Assembly: GCA_948144175.1 (NCBI GenBank)
Contig: CANXME010002307.1
Span: 2,315,001 to 2,379,000, forward strand
DNA from: Closterium sp. NIES-65
Taxonomy: Eukaryota; Streptophyta; Zygnematophyceae; Desmidiales; Closteriaceae
DNA: 64,000 nucleotides
Reading direction: 5' to 3'
In this document: positions 1 to 64,000 of the stretch, in pieces
Layout: every line of letters begins with the position of its first letter
Position numbering within the stretch: position 1 is the stretch's first letter
The notes under the pieces: generated by a model
The model's input: the letters and a program-made list of their open reading frames with translations, nothing else
Told to the model about the DNA's origin: nothing
The model's database searches: none
Position numbers and translations under genes: made by a program

Positions 1-3000
1 GGAGCGGAATTTCCTTTGTTACTTCCTGCCGTGTAGCGGTATGGCGTGGCGATAACGGTAGGTGTGAGCGAGAAGCGCTTGGAGATAGTGTCGGCGTATT
101 TCTCGGCGCTTAAGTAGATAGCATTTTCTTCTTCGCGGATGTTGAGCGCGAGGTACTAGGTGACGGTAGAAGAAACCGTGAGCGTGAGGTCCTTCTGCAG
201 CTCCCCTTCGAACCAGGTGGTGATGTCGTCGGTGGAGCCGATGTAAAGTAGGTCGTCGATGTAGACGATCAGTAGGATGTAATCGGCGTCTTTAGTGAAT
301 CGATACATTCCTTGGTCGTGCGGCAGTTGGCGGAATCCGATGCGAGTGAGTCGGGTGTGTAGGTGCTATTGCCACAGCCGCGGGGCTTGTTTAATTCCGT
401 AGAGCGATTTCAGTAGCTGGCAGACCTGATTGGGGTTTCCGTGGGTACCGTGTGGGAGTTCGACGAAGATTTCGGCGTCGACGGGTGCGTAGAGAAATGC
501 GTTGGCGACATCGATTTGTCGCAGTTTCTTCTTCTTCATGGCGGCAACGGCGAGAAGAATTCGAAGAGAGGTATGTCGACTAACTGGGGCGAATGTCTCG
601 GTGAAGTCTCGTCCTTGCTCTTGGTCGGATTCGGCCCAGCGTGCTTTGAACTTCTCGATTGTGCCGTCAGCTTTCGTTTTGATGCGGAAGACCCATTTCC
701 CGGTGAGAATGGTCTTGTTCCTTGCCACGCTTGCGGGAACGACCTTCCAAGTGTTGCGTTCCTCCAGTGCCTTTAACTCTCTGTCCATGGCTTCGCGCCA
801 TTTCTCCCTGTGTTCCCCCCCAAGAGCCTGCTGAACCGTCGCAGGCTCCTTAGGAAGTGCGTTGTCGTGGATTGCGGTGACGAGGCCGAGGATTTGCAGT
901 CCAGTCTGTGAGTATCGGGGGAGTGTTGGATCCTCGGGATAAGCTGCTTCGTCTCCCGCTCCTGGATCGGGTATGAAATTTGGCCCTATCCTTTCTGCTT
1001 CGTTTGTGTTGACTGTCGCAGGTGTTACGTAACCGTTGTCGGCGAAGTGATAGAAGACTTCGGCGTTGGCACTGTCGCAAGGATTGTCTTCGTCCATGGG
1101 CACGTCGACGGAGCAGTACGGGAGAGGTCCGGCTTCTTCCGATGCGTTGTCGACGTTCTGTTCATCCCAGTCTGCTTCGTCCGCTGCTGAGGCGAAGGCT
1201 CGGTCACCACGAAAACCACCTGTGGGGTCTTGATTCTTGTGCAAGTTGGCGAGGTACGTTTGAAGGGTGGGTCGCTCGTAGAAGATCACATCACGTGCTG
1301 CTACTGTTTCCTTTGAGTGGACATCGAAAATTTTCCACGCGTTGTAATTTTTCTCGATGCCGAGGTGTAGTCCCCACTGTGCCCGTTGTGAAAATCTTCC
1401 CGCTCGTGCTTCTGGGGGTCGGTACTGCACCATGCATCCGAAAACTCGTAACATTCTTGTGCTGCCCTGCTTTCCTGTCCACAGCAGATGCGGTGATGCG
1501 TTGTTCGGGAGTGACGATGACGACAGCAAGTTGTGCAGCATGACAGCATGGTCCATTGCTGCAGGCCACTGGTGGTTGGGTAGCCGCATGCCACGTAGCA
1601 GTTTGGGCATGCTGTTCTGCAGAGTCCTGTTCATTCTTTCTGCAACACCTTGTTGCTGATGGGCGTAGGGAAGGGAGAGAAGTTGCTTGATTCCCCTTTC
1701 CGTCAGGTACTGCTTGAAGCGCTGAGAGGTGTATTCTCCTCCTCCGTCTGACTGGAAGCTTTTCAGCTGTGTTCCTGACTCCCTCTCTGCTACCGGTAGC
1801 CAAGCGGCGAACGCTGCGAGTGCCATGTCGCGGCTGGGTAGGTTTCGATGCCAGACGTATCGAGTGGCGGCGTCGATGAAGGTTATTGTGTAATTGTAGG
1901 TGACTTGTCCTGGTTCTCGATTGAAGAGGATGTCGCTGTATACTTTCTCGAGTGGTGCGTATGCAGGTCCGCTCGGGTTGTGGTGAGAAGAAAACGGTCG
2001 ATGGGGTAAGTCGGCTTCAGGGCAGATGAGACAAGTTCCTCGTGCCCGTTGAAGTTCTCTGCCGTCGGGTAGCAGTAGCGAATCTTTGTCGAGGACTCCT
2101 GCTCGTATTGTGTTATTTAATACTGTGTTGCTTGGATGTCCTGTGCGTGCGTGCCAGATGTCTTCAGGAGCGCGATGTCCGGGTGAGCGTTGATACGCGT
2201 CGGAGTTGGAGTAGAAGCTGGCGACGACATTGGCGCTTCTGTGGACTTCTCGTTGAGTCGGGTTCAGTTGCTGTGCGGGTGTTGGTGGTGCTTCGTGGAC
2301 GATGACTGGTGTCGTTGGTCCTGCTGCTGCCGATGATGTTTCTGCTGCTGTCGATGTTGTCTCTGCTGCTGCCGATGTTGTCTCTACTGCTGCCGATGTT
2401 GTCTCTGCTACTGCCGTTTGTTGAATTGTTGCTAACGCTCGTGTTCGTTCTGCTTCAGGGATGGTGTGCGAGTACCAGAAACCTCCCGGGCTGAAGTCGG
2501 GATCGAGATCCGGGGGATGTGTCCAATCGGCGAAGTTGACGATGGCGTCGCTATCTGTAGTGCCAAGGTCGGGGACGAAATCGAGGACGAAGACGTTGTT
2601 CTTCAAAACTGCTCTTCCGATGTAGAGGCCGCCCTTCCCGTGGTACAGTTTAAACTCCTGGGTGGTGCTGTCGGCTTCCAAGTGGATGCCTTTCGCCATC
2701 AGCTGGCTGACACTCAGTAAGTTATAACCGAGTCCTTCTGCGATGAGTACCTTTGACATGTGCAGTATGACGTTTGTCTCTCTTGATTGAAGTTGAACTA
2801 CTCCTTGTCGTCGTGTGCGCAGGTTCTGGTTGTTGGCGACCGTGATGACTACTTCTCGCTGGAGTCGATGTTCGCGTTGAACAAAGCGTCCCGAGGAGCA
2901 CATATGTTGTCCGCAGCAACTGTCCAGAAACCAGGTGTCTTGCCCGAATGGTTCGCTTTGAGCGATAGCGGCGTACGTCGGATTCGGTTGGAGTGACTCG

Positions 3001-4391
3001 CGGCGAGGCGTCCTGTTGTCGAGCTCTTCTTCCGGTGAGTAGTGAGGTGGTGATTTGGTTGTGCACGAATCAGTTATCTTCACCATGCAATTGACGATGT
3101 TTCTTGCTCCTTGTGCAGATTGTCCTGTTGGAGTCGTTGAAGCTTGGATTGAGGTCGTCGGATTTGCTTGTGTTGAGCCAACTTGGGAGCTTGAAGGCCG
3201 GAGTTGTCGCTGTGGTGTTGTCTGACGAGACGGGCAGTGCGTGCGAGGGTGTCCCGAAGTCTTGCAGATGTGGCAAAACGGAGGTACCGTCTTCACTTGT
3301 TGATGTTGTCGATTGTTGTTGTTGTTGTATCGTCGCTGAGTGTGAAACGCAAACTCCGGTGCTAATGTTTTCTTGTTGTGTCTTTCTTCTTGCAGGTCCA
3401 TGTCCTGCTGCTCGGCATGGATTTTGGCGCAAAGTGCCGCTTCGGAAATCCTCCCGTGTGCTCGTAATATGGCGCGAGTGGAGCGCCAGTGGGGGCCGAG
3501 ACCGCAAATGACCACCGTGACAAAGGCGTCTTCTGAAATCGACCCTCCGCATCAAAGAAGCTTGTCGCGCAGTTCGCGGCAGCGGCTGATATAAGCCATG
3601 CCTTTCTCGCCTGGTTTCATTTCAATTGTTGTCAACTGCGCCATTAGCCTGCTTTGATTTACGCTGTCTGTTGCTTGATACAGGTTTTTCAGGTGGTTGT
3701 ACGCGAGCTCCGCGGAGTTGCCGTAGCCTCGGTAAGTCCTGATGTTCTGCTGCTGGGTCGGGGTGATGTTTCTTAGCAGTATCGTATACGCCATCATTGA
3801 TTGATAGGTGTACTGTTGCTTCTCATATTGTGTCCCGTTTGTTGGATATGGCAGGGACCCGTCGAAGAAGCCGAGAATCTGTGCTCCTTCCATCATCAGT
3901 TCGAACTCGAACGACCATGTGAAGAAGTCTTTTCCGTCGAAAGGCTTTGTCGTTTGCAGCTTGAGAACATGCGCGAATTGCGATTGAACTTGTAATGCGT
4001 CCAATGCCCTTTCTTGTCCCGGTGCAGATTGCGGTTGCGGCATGAAGCTGACGGAGCCTCGCTGGGGCTCGTACGGCGCAAAGGTAGGCTGCTGTTGTTG
4101 TTGTTGAATTCCGCGTGCGTAGGATGAGCCGTCGAGACTCATAGGAGTTACGTTGTTGTTGTTGCTGTTGTTTGACTGCGCAGGTACTCCTTGCTGGTGC
4201 TGCTCGTAGAAGGACATGAAGGAGAAGAATTTCTCCATCATGCTTGGATCGAAGCCTGCGGGCGTTTCCATAGACCCAGCTGCTGGTCTCGTGGTAGTCC
4301 CTTCTTCCGTCTGTAGACCAGAGACAGGAGGTGGAGTAGGGGTAGTGCCTGGAGAACCGTTGGAGGAGCTCCTCTCCTTCCTAGTAGACAT
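1..4391 (-). pseudogene. Copia-1 gag-pol polyprotein, decayed, 3' end outside window
   Basis: Ty1/copia gag-pol in one reading frame from ATG 4391 to the window edge. In order: Gln-rich gag, a CX2CX4HX4C zinc knuckle (CHICKTSGHPRTHC, ~3240-3290), aspartic protease, integrase with HHCC and DDE core (SDGGGEY, then GVAERMNR), and reverse transcriptase with YIDD near 255-270. Three in-frame stops break it: TGA 3552-3554 in gag, TAG 366-368 after the RT motif ending RLWQ, and TAG near 156-158. No frameshift is needed to join the pieces, so this is a near-complete element killed by point nonsense changes. The protease motif reads DSCC where DSG is expected, a likely inactivating change. RNase H and the 3' LTR lie outside the window. 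Family assignment is firm; loss of activity is inferred from the stops. Confidence 0.9.
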
Positions 4392-4440
4392 GTCTTCCTT
4401 GTATTAAGTATTAAGAGAAAAAGTATCTTTGAACTCTGTC

Positions 4441-4453
4441 TGCTCTCATACCA
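4441..4453 (-). promoter_or_regulatory. Copia-1 primer-binding site
   Basis: On the minus strand this reads TGGTATGAGAGCA, one base off the initiator-Met tRNA-complementary site (TGGTATCAGAGC) used by most plant Copia elements. It abuts the inner end of the 5' LTR at 4454, which fixes the LTR boundary. Confidence 0.8.
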
Positions 4454-4556
4454 TGTTGGGCTGAGATGCCCTAGGATCTTTGTAGAGTTAAAGTCTAAGT
4501 AGGATTGTAATAGCGGAAGCGTTTGAATGAAAGGTCCTTGAACCACCTTGCGCTAG
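4454..4556 (-). repeat. Copia-1 5' LTR, inner (U5-side) fragment
   Basis: On the minus strand this ends in CCCAACA directly before the primer-binding site. Its other part is at 10101-10432 and begins TGTTGGG, the exact inverted partner of CCCAACA. The two parts are separated by Gypsy-1 and its 5-bp target duplication gctag (4552-4556 and 10096-10100). Joined length is about 435 bp. Confidence 0.85.
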
Positions 4557-4887
4557 TGTTACGAGTGCAATTGAGTGAACGAGCGAGAATTGCACTATCG
4601 AAGCAAGAGTACAATGAGCGAAGGTATGAGCGAAGAATATATAGCGAAACTACAGTGGTAACGGTAATGGTAGCGCGACGAGCCTGGGACTGAGGTTGGG
4701 AACGTGTCGAAGCGTAGGCCCGGAGCGCGGGTTACCAGCCGAGCCGTGAGGTCGGGATGCGATGTGCGAAAATGGCGGGATGATGAATGATGCGATGGTC
4801 GCGAGTGGTAACGGTGCTGACTGAGGTGCTACAGTGATGTACGCGTTGAGCAGAGATGCGAAGTAAGGAAAAGGGAATTTCCTTACA
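4557..4887 (-). repeat. Gypsy-1 3' LTR
   Basis: Starts tgttacgag and ends ccttaca in plus coordinates (TGTAAGG...GTAACA in element sense), 331 bp. It is near-identical to 9765-10095. A polypurine tract adjoins at 4888. Confidence 0.95.
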
Positions 4888-4907
4888 CTACCCCCCCCCT
4901 CCTAAAA
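4888..4907 (-). promoter_or_regulatory. Gypsy-1 polypurine tract
   Basis: The minus strand reads an A/G-rich run with nine consecutive G residues ending in GTAG, immediately before the 3' LTR. This is the expected site for priming plus-strand DNA synthesis. Confidence 0.8.
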
Positions 4908-4915
4908 GGTCCTCC

Positions 4916-7900
4916 TTACGAAAGCGCGTGGACGTCTTTGAAGTTTCGGCTGCGTAGATAGTCGGTGACGACAGGGTGGTTTTCAATTCTGTCCAAGGGA
5001 ACCCAGTTGTCCTCGGTGGGTGTACGATCTTTCCAGCGAATCAGAAACTCAACTTTTCGGGCCCCTCGAGGGTCGCGAACTCTGTGGCTCAAGATTTTGT
5101 CGGGGGTGATGACTGGTTCGGTTGGTGGTCGTGACATGCTGGATGGTCGATGTCGTGGGAGTTGGCTGGTGGATGGTACGTAAGGGCGAAGCAGGCTGAC
5201 GTGGAACGAGGGGCTGACGTACCAGTCAGCAGGAAGGAGGAGGTGCGCGGTGACAGGTGTGATCATGTGACTGATTCGAAATGGCCCACAGTATCGAGGG
5301 CGGAGTTTGGGAGTGATGGGCAGGCGGAGGTTCTGAGTATCGAGTAAAACGAGGTCGTCGGGCTGATAAGTGACGGGTCTGCGGTGGCGATCGGCGTTGC
5401 GTTTAGCGATGATATTTGATTTTTTAATTGCTTCTGCTGCCCTGGTCCGTGCTGCTTGCAAAATCTCGGTGAACTGTTGTGCGCGTGGAACGGGATTGTC
5501 GGGGTTTGGTGTCATGGGTACTGTTGGGTTCTGTCCGTAATTCAAGTAGAATGGCGACTGTTGGGTCGTGGCAGATGGCGCGTTGTTGTATGCAAACTCG
5601 ATGAGAGGCAGCTGTTGCTCCCACGTGTTTGGATCGTCACACGTGGCTCGAATGAGTTGCTCCATAGTCTGGTTTGTCCGTTCTGTCTGTCCGTCGGTTT
5701 CGGGGTGATACGATGAACTGAATTGAAGTCTCGTGCCGAACTGCTGCCACAGGTTCCGCCAGAAATTACTGGTAAACTTCGTGTCCCTGTCGCTGATGAT
5801 TGACGCTGGTATCCCGTGCAGTCGAACGACGGTGGCGATGAATAGTCGGGCTGTTTCCTCGGCTGTGATTGATTTCCTGCATGCTGCGAAATGTGCCATT
5901 TTCGTTAGTCGATCGACGACGACCAGGATCGCGTCATTCCCACTCGCCCCGGCCGGTAACCCCGTGACGAAGTCCATCGTCACCTGCTGCCAAGCACGCT
6001 CTGGAGGTGGGATTGGTTGTAATTGTCCTGCCGGCCGCTTCCTGGTTGACTTCATGAGTTGGCAAGTGGGACACGATGCCACGTGTCGTTGCACGTCGGT
6101 CAACATTTCCGGCCAGTAATAGTACCGCTGCAGCTGCTGCCGTGTTTTTTCTACTCCGAAATGTCCCGAGGTAACTCCGTCGTGTGCCTCCTGTAACAGT
6201 AGTTCCCGTAGTAGCGTGTACCCTGGTACCCAGATGCGGTCGGATCCAGCTTTTACGTAATAGGCTCCCTTGGCTGCTGCGAATTGCTGTGAATTTCCTC
6301 CTGTGAAGAATGGGTCTGTTTGATATCCGTGGGTAAATAGTCCTGTCAGTAACGGGCTGGTCTGGGCGAGTAGTATCGCATGTATTTGGGCAGTGGGGCG
6401 GGTCAGTGCGTCGGCGATATTCGAGGCTCCTTTTTTATACGTGACCGTATAGTGGAAATTCGATTCGAGGAAGTCGAGCCACCGAATCTGTCGTGGGTTG
6501 AGGTGGGGCTGTGCGCGAAGGTACTGTAGGGATCGATGGTCTGTCCGTACTGTCACGTCTGCGCCGGTCAAGTAGCAACGCCACACTTTGAATGCATGCA
6601 CGATCGCGAGCATTTCGCGGTCGTGTATCGGGTAATTTCGCTCAGGTGGATGTAGCTTGCGTGATTCGTAGGCGATGGGTTGGAGGCCGTTGCCGAAGTC
6701 CTGTAACAGTACGGCTCCGATGGCGATGTCACTCGCGTCTGTAACAACTTCGAAGGGGCGGTGTGGGTCAGCGATGCGTAGGACGGGTTGTGAACAAAGA
6801 ACATTTTTCAGGGTAGAGAAGGCAGCATGCTCTTTCTCCCCCCACGTAAAAGGGACCCCCTTACGCAGTAAATCAGTGAGCGGGGCTGTTAAGCGTGCCA
6901 TGTTGGGGACGAACCGACGAACGTAATTAACAAACCCTAAAAAACTCTGTAGTTCCGTGATGTTCGTCGGGGGATGCCACGCTTTTACGGTATCCAGCTT
7001 CTTAGGGTCTATCTCAACCCCAGCCTCCGAAATGACGTGACCTAAAAACTCTAGCCTGTCCCGAAAAAACTCGCACTTGGAGCCCTTGGTGAGTAACCGA
7101 TGTGCCTCTAAAATTTTAAAAACTGCTTCGAGATCTACTAAGTGCTGCTGCTGGTCCCGACTGTAAACGAGGATGTCGTCGAGGTAAACTATGACGCATT
7201 TATCGAAAAGTGGCCTAAACGCCTCGTTCATGGTCATCTGAAATGTTGCAGGCGCGTTGGTCAGCCCGAAAGGCATCACCGTGTACTCGAATGACCCGTA
7301 CCTAGTCCTAAATGCTGTCTTGGCGCAGTCCGATGGTTCGACCCGAATTTGATAGTAACCTCCCCGTAAGTCTATTTTCGAAAATACTCGTGCGGTTCGC
7401 AGCTGGTCGATCAGTTCGTCGGCGCGGGGGATGGGGTATCGTGATTTTACTATTACCCTGTTAAGTGCTCGGTAGTCGATGCACATGCGAAACCCCCCGT
7501 CTTTTTTCGGTGTGAACAGTATCGGTGCGGCGAACGGTGACGAGCTCGGTCGGATAAACTGCTTCTCTAACAGGTAATCTAGCTGCTTCCTTAGCTCGTC
7601 GAGCTCGGGCTGTGTCAGTCGAAATTGGCGCTGTACAGTTGGCTGTGCCCCCGGTTCTAACTCGATCCTATGGTCATGCGCCCGCTGAGGTGGCAGCCCT
7701 TGCGGTAAGTCATCCGGAAAGATACCCGAGAACCGTTTCAGTAGTGCCTGTAGTTCGGGTGGTACGGCTGCCAACAGTTTCTGCAAATCACTTGGCCGGT
7801 CCTCTTTTTCCACTAATGCGATATCCACTACGTACACGTCAGCTCCAGCAGCGACAGCCCGTTTCATCGTGATGGCGTTGACCTGGACCGTCGAAGACTC

Positions 7901-8521
7901 GGGTGGCTGCCAGCGAGGTAGGACGACCCAGTTACCACTAGCTCGCACTGTGCAGCTACCCGTCGTCCAGTCAATTCGTGGGTTATACCGTCGCAGCCAA
8001 TCACGTCCTAATAAAATGTCGTGCCCATCCAGTGTCGTTGCGAGCATTTCCTGTGTAAACCCGAAGTTCCCTCCGCAGCGGACCTTTACTCTTTCAACCT
8101 TTTCCCGTATAGACAGTGGCGTGCCGTCGACTAAGCGTGCATCTATCTCAGGTAAGCATCGGTTGAGTGTTAACTGTAATTTCCGTGCGGTTGCGGTATT
8201 AACTAAGCTGTGACTTGCTCCTCCGTCAATAAAAATCTTCACTGCTGCTCCCTGTATTTTCCCGTAGATTAGTACCGGGCAATCCGTCGCTGTACCCTCC
8301 TTATTCATCCGAGCCCGATCGATGGCATGAATCGGTACTGTGACTCGGTGAGGGTCGGTGTGGTTGGGCGAGCAGGCAGTCTCGTCAGTAGTTGGCCCAA
8401 CTTCTACTGACTGCTGGCGTTTCCCTGCCTCTAAGACTCCCTCCCCTGCTCTGCTCCTCGGCGCCTCAGCTCCTCTGGGCATTCGCTCTTGCGATGGCCC
8501 GGCCTGTTGCAAGCAAAGCAA
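4916..8521 (-). CDS. Gypsy-1 pol polyprotein (protease-RT-RNase H-integrase-chromodomain)
   Basis: Open frame of 1201 codons overlapping the 3' end of gag by 91 nt in the -1 frame, so expression probably needs frameshifting. The true N-terminus is therefore uncertain, and I see no classic slippery heptamer. Domains in order: aspartic protease (DGGAS at residues 99-103); reverse transcriptase with YLDD at 446-449; RNase H (VTDASD, ~560); integrase zinc finger (HX..H..CPTC, ~720-770) and DDE core (MDFVTGLP, SDRDTKF, TDGQTERTNQ); C-terminal chromodomain (~1130-1190, FLIRWKDRTPTEDNW). It reverse-transcribes element RNA and integrates the DNA. Chromodomains of this class can steer integration to marked chromatin. 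Length and motifs are complete and there are no internal stops. Natural stop is TAA. Confidence 0.95.
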   Translation of the reverse strand: MLCLQQAGPSQERMPRGAEAPRSRAGEGVLEAGKRQQSVEVGPTTDETACSPNHTDPHRVTVPIHAIDRARMNKEGTATDCPVLIYGKIQGAAVKIFIDGGASHSLVNTATARKLQLTLNRCLPEIDARLVDGTPLSIREKVERVKVRCGGNFGFTQEMLATTLDGHDILLGRDWLRRYNPRIDWTTGSCTVRASGNWVVLPRWQPPESSTVQVNAITMKRAVAAGADVYVVDIALVEKEDRPSDLQKLLAAVPPELQALLKRFSGIFPDDLPQGLPPQRAHDHRIELEPGAQPTVQRQFRLTQPELDELRKQLDYLLEKQFIRPSSSPFAAPILFTPKKDGGFRMCIDYRALNRVIVKSRYPIPRADELIDQLRTARVFSKIDLRGGYYQIRVEPSDCAKTAFRTRYGSFEYTVMPFGLTNAPATFQMTMNEAFRPLFDKCVIVYLDDILVYSRDQQQHLVDLEAVFKILEAHRLLTKGSKCEFFRDRLEFLGHVISEAGVEIDPKKLDTVKAWHPPTNITELQSFLGFVNYVRRFVPNMARLTAPLTDLLRKGVPFTWGEKEHAAFSTLKNVLCSQPVLRIADPHRPFEVVTDASDIAIGAVLLQDFGNGLQPIAYESRKLHPPERNYPIHDREMLAIVHAFKVWRCYLTGADVTVRTDHRSLQYLRAQPHLNPRQIRWLDFLESNFHYTVTYKKGASNIADALTRPTAQIHAILLAQTSPLLTGLFTHGYQTDPFFTGGNSQQFAAAKGAYYVKAGSDRIWVPGYTLLRELLLQEAHDGVTSGHFGVEKTRQQLQRYYYWPEMLTDVQRHVASCPTCQLMKSTRKRPAGQLQPIPPPERAWQQVTMDFVTGLPAGASGNDAILVVVDRLTKMAHFAACRKSITAEETARLFIATVVRLHGIPASIISDRDTKFTSNFWRNLWQQFGTRLQFSSSYHPETDGQTERTNQTMEQLIRATCDDPNTWEQQLPLIEFAYNNAPSATTQQSPFYLNYGQNPTVPMTPNPDNPVPRAQQFTEILQAARTRAAEAIKKSNIIAKRNADRHRRPVTYQPDDLVLLDTQNLRLPITPKLRPRYCGPFRISHMITPVTAHLLLPADWYVSPSFHVSLLRPYVPSTSQLPRHRPSSMSRPPTEPVITPDKILSHRVRDPRGARKVEFLIRWKDRTPTEDNWVPLDRIENHPVVTDYLRSRNFKDVHALS

Positions 8522-9582
8522 CGCCCCTTAAACGGTGCGGCAGCTGCATTCGTTGCGACGGCGTGTACAGTGGCGTGCTCGGTCGGTCCCCGAGGACGAT
8601 GTCCGTAATAGGACCCCGGTCTCGGTCGGCGTAGAATGTCGATCTTCTCGGCGAGCGCGAGAATCTCGTTGAAGTTAGAGAGTCCGCGCAGCATTATCTG
8701 GTGCGAGATGTCCGGCTTCAGCCCTCCGACGTAACGGTATACCCGCTCCGCTTCGTGCATGTAGCCGACCTGCTCGCAAAGTGCGAGAAAACCGCTGGTA
8801 TAGTCTTGAACTGACCCGAGCTGGCGCCAAGTGCGCAGTTTCTGACGCGCCGAAATTGAAGCCGCGATCGGCTCAAAACGCGCCCGAAGTCCTGCGCACC
8901 ACGCATCCCACGTGCTGTATTCGGCGGTCTCGCAGAACGAACTCCAGGTGACAGCTGGACCCGAGGGCCCTTCCTCGTGCGACGGTGGCTTGTAGGCGCG
9001 TGGCGACGTCACGATGACTCGCCACCAGTCCATGGCGGGGCCTCTTAGCAGTGAAACCGCATACCGGATCTTTGCGGCGTCCGACTCGACGTAATTGGCA
9101 TCGAAGAAAACGTTCATCGTGAAGACCCACGATTGAACTGTCGGACCGCCGCGTTGACTTGGGTCGAAGCAGGGCGGGCGTTGCGGCTTGAGCGGCATTG
9201 GTGCCATGTTGGGTTGTTCGCCACTTGTCGCAGCAAATTCCACATGCCGACGGACTTCTCGAGGCTCCCGTGGGCTTGGTGCGATCCTGTTTCCTCCCAT
9301 GCCAGGCATCGGCTGGGCGGCGCCCTCACTGGCTGCGCCTGAGCGTTGTCCCGTGCTGTCGTGTTGTGTTGGTGTGCCGGACGAGATGATGATCGGCTCA
9401 TCCGAACGTGCAGATGCGTTTGTTGGTGCGTGGGATGTCGTTGGTACGTTCATCGTGGATTGTTGACGGGCGGAGTCACGTTCCGCCGTGAGGGTCGCGA
9501 TTTCAAGCGCCGAATCCTCCAGTTGACGCACGAGACGATCAAGTTGCTCCTGCGTCAATGTGGCGAGCGTGAAATCGGCCAT
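8431..9582 (-). CDS. Gypsy-1 gag (capsid/nucleocapsid)
   Basis: About 383 residues from ATG 9582 (MADFTLATL). The open frame extends upstream to 9648, but the codon there is GTG, so 9582 is preferred. It contains an N-terminal coiled-coil-like stretch rich in Leu/Glu, a retrotransposon-gag core (~residues 150-320) and one zinc knuckle CFACNRPGHRKSEC (CX2CX4HX4C) close to the C-terminus. It ends at TAG inside the pol overlap. It would assemble the particle and bind element RNA. No lesions are visible. Confidence 0.9.
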   Translation of the reverse strand: MADFTLATLTQEQLDRLVRQLEDSALEIATLTAERDSARQQSTMNVPTTSHAPTNASARSDEPIIISSGTPTQHDSTGQRSGAASEGAAQPMPGMGGNRIAPSPREPREVRRHVEFAATSGEQPNMAPMPLKPQRPPCFDPSQRGGPTVQSWVFTMNVFFDANYVESDAAKIRYAVSLLRGPAMDWWRVIVTSPRAYKPPSHEEGPSGPAVTWSSFCETAEYSTWDAWCAGLRARFEPIAASISARQKLRTWRQLGSVQDYTSGFLALCEQVGYMHEAERVYRYVGGLKPDISHQIMLRGLSNFNEILALAEKIDILRRPRPGSYYGHRPRGPTEHATVHAVATNAAAAPFKGRCFACNRPGHRKSECPEELRRRGAEQGRES

Positions 9583-9750
9583 GGCGGGGGTGTAGGGCAA
9601 GCTCAGCAAGAGCCTCGGTCGTGGCCGTGCGTGCTTGCGAGAGAGCACTACGAGCGGTGGTGATGTATCGCTGAGAGACGTCTACCCCCCCCAAAAATTG
9701 AGATAGTGGGGAAGTGAAGGTGTGGATGCGGTCCGAGATGGGATCGTAGG

Positions 9751-9762
9751 CTCTGAATACCA
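9751..9762 (-). promoter_or_regulatory. Gypsy-1 primer-binding site
   Basis: The minus strand reads TGGTATTCAGAG two bases inside the 5' LTR. This is Met-tRNA-like with one extra T compared with TGGTATCAGAG. Confidence 0.65.
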
Positions 9763-9764
9763 AG

Positions 9765-10095
9765 TGTTACGAGTGCAATTGAGTGAACGAGCGAGAATTG
9801 CACTATCGAAGCAAGAGTACAATGAGCTAAGGTATGAGCGAAGAATATATAGCGAAACTACAGTGGTAACGGTAATGGTCGCGCGACGAGCCTGGGACTG
9901 AGGTTGGGAACGTGTCGAAGCGTAGGCCCGGAGCGCGGGTTACCAGCCGAGCCGTGAGGTCGGGATGCGATGTGCGAAAATGGCAGGATGATGAATGATG
10001 CGATGGTCGCGAGTGGTAACGGTGCTGACTGAGGTGCTACAGTGATGTACGCGTTGAGCAGAGATGCGAAGTAAGGAAAAGGGAATTTCCTTACA
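9765..10095 (-). repeat. Gypsy-1 5' LTR with TATA box
   Basis: 331-bp LTR matching 4557-4887 with about three substitutions (for example gagctaagg for gagcgaagg). The minus strand carries TATATATT at 9851-9844, about 244 nt into the LTR, a likely core promoter. Confidence 0.93.
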
Positions 10096-10100
10096 GCTAG

Positions 10101-10432
10101 TATGTGAGGGCAAAGTAAGTTAATTAAAACAAGCAAATACAAGGCTTTATATAAGAGTACAAGGAATACGAATAGATATAATTAAACTGTTTTGTTGTTG
10201 CGATTCGATACAGTGCGACTCGGGTAACTGCTCAATGTCGAGTCAGTTGTGTGTCCTTGTTGTCGCGCTGTATTTGTCAAGTCAAAGGTCGCTGACTTTT
10301 GACCTTCGCGTAACCTCCAGGCGGTTACCCTAACCTCCGAGGGTTGACTGGCGATGCTTCGATTTGGACTGCTTCGCTTGTGTCCTGAGTTCCGACACGA
10401 CAGAGGCGCTTTAAGACTTATTGTTCCCAACA
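10101..10432 (-). repeat. Copia-1 5' LTR, outer (U3-side) fragment
   Basis: On the minus strand it begins TGTTGGGAACAATAAG at 10432 and runs to the Gypsy-1 target duplication. The inner remainder is 4454-4556. The base next to the outer end starts gtgtt, a candidate target duplication whose partner lies outside the window. Confidence 0.8.
10146..10153 (-). promoter_or_regulatory. Copia-1 LTR TATA box
   Basis: The minus strand reads TATATAAA about 280 nt into the LTR. Gypsy-1 entered about 50 nt downstream, so the promoter is now about 5.5 kb from the Copia-1 primer-binding site and gag. Confidence 0.6.
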
Positions 10433-10762
10433 GTGTTGTCCCATGTTTCGCGTGATTGACAGGACAGGTACAGTTAGTACCGTACCTCTAATCCTGGGTG
10501 TCCGCGCCCAGGTACCGTACATTGTATCAGAGTCGGTATGCTTTTGTACTTTGAATGATCAGAGTACACTCCCGGAAAACTCTGAAACGTCAGAGTTAAG
10601 TTTAGAATAAGTCTGAAAATTACAAAGTTTCTCTGATTTTAATAGAGCTGACAAATTTTTTTTTTTCTGAATTCTCAGTGTTTTCATGCAAATCAGAGAA
10701 ATTTCTGACTTCTGGGGACCTGTTACGAAGCGTATTCGGTTGCAAAGCCTATGTGGGCTTCA
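10433..10762. other. Non-coding stretch, no gene seen
   Basis: No coding frame is supported. It holds a small palindromic patch (ggtaccgtac repeats and cctggg...cccagg near 10480-10515) and a run of interspersed cagag/ctctg words between about 10550 and 10715, which may be the remains of a short inverted-repeat element. Confidence 0.5.
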
Positions 10763-11239
10763 ATACCGTCATACCCCGGATATAAGCGCCACCCGCGGAT
10801 AAGCGCCTGGCGCTTTTAATTGGCGCCTGGCGCTTATAAAAGTACTGGAATCTCTGTAGCGAAACACACTATTTGCATCCTCACTTGATAAAATTTCGAC
10901 CCTTCACCCTCCCGCGACTCACTGCCCCACCCTCGCGCGACTCATTTGACTGCGCGTCCAGTCAGAATGAGCTGTCATGGGGCGAAATGACTCATTCTGA
11001 CTGTGTGTGTTGGCAGTTTGCTAACTTACGCGAGATTCTTCTTCACACCCACTATGATCTTGACTCGATTGAAATCGCAATGACAAGATGAACATTTTGA
11101 AGTGAAAACAACTAGATTTCATATATGTCATTGTATAAGCCCCGGCGCTTATAAAATTACTATATTATAAGCCCACCCCCTAAAAAAAACACGTTTTATT
11201 AGTGCCCCCCATGGGGGTATATCCGGGGTATGACGGTAT
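10763..11239. mobile_element. MITE-like non-autonomous DNA transposon with 22-bp terminal inverted repeats
   Basis: The first 22 bases (10763-10784) are the exact reverse complement of the last 22 (11218-11239). If the outermost TA is the target duplication, the element proper starts CCGTCATACCCCGG and is about 470 bp. Subterminal TATAAGCGCC and GGCGCTTATAA words are repeated in both orientations. It has no transposase. TA targets and this kind of TIR suggest Tc1/mariner-pogo mobilisation; that class call is inference. Confidence 0.75.
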
Positions 11240-11666
11240 GTTACTGATTTCGATATTTAGCGCATAAGCTTATAGAAAATACTCGATTACAAAGCGCACC
11301 CTGGATTTTTGCCTGACAAATTAGAAGCGCACCAGCTCTCCTATTCGAGGGGACACAGTACCGTATTATTGTACAGAATGATTATCGACTGCAATAGCAA
11401 GAACACCCTAAACCCTTTAAGACTGAAAATTCTGTTAGCAAACACCAAGAGATGGTACATATGGTGCCAAATTTTGGCAATGTTTCTTTCACTCACTGCT
11501 TGCACTGGGCAGAGCATCTCTGCGGGGAAAGCGCTCTGCCATGTGTAGCAGCACGCACTTGTGTGTGTTGACACACGTGTGCAAGTATGTATGAGTGCAC
11601 CACCGCGAGTGCAGCTCCGTGTTTGGGAGAACTCCTGGCCTGTAACAGCAAGGCGTGGGGACCATG
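11240..11666. other. 3' flank of the glucanase gene, no gene seen
   Basis: No convincing frame. It contains an imperfect hairpin (acttgtgtgtgttgacacac...gtgcaagt, about 11549-11579), which would lie in or just beyond the 3' UTR of the minus-strand glucanase gene. Confidence 0.4.
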
Positions 11667-18838
<7,172 letters not shown>

Positions 18839-18960
18839 TGTCAAATTATAATGTTCTGTAGGCAATAGTGGGGTAGCCCATATGGGGTACACACTTCTAG
18901 GGTTGCATATTTGTATCACTTCCATTCCATAGTCAATTCATTCTCGTTCTACTTTTCTCA
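18839..18960 (+). repeat. Copia-2a 5' LTR (122 bp)
   Basis: Begins tgtcaaattataatg and ends cttttctca. It aligns by eye with the 131-bp LTRs of Copia-2c (shared gtagg, atagtggggta, ttcattctcgttct). A degenerate primer-binding site follows at once. Confidence 0.75.
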
Positions 18961-18974
18961 TAGTATCGAGAAGG
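18961..18974 (+). promoter_or_regulatory. Copia-2a primer-binding site (degenerate)
   Basis: tagtatcgagaagg aligns with TGGTATCAGAGCAGG of the initiator-Met type. About 37 nt past the LTR is the palindrome gggccc within gggcccacc (18998-19006), which recurs in other Copia-2 leaders. Confidence 0.6.
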
Positions 18975-19062
18975 TTCCCCCTTGGGAACTGTGCCTAGGG
19001 CCCACCACATCGAGTTTCACTTTTTTTCTCCTGCCCGAAGCGCGCTCCGCCCGAGTCGCGCT

Positions 19063-19930
19063 ACGGGCTCTCACCTCGCCGAGCCGCCCTAGCGGCCCCT
19101 TCCCCTAGCGGCCCCGCCGCCCTTCTCAGCGGCCCCGTCGCCTGTCTTAGCGGCCCCGCCGCCCGTCTTAGCGGCCCCGCCGCCCGTCTTAGCAGCCCCG
19201 CTGCCCGTCTTAGCGGCCCTGCCGCCCGTCTTAGCGGCCCCGCCGTCCGTCTTAGCGGCCCCGCCGCCCTTCTCAGCGGCCCCGTCGCCCCGCATTGCGG
19301 CCCCGCTAAACGTCTCCGCGGCCTCGCCGCCCCTCGCTGCGGCCCCGCCGCCCTACTCAGCGGCCCCGCCGCCCTTCTCCTCAGCGGCCCCGCCGCCCTA
19401 CTCAGCGGCCCCGCCGCCCTTCTCCTCAGCGGCCCCGCCACCCTACTCCGCGGCCCCGCCGCCCTACTCAGCGGCTCCGTCGCCCTTCTCCTCAGCGGCC
19501 CCGCCGCCCTGCTCAGTGGCTCCGCCGCCCTTCTACTCAGCGGCCCCGCCGCCCTACTCAGCGGCCCCGCCGCCCTTCTACTCAGCGGCCCCGCCGCCCT
19601 TCTCCTCAACGGCCCCGCCGCTCTACTCAGCGGCCCTGCCGCCCTGCTCAGCGGCCCCGCCGCCCTTCCGCAGCGGCCTCGCCGCCCTTCTCAGCGGCCC
19701 AGCCGCCCCTCGCACCAGCGGCCCTGCCGCCCTACACCGCCCGCGCCGCCCGAGCCGCCCGAACCGCCCGAGCCTCCCGAGCCGCCCCACCTGCCCGAGC
19801 TGCCCGAGCCGCCCGAGCCGCCCGACTCTCCTGAGCCGCCCGAGCCGCCCGACCAGCCCAAGCCGCCCGAGCCGCCCGAGCCGCCCGAGCCACCCGAGCC
19901 GCTTGAGCCGCCCGAGCCGCCTGAGGAGCC
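19063..19930 (+). repeat. GC-rich tandem-repeat leader of Copia-2a
   Basis: Two arrays: about 19080-19735 with units close to GCGGCCCCGCCGCCCTTCTCA (roughly 20-24 bp), then about 19740-19925 with a 9-bp GCCGCCCGA unit. Both lie between the primer-binding site and gag. Long open frames on both strands here are by-products of the repeat and not genes. Confidence 0.85.
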
Positions 19931-20097
19931 GAGCCGCTGGTGCCACGGAGCCGCAGTTGCTGCTGTGCCGTCCGAGCAGTCGTGTTGCCGTGCTGCTGTA
20001 CCGCTGAGCTGCCCGCCCCGCCCTGCCTGGTGAGAGCAGCGCTTCTGTCACTGCACTGCCCCTGTCCTACAGTTGGTACTGCTAGTCCACTGCTGTC

Positions 20098-23000
20098 ATG
20101 GCTACCCCCAGTGTTCTCGCTTTTGACGCTGAGGGTCGAGCCATTGACTTTGAGGTTTGGGTGGATGACCTGCAGCTTTTCCTACAGTGTGATAGGGCAG
20201 ACGGTCTTTCCCTCTTTGACCTCACCTCTGGTGCTTCCCCTGCCCCTGCTGCCGATGCCGATGCCACTGTTCGCTCCCAGTGGACCACTCGCGATGCTGC
20301 TGCACGTCTTGCTGTGCGTCGCCACCTGCCTACCACTGAGCGCGCGCACTTTAGTCAGTACAAGAGTGCTCAGACCTTGTACGACGCTGTAGTTGCACGC
20401 TACTCTTCCCCTGCCACTACTGCACTGAGCCGCCTCATGCTACCGTACCTCTTTCCTGACCTTGCTGCCTTTCCCACAGTCGCTGACCTCATTACGCACC
20501 TCCGCACTAGTGACACTCGCTACCGCGCCGCGCTTCCTACTGAGTTCTGCGCCAAGAACCCCCCCCCCATGTACATCACTCTCTATTATATAGTCACCGG
20601 CCTCCCTGACTCCCTTCGAGTAGTCCGGGACCACTTCCTCTCAGTCTGTCCCACCACTCTCACTGTTGACCTCCTAGAGAAGGCCCTCCTAGCAGCGGAG
20701 AAGAGCATAGTCGCTGTAGGAGCCTCTCGTGGTGACCCTCGCACCCCCATCTTTGAGGGGTGTTCCCCTTCCCCCCTATTGCCCTCTGTCGCCTTTACTG
20801 CTGCGGCCGACCTCGTTGGTCTTGAGTCGGTCGGTGCGGCGTCTGCCCCTAGCGAGAGACGCCGCTCTAGCAAGGGCAAGGGGGGCAAGGGCGCGGGTGG
20901 AGCTAGCGGGGGTAGTGGAGGTGGCGGTGGAGGCGGCGGAGGGAGTGGGGGTGGCGGTGGGAGTGGTGGCGGGGGTGGGGGTGGCGGTGGCAGCGGCGGA
21001 GGCGGAGGCGGAGGTGGCGGTAGCGGTGGGAGCGGAGGCGACGGTGGTGGCGGAGGTGGGGGCGGCGGTGGTGGAGGAGGTGGAGCTGGTCGGGGTGGTG
21101 CATCGCAGCGGAGCGGCTCCGGGGGTGGTCAGCGCCAGCAGCAGCAGCAGCGTTCTCGGGACATCCCCCCTCCTCAGCAGCTCCGTGAGTGGTACACGCA
21201 GCGTCAGCGTGGTGGGGGTTTTGGCCCGTGCACCTACGTCCTTCGCTCCGGCGACCGCGCGGGTGAGCAGTGTGAGGGTGCTCACCCCACCCAGCGCTGC
21301 TTTGGCCGCCTGACGGACGCTTGGCGTCAGCAGTTCCCGGAGGCTAGTGAGATCCCCTGCTGGGGAGAGCTGTCTAGGGCAGGCGTAGCTATCTTTGATC
21401 TTGACTTTGATGCTATCCTTGCTGCCATGTATGCTGTGACTATTAGTGATGAGGGTGCATGTTACCGGTGTTTCCGGCCCGACCCGGGCATTGGTTCTGC
21501 TGCTCTAGGTGCTGGTGAGGCTGCTGGTCTAGGTGCCAGTGCGTCCGCGCCCTCAGGTGCTGGTGAGTCTGCGCTCTCAGGTACCACGTCGGCTTCGGCC
21601 TCCCTCACCTTAACACTTGACTCAGGGGCTTCTCGCTCCTTCTTTCGAGACCGCACCACACTCACGCCGCTAGGTCGGCCAGTTGCAGTCTCCCTGGGAG
21701 ACCCCTCTGTGGGTCCTATCCTCTCTCACTTCTCCACTGTCCTCCTGTGTCCGGCTGCCCCCTCTGGCACCTTGTCTGGTCTTTACCTCCCCTCTTTCTC
21801 TACGAACTTGGTGAGCGGTGCTGACCTGTAGGATACGGGGGTTCACCAGTTCACTCCTGCGAGTCAGCGGGTGACCCACTGCACGGACGCTCGGACAGGC
21901 CGACACCTGGCCACGTTTACACGTCGGCCGGGGTCGAACCTATACACACTGACCACTGCGTCTCCTCTAGTCACTTCGTCTGGTCAGGTAGCTGCGTCGG
22001 GTCAGGTGTTTGCTGCAGCGTCCAGGTCTGGTCCTGAGTCTGCCCCCTGCTCGTGTCGCCTCCTGTCTCACGAGACTCTCCTCTGGCACCACCGTCTTGG
22101 TCACCCCTCCCTGCCTCGTCTCCGAGGCATGGCTTCCCGTGTCCTTGTCTCTGGTCTTCCCCGGTCCCTCCCTCCCCTTCCTCCGGGGCCTGGTCCTTCC
22201 TGTGTCCCCTGTGTCGAGGGGCGGCTCCGGGCTGCCCCTCACTCCTCTCAGTTTCCCCCGACAGAGGCCGCGCTACAGACACTTCACATGGACGTGTGGG
22301 GCCCAGCCCGCGTCCGTGGACAGGGTCACGAGCGCTACTTCCTGGTGGTGGTTGACGACTACTCGCGTTACACCTCAGTCTTCCCCTTGCGCAGCAAGGG
22401 TGATGTCGCTGAGGTGTTGATCGACTGGATCCGCGCAGCTCGTCTTCTGCTCAGGAGGAGCTTCGGCTCAGACTTTCCTGTTCTGCGTCTGCACTCTGAC
22501 CGAGGCGGAGAGTTCTCCTCTGGCCTTCTGCGAGCCTACTGTCGTGCGCGAGGCATCCGCCAGACCTTTACGCTACCGGACTCTCCACAGCAAAATGGGA
22601 TTGCTAAGCGCCGCATTGGCATGGTCATGGATGTCGCTCGTACGTCCATGATGCATGCGGCTACCCCCCATTTTCTGTGGCCGTTTGCGGTTCGGTACGC
22701 GGCGCATCAGATCAACCTTCACCCCAGGGTCTCCAGGCCGGAGACCTCCCCAGCCTTGCTGTGGACAGGGAAGGTCGGCGATGCGTCTGCGTTCCGTGTC
22801 AGGGGATCTCGGGCGTTTGTCCGCGACTTGTCTGCGGACAAGCTGTCCCCTCGTGCTGCTCCTTGTGTCTTCCTTGGCTTCCCCCCTGACGCCCCTGGGT
22901 GGCAGTTCTACCACCCCACCTCTCGTCGTGTTCTGTCCTCCTAGGATTTCACGTTCGACGAGTCTGTCCCCTACTACCGCCTCTTCCTCTACCGCACTCC

Positions 23001-25534
23001 TTCCCTCCCCCCGCCACCGCACTTCCTTGTGCCAGGTCCCCCCCCAGTAGACCCCCTCCCCCCTCAGGGTCCTGCCCCTTCAGGTGTGTCCCAGGTAGAT
23101 GCAGTCGAGCCGGTCAAGTTTGCTGGTGACTCTGGTACTGCTGCGGGGGTTGAGCCTGGGGGTGCTGACTCTGGGGGTGCTGCGCGCGTGGGTGCTGAGC
23201 CTGAGGGTGTTGAGTCTGGGGGTGCTGCGACTGGGGGTGCTGAGCCTGGGGGTGCTGAGCCTAGGGGTGCTTCGTCTGGGGGTGCTGCGTGTGGAGTGAT
23301 GAGCCTGGGGGTGCTGAGTTTGGAGCTACTGAGCCTAGGGGTGCGGAGCCCGCGGCCGCTGGACCTGCTCGTGTGGCGTCTGGAGGTGCTGGGCCTGGTG
23401 GTTCTCCGGGTGCTTCGTCTCGGCGGGAGCCACTCTCTCCACAGGAGCTGCGCGAGTGGTTTGCCCGGCGCTGGAGGCGTACTCCTGGAGCTGGTGCTTC
23501 TTTGGCTGCTGAGGGTGCTGGTGCCGCCGGTCTCGGAGGTGCTAGTCCTGCGAGTGCTACTGGAGTCAGAGCTGCTGAGGGTGTTGGCGCCGAGGCTACT
23601 GCTGTCAGTCCTGGCGGCGGTCTTGCTGCGGGTGCTGCTGGTGCTGCTGGAGGTCCTGGAGCTGGAGGTGCTGTTGATGCTGGTGCTGCCGCTGGGGGTG
23701 CTGGTACTGTCCCTGCTGTGTCTGGGGTCGCCGCGCGGCCTCGGCTGTACTTTGTTCCGCTCCTTCAGCAGGTTCTTGGTCTTCCTCCTCCCTTAGAATG
23801 TCCACCCCCTGTCCAGTCACAGTCCCAGTTACCGCCGGCCTCCCCACTGCCTTCTCCTTCTCCATATAGTGGTCCTACTGGAGGTCTTGCTGAGCGTCGT
23901 GAGCCTGCGTCTCGTCCTGCGTCGCCAGTTCGTGCTGCTCGCACTAGTGGTCGCAGTTCGCGTCAGCGTCCTCCTCCTGTCCCTGGCACGCAGCGGATGT
24001 CTCTGCGTCCGTCCACTGCTCCTCTGCGTGCCCCTTTGCCCTCTCCTCCTGAATCCTCTCTTCTTGCGCTTGCCGACACTGAGTCGGACTCTCTTCGTGC
24101 TGCTAGTCCTATTATCACGCGTCTCCTTCCTACTGTCGTCACTGACCCTTGTTTTGAGTCCACTGCTGCGTCTGCTCTTGTTGCTGAGCTCGTCGACTTT
24201 GCTGCTCGCTGTCGTCTAGACTACGCTGCTAGTCTTGTTGCTGAGTCTGCGTCTGTCTGTCCTCCGTCCGTCGGGGGTGAGTGTGCTCTTGGCACGGACG
24301 TCCTTGAGGACAGGCAGGAGGAGTTCCAGTGTCTGGCTGCTGCTTCACCTCATCTCGCGTCCGTACTGCTTACACTTGAGGGAGACCCGGATGCACTTGA
24401 CATCCCGACTCCGCGCTCTTACGCGGAGGCCGTAGAGGGTCCCTACTCCTCTCAGTGGCAGGCAGCTATGGATGCAGAGATGGCTTCCTGGAAGTCCACA
24501 GGCACCTACGTTGACGCGGTTCCCCCTCCTGGGGCGAACATCGTCAGTGGCATGTGGATCTTCAGGGTGAAGCGGCCGCCGGGCTCTCCACCTGTCTTCA
24601 AGGCGCGGTACGTGGCTCGTGGCTTCAGTCAGCGGCAGGGAGTTGACGACTTTCAAACCTTCTCTCCCACCCCGAAGATGACCACTCTTCGGGTGCTGCT
24701 ACACATAGCCGCTCAGCGTGACTACGAGCTTCACTCCCTTGACTTCAGCACTGTTTTCCTGAAGGGTAGCCTGCACGAGGAGATCAGGTTGCGCCGTCCA
24801 CCTGGCTTCACTGGGACTTTCCCTCCTGGCACCCAGTGGAGCCTCCGACGGCCAGTCTACGGTCTCTGTCAGGCACCGCGCGAGTGGCACGACACACTGA
24901 GGACTACACTTGCGGCTCTTGGGTTTGCTCCCTCTACTGCTGACCCGTCGCTGTTTCTACGCACCGACACCTCTCTGCCGCCGTTCTACATCCTCGTGTA
25001 CGTCGACGACTTGGTCTTTGCCACAGCTGACACTGCTGGACTCGCCCACGTGAAGTCTGAGCTGCAGAAGAGACACACGTGCACAGACCTGGGTGAACTG
25101 CGCAGCTATCTTGGCTTGCAGATCACCCGGGACAGAGCACGCCGCACCATTACCCTGACTCAGTCACACATGGTGCAGCAGGTCCTTCAGCGCTTCGGCT
25201 TCACGTACTCCTCGCCTCAGGCCACTCCTCTGCCTACTCGCCACTCGCTCTCAGCTCTGCCTTCGGATGAGTCCGTAGAGTCGAGTGGCCCGTACCCAGA
25301 GCTTGTTGGCTGCCTCATGTACCTGATGACCTCCACAAAACCTGACCTTGCATACCCTCTTAGCATTCTTGCACGCTATGTTGCTCCTGGGAGACACAGA
25401 CCAGAGCACATGGCTGCAGCGAAGAGGGTGTTGCGCTACTTGTGCAGTACGTTGGGCATGGGGCTAGTGCTTGGAGGGCGGAGTCCAGTGGTCCTCACTG
25501 GGCACGCGGACGCTTCTTCGGCAGACGACCAGGC
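20098..25534 (+). pseudogene. Copia-2a gag-pol, broken and truncated
   Basis: Starts MATPSVLAFDAEGRAIDF. Gag carries a poly-Gly tract (20905-21090) and an atypical zinc motif CX13CX3HX4C (GPCTYV...EQCEGAHPTQRC). Protease DSGASRSFF; integrase HH-CVPC and DDE residues (SDRGGEF, QNGIAKRR); a GGAEP-type repeat linker (23135-23300); RT with YVDDLVF at about 25000; RNase H cut after HADASSADDQA. Lesions: TAG 21829-21831 and TAG 22942-22944, both CAG in sister copies, and a frameshift near 23290 inside the linker repeat. Without RNase H or a 3' LTR it cannot transpose by itself. Confidence 0.9.
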
Positions 25535-28500
25535 AAAGTGGGGGAGAACAAGGGGTCACAAGACCAGTCAAGCAAAGCAAAGCAAAGCTCAGGGTGGATC
25601 ACAAAGTCACCACACATTCCGAGCACAAGGCCAGTTCACATGCAAGAGCATATATAAAGATATACAAGAGTCAAGCGAGCAAGAGCAAGAGTATATATAG
25701 CAGAAGGTACAAGCAAGGTCAAGAAGTGAGCAAGTGAAGCAGGACAGGTACAAGACCCAGCTGCGTGCAGCAACGCTGATGATCACAAGGCGCAAGTGCC
25801 TTGCTGAAGACATCAGCAGTGTTGGCCTCAGAGGCCACGTACGCAAGTCGCAACTGTCCACGCTGCTGTAGCTCACGAGCAAGAAAGTAGCGGAGAGCAA
25901 TATGCTTCGTTCTGTGCTCCAGTCGCTGCTCTCGACACAAGGCCAGCATGGCCTTGTTGTCTACGTACAGGACTGGAGGAGAACGAGGCGGCTCTCCAAG
26001 GTCGGTCAGCAGGTAGGTGAGCCAGCGTAACTCCTGTGCAGCCATAGCCCCAGCGTAGATCTCAGCCTCACAACTGGAGCCGAGAACAGAAGACGAGCGG
26101 GTAGCTCGCCACGAAACAGAGCCGGAACCAAGGCTGAAGGTGTAACCCTGTGACGACCGCTGCGTAGCCTGGTCGTCAGCCCAAGAAGCGTCTGCGTGCC
26201 CAGTGAGGACCACTGGACTGCGCCCTCCAAGCACTAGCCCCATGCCCGACGTACTGCACAAGTAGCGCAACACCCTCTTCGCTGCAGCCATGTGCTCTGG
26301 TCGGTGTCTCCTAGGAGCAACATAGCGTGCGAGAATGCTAAGAGGGTATGCAAGGTCAGGTCGTGTGCAGGTCATCAGGTACATGAGGCAGCCAACAAGC
26401 TCTGCAAACGGGCCACTCGACTCTACGGACTCATCCGAAGGCAGAGCTGAGAGCGAGTGGCGAGTAGGCAGAGGAGTGGCCTGAGGCGAGGAGTACGTGA
26501 AGCCGAAGCGCTGAAGGACCTGCTGCACCATGTGTGACTGAGTCAGGGTAATGGTGCGGCGTGCTCTGTCCCGGGTGATCTGCAAGCCAAGGTAGCTACG
26601 CAGTTCACCCAGGTCAGTGCACGTGTGTCTCCTCTGCAGCTCGGACTTCACATAGGCGAGTCCAGCAGTGTCAGCTGTGGCAAAGACCAAGTCGTCGACG
26701 TACACGAGGATGTAGAACGGCGGCAGCGAAGTGTCGGTGCGCAGAAACAGCGACGGGTCGGCAGTAGAAAGAGCAAACCCAATAGCTGCGAGCGTAGTCC
26801 TCAGTGTGTCGTGCCACTCACGTGGCGCCTGGCGGAGACCGTAGACTGGACGCCGGAGACTCCACTGGGTACCAGGAGGGAAAGACCCAGTGAAGCCAGG
26901 TGGGCGACGCAGCCAGATCTCCTCGTGCAGGCTGCCCTGCAAGAAAGCCGTGCTGAAGTCGAGAGAGTGGAGCTCGTAGTCACGGTGAGCAGCAACGTGC
27001 AGTAGAACCCAAAGAGTGGTCATCTTCGGGGTGGGGGAGAAGGGGTGAAAGTAGTCAACCCCTTGCCGCTGACTAAAGCCACGAGCCACGTAACGCGCCT
27101 TGAAGACAGGCGGAGAACCCGGCGGCCGCTTCACCCTGAAAATCCACATGCCACTGACGATGTTCGCCCCAGGAGGGGGAACAGCGTCAACGTAGGTGCC
27201 TGTGGACTTCCAGGAAGCCATCTCTGCATCCATAGCTGCCTGCCACTGAGAGGAGTAGGGACCCTCTATCGCCTCCGCGCAAGAGCGCAGAGTCGGGATG
27301 TCTGGTGCCTCCGGGTCTCCCTCAGGGGCTAGCAGTACAGACCCGAGATGAGGTTAAGCGGCGGCCAGACACTGGAACTCCTCCTGCCTGTCCTCAAGGA
27401 CGTCCGTGCCAAGGGCACACTCACCCCCGACGGACAGAGGACAGGAATACTCAGACTAAGCGACAAGACTGGCAGCGTAGTCTAGAGGACAGCGCGCAGC
27501 AAAGTCGACAAGCTCAGTGACAAGGGCAGACGCAGCAGACGACTCGAAGGAAGGGTCAGTGACAGCAGTAGCAAGGAGACGCGTGACAGTAGGACTGGCA
27601 GCACGAAGAGAGTTCGACTCCGGGTCGGCAAGAGCAGGAAGAGAGGAAGCAGGAGGAGAAGGCAAAGGGGCACGCAGAGGAGCAGTGGACGGACGCAGTG
27701 ACATCCGGTGCGTGCCAGGGACAGGAGGAGGACGCTGACGCGAACCGCGACCACTAGCGCGCACAGTACGAACAGGCGACGCAGGACGAGACGCAGGCTC
27801 ACGACGCTCAGTAAGACCTCCAGTCGGACTAGCGTAGGGAGAAGGAGCAGGCAAAGGGGAGGCAGGCTGTAGCGGTGGCTGTGACTGGACAGGCCGCGGA
27901 CCCTCTAAGGGAGGAGGAGGAGGACCAGGAGAAGGTGTAAGACCAAGAACCTGCTGCAGGAGCGGAACGAAGTACGGTCGGGGCCGCGCGGCGACGCCAG
28001 AAACAGCAGGGACAGCACCAGTACCCCCAGCAGGAGTACCCGCTCCAGCAGCACCTCCAGCAGCACCTCCAGTAGCTCCAGAACCTCCAGCAGCATCACC
28101 AGGAGCACTGCCAGGCGGACCGCCAGCGGCAGTCCCAGTGCCAACACCCTCAGCAGCACCAGCTCCAGGAGAACCCTCAGACCCAGCAGCTCCAGTACTC
28201 CCAAGACTAGCACCTCCGGGACCCGCGGCAGTGGCACCCTCTGCAGGCGAAGAACCTCCAGCACCAGCAGCACGCCTCCAGCGCTTGGCAAACCACTCAC
28301 GCAGCTCCTGTGGGGAGAGTGGCTCACGACGAGACAAAGCACCTCCAGGCACAGCACCCCCAGGCACAGCACCCCCAAGCTCAGCACCCCCAGGCTCAGC
28401 ACCCCCAGGCTCAGCACCCCCAGGCTCAGCACCCCCTGACTCCGCACCCCCAGACTCCGCACCCCTAGGCTCAGCACCCCCAGGCTCAGCACCCCCAAGG

Positions 28501-30405
28501 CTCAGCACCCCCAGACTCCGCACCCCCAGGCTCAGCACCCCCAAGCTCAGCACCCCCAGCAGCACCAGAGTCACCAGTGACCTCGACAGGCTCGACCGCG
28601 TCTACCTGGGACACACCTGAAGGGGCAGGAACTTGAGGGGGGAGGGGGGCTACCGGGGGGGGACATGGTACCAAGAAGAGCGGGGGTGGGGGAAGGGACG
28701 GAGTGCGGTAGGGGAAGAGGCGGTAGTAGGGTACCGACTCGTCGAACGTGACGTCCTGGGAGGACAGAACACGTCGAGAGGTGGGGTGGTAGAACTGCCA
28801 CCCAGGGGTGACGGGGGGGAACCCCAGGAAGACGCAGGGAGAAGCGCGAGGGGACAGTTTGTCCGCAGATAGGCCGCGGACAAACGCCCGAGATCCCCAG
28901 ACCCGGAACGCCGACGCATCGCCAACCTTCCTCGTCCACAGCAGGGCTGGGGAGGTCTCCGGCCTGGAGACCCTGGGGTGGAGGTTGATCTGATGCGCTG
29001 CGTACCTGACCGCAAACGGCCACATAAAATGGGGGGCAGCCGCATGCATCATGGACGTACGGGCGACGTCCATGACCATGCCAATGCGGCGCTCAGCAAT
29101 CCCATTTTGCTGCGGAGAGTCCGGAAGCGTGAAGGACTGGCGGATGCCTCGAGCCCGACAGTAGGCACGTAGAAGGGCAGAAGAGAACTCTCCGCCTCTG
29201 TCCGAGTGCAGACGCAACACAGGAAAGTCGGAGCCAAAGCTCTGCCTGAGCTGAAGACGAGCTGCGCGGATCCAGTCGATCAGCACCTCAGTGACCTCAC
29301 CCTTGCTGCGCAAGGGGAAGACTCTGGTGTAACACGAGTAGTCGTCAACAACGAGCAGGAAGTAGCGCTCCTGACCGTGTCCACGGACGCGGGCTGGGCC
29401 CCACACGTCCATGTGAAGCGTCTGCAACGAGGCCTCTGTCGGAGGAAACTGGGAGGAGTGAGGGGCAGCACGCTGGCGCCCCTCGACACAGGGGACACAG
29501 GCAGGGCCAGGGCCCTGAGGAAGGGGAGGGAGGGACCGGGGAAGACCAGACACAAGAAGACGGGAGGCCATACCTCTGAGCCGAAGCAGAGAGGGGTGGC
29601 CAAGGCGGTGGTGCCAGAGGAGGGTCTCGTGAGACAGACGACGACACGAACAGGGGGCAGACTCAGGGCCAGACCTGGACGCTGCAGCAAACACCTGACC
29701 AGATGAAGGGACCCCACCAGACTCAGTACCTGGAGGAGAAGCAGTGGTCAGTGTGTACAGGCTCGACCCCGGCCGACGTGTAAACGTAGCCAGGTGGCGA
29801 CCTGTGCTAGCCTCCGTGCAGTGTGTCACCCGCTGACGAGCAGGAGTGAACTGGTCGACACCCGCATCCTGTAGGTCAGCACCACTCACCAGGTTCGTCG
29901 AGAACGAGGGGAGGTAGAGACCAGACAGGGTGCCAGAGGGGGCCACCGGACACGGAAGGACCGTGGAGAAGCGAGACAGGACAGGCCCCCCAGAGGGGTC
30001 AGCCAGGGACACCGCAACCGGCCGACTCAGCGGCGTGAGAGTGGTGCGGTCCCGAAAGAAGGAGCGAGACGCTCCAGAGTCAAGGGTGAAGGTGTGAGAG
30101 GCCGAAGCCGACACAGTACCTGAGAGGGCAGACTCACCAGTACCTGAGAGCACAGACACACTGGCACCTAGAGCAGCAGCCTCACGAGTACCTGACGCAG
30201 CAGTTTCAATGCCCGAGTCGGGCGGGAAACACCGGTAACAGTCATCCTCATTACTACCAGTCACAGCATACATAGCAGAAAGAATAGCATCAAAGTCAAG
30301 ATCATAAATAGCTACACCAGCCCTAGACAGCTCCCCCCTGCGGGGGATCTCAGCGGCCTCCGGAAACTGCTAACGCCAGGCGTCGGTCAGGCGGCCAAAG
30401 CAGCG
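21292..30405. repeat. Large inverted repeat formed by Copia-2a and Copia-2b
   Basis: 21292-25534 (plus) and 26167-30405 (minus) cover the same gag-to-RNase H interval in opposite orientation, arms about 4.24 kb, loop 25535-26166 (about 630 bp). Similarity is very high by eye through RT and RNase H. Exact identity needs alignment. Confidence 0.85.
25531..30405 (-). pseudogene. Copia-2b gag-pol, both ends missing
   Basis: Minus-strand copy of the same family. From right to left: zinc-motif end of gag, protease DSGASRSFF, integrase, GGAEP linker (~28340-28570), RT with YVDDLVF (~26690), complete RNase H ending HLLTS, then about 190 bp of 3' UTR. Lesions: TAG 30370-30372 (CAG in sisters), a frameshift within the linker repeat, TAG at 27456-27458 and a TAA near 27350. 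Its 3' LTR is absent: the 3' UTR is cut just before the polypurine tract and joined to Copia-2a. Its 5' part is cut in gag and joined to Copia-3a through about 11 bp of unassigned sequence. Confidence 0.88.
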
Positions 30406-32098
30406 GCGGGCTGTGTGGGTGCATGTGCATGGCGCTCGTGCCTAAGCATCTTCAGCACAACAAGCTTGGTGCCAAGGCTGTGTGGGCCGTGCACTTGGGC
30501 ATGGCTCAAAACAGCAAGGGATGGCTTCTTCGGGACCCATTCACCGAGAAGTTCATGGTGAGCAGGGACTGCAAGTTCATGGAGAACTTCATGTACAAGG
30601 ATTGGAAGGCGGAGAATGAGGCGAAGTTAGGCGTGCGGTTTGGGGAGGTGAAGAGTTCCGGTTTGGAGCATGTGGAGCTGCCTTTGGAGTTGAGCAGCGG
30701 CAGCACTACTACAAGGCAATCTTCCCTTGTGAATGGGGGAGAGGAGGCCAATGATGCAGAGGAAGAAGAGGAGGAGGTGCAGCAAGTGAGCGAGCGTGCA
30801 CCGTCACTCCCTTCCTGCACTACGAGTGCTACACGGATTCGAGCCACACCGCAGCAACGCCAAGGCCTTCAAGTCCCTGCATCTGAGGAGGAAGGAAGGA
30901 AAACGAGGAGAGTTCAACCCTCTAATAGGCTGACCTATGATGCACCGAGAAAGCAGTGCAAGACAGCCCTGGCCGGAGCGGCAATGATGGTCGGAGACGA
31001 CGAGGAGAGTGACTACGAGGAGTGTGCCTTCGCGTTCTTCTCCCCGGTGGAGATGCCGGGAGAACCAGCAACTCTCAAGGAGGCTTTGGAGAGTAGTGGT
31101 GCTGAGGAGTGGAAGAAGGCCATGGAGAGTGACCTGAAGAGCATCGAGGAGACGACACGTTTGAATTGGTGGAGCTACCGGAGGGGCGTACGGCGATAAC
31201 GTCCAAGTGGCTCTTCAAAATCAAGTCGGATGCCAACGGCAAGATCAAGCACTACAAGTCTAGGCTTGTAGCCAAGGGGTACCAGCAGAAGGAGAAGGTG
31301 GACTTCAAGGAGCTGTTTGCTCTTGTGGTGAAGCCGACAACCCTGCGAACCCTATTCACGGGAGCCGCCATCAAAGGATGGGTGGTAAAGCAAATGGACA
31401 TCGTAACGGCATACCTTAACGGCATCCTTGAGGAGGAGATTTTTATGGCGCAGCCAGAGGGTTTTGATGATGGTAGTGGCAGAGTGTGGAAGCTGAAGAA
31501 GGCCCTCTATGCGCTGAAGCAGGCCCCTAGGCAATGGTACATGAAGCTGTGCGAAGTGTTGGAGAACTCCCTCAACAGCTGATCACTCCTTGTTCATGCT
31601 TGGCGAGGGGGAGCAGAGGAGCTTCATGGTGGTTTATGTGGATGACATTCTCATATTCTCACCCTCCTCTGACCTTGTGAAGGAGGTGATGCTGAAGCTG
31701 CAAGACAAGTTCAAGTGCAAGTCCCTTGGTGACGTGAACTTCTACCTTGGGCTCCACATCGAACGAGACGTGGAGAAGCGGAGCATGCGAGTGCACCAAC
31801 GGAAGTACCTGGAGGCGTTGGCTGCCAACTTCGGCCAGAGTGAAGGTCATGTGGCTACTCCGTTTCCTTCGGGGTTCAAGTGTGTGAAGGGGCCAGAGGA
31901 GGAGAGCGTTGGAGAAGAGGAGAGGCGCCATTTTCACTCGTTGGTGGGCAGCCTCATGTATGCGGCGGTAAACACCCGACCGGACGTCGCGTTTGCTACC
32001 GGGCAGCTGGCTAGGGTTGTGCAATGCCCTAATGAGGAGCGGGTAGCAGCTGGAATGAGGGTGGCCAAGTATCTTGGCCAAACACCGACCGTTGGGCT

Positions 32099-32228
32099 TG
32101 TGAATAATGAGGAATGAAAGAAGAGGGGGGGCACTAGCAGCAGTTGGCATACATCTAGGAAACCCTAATTGGGTTGTACTCGCTATAGAGTACCCCTTTG
32201 CAGGCTAGACAATTATAACATTCTGACA
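32099..32228 (-). repeat. 3' LTR of the non-autonomous element
   Basis: 130 bp, plus-strand ends tgtgaataa and attctgaca, followed by cacctccatagccaaag, the same polypurine-tract design as Copia-2c. Confidence 0.88.
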
Positions 32229-32699
32229 CACCTCCATAGCCAAAGTGGGGTGTAATCAGCACAATGAGCAAGCAGGCATAGAGCAGGAGTTCACAATAGC
32301 AAGCAAAGCTAGAGTTGATCACAGCGGGCAAGTGAGGAGGAGGAGGAACTGTGGAGGGAGAGAAGATGGGAGGCAACGACTGAAGCTGCAGAGGCACGGG
32401 CACAGGAGCGGCTGACTCAGTGGCTACCGAAGCAAGGGCGACGGACTACTGGAGTAACTGGCTCCGCGGCTATAGACGAGCGGCAGGAGCAACGGACCCA
32501 CTGGCGACTGGTGCAACAAGCTCATTGGCTACCGAAGCAAGGGCAACGGACTACAGGCGAAGCAGGCGACACGACAGCTACCTTCACACAACCTCCTCCA
32601 GCTGCCCCACACCCCTCGACACACACCCCTTGCTCAAACCCTAGTTCCACTCCCACAGCACCCCCCTTTCACACACCCCCTGCTGCACCCTAGGTTCAC

Positions 32700-33545
32700 T
32701 CACACCCCACCCCCTAGCACCACTCCGTAGACTCCCACACACCCACCCCCCTCAGCGGGTGCTGCAGCAGTGGGAGACAGAGGAGGAGGAGGAGCAGGGG
32801 AGACCGCACACCCGCCACCCCCTACTCGCCACCCCCAAACCCTAACACAGGGCAGGGCCGGGCGACGGGTAGGGAGGTTACGGGAGGGGGGGGGGGGGGG
32901 GGGGGGGGGGGTGGGGCGACGCGCGGCCTCCCAAGGCGCCAAAACAGGCGGCAGAAGGGGCGACGCTCGCCCCCCCCCCCCCCAGGTCGCCTCGACAGGC
33001 GACGGGAAAAGAGGGGGGGGGCGGTGCACGTGCCCCCGGTGCGCCGCGACTGGCGACGGAGCATGGCCGGGGCGGGGTCGGGGCAGGGTCAAGGCGGGGC
33101 CGAAAGGGGTGGCGACGGGGCCACAAGGGGCGGCGACGGGGCCGCTGGAGGCGGCGATGGGGCCGATAGGGGCGGCGACGGGGTCGCAAAAGGGCCGCGA
33201 GGGGCCTGGAAGGGCGGCGACGGGCCGCTAGGGGCGGCGACGGGGCCGCTGGAGGCGGCGACGGGGCCGATAGGGGCGGCGACAGGGCCGCGAAGGGGCT
33301 GCGAGGGGCTTGGAAGGGCGGCGACGGGCCGCTAGGGGCGGCGACGGGGCCGCGAGGGGGCCGCGAGGGGCCTGAAAGGTCGGCGACGGGGCCGTTAGGG
33401 GCGGCGACGGGGCCGCGAAGAGGCCGCGAGGGGCCTGGAAGGGCGGCAACGGGGCCGCGAAGGGGCCGCGAGGGGCCGAGAAGGGCGGCGACGGGGTCGC
33501 GAGGGGTGGCGGCGGGGCCGCTAAGGGTCGCGCGAGGGGCCGTGA
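32700..33545 (-). repeat. GC-rich leader repeats and homopolymer runs of the non-autonomous element
   Basis: Units of the type ggcgacggggccgc recur from about 33070 to 33540. A 26-base G run sits at 32886-32911 and a C run at about 32970-32983; both could form quadruplex or i-motif structures. The palindrome gggccc is at 33601-33606, about 32 nt past the 5' LTR. Confidence 0.8.
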
Positions 33546-33637
33546 GAGGGGCACGCCACGGGGCGTGCAGCACACAGAGTAGCAGCGGAAGCAGTTAGGT
33601 GGGCCCACAGGCCAGGAGCGTAGATGCTCTGATAGCA

Positions 33638-33767
33638 TGTGAAGAATGAGGAATGAAAGAAGAGGGGGGGCACTAGCAGCATTTGGCATACATATAGGAA
33701 ACCCTAATTGGGTTATACTCGCTATAGAGTGCCCCACTGCAAGCTAGACAATCATAACATTCTGACA
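33638..33767 (-). repeat. 5' LTR of the non-autonomous element
   Basis: 130 bp, matches 32099-32228 with about nine differences, which suggests an older insertion than Gypsy-1 or Copia-2c. Confidence 0.88.
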
Positions 33768-34332
33768 GGGCTGCAATACTTGACGGCGGCACAAAGGCGC
33801 CAAAAGGGTGTGGATGATGTTGAACCTGGGCGTTTGTTCCTCACCGCCTACGCGGATGCTTCATATGCATCAGAATCAGAGGACATGACAAGTGTCGGAG
33901 GGTTCATATGCTATGTTGGTGGAGGCCCAACAGCTTGGGAGAGCAAGAAGCAGGTTGACCAAACTTTGAGCTCCGTGGAGTCCGAGTACATGGCACTCTT
34001 CCGTGCTGTACAGGAGATTGTGTGGCAACGGCGTTTGTTGGCTGAATTGGGGGAGGAGCAGCAAGGACCTACCCCACTCAACTGTGACAGCCAGGGTGCC
34101 ATTGCTCTTGCTAAGAACTCTGTGCTGCATGGCCTCACAAAGCACATGAGGGTGAAGTGGCATTGGACGAAGAGCACGGTGGCCGCGGGTGAGGTTGAGT
34201 TGCACTATGTGAAGACGACGGGGCAGCCGTCTGAGGCTGGTGGAACAGCAGCATTGGAAGTGTTGCAAGCTGGCTGGGATGGCTCTGAACTAAGAGAGCA
34301 AGATCCTAAGACCGACAATCCGAGGGGGAGTT

Positions 34333-34415
34333 TGTTGGTGCAACCCTACGGTTTGCACTCGGCTTGTTGTCCGTGTGCGTGCATGCGTGTGTGCATGGAA
34401 TGGAATGAGTGCATG

Positions 34416-34461
<46 letters not shown>

Positions 34462-35187
34462 CATGCTTATAATAGTGTTTGAATGGTGGGTCATGATGTC
34501 GAGTGTGTGTGTCAAGTCAATAGCGAATTATCGCTAGTCGCGTGTAACGTGATCATTTTGTGTGTCCCGCGCGGTTTCTATTTTGTCGTGCGCGGTTTCT
34601 ACTTTGTCGCTTGTTGAACGTTCGGCGTGTCGCAGATGTGTGCAGCAGACCCATCAAGAACTCAAGGATGAGTTTGTGATGAAGAACCCGAGCCCTGGTG
34701 TCAACATTCAAGTGATCGCGAAGCTCGCCAAAAGGGTACACCTCAAGAAATTGAAGATAGTTACATTACTTTGTGTAGTGTAACATTTCACTTGGTGTAG
34801 GCCCTAGTGAAGGGTAGTTTCGAGACCCTTCGTGGTTGGGGACAGTGTGGCACTGTTCCACATCACTGTACCTTGGCTCTTGGGGTTTGTAGGAGCTGGG
34901 AGTCATTCCTAACTCGTAACTCTTCCTGACTCTTCCTATCTTGTGTTCTAAGACCATAGTGGCTGCCATAGTGCCGTTCGTTCAAACCAATGCTGTGTCG
35001 TCAATACTTGGTGAACTCGTGCGATCGCCTATTGTATGTGATGTTAAGATGCTCCAGATCCAAGTTGAATCAGGTCATTTGAAGCTGAGACCAGAACGCT
35101 ATGAACGTTTAAAGCCGCTGTTACGAAATCCGACAGTGCACTCTATCTTTCGTTTTATGCACATTGAAGCCTACTGTGACTATAACA
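34333..35187 (+). repeat. Copia-3a 3' LTR
   Basis: Begins TGTTGGTGCAACC after the purine tract and ends ACTATAACA, 855 bp. It is homologous to the 830-bp Copia-3b LTRs; the extra length is mostly an expanded AT microsatellite. Confidence 0.88.
34418..34460. repeat. AT microsatellite inside the Copia-3a LTR
   Basis: About 20 AT dinucleotides flanked by gcatgaa and ttcatgc, forming one perfect palindrome. The Copia-3b LTRs have only a few AT units at this spot. Confidence 0.95.
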
Positions 35188-36955
35188 CCAAAGGTGGTAA
35201 GGGCTGGGAGTGTGGCTGAGCAGTGTGATGAGGAAGAGATAGCACACTGCTACTGGGCAGCCATTCTTGAGCCCAAGACGCTAGCTGAGGCATTGAGCGG
35301 GCCCGATGCTGAAAAGTGGAAGCAGAGTGTGAAGGAGGAGTATGATTCTTTGCTGGAGAACGAGACGTGGGAGCTGTGTGAGCTGCCTCCTGGGAAGAAG
35401 GCCATTTCTTCCAAGCTAATCTTCAGGCACAAGTACGGACCTGATGGGGAGCTGACCCGCTACAAGTAAAGGATTGTGGCAAAGGGGTTTCAGCAGACAA
35501 AGGGGAAGGACTTTGACGAGATTTTTGCTCCTGTGGGGAAAGGCAGAACATTGCGAGTGTCATTTGCAATGGTAGCAAACCGTGGATGGCGGGTGAAGCA
35601 GATGGACATTACCACCGCCTTCCTCAATGGGATCATTTTGGAGGGGCTATACATGTTGCAGCTTGAGGGATTGGATGATGGGAGCGGCAGGGTGTGCAGG
35701 CTGAAGAAGGCCATCTATGGCCTGAAGCAGGCTCCTCGCGCATGGTACCACACGCTAGAGGAGACACTGCTGGCTGGGGGGTTCAAGAAGATTGAGTGTG
35801 ACCACAGCCTGTTCTTGCTGCAAGAGAAGGAGCATTTTCTCATGCTCCTGGTGTATGTGGACGACATCTTGCTTTTCTGTGAGTCGTGTGCAATGATTGA
35901 CCGTGTGGAGGAGATGCTGGAGATGCAGTTTAAGTGCTCCAAGATGGGGGATGTGAAATACTACATGGGGATGCATGTGGAGAGGGACCTTGATAAGGGA
36001 GTGTTGAGGTTGCACCAGAGGAAACACTGTGAGGGGCTGGCCGAGATGTATGGGCTGGAGGATGGAGGAAAGCCAGCAACACAACTGCCTTCGGGGTTCA
36101 CTGTGGAGCCCTGTGCTGATGAGGAGGTGGTGGGTGAGAGTGACAAAAAGCTGTTTCATTCCATGGTGGGGCACTCAATTATGTGGCTAACCACACGCGG
36201 CCTGACATTGCCTTTGCTACATCCAGGCTTGCCAGTGTGGTTCCACGCCCCAGTCATGAGCAGCTAGAAGCGGCCAAGACGTTGGCCCGCTTTGTGAGCG
36301 CTACAGCATCTGTGGGTTTGGAGTACAGTGCTGTGAGGCAAAGGCAGCAGTGGGGTTTGGAGTACAGTGCTGTGAGGCAAAGGCAGCATCTGTGGGTTTG
36401 GAGTACAGTGCTGTGAGCAAGGGGAAGATGCTCCTGACTTGCTACACTGACGCTAGCTTCAACTCTGTGAAGGCGGATGGCACCAGCATTGGAGGCTATG
36501 TGTGCCTGTTTGGAGGTGGTGCAGTGAGCTGGCGCAGCAAGAAGTAGAACGAGGTGGGGCAGTCCTCGTGTGAGACAAACTACATGGCCCTGCATCATGG
36601 GGCAAAGTAGGTAGTGTGGCTGAGGCGTTTGTTGGAGGAGATCGGAGTGTGCCAGAGGGAGCCGACTGAGATGTTCTGTGATAATGAGTCAGCAGTGAAG
36701 TTAGCCAAGAATGCTTGCCTTCATGGGCTGACGAAGAACATCAGGCCCAAGTGGCACTAGGTGAGGAGGCTCCTGGGCAAGGAGGTGCGGCTGGAGATTG
36801 TGAAGCCCCATCAGCAGGCGGCTGACATTCTCACCAAGCGCCTGGCTGAATCTGAGCATTGGAAGGGCATGAAGCTTGCTGGGAGGAGTGTGCATTGAGG
36901 GTGCATGATTGAGCTATGGCATGTGGGATGATGGTTGGCAGCCAGAGGGGGAGTT
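35188..36955 (+). pseudogene. Copia-4 RT-RNase H fragment
   Basis: A fourth Copia family, present only from the start of RT onward and directly abutting the Copia-3a LTR. Visible: the AEKWKQSVKEEYDSL lead-in, TAFLNG, YGLKQAPRAWY, YVDDILLF (~35855), and RNase H (CYTDASFNS, CDNESAVKLAKN, ADILTKRL). Lesions: TAA 35467-35469, a frameshift near 36170, a partial triplication at 36312-36415, TAG 36545-36547 (usually Gln in this motif), and two further TAGs before the end. It ends in TGA at 36897-36899, then a purine tract (agagggggagttt) and the LTR start at 36956. Confidence 0.85.
36312..36415 (+). repeat. Local triplication in Copia-4
   Basis: Three copies of a roughly 40-bp unit (gtttggagtacagtgctgtg...) with periods 39 and 41. 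The single-copy equivalent in other Copia proteins is the short stretch before the RNase H TDAS motif. Confidence 0.9.
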
Positions 36956-37890
36956 TGTTGTGTGATGCAATCATATGCATTCACGTCTGTCTGCCTCCCA
37001 TCATTTGTTCGTGCGTTGCATGCGTGGTGTGAGCGTGTGCAAGAATCTGTGTTTTGTCTGGTTTGGATTCTCTGAGTGTGTATGAATGTTATTTGGCTTG
37101 AGCAGATATCTGAAGTGCCTCCAGTGCTCAAGAGCTTTCCGACGAACCAAGAATCGTCGCGATCAGACCAAGAACGACGAAGTTATGTTCGTTCAAACTT
37201 TTGATTGGGATGCGACGACTTTGGGAAGTTGTGAAGTGACTCAATATGGGGTACAGACTTTTGGGGGTTGGGAAATTCGTCCCCATCACTGTAGATGCTG
37301 CCAAGTGGTTGGGAGAAACCAAATTGGGTTGGTAAGTGTGGCCAACTTGGTGAGGTGGATTGTGGAGGTTGGGAAAGTGACAAAAGTAAAAGTGGGGTTG
37401 CTATAGGGAGGGGATTTGATGTGCTTATGGGGTTTAGGGTTGGGTACTCCAAGGTTGGGGACTCCTTGGGGATCTTCCCTCCCGTCCTCCTCATCCCCTC
37501 CTGCCTGGTTTCTAGCTAGTCTTACTTTCTTGTATGAATCTTGTGAAACAATTGTGATTGAGTTAAGTTGCTATGGCAGCATACCCCCTAGTGTGCCGAA
37601 ATTCATAACTCAAGTTTTACTTCACCTATTGATACGATTCAAATTGGAAATTGTAGCCACGGAATAGGGCTATAGCATATCTGTATTTGGTGAAGTTTTA
37701 ACAGTGAACTCTTCGTCGACAACGTTTCTTGTGAAGTCGACAATTCTGTCCAGGATTCTAAGCCAACGATTTGAGAAATTTAGGCACCTTATCTTCGTAG
37801 ACTCCGTCCTTAGTCCCTAACACGGCCTGTGTTAGGCTCCACGTGAATGGCACGATACACTTCGCTTGACCCTTGTAGTGCCTGACCTCC
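36956..37890 (+). other. Copia-4 3' LTR start and unresolved flank
   Basis: TGTTGTGTGATGC after the polypurine tract marks the LTR start. I cannot place its end because no second copy is in the window. The stretch has no supported gene. It includes a near-perfect 21-bp inverted repeat (cctaacacggcctgtgttagg, 37817-37837). Confidence 0.5.
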
Positions 37891-37899
37891 TTTCCGTCG

Positions 37900-38937
37900 T
37901 CTGTAGACCCATCACCATTCGTTCGCCGTGGCTCGACCTCGTTCTTTGTCCTGGTCTACGTTAACGACCTGGTGTTTGCTACTCCCGACAGATACGCGCT
38001 GGCCTCCGTGAAGGAGGAACTGCAGAGGAGACACACTTGCACTGACCTTGGTGAGCTGCTGCACTACCTTGGCCTGCAGATCACTAGGGACAGGGCAGCT
38101 TGCACCATTATGCTGACTCAGTCGCATAGAGTCGAGCAGATCCTCATGCAGTTTTGCTTCCCGTTCTCTAAGGTACAGCTCACCCCTCTAGGTGTGGATC
38201 ATGGGCTCACGGCTCCACTTTCGGACAAGTCATTTAAGTCCAGTGGTCCATATCTAGAGCTGGTGGGTTGTCTCATGTACTTGATGACCTGTACTCGCCC
38301 CGACCTAGCTTACCCTCTTAGCGTCCTTGCGTGCTTTGTTGCGCCTGGGAGACACCGAACTTCTCACTGGTACGCTGCTAAGAGGGTGGCAAAGTATGTG
38401 GTGAGTACATTAGGCATGGGACTTGTCCTTGGAAAGAAGCAGCCAATTACACTCACAGGTTACTCTGACTCGTCGTGGGCCAACGACGCGGAGACGCGTT
38501 GGTCTACATAGGGGTACTCCTTTAGCCTTGGGGCAGGTGCTATTTTGTGGCGGTCGACTCGGGCGTCGTCCCTCGCCAGTTCCAGCTGTGACGCAGAGGT
38601 GTACGCTGCGGCCATGGCCGCTCAGGAGCTTCGCTAGCTGTCTTTCCTTCTCACCGACCTTGGTGAGCGGCCTCGCTCTCCAGCAGTCTTGTTCGCCGAC
38701 AACAAGTCTGCTGTCCTATTGTGTGAGGAGCCCCGACTGGTTGGGAAGGTGAAGCACATCTATCTTCGTTACTTCCTTTTGCGTGAGTTGCAACAGCGTG
38801 GCCAAGCACTTGCATCACATATGGTTTCTGAGGCCAACACTGCATATATCTTCACCAAGACGTTGCTGCCTTGTAACCACAAGCGTTTCTGCACCCAGCT
38901 TGGCCTTGTGCCAGCTCGTCCTCACTTGCTTACGTAG
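37900..38937 (+). pseudogene. Copia-2-related RT/RNase H fragment
   Basis: Diverged relative of the Copia-2 family covering RT from its active site to the end of RNase H. The active site reads YVND in place of YVDD, then TDLGELLHYLGLQITRDRA, RNase H SDSSWAND, SSCDAEVYA, ADNKSAV. In-frame TAGs: 38509-38511 (CAG in Copia-2 sisters) and 38635-38637 (TGG in sisters). One frame otherwise. It terminates at TAG after PARPHLLT. It is truncated upstream and joined to unresolved DNA. Confidence 0.85.
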
Positions 38938-39225
38938 AGATGCTTTGTCCTTCTTGTCTTGTACTCTTGCATCTCATTATATTTGCTATATACCTGCATG
39001 TGGACTGGCCTTGTGGCCCTTTTGCTTGCTCTCGGAGTGTGTGGTGACTTTGAGCTCCAGCCTAAGATTTGTCTTGTTCTTGTGGACTGGTCTTGTGACC
39101 CTTGCTTGTTCTTGCTGACTGGTCATGTGACCTTTGCTTGCTCTCACACTGTGTGTGTCCTTGAGACCCACCCTGAGATATGTGTTGTTTTTTCCACAGG
39201 ATTACTATCACCTAGACTATGGGGG

Positions 39226-39364
39226 TGTCTCAAAATATATTTTATATGTGCTGTTTAGGTTAGTCTATGTGTTACATTTCTACTTGCTTGCATGATTAGG
39301 GTTTGCTATATCTAAAATTGTTCTTCACATTTTCGATCACTTCATTGAGTTTCATATCATAACA
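39226..39364 (+). repeat. 3' LTR of the Copia-2-related fragment
   Basis: The purine tract actatgggggtg precedes TGTCTCAAAATATA, the same design as the Copia-2 3' junction. The end is placed at catatcataaca by comparison of length (about 139 bp); the right boundary is uncertain. Confidence 0.55.
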
Positions 39365-39663
39365 CGCCATGCTCTGTCCCAGGTGATGTGCAAGCCAAGA
39401 TAGCTCCGCAGCTCACCCAGGTCAGTGCAAGTGTGTCTCTCTTATAGCTCCGCCTTCACTAGGGCCAGTGCCTCAGTGTCAGCAGTAGCAAAAACCAAGT
39501 CGTCGACGTACATGAGGACGTAGAAAGGATGAAGTGTCTGTGCGCAGAAACAGCGAATGATCAGCCGTCGAGGGAGCGAAACCAAGAGTCGCAAGCGTAG
39601 TCCTCAGTGTGTCGTACCACTCACAGGGCGCCTTACGTAGACCATAGACTGGCCACCAGATGC
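39365..39663 (-). pseudogene. Copia-2 reverse transcriptase fragment
   Basis: About 300 bp of minus-strand RT (VYGLRKAPCEWYDTLRTTL, then LGFAPSTADHSLFLRTDTS, then a frameshifted YVDDLVF region). Both ends are abrupt: the LTR of the previous fragment on one side and a Copia-3 LTR fragment on the other. Confidence 0.8.
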
Positions 39664-40089
39664 TATAGTCACAATAGGCTCCAATGTGCCTAAAACGAAA
39701 GATAGAGTGCACAGTCGGATCTCTGCACAGCGGCTTTAAACATTTATAGCGTTCTGGTCACAACATCAAAGGACCTGACTCAAATTGAACCTGGAGCGTC
39801 TTACATCTGCCTACAACAGGCAAATTAGGTCGCACAATTTCACCAAGTATTGACGACACAGCATCGGTTTGAACAAACGGCACTATGGCAGCCAGTGTAG
39901 ACTTTGAACACAAGATAGGAAGAGTTAGGAAGAGTTACGAGTTGGGAATGACTCCCAGCTCCTACAAACCCCAAAAGCCAAGGTACAGTGCTGTGGAACA
40001 GTGCCACACTGTCCTCAACCGCGAAGGGTCTCGAAACTACCCTTCACTAGGGCCTACACCAAGTGAAATGTTACACTCGACTAAGTAAT
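39664..40089 (-). repeat. Truncated Copia-3 LTR
   Basis: The inner half of a Copia-3 LTR in minus orientation. It matches 52878-53290 and 58541-58975 from the ACTATA(A/G)CA terminus to the word aagtaatgt, where homology stops and Copia-5 integrase coding begins. Confidence 0.8.
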
Positions 40090-40852
40090 GTCGAAGAAGG
40101 TGTGCCGCGCCAGCTTCCCGCCGACGCACGAAACACACGGGGAGTCGGCGTTAGACGCCGACGTGAGGTCCAACCCGGTGGCGACCTCGTGCTTCGCCGA
40201 GCTCCGTATTGTGTCCATGCCAACATGCGCAAGCCTCGCGTGCAGCCTGTTCGGGGTTGCCTTCGTTGATCGAGCACGTCCCCTGCCGCGGAGACGAGCA
40301 ACATTCGATCTCCGTCGTCCTTCAGCGTCAACCCGCTCTCCTTCAGCTGGCCAGCCGAAAGCAGATTCGCCTGCACACCCGGGACGTAGAGAACGTCGGA
40401 GATGAGCACTCGCTTCCCGGCCTCCCCTTGCAGCGCAACCGTGCCACGGCCGCGGACGTCCTGCAGCGCCCCATTGAAGCCACGCACATGTTTCACGTCG
40501 CCGCTCGGCCCCAATTCGACGAAGGCCGCCTTCGTCCCCATCAGGTGGTGTGAGCAGCCACTGTCGAGCAGGACCACTGCGGGGTTTGCCTGCACAGCTG
40601 CCGCCACCGCCTGGAAATCCTCGCCAGCTTCCGGCGCCAGTGAGACAGTCGGCTCCACAACGCCGACAAGCGAGCACGACGCCTCCTTACCGTCGCGCCC
40701 TTTGCCACCCGCGGAAGAGTCGGCGTGCTTCGCCGAGGTCGATTTCGTCGACTGCTTTTCGTTTCGCGGTTGGTTTCCTCGACGCGGACGACGGCTGCCA
40801 GAACTTCCGCGACCTCCCTTCGCGTCGTCGTTGTCAGAATCGCTGCGGTCAG
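40081..40852 (-). pseudogene. Copia-5 protease and integrase zinc-finger segment (downstream half)
   Basis: It continues the frame of the gag at 48321-49578 once Copia-2c and one 5-bp duplication are removed. Basic Ser/Gly-rich spacer, aspartic protease VVLLDSGCSHHLMG, VLYVPGVQANLLSAGQL, then, after a frameshift near 40270, the integrase zinc finger (HARLAHVGM...CVSCVGGKL). It is truncated at the Copia-3 LTR fragment. RT and the rest of integrase are not found. Confidence 0.85.
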
Positions 40853-40983
40853 TGTGACAATGAGAACGAGAATGAATGAACTATGAGCGAAGTGGGTACA
40901 AGTACTAACCCTATTTGGGTTGTACCCCCTATGAGATACCCCACTATAGCCTACACAAAAGCATAAGCTATAATGTTCTGACA
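40853..40983 (-). repeat. Copia-2c 3' LTR (131 bp)
   Basis: Plus-strand ends tgtgacaat and gttctgaca. Followed at 40984 by cacccccatag, the polypurine tract on the minus strand. Differs from 48185-48315 at two positions. Confidence 0.93.
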
Positions 40984-41195
40984 CACCCCCATAGGCAAAG
41001 TGGGGAAGAACAAGGGGTCACAAGATCAGTCAAGCAAAGCAGAGCAAAGCAAGCTCAGGGTGGATCACAATGTCACCACACAGTCTGAGCACAAGGTCAA
41101 GGCCACAATGCCAGTTCACATGCAGGAGGAGACATATATATATGAGTCTAAACAAGCAAGAGCAGGCATATATATATGCAAGAGTACAAGTAAGG

Positions 41196-44100
41196 TCAAG
41201 AAGTGAGCAAGTGAGGCAAGACTGGGACAAGTCCCAGCTGAGTACAGAAGCGCTGATGATCACAAGGCGGAAGTGCCTTGGTGAAGACATCAGCAGTGTT
41301 GGCCTCAGAGGCCACGTACGCAAGTCGCAACTGACCACGCTGCTGCAGCTCACGAGCAAGAAAGTAGCGGAAAGCAATGTGCTTCGTTCTGTGCTCCAGG
41401 CGCTGCTCTCGACACAAGGCCAGCATGGCCTTGTTGTCTACGTACAGCACTGGAGGAGAACGAGGCGGCTCTCCATGGTCAGTCAGCAGGTAGGTGAGCC
41501 AGCGAAGCTCCTGAGCAGCCATGGCCCCGGCGTAGATCTCAGCCTCACAACTGGAGCCGAGAACAGAAGACGAGCGAGTAGCTCGCCACGAAACAGAGCC
41601 GGAACCAAGGCTGAAGGTGTAACCCTGCGACGACCGCTGCGTAGCCTGGTCGTCAGCCCAAGAAGCGTCCGCGTGCCCAGTGAGGACCACTGGACTCCGC
41701 CCTCCAAGCACTAGCCCCATGCCCGACGTACTGCACAAGTAGCGCAACACCCTCTTCGCTGCAGCCATGTGCTCTGGTCGGTGTCTCCCAGGAGCAACAT
41801 AGTGTGCCAAGATGCTAAGAGGGTATGCAAGGTCAGGTCGTGTGTAGGTCATCAGGTACATGAGGCAGCCAACAAGCTCTGGGTACGGGCCACTCGACTC
41901 TACGGACTCATCCGAAGGCAGAGCTGAGAGCGAGTGGCGAGTAGACAGAGGAGTGGCCTGAGGCGAGGAGTACGTGAAGCCGAAGCGCTGAAGGACCTGC
42001 TGCACCATGTGTGACTGAGTCAAGGTAATGGTGCGGCGTGCTCTGTCCCGAGTGATTTGCAAGCCAAGGTAGATGCGCAGTTCACCCAGGTCAGTGCACG
42101 TGTGTCTCTTCTGCAGCTCGCACTTCACGTAGGCGAGTCCAGCAATGTCCGCTGTGGCAAAGACCAAGTCGTCGACGTATACGAGGATGTAGAACGGCGG
42201 CAAAGAAGTGTCGGTGCGCAGAAACAACGACGGGTCAGCAGTAGAGGGAGCAAACCCAAGAGCCGCAAGCGTAGTCCTCAGTGTGTCGTGCCACTCACGT
42301 GGTGCCTGGCGGAGACCGTAGACTGGCCGTCGGAGGCTCCACTGGGTGCTAGGAGGGAAAGTCCCAGTGAAGCCAGGTGGACGGCGCAGCCAGATCTCCT
42401 CGTGCAGGCTACCCTACAAGAAAGCAGTGCTGAAGACAAGAGAGTGGAGCTCGTAGTCGCGCTGAGCGGCTATGTGCAGCAGCACCCGAAGAGTGGTCAT
42501 CTTCGGGGTGGGAGAGAAGGTCTGAAAGTAGTCAACTCCCTGCCACTGACTGAAGCCACGAGCCACGTACCGCGCCTTGAAGACAGGTGGAGAGCCCGGC
42601 GGCCGCTTCACCCTGAAGATCCACATGCCACTGACAATGTTCGCCCCAGGAGGGGGAACCTCGTCGACGTAGGTGCCTGTGGACTTCCAGGAAGCCATCT
42701 CTGCATCCATAGCTGCCTGCCACTGAGAGGAGTAGGGACCCTCTACGGCCTCCGCGTAAGAGCGCGGAGTCGGGATGTCTAGTGCATCCGGGTCTCCCTC
42801 TGGGGCAAGCAGTACAGACGCGAGATGAGGTGAAGCAGCAGCCAGACACTGGAACTCCTCCTGCCTGTCCTCAAGGACGTCCGTGCCAAGAGCTTACTCA
42901 CCCCCGACGGACGGAGGATAGACAGACGCAGACTCAGCAACAAGACTAGCAGCGTAGTCTAGACGACAGCGAGCAGCGAAGTCGACGAGCTCAGCAACAA
43001 GAGCAGACGCAGCAGTGGACTCAAAGGAGGGGTCAGTGACAACAGTAGCAAGGAGACGGGTGACAGTAGGACTGGCAGCACGAACAGAGTCCGACTCAGG
43101 GTCGGCAAGCGCAGGAAGAGAGGACTCACGAGGAGAGGGCAAAGGGGCACGCAGAGGAGCAGTGGACGGACGCAGAGACATCCGGTGCGTGCCAGGGACA
43201 GGAGGAGGACGCTGACGCGAACTGCGACCACTAATGCGAGCAGCACGAACAGGCAACGCCGGACGAGACGCAGGCTCACGACGCTCAGCAAGACCACCAG
43301 TAGAACCAGTGTACGGAGACGGAGAAGGCAGTGGGGAGGCCGGCGGTAACTGTGACTGCGACTGGACAGGGGGTGGACCCTCTAAGAGAGGAGGAAGACC
43401 AAGAACCTGCTGAAGGAGCGGAACAAAGTACGGCCGAGGCCGCGCGGCGGCACCAGACACAGCAGGGACAGCACCAGCACCCTCAGCACCTCCGGCAGCA
43501 CCAGCGCCAACAGCACCTCCAGCGGCAGGACCTCCAGCAGCACCAGCAGCACCAGCAGCACCCGCAGCAAGACCACCACCAGGACGGTCAGTAGTAGTCT
43601 CAGAACCAACACCCTCAGCAGCTCCAGCTCCAGGCGGACCCGCAGGCCCAGCAGCTCCGTGACCGGCGGCACCAGCACCCTAAGCGGCCGAAGAAGCGCC
43701 AGCTCCAGCAGTATGTCTCCAGCGGCGAGCAAACCACTCACGCAGCTCCTGTGGAGAGAGTTGCTCGCGCCGAGACGAAACACCCGGAGAACCTCCAGGC
43801 CCAGTACCGTCAGACGCCACAAGGGGAGGTCCAGTGGTCGCAGGCTCCACACCTCCAGGCTCAGCAGCTCCAGACGCAGCACCCACAGGCTCAGCACCCC
43901 CAGGCTCAGCACCCACGCGCGCACCACCCTCAGAGTCAGCACCCCCAGGCTCAGTACCCCCAGAGGCAGCACCCCTAGGCTCAGCACCCCCAGGCTCAGC
44001 ACCCCCAGGCTCAGCACCCCCAGACTCAGCACCCCCAGGCTCAGCACCCCCAGACTCAGCACCCCCAGAGTCAGCACCCCCAGGCTCAGCACCCCCAGCA

Positions 44101-47100
44101 GTACCTGAGTCACCAGCAACCTCGACCGGCTCGACTGCATCGACCTGGGACACACCTGAAGGGGCAGGACCCTGAGGGGGGAGGGGGTCTACCGGGGGGG
44201 GACCTGGTACAAGGAAGTGCGACGGCGGCGGGAGGGAAGGAGTGCGGTAGGGGAAGAGGCGGTAGAAGGGGACTGACTCGTCGAACGTGAAGTCCTGGGA
44301 GGACAGAACACGACGAGAGGAGGGGTGGTAGAACTGCCACCCTGAGGCGTCAGGGGGGGAAGCCTAGGAAGACACAGGGAGCAGCACGAGGGGACAGCTT
44401 GTCCGCAGACAAGTCACGGACAAACGCCCGAGATCCCCAGACACGGAACGTAGACGCATCGCCAACCTTCCCCATCCACAGCAGAGCTGGGGAGGTCTCC
44501 GGCCGGGAGACCCTGGGGTGAAGGTTGAGCTGATGCGCCGCGTACCTCACCGCAAACGGCCACAGAAAATGGGGGGCAGCCGCATGCATCATGGACGTAC
44601 GAGCGACGTCCATGACCATGCCAATGCGGCGCTCAGCAATCCCATTTTGCTGTGGAGAGTCCGGAAGCGTGAAGGTCTGGCGGATGCCTCGTGCACGACA
44701 GTAGGCTCGTAGAAGGCCAAAGGAGAACTCTCCGCCTCGGTCAGAGTGCAGACGCAGAACAGGAAAGTCCGAGCCGAAGCTCCTCCTGAGCTGGAGACGA
44801 GCCGCGCGGATTCAGTCGATCAACACCTCAGTGACATCACCCTTGCTGCGCAAGGGGAAGACTGTGGTGTAACGCGAGTAGTCGTCAACCACAAGCAGGA
44901 AGTAGCGCTCGTGACCCTGTCCACGGACGCGGGCCGGGCCCCACACGTCCATGTGAAGCGTCTGCAGAGGAGCCTCTGTCGGGGGAAACTGGGAGGAGTG
45001 AGGGGCAGCCCGGAGCCGCCCCTCGACACAAGGGACACAGGAAGGTCCCGGCCCCAAAGGAAGGGGAGGGAGAGACCGGGGGAGACCAGAGACAAGGACA
45101 CGGGAAGCCATGCCCCGAAGACGAGGCAAGGAGGGGTGGCCAAGCCGGTGGTGCCACAAGAGAGTCTCGTGAGACAGGAGGCGACACGAGCAGGGGGCAA
45201 ACTCAGGACCAGACCTGGACGCAGCAGCAAACACCTGACCCGACGCAGCTACCTGGCCAGACGCAGGGACTGGAGGAGACTCAATGGTCAGGGAGTAGAG
45301 ACTCGACCCGGGCCGACGCGAAAACGTGGCTAGGTGTCGGCCTGTGCGGGCGTCCGAGCAGTGGGTCCCCCGCTGACTCGCAGGAGTAAACTGGTGAACC
45401 CCCGCACCCTGCAGGTCAGCACCACTCACCAAGTTCGTCGAGAACGAGGGGAGGTACAGACCCGACAGGGTGCCCGAGGGGGCAGCCGGACACGGGAGGA
45501 CAGTGGAGAAGTGAGCGAGGACAGGACCCCCAGAGGGGTCAGCCAGGGAGACCGCAACCGGCCGACCAAGCGGCGTGAGTGTGGTGCGGTCTCGAAAGAA
45601 GGAGCGAGAAGCCTCTGAGTCAAGTGTGAAGGTGAGGGAGGCCGAAGCCGATGCAGTACCTGAGAGCGCAGCCTCACTAGTACCTGAGAGCGCAGCCTCA
45701 CTAGCACCTGAGAGCGGAGACGCACTGGCACCTAGAGCAGTAGCCTCACAAGCACCTAGCGCAGTAGTACCAATGCCTGGGCCGGGCGGGAAACACCGGT
45801 AACAGTCACCCTCATCACTAATAGTCACAGCATACATGGCAGCAAGGATAGCATCAAAGTCAAGATCAAAGATAGCCACGCCAGCCCTAGACAGCTCTCC
45901 CCAGCGGGGGATCTCCGTGGCCTCCGGAAACTGCTGACGCCAAGCGTCCGTCAGGCGGCCAAAACAGCGTTGGGTGGGGTGGGCACCCCCACACTGCTCA
46001 CCGGCGCGATCGCCGGTGCGAAGGACGTAGGTGCAGGGACCAAGACCCCCACCACGCTGACGCTGCGTGTACCACTCACGGAGCTGCTGAAGGGTGGGGA
46101 CGTCGCGAGAACGCTGCTGCTGCTGCTGGCGCTGACCACCCCCAGTGCCGCTCCGCTGTGAAGTGCCACTCCGACCACCTCCACCACCTCCTCCTCCACC
46201 TCCTCCACCTCCGCCACCGCCTCCACCCCCGCCGATAGCGCCGTCGCCGACGCCGCCTCCGCCACCACTGCTGCCACTAGCACCCCCACCCCCGCCACCT
46301 CCTCCACCGCCACCCCCAATCCCTCCGCCGCCTCCACCTCCACCGCCACCGCCCCCGCTAGCCCCACCCGCTCCCTTGCCCCCCTTTCCCTTGCCAGGGC
46401 GACGTCTCCCACTAGGGGCAGACACCGCACCGACCGACTCAAGACCAACGAGGTCGGCCGCAGCGGCAGAGGCGACAGAGGGCAAGAGAGGGGAAGGAGA
46501 ACACCCCTCAAAGATGGGGGCGCGGGGGTCACCTCGAGAGGCTCCTACAGCGACGATGCTCTTCTCCGCCACTAGGAGGGCCTTCTCTAGGCTGTCGAAT
46601 GTGAGAGTGGTGGGACAGACCGCGAGGAAGTGGTCCCGGACTACACAAAGGGAGTCGGGGAGGCTGGTGACTAGAAAGTAGAGAGTGATGTACATGGGGG
46701 GGGGGTTCTTGGCGCAGAAGTCAGCAGGAAGCGCAGCGCGGTAGCGGGTGTCACTAGTGCGGAGATGCGTAATGAGATCAGCGACTGTGGGAAAGGCGGC
46801 AAGGTCAGGGAAGAGGAAGGGTAGCATGAGGCGGCTGAGTGCACCAGTGGCTGGGGAGGAGTAGCGCGCAACTACAGCGTCGTACAAGGTCTGAGCAGTC
46901 TTGTACTGACTAAAGTGCGCACGCTCAGAGGTAGGGAGGTGGCGACGCACAGCAAGACGTGCAGCAGCATCGCGCGTAGCCCACTGGGAGCGAACAGTAG
47001 GGTCAGCATCAGCAGCAGGGGCAAGGGAAGCGCCAGAGGTAAGGTCAAAGAGAGAGAGGCCGTCTGCCCTATCGCACTGTAAGAACAGCTGGAGGTCATC

Positions 47101-47166
47101 TACCCAGACCTCAAAGTCAATGGCCCGACCCTCAGCGTCAAAAGCGAGGACACTGGGGGTAGCCAT
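41196..47166 (-). pseudogene. Copia-2c gag-pol, multiple stops
   Basis: Starts at ATG 47166. Gag ~280 residues, poly-Gly tract (~46170-46370), atypical CX13CX3HX4C motif (~45970-46050), protease with DSEAS where sisters have DSGAS, integrase HH-CVPC plus DDE, GGAEP linker (~43860-44100), RT with YVDDLVF (~42170), and RNase H to HLLTS. Lesions: TGA 44812-44814 (TGG in sisters), one extra C in a C-run near 44355 causing a frameshift, TAG 43680-43682, TAA 42894-42896, and TAG 42414-42416 (CAG in sisters). It cannot encode a working polyprotein although its LTRs look recent. Confidence 0.92.
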
Positions 47167-47269
47167 GACGACAGACGCCTAGCAGTGCAAGCAGTAGGGT
47201 GAGGGCAGCGCAGTGAAAAAGAAGGCTCTGTGCTCACCAGGCTGGATAGAACGGGCCGTATGGAAGTAG

Positions 47270-48060
47270 GGCAGCTCAGCGGCTCGGCGGCTCGGCTGCT
47301 CGGCTGCTGGGCGGCTCGGCTGCGGGGCGGCTCGGCTGCGGGGCGGCTCGGCTGCTCGGCGGCTCGGCTGCGGGGCGGCTCGGCTGCTCGGCGGCTCGGC
47401 TACTCGGCCGCTGGGCGGCTCGGCGGCTCGGCTGCTCGGCGGCTCGACGGCTCGGCGGTCGGCTGCTGGGCGGCTCGGCGGCTCAGCGGCTGGGCGACCC
47501 GGCGGTCGGGCGGCGGGTGGGCCGCAGGTAGGGCGGCTGGCGGGCCGCTGAGTAGGGCGACGGGGCCGTCGATGTAGGGTAGGGCGGCGGGGCCGCGAAG
47601 TAGGGTAGGGCGGCGGGGCCTCGACGTAGGGCGGCGGGGCCGTCAAAGTAGGGCGGCGGGGCCGCAACGTAGGGCGGCGGGGCCGTCGAAGTAGGGCGGC
47701 GGGGCCGCTACGTAGGGCGGCGGCGCCGTCGAAGGGTAGGGCGGCGGGGCCGCGACGTAGGGTAGGGCGGCGGGGCCGTCGAAGTAGGGCGGCGAAGCCG
47801 CGACGTAGGGCGGCGGGGCCGTCGAAGTAGGGCGGCGGGGCCACGACGTAGGGCGGCGGCGCCGTCGAAGGGTAGGGCGACGGGGCCGCGACGTAGGGTA
47901 GGGCGGCAGGGCCGCGACGTAGGGCGGCGGGGCCGTCGAAGTAGGGCGGCGGGGCCGCGACTTAGGGCGGCGGCGCCGTCGAAGGGTAGGGCGGCGGGGC
48001 CGCGACGTAGGGCGGCGGGGCCGCTAGAGTAGGGCGGCGGGGCCGCGACTGAAAGGCGGC
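47270..48060 (-). repeat. GC-rich tandem-repeat leader of Copia-2c
   Basis: Two arrays between primer-binding site and gag: cggctgctcggcggctcgg-type units (about 47270-47520) and gtagggcggcggggccg-type units (about 47540-48050). Same position and style as in Copia-2a and the non-autonomous element, but the units differ. Open frames here are repeat artefacts. Confidence 0.85.
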
Positions 48061-48143
48061 GCGACGGGCCGCTGGGAGGAGGGGAGGGCAACACTACGGG
48101 TCGCTAAAAAAAAAAAAAAAACGCGCGCCTCGGGGCGCGCTTC

Positions 48144-48184
48144 GGTGGGCCCAAGAAACAGTCCCGGGACCTGCTCTGATTCCA
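48144..48184 (-). promoter_or_regulatory. Copia-2c primer-binding site and conserved GGGCCC palindrome
   Basis: The minus strand reads TGGAATCAGAGCAGG right after the 5' LTR, a near match to the Met-tRNA site. The self-complementary word TCCCGGGA follows, and GGGCCCACC ends about 40 nt from the LTR (48152-48144). Confidence 0.7.
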
Positions 48185-48315
48185 TGTGACAATGAGAACG
48201 AGAATGAATGAACTATGAGCGAAGTGGGTACAAGTACTAACCCTAATTGGGTTGTACCCCCTATGGGATACCCCACTATAGCCTACACAAAAGCATAAGC
48301 TATAATGTTCTGACA
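48185..48315 (-). repeat. Copia-2c 5' LTR (131 bp)
   Basis: In element sense it begins TGTCAGAACATTATAGC and ends CATTGTCACA. Near-identical to 40853-40983. A very short LTR for Copia. Confidence 0.93.
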
Positions 48316-49578
48316 GACAGGGCACTCGAAGGAGAGGTGATCGGGATCGCCGCACAGCCAGCATTCCCGACGTCGACCTCCTCCTCCACGACCGCCATCC
48401 TTGATAGACTTCTGCTTGCCAGCGTCCTTCGCCGGCTTCTCGCCACCGCGGTGACTGCCACCAGACTGCCCGCGCTGTCCCGGGCGACCACCTTGCTTCG
48501 CGGGGGCCGCGAAATGGACTTGCGCGAGGAGCTCTTGGGACCGCTCAGCCTCCTGCATCGCCTCGTCCTGCAGGATGTACGAGGTCAACGTGTCCTCGTT
48601 GAGCGTCGCTCGCGTGCTCGGTGCCATCGATAGCCGCTTCAGCAGATTGTAGCTGCTCGGGAGTCCTTGCATGACGTGCATGACGTATGAAGCCATCGAG
48701 TATTGCGCGCCAGCCATCCAAATGGTGGCGAGAATTCGCCTAGCTTGGTTGAAGTAGTCAGTCGCGGTCTCCTCGTCGCCCATACGCAGGTGCGTCAACT
48801 GCCCCTCAAGCTGGGCGATGAACAAGTCGTCGGTGACCTGGTAAGTTGACTCAATGAAATGCCACGCCCGGTGGTCGGCGTCGAGGTACTCCTTACACGA
48901 CTTCAGGGCAATCTGTACGCCCGGCGAGCAGCACCGCAAAATGACTGTCAAGGTCAGCAATTGCACGGCGCGAAATTCCGCTCGCAGGTCGGGGTAGTGC
49001 TCCTCCGGCGTCGCCACGGTTCCGCGGGCGAAGCCCATCAGCCCGGCCATCTCCAGCTGGGGCTCGATGGCTTCCTTCCACGTGAGGATGTCAGGACGAC
49101 CGACCAGCAGAGGGGTGACCGAGATCTTGTCCGGCGTAAACTTGAAGTAGACATAGCTCGGCGCAATTCCTCCCGCTGTCACGTGTGTCGCCGACATCGG
49201 CGCCAATTCACTTTGTCTGCCTCCGACGTAGTTTCGCGGGGCCCTTGTAGCCGCGGACGACTGCATCCCTCGCGCCTGAACGCCGCCGACTTCATCGGTG
49301 TGAATCACACCTCGCTGCCTCGATGTGCCTCTCACGCTGCTGCCGACTTGGCCACCACTTGCGTTGACGTCCGCGTCGACGCCGCCCGCGGTGTTCACCG
49401 GTTGAGGAGACGCAGGCCGAGAGGGAGGGTGCTCCGTCGCCCACAAGGAGCGGATGCCAGCCTCGACGACCATCCAGGGGATGTCGCCATACTCGTTGGC
49501 CTCGTGCTTTCTCCTCGCGTTCTCCAGCCGTGCCTGCAGGGTGTCCACCGCCCCTGCGTCACCTACGGCTCCTACCAT
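48316..49578 (-). pseudogene. Copia-5 gag (upstream half of split gag-pol)
   Basis: ATG 49578, about 420 residues before the Copia-2c insertion. An N-terminal coiled-coil-like segment (DTLQARLENARRK), a UBN2-type gag core (LTWKEAIEPQLEMAG, then YLDADHRAWHFIESTY, LEGQLTHLRM), a basic Gly-rich tail and a zinc knuckle CWLCGDPDHLSFEC (CX2CX4HX4C). No internal stops. The frame runs on at 40847 and below after removal of Copia-2c. I could not find its LTR or primer-binding site upstream. Confidence 0.88.
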
Positions 49579-50441
49579 AGTGACGACCGCACAGCTGCCG
49601 GTCTAACACGATAAGGAAGTGCAAAGTCGGCTAAACCGAAGGTTTCTTCGCGGTGTCGTCCACGCTCACCGCACCATGCAGAAATAACTCATGCAACAGG
49701 AGCTAGACTACGGACCAGGCACGGATGCTCGTCTGATCTCTGCGTTCGTTTGTTCCTTAGTCGTTTCCAAGTGCTAACACTGCTTGCTAGTTCACAGGGA
49801 AAATTGGCAAGAGTTTCACTAGGAAAACCTGACAACGAAAGTTCAGAATAATTGAATCAACATTGGCAACACAGACTACATCCGACCTAGCAAGGCTGCT
49901 GGTCGACTGCCAGCGCAGCACGGTCGACCGCGTGCCAGCACGACTTGGTCGACCGCGCTCCAGCAGAGCAGAGTCGCGACTTGCCAACATTGCGAGTCCG
50001 CGGTGTGCCAACGCTGCAGCAAGTCGGCTGCACAGCGTTGCATCCGCGGGATAACGGTGCACCAGCTTCGCAGGTGCGTGCAGCTGGTTAGCGCCCAACT
50101 CCCTGTCACTTGCCCAGCGCAGACACTTCACCCGTGACGGCGCCCACCAGCCACGTCGACCTCGGGATACCACCCCCGGGGTCGTCCTCGCAGACAACAT
50201 CCCCGGCGACTTTCGCGCACATCGCCCGAGTATCTTGGTTGACCGGGAATTTCGCAGTCCTCCCGCGGTTTCGTGGCTCCACGGTCCCCCGCGATTTCGT
50301 GGCTCCACAGTCCCCCGCGATTTTGTGGCTCCACGGTCCCCTGCGATTTCGTGGCTCCACGGTCCCCCGCGATATCGTGGCTCCACGGTCGGCTCCGCCC
50401 AAGCGAGGACGGGGCCAAACACAACTCCCGTTGACATCACT
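49579..50441. other. Non-coding stretch with minisatellite, probable Copia-5 leader
   Basis: No gene supported. The part next to 49578 should be the Copia-5 5' UTR, but no clear Met-type primer site is visible. A family of gtcgac/gccagc words occupies about 49900-49980, and a 27-bp minisatellite lies at 50267-50395. Confidence 0.5.
50267..50395. repeat. 27-bp minisatellite, about five units
   Basis: The unit is close to cgtggctccacggtccccc followed by gcgatttc, repeated about five times with single-base changes. There are no unique spacers, so it is not a CRISPR-like array. Confidence 0.9.
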
Positions 50442-50894
50442 TACCAACCTGATGACCTAGTTTTACTCGACACTCAGAACCTCCGATTGCCAATCACCCC
50501 AAAACTCCGCCCCCAATATTGCGGGCCATTTCGCATTAGCAACATGATTGCGCCCGTCACCGCCCACCTCCTCCTCCCCGCTGATTGGTACGTCATCCCC
50601 TCATTCCACGTCAGCCTGCTTCGCCCTTACGTCCCGTCCACAAGCCACTTGCCACGCAATCGGCCCGCCAGCATGACACGACCGCCGACTGAACCAATCA
50701 TCAACCCCGAGAAAATTCTGAGCCACAGAGTTCGTGACCCTCGAGGAGCCCGAAGGATCGAGTTCTTGATCCGCTGGAAAGACCGTACACCCACCGAAGA
50801 CAACTGGGTTCCTCTGGACAGAATCGAAAACCACCCCGTCCTCACCGAGTATCTACGCAGCAGAAACTTCAGGGATGTACACCCACTTTCGTAA
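50442..50894 (+). pseudogene. Gypsy-1-family integrase C-terminus with chromodomain
   Basis: About 150 residues, closely similar to the end of Gypsy-1 pol: YQPDDLVLLDTQNLRLP (GPY/F region), WYVIPSFHVSLLRPYV, then the chromodomain FLIRWKDRTPTEDNWVPL. The frame is open to its natural TAA. Everything upstream is missing, so this is a 5'-truncated element. A purine-rich tract (ggaggacctccttagggagg) leads to the LTR. Confidence 0.9.
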
Positions 50895-50920
50895 GGAGGA
50901 CCTCCTTAGGGAGGAAGTAG

Positions 50921-51262
50921 TGTAAGGAAAATTCCTTTTCCTTACTTGGCGTCCCCGCTCAGCGCGTACACCACTGTAGCACCACAGTCAGCACCGTTAC
51001 CACTCGCAACCATCGCATCGACAATCCTCCCGCCACCTTCGCACGTCGCACCTCGACCTCACGGCTCGGCGGGTAACCCGCGCTCCGGGCCTCCGCTTCA
51101 GCTATTCCCCAAACCTCAGTCCCAGGCCCGTCGCGCGACAACCACCGTTCATTACCGTTACCACTGTAGTTTCGCTATATATTCTTCGCTCATGCCTTCA
51201 CTCATTGGACTCTTGCTTCGATAATGCAATTATTGCTCGCTCACTCAGTTGCACTCGTAACA
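50921..51262 (+). repeat. 3' LTR of the truncated Gypsy-1-family element
   Basis: 342 bp, begins TGTAAGGAAAATTCC and ends CACTCGTAACA, matching the Gypsy-1 LTR in inverted orientation with many differences. A TATATATTC core is retained near 51176. Confidence 0.88.
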
Positions 51263-51529
51263 CCATGCCAAAAGTACACCGTCGCTGTTAGGATTTGATA
51301 CATTTGATACACCTGTTAGGATTAAGGACAGACTTTAAAATGATAGGGAGGCCAAAATAGCTCAAATTGTTGAACTAAGTTTTTGGACAGAAGCATCGTG
51401 TTCACAAGAAACCCTGCTGTTGAAAACATAGTTAGATTTTCACCAAAATCGATTTTTTTTAGCACTGGTTTGTGGATACCATTCCCAATTCAAATTGTAC
51501 TAAGAGGTGGCATTTTTCTTAAGTTGTGA

Positions 51530-52500
51530 ATTTCGGCGCACTTGGGGGTATGCCACCAACATTGCGATTGGAGTTTGCTACAAGACTTCGGCAATGGCCT
51601 ACAACCAATCGCGTATGAGTCACGAAAACCCTATCTGCCCCAGAAAATTTACCCAATACATAACCGCAAAATGTCCGCGATCGTGCATGTGCTCAAAGTA
51701 TGGCAATGTTACTTGACCGACATAGACGTGACAGAAAGGACAGACCACAAATCACCATACTACCTTCGCGCACAGCCCCATCTCAAACCCTGACATGTTT
51801 GCTGGTTGATTTTTTTTTTTTTTTTTAGACAACCTACAAAAAGGGAGCCTCGAAGATCGCTGACGCACTAATCCTCCCAACTACCCAGATACACGCAGTA
51901 CTACGCACCCAAATTTGCCCACTGCTCACTGGCCTATTCATCCACAACTATCAAACGGCAACTCGCTGGAGTTCACAACAGCACGGGGGTGTAATTTGCA
52001 AAAGTCGGTATCGATCGCATCTGGGTACTGGGCTACTCTTTGCTGCGGGCTTTAATTCTACAAGAGCCACACGACGGGATTACCATGACTTCTGGGGTAA
52101 AAAAAAAACGACAGCAGCTGCAATGATTTTATTACTGGCCCGAGATGCTGACCAGCATACACATGCATGTGGCATCTTGCCGCAATTTTCAGCTGATAAA
52201 ATCATCATGACAGAAGCCGACGGATCAGTTACAGCCGATCCCACTCCCATAGTGTGCTTGGCAGCGGGTGACGATGGATTTTGTCACAGGGTTACCGGCA
52301 GAGGCAAGCAGTGATGACGCGATCCTTGTGGTCGTCCATCAGCTGACGAAATTGCACACTTTGCAACATGCAAAAAAACAATCCCCGCCGAAGAAATTGC
52401 TCAGCTCTTCATCATCACCGTCGTTCGCCTGCACAGAATACAAGCAGCGATCATCAGCGACTGCGATACAAAATTCACCACCAACTTTTGGAGGAACCCA
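51530..52500 (+). pseudogene. Old Gypsy-1-related relic (RNase H to integrase)
   Basis: Heavily decayed but collinear with Gypsy-1 pol. RNase H (LLQDFGNGLQPIAYESRK, then YLTDIDVTERTDHKS, YLRAQPHLKP); the tether (TYKKGASKIADAL); integrase zinc finger remnants; MDFVTGLPAEASSDDAILVV; and a frameshifted SDCDTKFTTNFWR. Poly-T and poly-A runs (51812-51827, 52100-52108) and many frame breaks interrupt it. No LTR can be assigned. It is clearly older than the other Gypsy-1 copies here. Confidence 0.85.
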
Positions 52501-52506
52501 TAATAG

Positions 52507-52672
52507 CTGTCGGAATCCTTCTGTCCCATCCCAGCCTGCTCCTGCAACTGTGTTCCTTCTCTCCTTTCAGCCCATGTCACAGTGTCTTCTCTTCTGATGC
52601 TCTCAGCTTGGCTTCCTCACGGCCCTCAGCTCTCTGTTGCTCTCTCCCTTACGTCTAGCCTCACACCCCACT
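52507..52672. repeat. About 165-bp sequence repeated at 59548-59713
   Basis: Starts agctgtcggaatccttctg and ends near cctcacacccca. Also found on the far side of Copia-3b, next to Gypsy-2, so probably 3' UTR or LTR-proximal DNA of a Gypsy-2-type element. Confidence 0.7.
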
Positions 52673-52877
52673 ATGAAAAGTCTCCTGCCTTTGCCTGACA
52701 CTGGTGCTCAAACCCTAGCTCGGCAGGCTGGGGAAGTAGTTGGATATCTACTAGAGTGCTTGCGCAGGTTGGTTTCTCGTGCTTAGCCTTCGCGTGGAGA
52801 GATCGGAAGTTGTAAGCATAAATGTGAAAACAATCACACAAGCATCTTCTCTAAGCTTGCCTACTTTCTTAAGTACT

Positions 52878-53707
52878 TGTTATAGTCACAGTAGGCTCCA
52901 ATGTGCCTAAAACGAAAGATAGAGTGCACAGTCGGATTTCTGCACAGCGGCTTCAAACGTTCATAGCGTTCTGGTCACAGCATCAAATGACTTGATTCAA
53001 CTTGGATCTGGAGCGTCTTATTGTCGCCTACACTAGGCAATTTAGATCGCACGATTTGACCAAGTATTGACGACACAGCGTTGGTTTGAACGAACAGCAC
53101 TATGGCAGCCACTATAGTCTTAGAAGACAAAATAGGAAGAGATATGAAGAGTTACGAGTTGGGAATGACTCCCAGCTCCTACAAACCCCAAGAGCCAAGG
53201 TACAGTGATGTGGAACAGTGCTACACTGTCCCCAACCACGAAGGGTCTCGAAACTACCCTTCACTAGGGCCTACACCAAGTGAAATGTTACACTACACAA
53301 AGTAATGTAACTATCTTCAATATCTTGAGGTGTACCCTTTTGGCGAGCTTTGAAATCACTTGAGGCTTGACACCAAGGCTCGGGCTCTTCATCACAAACT
53401 CATCCTTGAGTTCTTGATGGGTCTGCTGCACACACCTGCGACACACTGAACGTTCGACACAGGACAAAATAGAAACCGCGCACGACAAAAAAAGAAACCG
53501 CGCGCGAAACACAAACGACCGCGTAGCACGCGTCTAGCGATAACTCGCTATTGACTCAACACACACACTCGACATCATGACTCAACATTCACACACAATT
53601 ATAAACATGAAATATATATTATCCCATGCCCTCATACCATTCCATACACACACACATGCACGCACACGGACAACAAGCCGAGTGCAAACCATAGGGTTGC
53701 ACCAGCA
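52878..53707 (-). repeat. Copia-3b 3' LTR
   Basis: 830 bp. In element sense it begins TGCTGGTGCAACC (TGTTGG in other copies) and ends ACTATAACA. Adjoins the polypurine tract at 53708-53722. Confidence 0.93.
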
Positions 53708-53784
53708 AACTCCCCCTCGGATTGTTGGCCTTAGGAAATGTTGCTCTCTCAGTTCAGAGCCATCCCAGCCAGCTTGCAACACTT

Positions 53785-56700
53785 TCAATGCTGCTGCTCC
53801 ACCAGCCTCTTAGTCATCATGTCGGCCGGCTGCCCCGTGGTCTTCACGTACCGCAACTCAACTTCACCCGCGGTCACCATGCTCCTCGTCCAATGCCACT
53901 TCACCCTCATGTGGTTTGTGAGTCCATGCAACACAGGGTTCTTAGCAAGAGCAATGGCACCCTGGCTATCACAGTAGAGTGGGGTAGGTCCTTGCTGCTC
54001 CTCCCCCAATTCAGCCAACAAACGCCGCTGCCACACAATCTCCCGTACGGCACGGAAGAGTGCCATGTACTCGGACTCCACCGAGCTCAAAGCTTGGTCA
54101 ACCTGCTTCTTGCTCTCCCAAGCAGTTGGGCCTCCACCAACACAGCATATGAAGCCTCCCACACTTGTCATGTCCTCTGGTTCCGATGCATATGACGCAT
54201 CCGAGTAGGCGGTGAGGAACAAACGCCCGGGTTCAACACCATCCGCGCCCTTTTGGCGCCTTTGTGCCGCCGCCGAGTATTGCAGCCCAATGGTCGGTGT
54301 TTGGCCAAGATACTTGGCCACCCTCATTCCAGCTACTACCTGCTCCTTATTAGGGCATTGCACAACCCTAGCCAGCTGCCCGGTAGCAAACGCGACGTCC
54401 GGTCGGGTGTTTACCGCCGCATACATGAGGCTGCCCACCAACGAGTGAAAACGGCGCCTCTCCTCTTCACAAACGCTCTCCTCCTCTGGTCCCTTCACAC
54501 ACTTGAACCCAGAGGGAAAGGGAGTAGCCACATGACCTTCACTCTGGCCGAAGTTGGCAGCCAACACCTCCAGGTACTTCCGTTGGTGCACTCGCATGCT
54601 CCGCTTCTCCACGTCTCGTTCGATGTGGAGCCCAAGGTAGAAGTTCACGTCACCAAGGGACTTGCACTTGAACTTGTCATGCAGCTTCAGCATCACCTCC
54701 TTCACAAGGTCAGAGGAGGGTGAGAATATAAGAATGTCATCCACATGAACCACCATGAAGCTCCTCTGCTCCCCCTCGCCAAGCATGAACAAGGAGTGAT
54801 CGGCCGTTGAGGGAGTGAAGCCGATCCCCTCCAACACTTTGCGCAGCTTCATGTACCATTGCCTAGGGGCCTGCTTCAGCCCATAGAGGGCCTTCTTCAG
54901 CTTCCACACTCTGCCACTACCATCATCAAACCCCTCTGGCTGCGCCATAAAAATCTCCTCCTCAAGGATGCCGTTAAGGAATGCCATTACGATGTCCATT
55001 TGTTTTACTACCCATCCTTTGATGGCGGCTCCCGCGAATAGGGTTCGCAGCGTCGTCCGCTTCACCACAGAGGCAAACAGCTCCTTGAAGTCCACCTTCT
55101 TCTTCTGCTGGTACTCCTTGGCTACAAGCCTAGACTTGTAGCGCTCGATCTTGCCGTCGGCATCCGACTTGATTTTGAAGAGCCACTTGGACGTTATCGC
55201 CGTACGCCCCTCCGGTAGCTCCACCAATTCAAACGTGTCATTCTCCTTGATGCTCTTCGGCTCACTCTCCATGGCCTTCTTCCACTCCTCAGCATCACTA
55301 CTCTCCAAAGCCTCCTTGAGAGTTGCTGGTTCTCCCGGCATCTCCACCGGAGAGAAGAACGCGAAGGCACACTCCTCGTAGTCACTCTCCTCGTCGTCTC
55401 CGACCATCATTGCCGCTCCGGCCAGGGCTGTCTTGCCCTGCTTTCCCAGCGTATCATAGGTCAGCCTATTAGGGGGTTGAACTCTCCTCTTGCCCCTTCC
55501 TTCCTCCTCAGCTGCAGGGACTTGAAGGCCTTGGCGTTGCTGCGGTGTGGCTCGAATCCGTGGAGCACTCGTAGTACGGGAAGGGAGTGACGGTGCACGC
55601 TCGCTCACTTGCTGCACCTCCTCCTCTTCTTCCTCTGCATCATTGGCCTCCTCTTCCCCATTCACAAGGGAGGATTGCCTTGTGGTTGTGCTGCCGCTGC
55701 TCAGCTCCAAAGGCAGCTCCACATGCTCCAAACCGGAACTCTTCACCTCCCCAAACCGCACGCCTATCTTCGCCTCATTCTCCGCCTTCCAATATTTGTA
55801 CATGAAGTTCTCCATGAACTTGCAGTCCCTGCTCACCAAGAACTTCTTGGTGAATGGGTCCCAAAGAAGCCATCCCTTGCTGTTTTGAGCCATGCCCAAG
55901 TGCACGGCCCACACCGCCTTGGCACCAGGCTTGTTGTGCTTGAGATGCTTAGGCACGAGCGCCATGCACATGCACCCGAACACCCGAAGCATATCCACCT
56001 TTGGCTTCCTTCCTAGCCACTCCACATAGGGCACCCATTTGTCTGCTCCCACATGAGTCAAGGCTCGGTTCTTGGCCACACATGCGCTCCGCACCGCATC
56101 AGGCCAGAAATAGTCGGGTAGCCCGGCTTCAATGAGCAACCCGCGTGCCGCCTCCGTGATTGTGCGGTTCGCGCGCTCGGCGATGCCGTTCATTGCAGGG
56201 GAGTATGGCATGGTGAGGGAGTGCCGAATACCATTCTTCTTCAGCCACAACCCAAACTCCTTGCTCAGGAACTCTCCCCCTCGATCGGTGCGGATTGACT
56301 TAACTAGACGGTCTTGTTGCCGCTCCACCATCGGGAACCAATCCGCCTTCAACGTTTCAGCCACGTCGCTCTTCTTGGCCAGCACGTACACCCAAGTCAT
56401 ACGGGTGTAGACGTCCACAATAGTGAGGAAGTACTCAGCTCCAGCAGCTCCAAGCTTCAGGGGGCCCACCACCTCATCAAGTGGTGCCTTAGCCGTTGCC
56501 TCCGAACTAGAGAATGGGAAACGGGTGAACTTGGCTTGCATGCACGTTGGGCAGCCAAGTACCTCATCGGGCTCCCCCTTCACACGTATGCCAGCAACCA
56601 TCTCATTCTTTACTAGCTGCTGCAAGATGGGCAGGGCCACATGCCCCATGCGCCGATGCAAGGTGAGCCAATCACACTCCCCCGTAGCCGAAGTTGGATT

Positions 56701-58422
56701 GGAGAATGCCGCGCTCGCAATAGCGCCCCACATACTCTCTCCGTAGTCCTCCTCCGCTGCTCCCTCGGGGTTCTCCTCACCCTTTTGCTGCTCCTTGGCT
56801 GCTGCACCTCTCTCCATAGGTTCACCAAGCTTGCTGGTCCCTCCAAGATTGCACTTCTTGGACTCCTTCTCCTTAGCGCGACCGTCCGCGCAATCGCCGC
56901 TACCAACCGCTCCACCTTTGGTGCTGACGCTTGCTGCCACTTGCCTCTCCTTAGGCATTGGGACCACAGGGATCTGCCACATCTCGTTGTAGACATCTCT
57001 TTCCTCATGAAGGTCCCAAAGAATCCGATCGCCAAGCCTTGCGGTGTAGGTCTTGGCTCCCTTTGAGTTCGTGTCCATGCCGGCCTTTGCCAACCGCCGC
57101 ACAGAAATCAGGTTGGCAGCAAGGCTGGGCACCCAAAGCACATTCTTGAGGCCAACCATCTTCCCATCAGCACCCTTAAACATGGCCTTGCCCATGCCCT
57201 TCACCTCCGCTCGCTGCCTCAAAGCTGATGTGACATGCTTCACCGGTGACGGTTCGAGTTCGGTGAGCAAGTCCGGGCGAGGTGTCATGCTATAGGTAGC
57301 GCCACTATCGATCACCCAATAGTCCAGAGGGTGTAGAGTCACCTTCCCCACAGCTGCTGGCTCCTCAAAGCCTTCATCCTTCTCTGGACCAGTCGGTACT
57401 TGCGTCGACACGAAGTAGAATAGACCCGGGTACCGATCGTTGCTCGGGTCCTTGTCGTTGTCTCCGCTCTTCATGTTTGCAGCTCCGCCACCGTGACCGC
57501 CACGGCCTCCACGGCCTCTTCCTCTCCCTCCTCCTGCTCCTCTACCCTCTTGGCCTTGAGCAGGGGTCCAACCATCAGGGAGTTTGTAGCAGTCGCGCCA
57601 CATGTGTCCGCTCTTGTGGCAATAGTGACACTCGCCGTCGAATCGGCCGCGACCGCGTCCGTAGCTCTTGTCGTCGCTGCCGTAACCGCCACTCCCGCGG
57701 CCTCCGCCGAAGTTGCTGCCACCAAACCTTCCTCCCCCTCGTCCTCTACCTCTTCCTCGACCATATCCACGGCCAATGCTCGCTGCCCCAGCGCCATCCG
57801 CACTCGCCAACTCTCGGCGGCGGAAATCCACTTGAAGGATAGCTCGCTTCACCTCTTCAAGCGAGAGGCGGGGCAAGTCTCGATTAAGGTTGATGATGAG
57901 CGAAAACCATGACTCAGGGAGTAGGGCCAGCAACTTGGTCTTCTTTTGGAGCTCACTATAGTTCAAATCAGCTCCCTCAAGCCGCGTCAACAAGTCGAAG
58001 AATTTCTGCACCCCTTCTTCAACCGCTTCATCCTCTTCAATTCGTAGTGTCGCCATTTGCCGTTCCAACACCACAGCTACCGCCGCTGTTGCAGGAGCGT
58101 GTACACCCTTGAGAGCAGCCCATGCCTTTGATCCCTTCTCTGGTTCACGCTGGAAAGGCTTGATGTGACGGATTTGGCTGCTCCCCAACGCTTGCCCAAG
58201 TAGGAGGTAGCCTTGTGCGCTCTTCCGCACCCACGGGCTCTTCCCCGGGTCGTTCTCGGGACACTTCTCCGTTCCTTCCATTACCTCCAGCAGATCATAG
58301 TGGTCAAATATGTTCTCCATTCTGAAGGACCACTCAGCAAAGTTGTCACCATTGAACTTGTCAAGGCCAAACCCTCTAGGCTCATCCCTAGATGGGCCAA
58401 CACTTGATTGCACAGGCGCCAT
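53785..58422 (-). CDS. Copia-3b gag-pol polyprotein
   Basis: One uninterrupted frame. The open frame runs back to 58539 through the primer-binding site, but that codon is GTG, so I place the start at ATG 58422 (MAPVQSSVG), giving about 1545 residues. In order: UBN2-type gag (FNGDNFAEWSFRMENIF), Arg/Gly-rich tract, zinc knuckle CHYCHKSGHMWRDC, protease DSGATYSM, pre-integrase zinc finger (HRRMGH...CPTC), DDE integrase (RTDRGGEF, NGIAERANR), RT (FLNGILEEEIF, ALYGLKQAPRQWY), and RNase H (YSDASYAS, SSVESEYMAL, YCDSQGAIAL). The RT active site reads HVDD, whereas the sister copy at 31635 has YVDD, which may weaken polymerase activity. Stop TGA. Confidence 0.95.
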   Translation of the reverse strand: MAPVQSSVGPSRDEPRGFGLDKFNGDNFAEWSFRMENIFDHYDLLEVMEGTEKCPENDPGKSPWVRKSAQGYLLLGQALGSSQIRHIKPFQREPEKGSKAWAALKGVHAPATAAVAVVLERQMATLRIEEDEAVEEGVQKFFDLLTRLEGADLNYSELQKKTKLLALLPESWFSLIINLNRDLPRLSLEEVKRAILQVDFRRRELASADGAGAASIGRGYGRGRGRGRGGGRFGGSNFGGGRGSGGYGSDDKSYGRGRGRFDGECHYCHKSGHMWRDCYKLPDGWTPAQGQEGRGAGGGRGRGRGGRGGHGGGAANMKSGDNDKDPSNDRYPGLFYFVSTQVPTGPEKDEGFEEPAAVGKVTLHPLDYWVIDSGATYSMTPRPDLLTELEPSPVKHVTSALRQRAEVKGMGKAMFKGADGKMVGLKNVLWVPSLAANLISVRRLAKAGMDTNSKGAKTYTARLGDRILWDLHEERDVYNEMWQIPVVPMPKERQVAASVSTKGGAVGSGDCADGRAKEKESKKCNLGGTSKLGEPMERGAAAKEQQKGEENPEGAAEEDYGESMWGAIASAAFSNPTSATGECDWLTLHRRMGHVALPILQQLVKNEMVAGIRVKGEPDEVLGCPTCMQAKFTRFPFSSSEATAKAPLDEVVGPLKLGAAGAEYFLTIVDVYTRMTWVYVLAKKSDVAETLKADWFPMVERQQDRLVKSIRTDRGGEFLSKEFGLWLKKNGIRHSLTMPYSPAMNGIAERANRTITEAARGLLIEAGLPDYFWPDAVRSACVAKNRALTHVGADKWVPYVEWLGRKPKVDMLRVFGCMCMALVPKHLKHNKPGAKAVWAVHLGMAQNSKGWLLWDPFTKKFLVSRDCKFMENFMYKYWKAENEAKIGVRFGEVKSSGLEHVELPLELSSGSTTTRQSSLVNGEEEANDAEEEEEEVQQVSERAPSLPSRTTSAPRIRATPQQRQGLQVPAAEEEGRGKRRVQPPNRLTYDTLGKQGKTALAGAAMMVGDDEESDYEECAFAFFSPVEMPGEPATLKEALESSDAEEWKKAMESEPKSIKENDTFELVELPEGRTAITSKWLFKIKSDADGKIERYKSRLVAKEYQQKKKVDFKELFASVVKRTTLRTLFAGAAIKGWVVKQMDIVMAFLNGILEEEIFMAQPEGFDDGSGRVWKLKKALYGLKQAPRQWYMKLRKVLEGIGFTPSTADHSLFMLGEGEQRSFMVVHVDDILIFSPSSDLVKEVMLKLHDKFKCKSLGDVNFYLGLHIERDVEKRSMRVHQRKYLEVLAANFGQSEGHVATPFPSGFKCVKGPEEESVCEEERRRFHSLVGSLMYAAVNTRPDVAFATGQLARVVQCPNKEQVVAGMRVAKYLGQTPTIGLQYSAAAQRRQKGADGVEPGRLFLTAYSDASYASEPEDMTSVGGFICCVGGGPTAWESKKQVDQALSSVESEYMALFRAVREIVWQRRLLAELGEEQQGPTPLYCDSQGAIALAKNPVLHGLTNHMRVKWHWTRSMVTAGEVELRYVKTTGQPADMMTKRLVEQQH

Positions 58423-58525
58423 GGCTGAATCACGGGGTTGGCCTTGAGCTTGGGCTTCTCCTCTGCCACCAGCACCTCTGCCACCCCTTTCCTCAGGTCC
58501 AGCCTTTGTCGAAACTGCTCCAAGA

Positions 58526-58538
58526 GGCTCTGATACCA
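58526..58538 (-). promoter_or_regulatory. Copia-3b primer-binding site
   Basis: The minus strand reads TGGTATCAGAGCC, a perfect match to the canonical initiator-Met tRNA site of plant Copia elements, two bases inside the 5' LTR. Confidence 0.93.
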
Positions 58539-58540
58539 CT

Positions 58541-59370
58541 TTTTATAGTCACAGTGGGCTCCAATGTGCCTAAAACGAAAGATAGAGTGCACAGTCGGAT
58601 TTCTGCACAGAGGCTTCAAACATTCATAGCGTTCTGGTCACAACATCAAATGACTTGATTCAACTTGGATTTGGAGCGTCTTGTTCTCGCCTAAAGTAGG
58701 CAGTTTAGATCGCACGATTTGACCAAGTATTGACGACACAGCATCGGTTTGAACGAACAGCACTATGGCAGCCACTATAGTCTTAGAAGACAAAATAGGA
58801 AGAGATATGAAGAGTTACGAGTTGGGAATGACTCCCAGCTCCTACAAACCCCAAGAGCCGAGGTACAGTGATGTGGAACAGTGCCACACTGTCCCCAACC
58901 ACGAAGGGTCTCGAAACTACCCTTCACTAGGGCCTACACCAAGTGAAATGTTACACTACACAAAGTAATGTAACTATCTTCAATATCTTGAGGTGTACCC
59001 TTTTGGCGAGCTTCGAAATCACTTGAGGCTTGACACCAAGGCTCGGGCTCTTCATCACAAACTCATCCTTGAGTTCTTGATAGGTCTGCTGCACACACCT
59101 GCGACACACCGAACGTTCGACACAGGACAAAATAGAAACCGCGCACGACAAAAAAAGAAACCGCGCGCGAGACACAAACGACCGCGTAACACGCGTCTAG
59201 CGATAACTCGCTATTGACTCGACACACACATTTGACATCATGACTCAACATTCACACACAATTATAAGCATGAAATATATATTATCCCATGCCCTCATAC
59301 CATTCCATACACACACACATGCACGCACACGGACAACAAGCCGAGTGCAAACCGTAGGGTTGCACCAACA
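58541..59370 (-). repeat. Copia-3b 5' LTR
   Basis: 830 bp. In element sense it begins TGTTGGTGCAACC and ends ACTATAAAA, where the 3' copy ends ACTATAACA. Confidence 0.93.
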
Positions 59371-59375
59371 GTACT

Positions 59376-59736
59376 GACGACGGGTTACCATTGTGCTAAC
59401 GGTTCCTTTTCGCCCGCCAATTCCTAGTTTTCGGTTCGTTCAATTCGGCTCCTGCCAGCTCCGTCATTATCCTCTCTACTGTAGCTTTTATTTAGCCTAA
59501 CAGTCACGAAGATATATCTAATGCCTACGCAAAGATTAGAATCGTGACAGCTGTCGGAATCCTTCTGTCTTAGTCCAGCTTGCTCATGCATTTGTGTTCC
59601 TTCTCTCCCTTCAGCCCCTGTCACATTGTCTTCTCTTCTGATGCTCTCAGCTTGGCTTCCTCGCGGCCCTCGGCTTTCTGTTGCTCTCTCCCTTACGTCC
59701 AGCCTCACACCCCACTTGCCCCCTCCGCGGCTGTCT
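59376..59736 (-). other. 3' region of Gypsy-2, partial LTR
   Basis: No gene. In minus sense a TGTCACGATTCTAATC start at about 59547 looks like an LTR beginning that was cut by the Copia-3b insertion at 59371. The adjoining 59548-59713 is the copy of 52507-52672. Confidence 0.5.
59548..59713. repeat. Second copy of the 165-bp repeat
   Basis: Matches 52507-52672 at most positions (same tgtcggaatccttctgtc start, same ttctgatgctctcagcttggcttcctc core). Confidence 0.7.
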
Positions 59737-61584
59737 TTAAGCCCCTGCCGACCGCCCCTCGACCTCTTTGTCGTATGGTTGGTTGCTTGACTGCCCTGCA
59801 GACTGCCCCCTTGCTCGTGCCACGTTCGTGCAATGATCCGTTCTCTGCTGCCCTTGCGCACTCACAAGCACCACCACGCCTGATTCCTTCACCTCCTTGA
59901 CCCTCCAGCGTTCCGTGGTGAGCCCGATGTCCATCGGGTCATGCTTGGCCTGTTTCAGATATACTTCCTCCCCCACCCCAGGGCCCTATCCTTTTTCCGG
60001 GCTTGAAGTTCCCCCCTCTTCTTGTACCGCTGCGCATCTCTCAATTGCGCCACGTGTAGGTTCTCCAGCGCTACCGGTAATAACTCTCTCAAGTACCGCG
60101 CTCTAGCCTCGGCCAGCCCCACCCAGTCTTCTTCCTTATCCACCTGCAACGACTCCGTGAGTATCCTCGGCGTGTCCACTGGTAGCACTGGTTCCCGCCC
60201 CAGGAGGAGATAGTATGGCGATAGGTCTCTCAGAGCTGCTTGTTTACTGAATCTGTATCCAGCTGCCACCCATGGTAACCGCGCGTCCCAATCCCTCTTG
60301 AATTGCTCCCCATAAGCCCGCAGTCCCCGTTTGACCGTCTGTTGGAATCGTTCAGTGAGCCCGTCACTCTGTGGGTGATAGCGTGAGGTTCTTCTATGGG
60401 TAATGCCCGTGGCTTTGCAGAAATTTGTCAAACTCTCCCATGAACTCTGTTCCCTAATCAGTGAGCACCTCCCCACACGCCCCAATTCTGGTGAGCACTT
60501 GTTCTTCGAACGCCTCGGCTAACTTGGCGGAGTTCTTGCTAGGAAGGGCCTTCACTTCGACCCTCTTGCTGCCGTGCTCTATCATGATCAAGATGTATCG
60601 CTTCCCTCTCCTGCTCAGCGGCATCTCTCCCGCTAGGTCCAGGGAGCACCTAAACCCGATTCCGTGGATGGGTAACGATTGCAGCTCCTTCCTACCCTGC
60701 TCCAGCTCTGCCTTGTTTCTGCTGCATAGCTCGCACTTGTCCACCCATTCTCTTATTTCCCTCCGCATCCCGTCCCACCACCAGCCTGTCTCCACCAGCT
60801 AGGCAGTGCGCAGGCTCCCATAGTGTCCTAGTTGCCGATGCACGTTGCGGATGATCTGCTCTCGTTCGTGTGGCCGTGGGACCAGTTTCCATCCCTCCCA
60901 TGTGTTCTTTTGCAACTGCTCTTGATGCCATCGGTAGTGGGCTCCCCTGGCTCTTGCTCTCTCGCTAACTGTGGTCCCTTTTGTAGTCTTTCCTTGCACC
61001 CAGTCCAAGACTTCCTGGTCCTCCCATACGTCTGCTGGCCCCTTTCCCTTCTCAGGGCTGGCTCCCTCTGCATCTATCTCTCTCGCCAGCGCCACGAGGC
61101 ATGCAATAGGGAGGTGAATCGGCGGGTTTTGCGACAGCCCATCCACGTGCTGCATGATTTTGCCCGCTCTGTGCCGAAAAGAGAATTCGTACTCTTGCAG
61201 TCGCATGGCCCAGCGGGCATTCCTTCGTGTCAGCGCCTGGTTAGTCATCAGCCAAGTCACGGTTGATGATCTGTCACGAGCTCAAACGGCCTCCCCTGCA
61301 AGTACACTCTGAAGTGGGTGATTGCCCACACAGCCGCCAGGCCTTCACCCTCATACGAGCTATAGTTAGCCTCCGCGGGATTGCAGCTCCTGCTTGCGAA
61401 GGCTACGACCTTCTCCTCGCCTTCCCTCTTCTGGCACAGAATCGCCCCCATACTACTCGCACTACTCCAGTCCGTATACACCACGAACGGGTCATCTTTA
61501 TTGGGCAGCGTCAGCACGGTAGCCATTTTCACGGCTTTCAGCAGCGCCTGCAGTTCCCCCTGCTCCGCCTCCCCCCATTCCCAT
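59737..61584 (-). pseudogene. Gypsy-2 RNase H-integrase remnant
   Basis: A second, distinct Gypsy family. From right to left: RT-linked RNase H (VVYTDWSSASSMGAILCQK, RPFELVTDHQP), tether (FRHRAGKIMQHVDGLSQNP), integrase zinc finger (HRQLGHYG...CELC), catalytic core (SLDLAGEMPLS, then the TD-GTEF region, YHPQSDGLTERFQQ), and a GPY/F-like end (GEEVYLKQAKHDP). Lesions: frameshift near 61258, TAG 60799-60801, TAG 60454-60456 where related integrases usually have Gln in TDQGTEF, frameshift near 60425, and a frameshift in a G-run near 59976. The RT is absent: the copy is cut by Copia-2d at 61585. Confidence 0.88.
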
Positions 61585-61710
61585 TGTCAGAAAGAAGAAG
61601 TGATTGAACTAGGAACATTGGTGGTACAAGTAGGAAACCCTAGAGTAGTGTACCCCCTAAAGGCTAACCCACTGTAGCCTACACAGCAATAAAATATATA
61701 ATGTTTGACA
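61585..61710 (-). repeat. Copia-2d 3' LTR (126 bp)
   Basis: In element sense begins TGTCAAACATTATATATT and ends CTTTCTGACA. Shares the GTGTAGGCTA and AGGGGGTACA words with the Copia-2c LTR. Confidence 0.85.
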
Positions 61711-61944
61711 CACCCCCATAGGCAAAGTGGGGTAGAGCAAGGGGTCACAAGACCAGTCAAGAAAGAGAACGCAAGCTCAGGGTGGATCACAAAGTCAACA
61801 CACACACTGAGCACAAGCAAAGAGCCACAAGGCCAGTTCACATGCAGAGGCATATATGCAACACAAACATCACAGTGATCTCTACCTAGCAATGCAAGCA
61901 TGCAGGTATATGTATGTATATATATATCGCAGTACAGGCAAAGT

Positions 61945-64000
61945 CTACAGCAAGTGAGGAAAAGTGGGCACAAGCCCTAACAAAGTGCAGAAACGTTGAT
62001 GATCACCAGACTGAAGTGCCTTGGTGAATATATCAGCAGTGTTGGCCTGAGTGGCCACGTAACGCAGATGAAGCTGACCACGTTGCTGCAACTCTCGAGC
62101 CAGGAAGTAACGTATAGCGATGTGCTTCGTTCTGTGCTCCAGTCTGTGCTCCTCACACAAGGCAATGGCAGCCTTGTTGTCAACGTACAGCACTGGAGGA
62201 GAACGAGGCTGCTCTCCCAGGTCGGTCAGCAGGTAGGTGAGCCAGCGTAACTCCTGTGCAGCCATGGCTGTGGCGTAGATCTCAGCCTCACAACTGGAGC
62301 TGAGAACTGAAGACGAACGTGTAGAACGCCACGAAACTGAGCCAGAGCCAAGACTGAAGGTGTAACCCTGTGACGACCGCTGAGTAGCCTGGTCGTCAAC
62401 CCAAGAAGCGTCTTAGTGCCCAGTGAGAACAACTGAGCTCCTCCCTCCAAGCACGAGCCCCATGCCCGATGTACTGCACAAGTAGCGCAATACCCTCTTT
62501 GCAGCATCCCAGTGCACCTTTCGGTGCCTACCAGGAGCCACGTAGCGGGCCAAAAGGCCAAGAGGGTACGCTAGGTCAGGACGAGTGCAAGTCATCAGGT
62601 ACATGAGGCAGCCAACTAGCTCTGGGTAAGGACCACTCGGCTCTACGGACTCATCCGAAGGCAGAGCTGAGAGCGAGTGACCTGTAGCCAGAGGAGTGGC
62701 CTGTGCCGAGGACCAGGTGAAGCCGAAGCGCTGAAGGACCTGCTGCACCATGTGTGACTGAGTCAGTGTGATGGTGCGGCGTGCTCTGTCCCGGGTGATC
62801 TGCAAGCCAAGGTAGCTGCGCAGTTCACCCAGGTCTGTGCACGTGTGTCTCTTCTGCAGCTCCGACTTCACGTGGGCGAGTGCCACAGTGTCAGCAGTAG
62901 CAAAGACCAAGTCGTCGACGTACACAAGGACGTAGAACGGCGGCAGTGAGGTGTCGGTGCGCAGAAACAGCGACGGGTCAGTAGTAGAAGGTGCGAACCC
63001 AAGTGCTGCAAGTCTAGTCCTCAATGTGTCGTGCCACTCACGTGGCGTCTGGCGGAGACCGTAGACCGGCCGCCGGAGGCTCCACTGGGTACCAGGAGGA
63101 AACGACCCAGTGAAGCCAGGTGGGCGGCGCAGCCAGACCTCCTCATGCAGGCTGCCCTGCAAAAAAGCTGTGCTTAAGTCAAGAGAGTGAAGCTCGTAGT
63201 CACGCTGAGCAGCAACGTGCAGTAGCACCCGAAGAGTGGTCATCTTCAGGGTGGGGGAGAAGGTGTGAAAGAAGTCTACTCCCTCTCGCTGACTGAACCC
63301 TCGAGCAACGTAACGAGCCTTGAAGACGTGCGGAGAACCCGGCGGCCGCTTCACCCTCAAAATCCATATGCCACTGACGATGTTCGCCCCAGGAGGGGGA
63401 ACCTCGTCGACGTAAGTGCCAGTGGACTGCCACGATGCCGTCTCTGCGTCCATGGCTGACTGCCACTGAGAGGAGTACTCACCCGCGATCGCCTCAGCGT
63501 AAGAGCACGGGGTCGGGATGTCTGGAGCATCCGGGTCTCCCTCAGGGGCAAGCAGCATGGACACGAGATGAGGCGCAGCGGCTGCAAGACACTCAAGGTC
63601 CTCTTGTCTGACCTCAAGGACGTCCGTGCCTAGAGCACACTCACCCCCGACGGACGGAGGACAAACAGACTCAGACTCACCAACAAGACTCGCGGCGTAG
63701 TCTAGACGACAGCGAGCAGCAAAGTCGACGAGCTCAGCAACTAGGGCAGACGCAGCAGCAGACTCAAAGGAAGGGTCAGTGACAGCAGTGGCCAGGAGAC
63801 GCGTGATAGTAGGACTGGTAGCACGAAGAGAGTCAGACTCTGGGTCAGCAAGAACAGGAAGAGAGGACGTAGGAGGAGACAGCAGAGGGACACGCTGTGG
63901 AGCAGTGGAAGGACGCAGAGTCATATAGTGTGTGACAGGGACAGGTGGAGGACGCTCACGCGGAACACGGCGACTAGTGCGAGCAGCACGAATAGGTGAC
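61945..64000 (-). pseudogene. Copia-2d pol (linker-RT-RNase H), one nonsense codon
   Basis: Open from the window edge through RT to the end of RNase H except for TAA 62413-62415, where sisters encode Ala in GHADASW. RT motifs: AMDAETASWQSTGTYVDEV, STAFLQGSLHEEVW, YVDDLVFATAD (~62900). RNase H: SSSCEAEIYATAMAAQELRW, YVDNKAAIALCEE, ANTADIFTKAL. Natural stop TAG after FPHLL. Of the Copia-2 copies here this is the least damaged over the visible part. Confidence 0.9.

Follow-up and report, generated by a model that had tools for sequence, protein, structure and literature searches.

Inverted Copia-2 retrotransposon copies in Closterium sp. NIES-65: a probable deletion scar that may be an accidental source of double-stranded RNA

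Introduction

Is a pair of inverted retrotransposon copies behind an LTR a locus that silences its own family, or a by-product of insertion and deletion? The question is raised by a 64-kb stretch of Closterium sp. NIES-65 DNA (the window, meaning the whole stretch analysed here), in which an original prediction, made from the sequence alone, had seen two Copia-2 copies, 2a and 2b, as a candidate hairpin-RNA silencing locus after the model of maize Mu killer (Muk). Muk, as described by its authors (PMC2563033), contains part of MuDR in duplicated and inverted form; it yields a perfect 2.4-kb hairpin and 26-nt siRNAs and brings about genetic silencing. The Closterium genome, searched here as an assembly of 874 Mb, is retrotransposon-dense and rich in one Copia family. 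A literature search on Closterium small RNAs with Dicer returned no paper so titled, and neither did one on the genome and retrotransposons for Closterium transposable elements.

Results

The presence of two Copia-2 copies as a 4.2-kb inverted repeat was borne out when the two arms were aligned, a check that had been proposed with the prediction. Self-BLAST of the window paired 21295-25534 (plus) with 30405-26167 (minus) over 4292 columns at 86.5% identity (E = 0.0), and in the global alignment 3704 of 4191 ungapped columns are identical (88.4%), with 115 gapped columns, of which 12 belong to overhanging ends, and 32 runs of 21 nt or longer are perfect. As sequence, such a repeat is far beyond chance. 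The loop, expected at about 630 bp, measured 632 bp and, judged from its alignment with Copia-2c, belongs to 2b rather than being foreign: it is the 3' portion whose counterpart 2a has lost, and the whole of 25531-30419 pairs with 2c 40993-45983 in a single alignment. RVT_2 domains were found for the 2a side in 23289-25697 and for the 2b side in 25722-27233, and self-comparison of the window revealed zero LTRs between the arms. When the copies were compared in bins of 100 bp, 2a was nearer to 2c than to 2b in the majority, which indicates that the arms are two different copies. The longest perfect run, 184 nt at 25110, is conspicuous beside the 88% of the arms as a whole; since its stretch is also well conserved with 2c (0.97 and 0.99 in its two bins), gene conversion between the arms is no more than possible. 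The features are collected in Table 1.

Table 1. Positions of the elements, arms and junctions within the window
Feature	Position	Strand	Basis
MITE-like repeat, cut by the 2a insertion about 30 bp short of its right end	18405-18838	+	copies L046-L048
Copia-2a, 3'-truncated by about 790 bp (yardstick 2c)	18839-25534	+	last aligned base = 2c 41644; 2c end 40853
2a 5' LTR, possible promoter, sole LTR kept by 2a	18839-18967	+	TGTCA start at 18839; sibling alignments
Left arm of inverted repeat	21295-25534	+	window self-BLAST, global alignment
2a/2b junction, 4-bp microhomology AGGC/GCCT	25531-25534	.	sibling alignments on both sides
Copia-2b, without polypurine tract, 3' LTR, 5' LTR and first ~2.3 kb	25531-30419	-	comparison with 2c and L028
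Spacer (loop), 632 bp, 3' end of Copia-2b, counterpart missing from 2a	25535-26166	-	2c alignment
Right arm of inverted repeat	26167-30405	-	window self-BLAST, global alignment
Second junction, 5'-truncated 2b end to X internal sequence, blurred overlap	30409-30422	.	sequence comparison
Copia X fragment, 5'-truncated, second Copia family	30409-35187	+	matches 55985-52878 (-)
Nested element in X fragment, 133-bp LTRs, target duplication GGGCT	32096-33767	-	LTR pair 92.5% alike
X 3' LTR, 855 bp, next same-sense LTR identified past the arms	34333-35187	+	X copy comparison
Copia-2c, both LTRs present, yardstick	40853-48318	-	LTRs 40853-40986 and 48185-48318
Copia-2d, extends off window edge	61596-64000	-	window comparison

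The 4-bp overlap aggc that had been placed at 25531-25534 was found exactly there: on the 2a side the match to sibling copies, of 99% at best, holds to 25534, and on the 2b side copy L028 is 100% identical from 25531 on. The 35-mer across this junction (25515-25549) has one forward and zero reverse matches when 3 or fewer mismatches are allowed across the 874 Mb, and a junction with a single match in the genome has not been amplified as an element. An amplified palindromic element, also considered, was rejected on this single match and on the unrelated gaps of other inverted pairs. The far end of 2b is likewise truncated and meets a different Copia (X), which goes beyond what the prediction had described.

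The 5' LTR predicted for 2a at 18839 is also confirmed. It begins there with TGTCAAATT, and alignments to the siblings L009, L010 and L012 start at 18838-18839, the right end of the LTR (...TTCTCA) having been read by eye; 112-121 of its 128-129 aligned bases match six LTRs from three siblings. This 5' end sits cleanly inside a MITE-like repeat whose end motifs, as judged by eye from L046 and L047, are GGGCGCGTTCGTTC and GAACGAACGCGCCC, and whose copies L046-L048 extend some 30-40 bp past the insertion point. The right end of the repeat is absent from both strands of the 64-kb window with up to 7 edits allowed, and it could sit outside the window.

Other elements of the window give a scale for these observations. 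The LTRs of Copia-2c are 97.8% alike over 134 columns, with flanks CTGTC and CTGAC by eye, and a second X copy at 52875-59370 has 833-bp LTRs that are 96.9% alike. The nested element interrupts X at 32098/33768, with GGGCT at each side by eye.

According to our analysis, inverted Copia-2 pairs are a common arrangement in the Closterium genome. The siblings were drawn from 32 of the 39 other places listed; 29 independent copies were compared, three duplicated segments being counted a single time, and partners were scored on the 3' side of the siblings within 2.2-3.7 kb. A tail-to-tail partner was found for 10 of the 29, a direct one for 5 and neither for 14. At E 1e-8 none of the 10 inverted loci has non-Copia flank in common with another, and this points to separate origins. 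The excess of inverted over direct partners (10 vs 5) is not significant (two-sided sign test by hand, 0.30); restricted to partners of at least 79% identity, a cut chosen post hoc, it becomes 9 vs 2 (p 0.065, by hand). Three of these pairs resemble 2a/2b in family, relative orientation and comparable arm identity (81-94% by segment, with a total longer than here), namely L012/L021, L010/L022 and L016/L023, the partner of L016 being additionally broken by an X LTR. Unlike 2a/2b, they keep both 3' LTRs between the arms, in gaps of about 0.4 kb (L012/L021), 0.8 kb (L016/L023) and 1.0 kb (L010/L022), so that any read-through there would need to pass retrotransposon ends.

Discussion

We propose that the locus is most probably the product of two neighbouring, opposite Copia-2 insertions fused by a microhomology deletion. 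Two independent insertions in opposite orientation would have given a tail-to-tail pair of the type that persists elsewhere in the genome, and one end-joining event would then have removed the last 0.8 kb or so of 2a together with its right-hand target DNA, the gap, and from 2b the 3' LTR end and the polypurine tract. A second, similar event may have joined the other end of 2b to the X fragment. What is seen in the window agrees with this, as the facing ends are lost, the junction carries microhomology and the right half of the target is absent. An undeleted version of the locus was not found in the left-flank search, where, among the 40 of 1040 candidates that were scored, matches other than the window itself were to the MITE part or the LTR only. 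A more complex event, for example inversion plus deletion, would give a similar scar. In retrotransposon-rich wheat DNA, indels near LTR elements are reported with a few repeated bases at their flanks, such as a GCGT motif at one locus, and end-joining repair is discussed (PMC7156093). The short repeats at the breakpoints are common to both cases; here, unlike the rearrangements described in that work, the deletion unites two opposite copies of one family.

Other origins have to be weighed against such a deletion. Reverse transcription with template switching can produce composites that integrate as a single unit; such complexes are documented in Triticeae, and those of Sabot and Schulman (2007) are described as having outer LTRs of high similarity, a third LTR inside and 5-bp duplications at their flanks (PMC1950507). 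Fusion of two Copia-family copies is a shared trait, and the microhomology would suit a polymerase jump, yet we hold this origin to be quite improbable for 2a/2b, whose copies are inverted with no shared third LTR and no target duplication of the kind reported for those complexes. The outer LTRs differ, the left one being a Copia-2 LTR of about 129 bp and the right one an 855-bp LTR of family X; GTTCG on the left faces CCAAA just beyond the X 3' LTR with no 5-bp duplication found, and the window lacks the other MITE end. It is the lack of a right-hand target duplication that disfavours integration as a composite. A fold-back read gives near-identical arms. The arms here disagree in about 12% of ungapped columns and also carry indels, the breakpoints lie within elements, and further on there is another truncated junction. 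Although two repeats of the same family meet at a junction with one match in the assembly, as an assembly chimera would have it, the PacBio reads of the published NIES-65 assembly (N50 30 kb) exceed the 9-kb repeat (PMC10407611), and an artefact is in our judgement very unlikely.

Whether the fused pair acts on its family is a separate matter. With both facing 3' LTRs gone, a transcript started at the 2a LTR could run on into 2b in antisense and, as no LTR separates the arms, could fold back; the structural premise of the prediction (long inverted arms, an upstream 5' LTR, no LTR between) has stood. The further proposal, that Dicer cuts the paired arms into siRNAs which act in trans to repress Copia-2, is possible on sequence grounds and in our estimate unlikely. 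It draws on the 32 perfect runs (21 nt or longer) within the 4.2-kb arms and on the predicted fold of 1,834 nt around the loop, at -1520 kcal/mol compared with -706 (SD 10) for 12 shuffles, in which 582 of 601 left-arm bases pair with the right arm. Exact matches of arm-A 21-mers amount to 27% in 2c; among the 17 targets compared, the lowest share is 4% (2d) and the highest 50% (L012). Piwi-domain exons were found on 6 contigs of the genome, and antisense-RNA knockdown lines, as well as Cas9 knockouts, are reported for the C. psl. complex (PMC5736609). Against it, the likeness to Muk, in that both are rearranged derivatives of transposons whose arms are inverted, stops at the perfect hairpin (PMC2563033), the arms here being imperfect; the maize locus derives from one duplicated and inverted element, whereas two divergent copies are fused in Closterium. 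The family is not fresh either, the LTR pairs of three siblings differing at 9-10 of 129-130 bases, and the 2a promoter may therefore well be worn. As tail-to-tail pairs are frequent and three have longer arms, orientation and arm length are no sign of a dedicated regulator. It is very improbable, too, that such pairs, above all derivatives in which both facing 3' LTRs are gone, are a diffuse class of dsRNA sources by which this unicellular relative of land plants restrains its abundant Copia family.

The deletion scar may be an accidental dsRNA source, judging by its structure, and there is no indication of a dedicated silencing function. In a genome so rich in one Copia family, separate insertions and deletion readily give rise to long inverted repeats, and caution is due: an inverted pair taken alone does not testify to a regulatory locus. 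If transcribed, the 2a/2b locus would serve as a natural test case for the conversion of accidental inverted retrotransposon pairs into silencing RNA by streptophyte algae.

Structure of the inverted repeat

The inverted repeat of two Copia-2 copies claimed by the original prediction is present: the left arm (A, in Copia-2a) aligns with the right arm (B, in Copia-2b) at 86.5% identity by BLAST, or 88.4% over ungapped columns with 115 columns gapped, and both arms have 619 exact 21-mers in common. All 103 internal gapped columns fall within 23092-23891, in and shortly after 15-bp tandem arrays that both arms contain. Over one stretch of 184 bp the arms are perfectly identical, against 88% overall, which possibly reflects gene conversion or plain conservation. 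Copia-2c, having both LTRs, served as the yardstick for 2a and 2b. The 5' LTR of 2a is retained as expected, and the loop of about 630 bp was confirmed as a 632-bp spacer but, from the extents of the two copies relative to 2c, it is the own 3' end of 2b, the part missing from 2a. The best 120 of 8000 scored relatives of the 2a reverse-transcriptase frame are all named Closterium.

Repeat features in the window (X, a second Copia family)
Feature	Position	Strand	Remarks
Copia-2a	5' LTR at 18839, to junction	plus	stops about 790 bp short of the 3' end of 2c
Left arm	21295-25534	plus
Right arm	26167-30405	minus
15-bp tandem arrays	23106-23420; 28310-28588		within the arms
Identical stretch	25110-25293
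Copia-2b	25531 to about 30419	minus	breaks off at 25531 just short of polypurine tract; lacks tract, 3' LTR and first ~2.3 kb relative to 2c
2b to X transition	30409-30422
X fragment	from 30409-30422; 3' LTR 34333-35187		5' part missing, 3' LTR kept
Element nested in X fragment			133-bp LTRs, target duplication GGGCT
Copia-2c	48318-40853	minus	both LTRs
GC-rich 21-24-bp and 9-bp tandem arrays	19062-19950		shortly after Copia-2 5' LTR (2a)
Sequence matching these arrays	47266-48088; 33095-33560		in 2c; in nested element
X copy	52875-59370		single 1584-aa frame; 833-bp LTRs 96.9% alike; target duplication AGTAC, read by eye
Gypsy-type element with chromodomain	4555-10095		RVT_1, integrase, Chromo in 4919-8521; apparent 333-bp LTRs (4555-4887, 9763-10095) 99.1% alike, therefore a young insertion

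Origin of the locus

The predicted 4-bp overlap at the junction was borne out, since siblings match the 2a side up to position 25534, with identities reaching 99%, another genomic copy (L028) matches the 2b side at 100% from 25531, and AGGC is common to both sides. With up to three mismatches allowed, the 35-base junction pattern matched once in the whole genome (874 Mb, 2400 contigs) and its backwards control nowhere; the junction is a private event and no mobile unit. Fold-back reads produce near-identical arms, and the divergence of these arms is unlike such an artefact of reading or assembly. The published NIES-65 assembly, described as built from PacBio reads with an N50 of 30 kb, also counts against it (PMC10407611).

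About 430 bp to the left of 2a belong to a MITE-like repeat with many copies (best 40 of 1040 candidates scored), and the three copies examined, of which L047 and L048 are duplicates of one segment, extend some 30-40 bp past the insertion point of 2a. When up to 7 edits were allowed, neither strand of the window was found to contain this continuation. Had the block gone in as one unit, the MITE remainder and a second GTTCG would be expected at its right end, where the DNA following the 3' LTR of X begins CCAAA, and such an insertion is unlikely; loss of the right half of the target, as far as a search of the window goes, is what a post-insertion deletion predicts. Most probably an abundant Copia family inserted twice, close together and in opposite orientations, and a microhomology deletion then joined the two copies. 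The feature is real and its origin is ordinary.

Paired copies elsewhere in the genome

Paired copies were counted at 32 of the 39 other Copia-2 places listed (best 40 of 6966 candidates scored), with 2.2-3.7 kb of 3' flank each, a non-random sample of the nearest relatives of 2a (three places on contig C1255, two on C2336 15 kb apart). With duplicated segments taken once (L012=L028, L031=L038, L040=L043), 29 loci remained, and only Copia-2 type partners were accepted, LTR-only hits being excluded (L025, L034, a direct LTR in L040) and divergent partners included (L014 74%, L017 71-75%, L041 71-72%, L035 77%). An inverted tail-to-tail partner was found at ten (L010, L011, L012, L014, L016, L018, L027, L030, L039, L040) and a direct one at five (L015, L017, L031, L035, L041), while 14 have neither within that flank. 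Tail-to-tail pairs are common in this sample; the excess of inverted partners is not significant, and could hint at an insertion preference. The partner starts about 0.35-0.6 kb past the 3' end of the first copy in L012, L027, L030 and L040.

In three of the inverted pairs, L012/L021 (2.2 + 4.4 kb; 92%, 84%), L010/L022 (1.2 + 5.0 kb; 86%, 85%) and L016/L023 (1.8 + 0.35 + 3.1 kb; 94%, 81%, 82%), the arms are longer than the 4.2 kb of the window locus, with the examined stretches ending inside some partners; unlike these three, the window locus keeps no LTR between its arms. Near-identical sequence (99-100%) recurs across contigs in L012/L028, L031/L038, L040/L043 and L047/L048, and these pairs are, judging by sequence, segmental duplications, in agreement with the copy-number variation described for these Closterium strains (PMC10407611).

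Potential for hairpin RNA

A plus-strand transcript from the LTR of 2a would run through 2a in sense, 2b in antisense and X in sense. Transcripts end at LTRs, and the next same-sense LTR identified on such a path would be that at 34333-35187. For 1,834 nt surrounding the loop the predicted folding energy is -1520 kcal/mol against -706 for dinucleotide shuffles (n=12), with 582 of 601 left-arm bases paired with the right arm. Among 17 targets (2c, 2d and L009-L023), the share of exact arm A 21-mers ranges from 4% (2d) to 50% (L012), being 27% in 2c, and that of arm B from 3% (2d) to 24% (L016), with 13% in 2c.

Piwi-domain matches in the genome number 22 and lie on six contigs; duplicated genes evidently account for some of them. 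One survey traces DCL2/3/4 and AGO2/3/7 to an ancestor shared by Zygnematophyceae and land plants and reports that DCL1 was not found in either of the zygnematophyte genomes that had been published by that time, two in number; Closterium is not mentioned in its main text (PMC7994812). Antisense-RNA lines of Closterium are described, with weak or variable phenotypes (PMC5736609). The hairpin of maize Mu killer, the model of the original prediction, is described as perfect (PMC2563033), whereas the one predicted for this locus is imperfect. It is improbable that this locus carries out the predicted hairpin silencing; the modelled fold is consistent with double-stranded RNA possibly arising from it.
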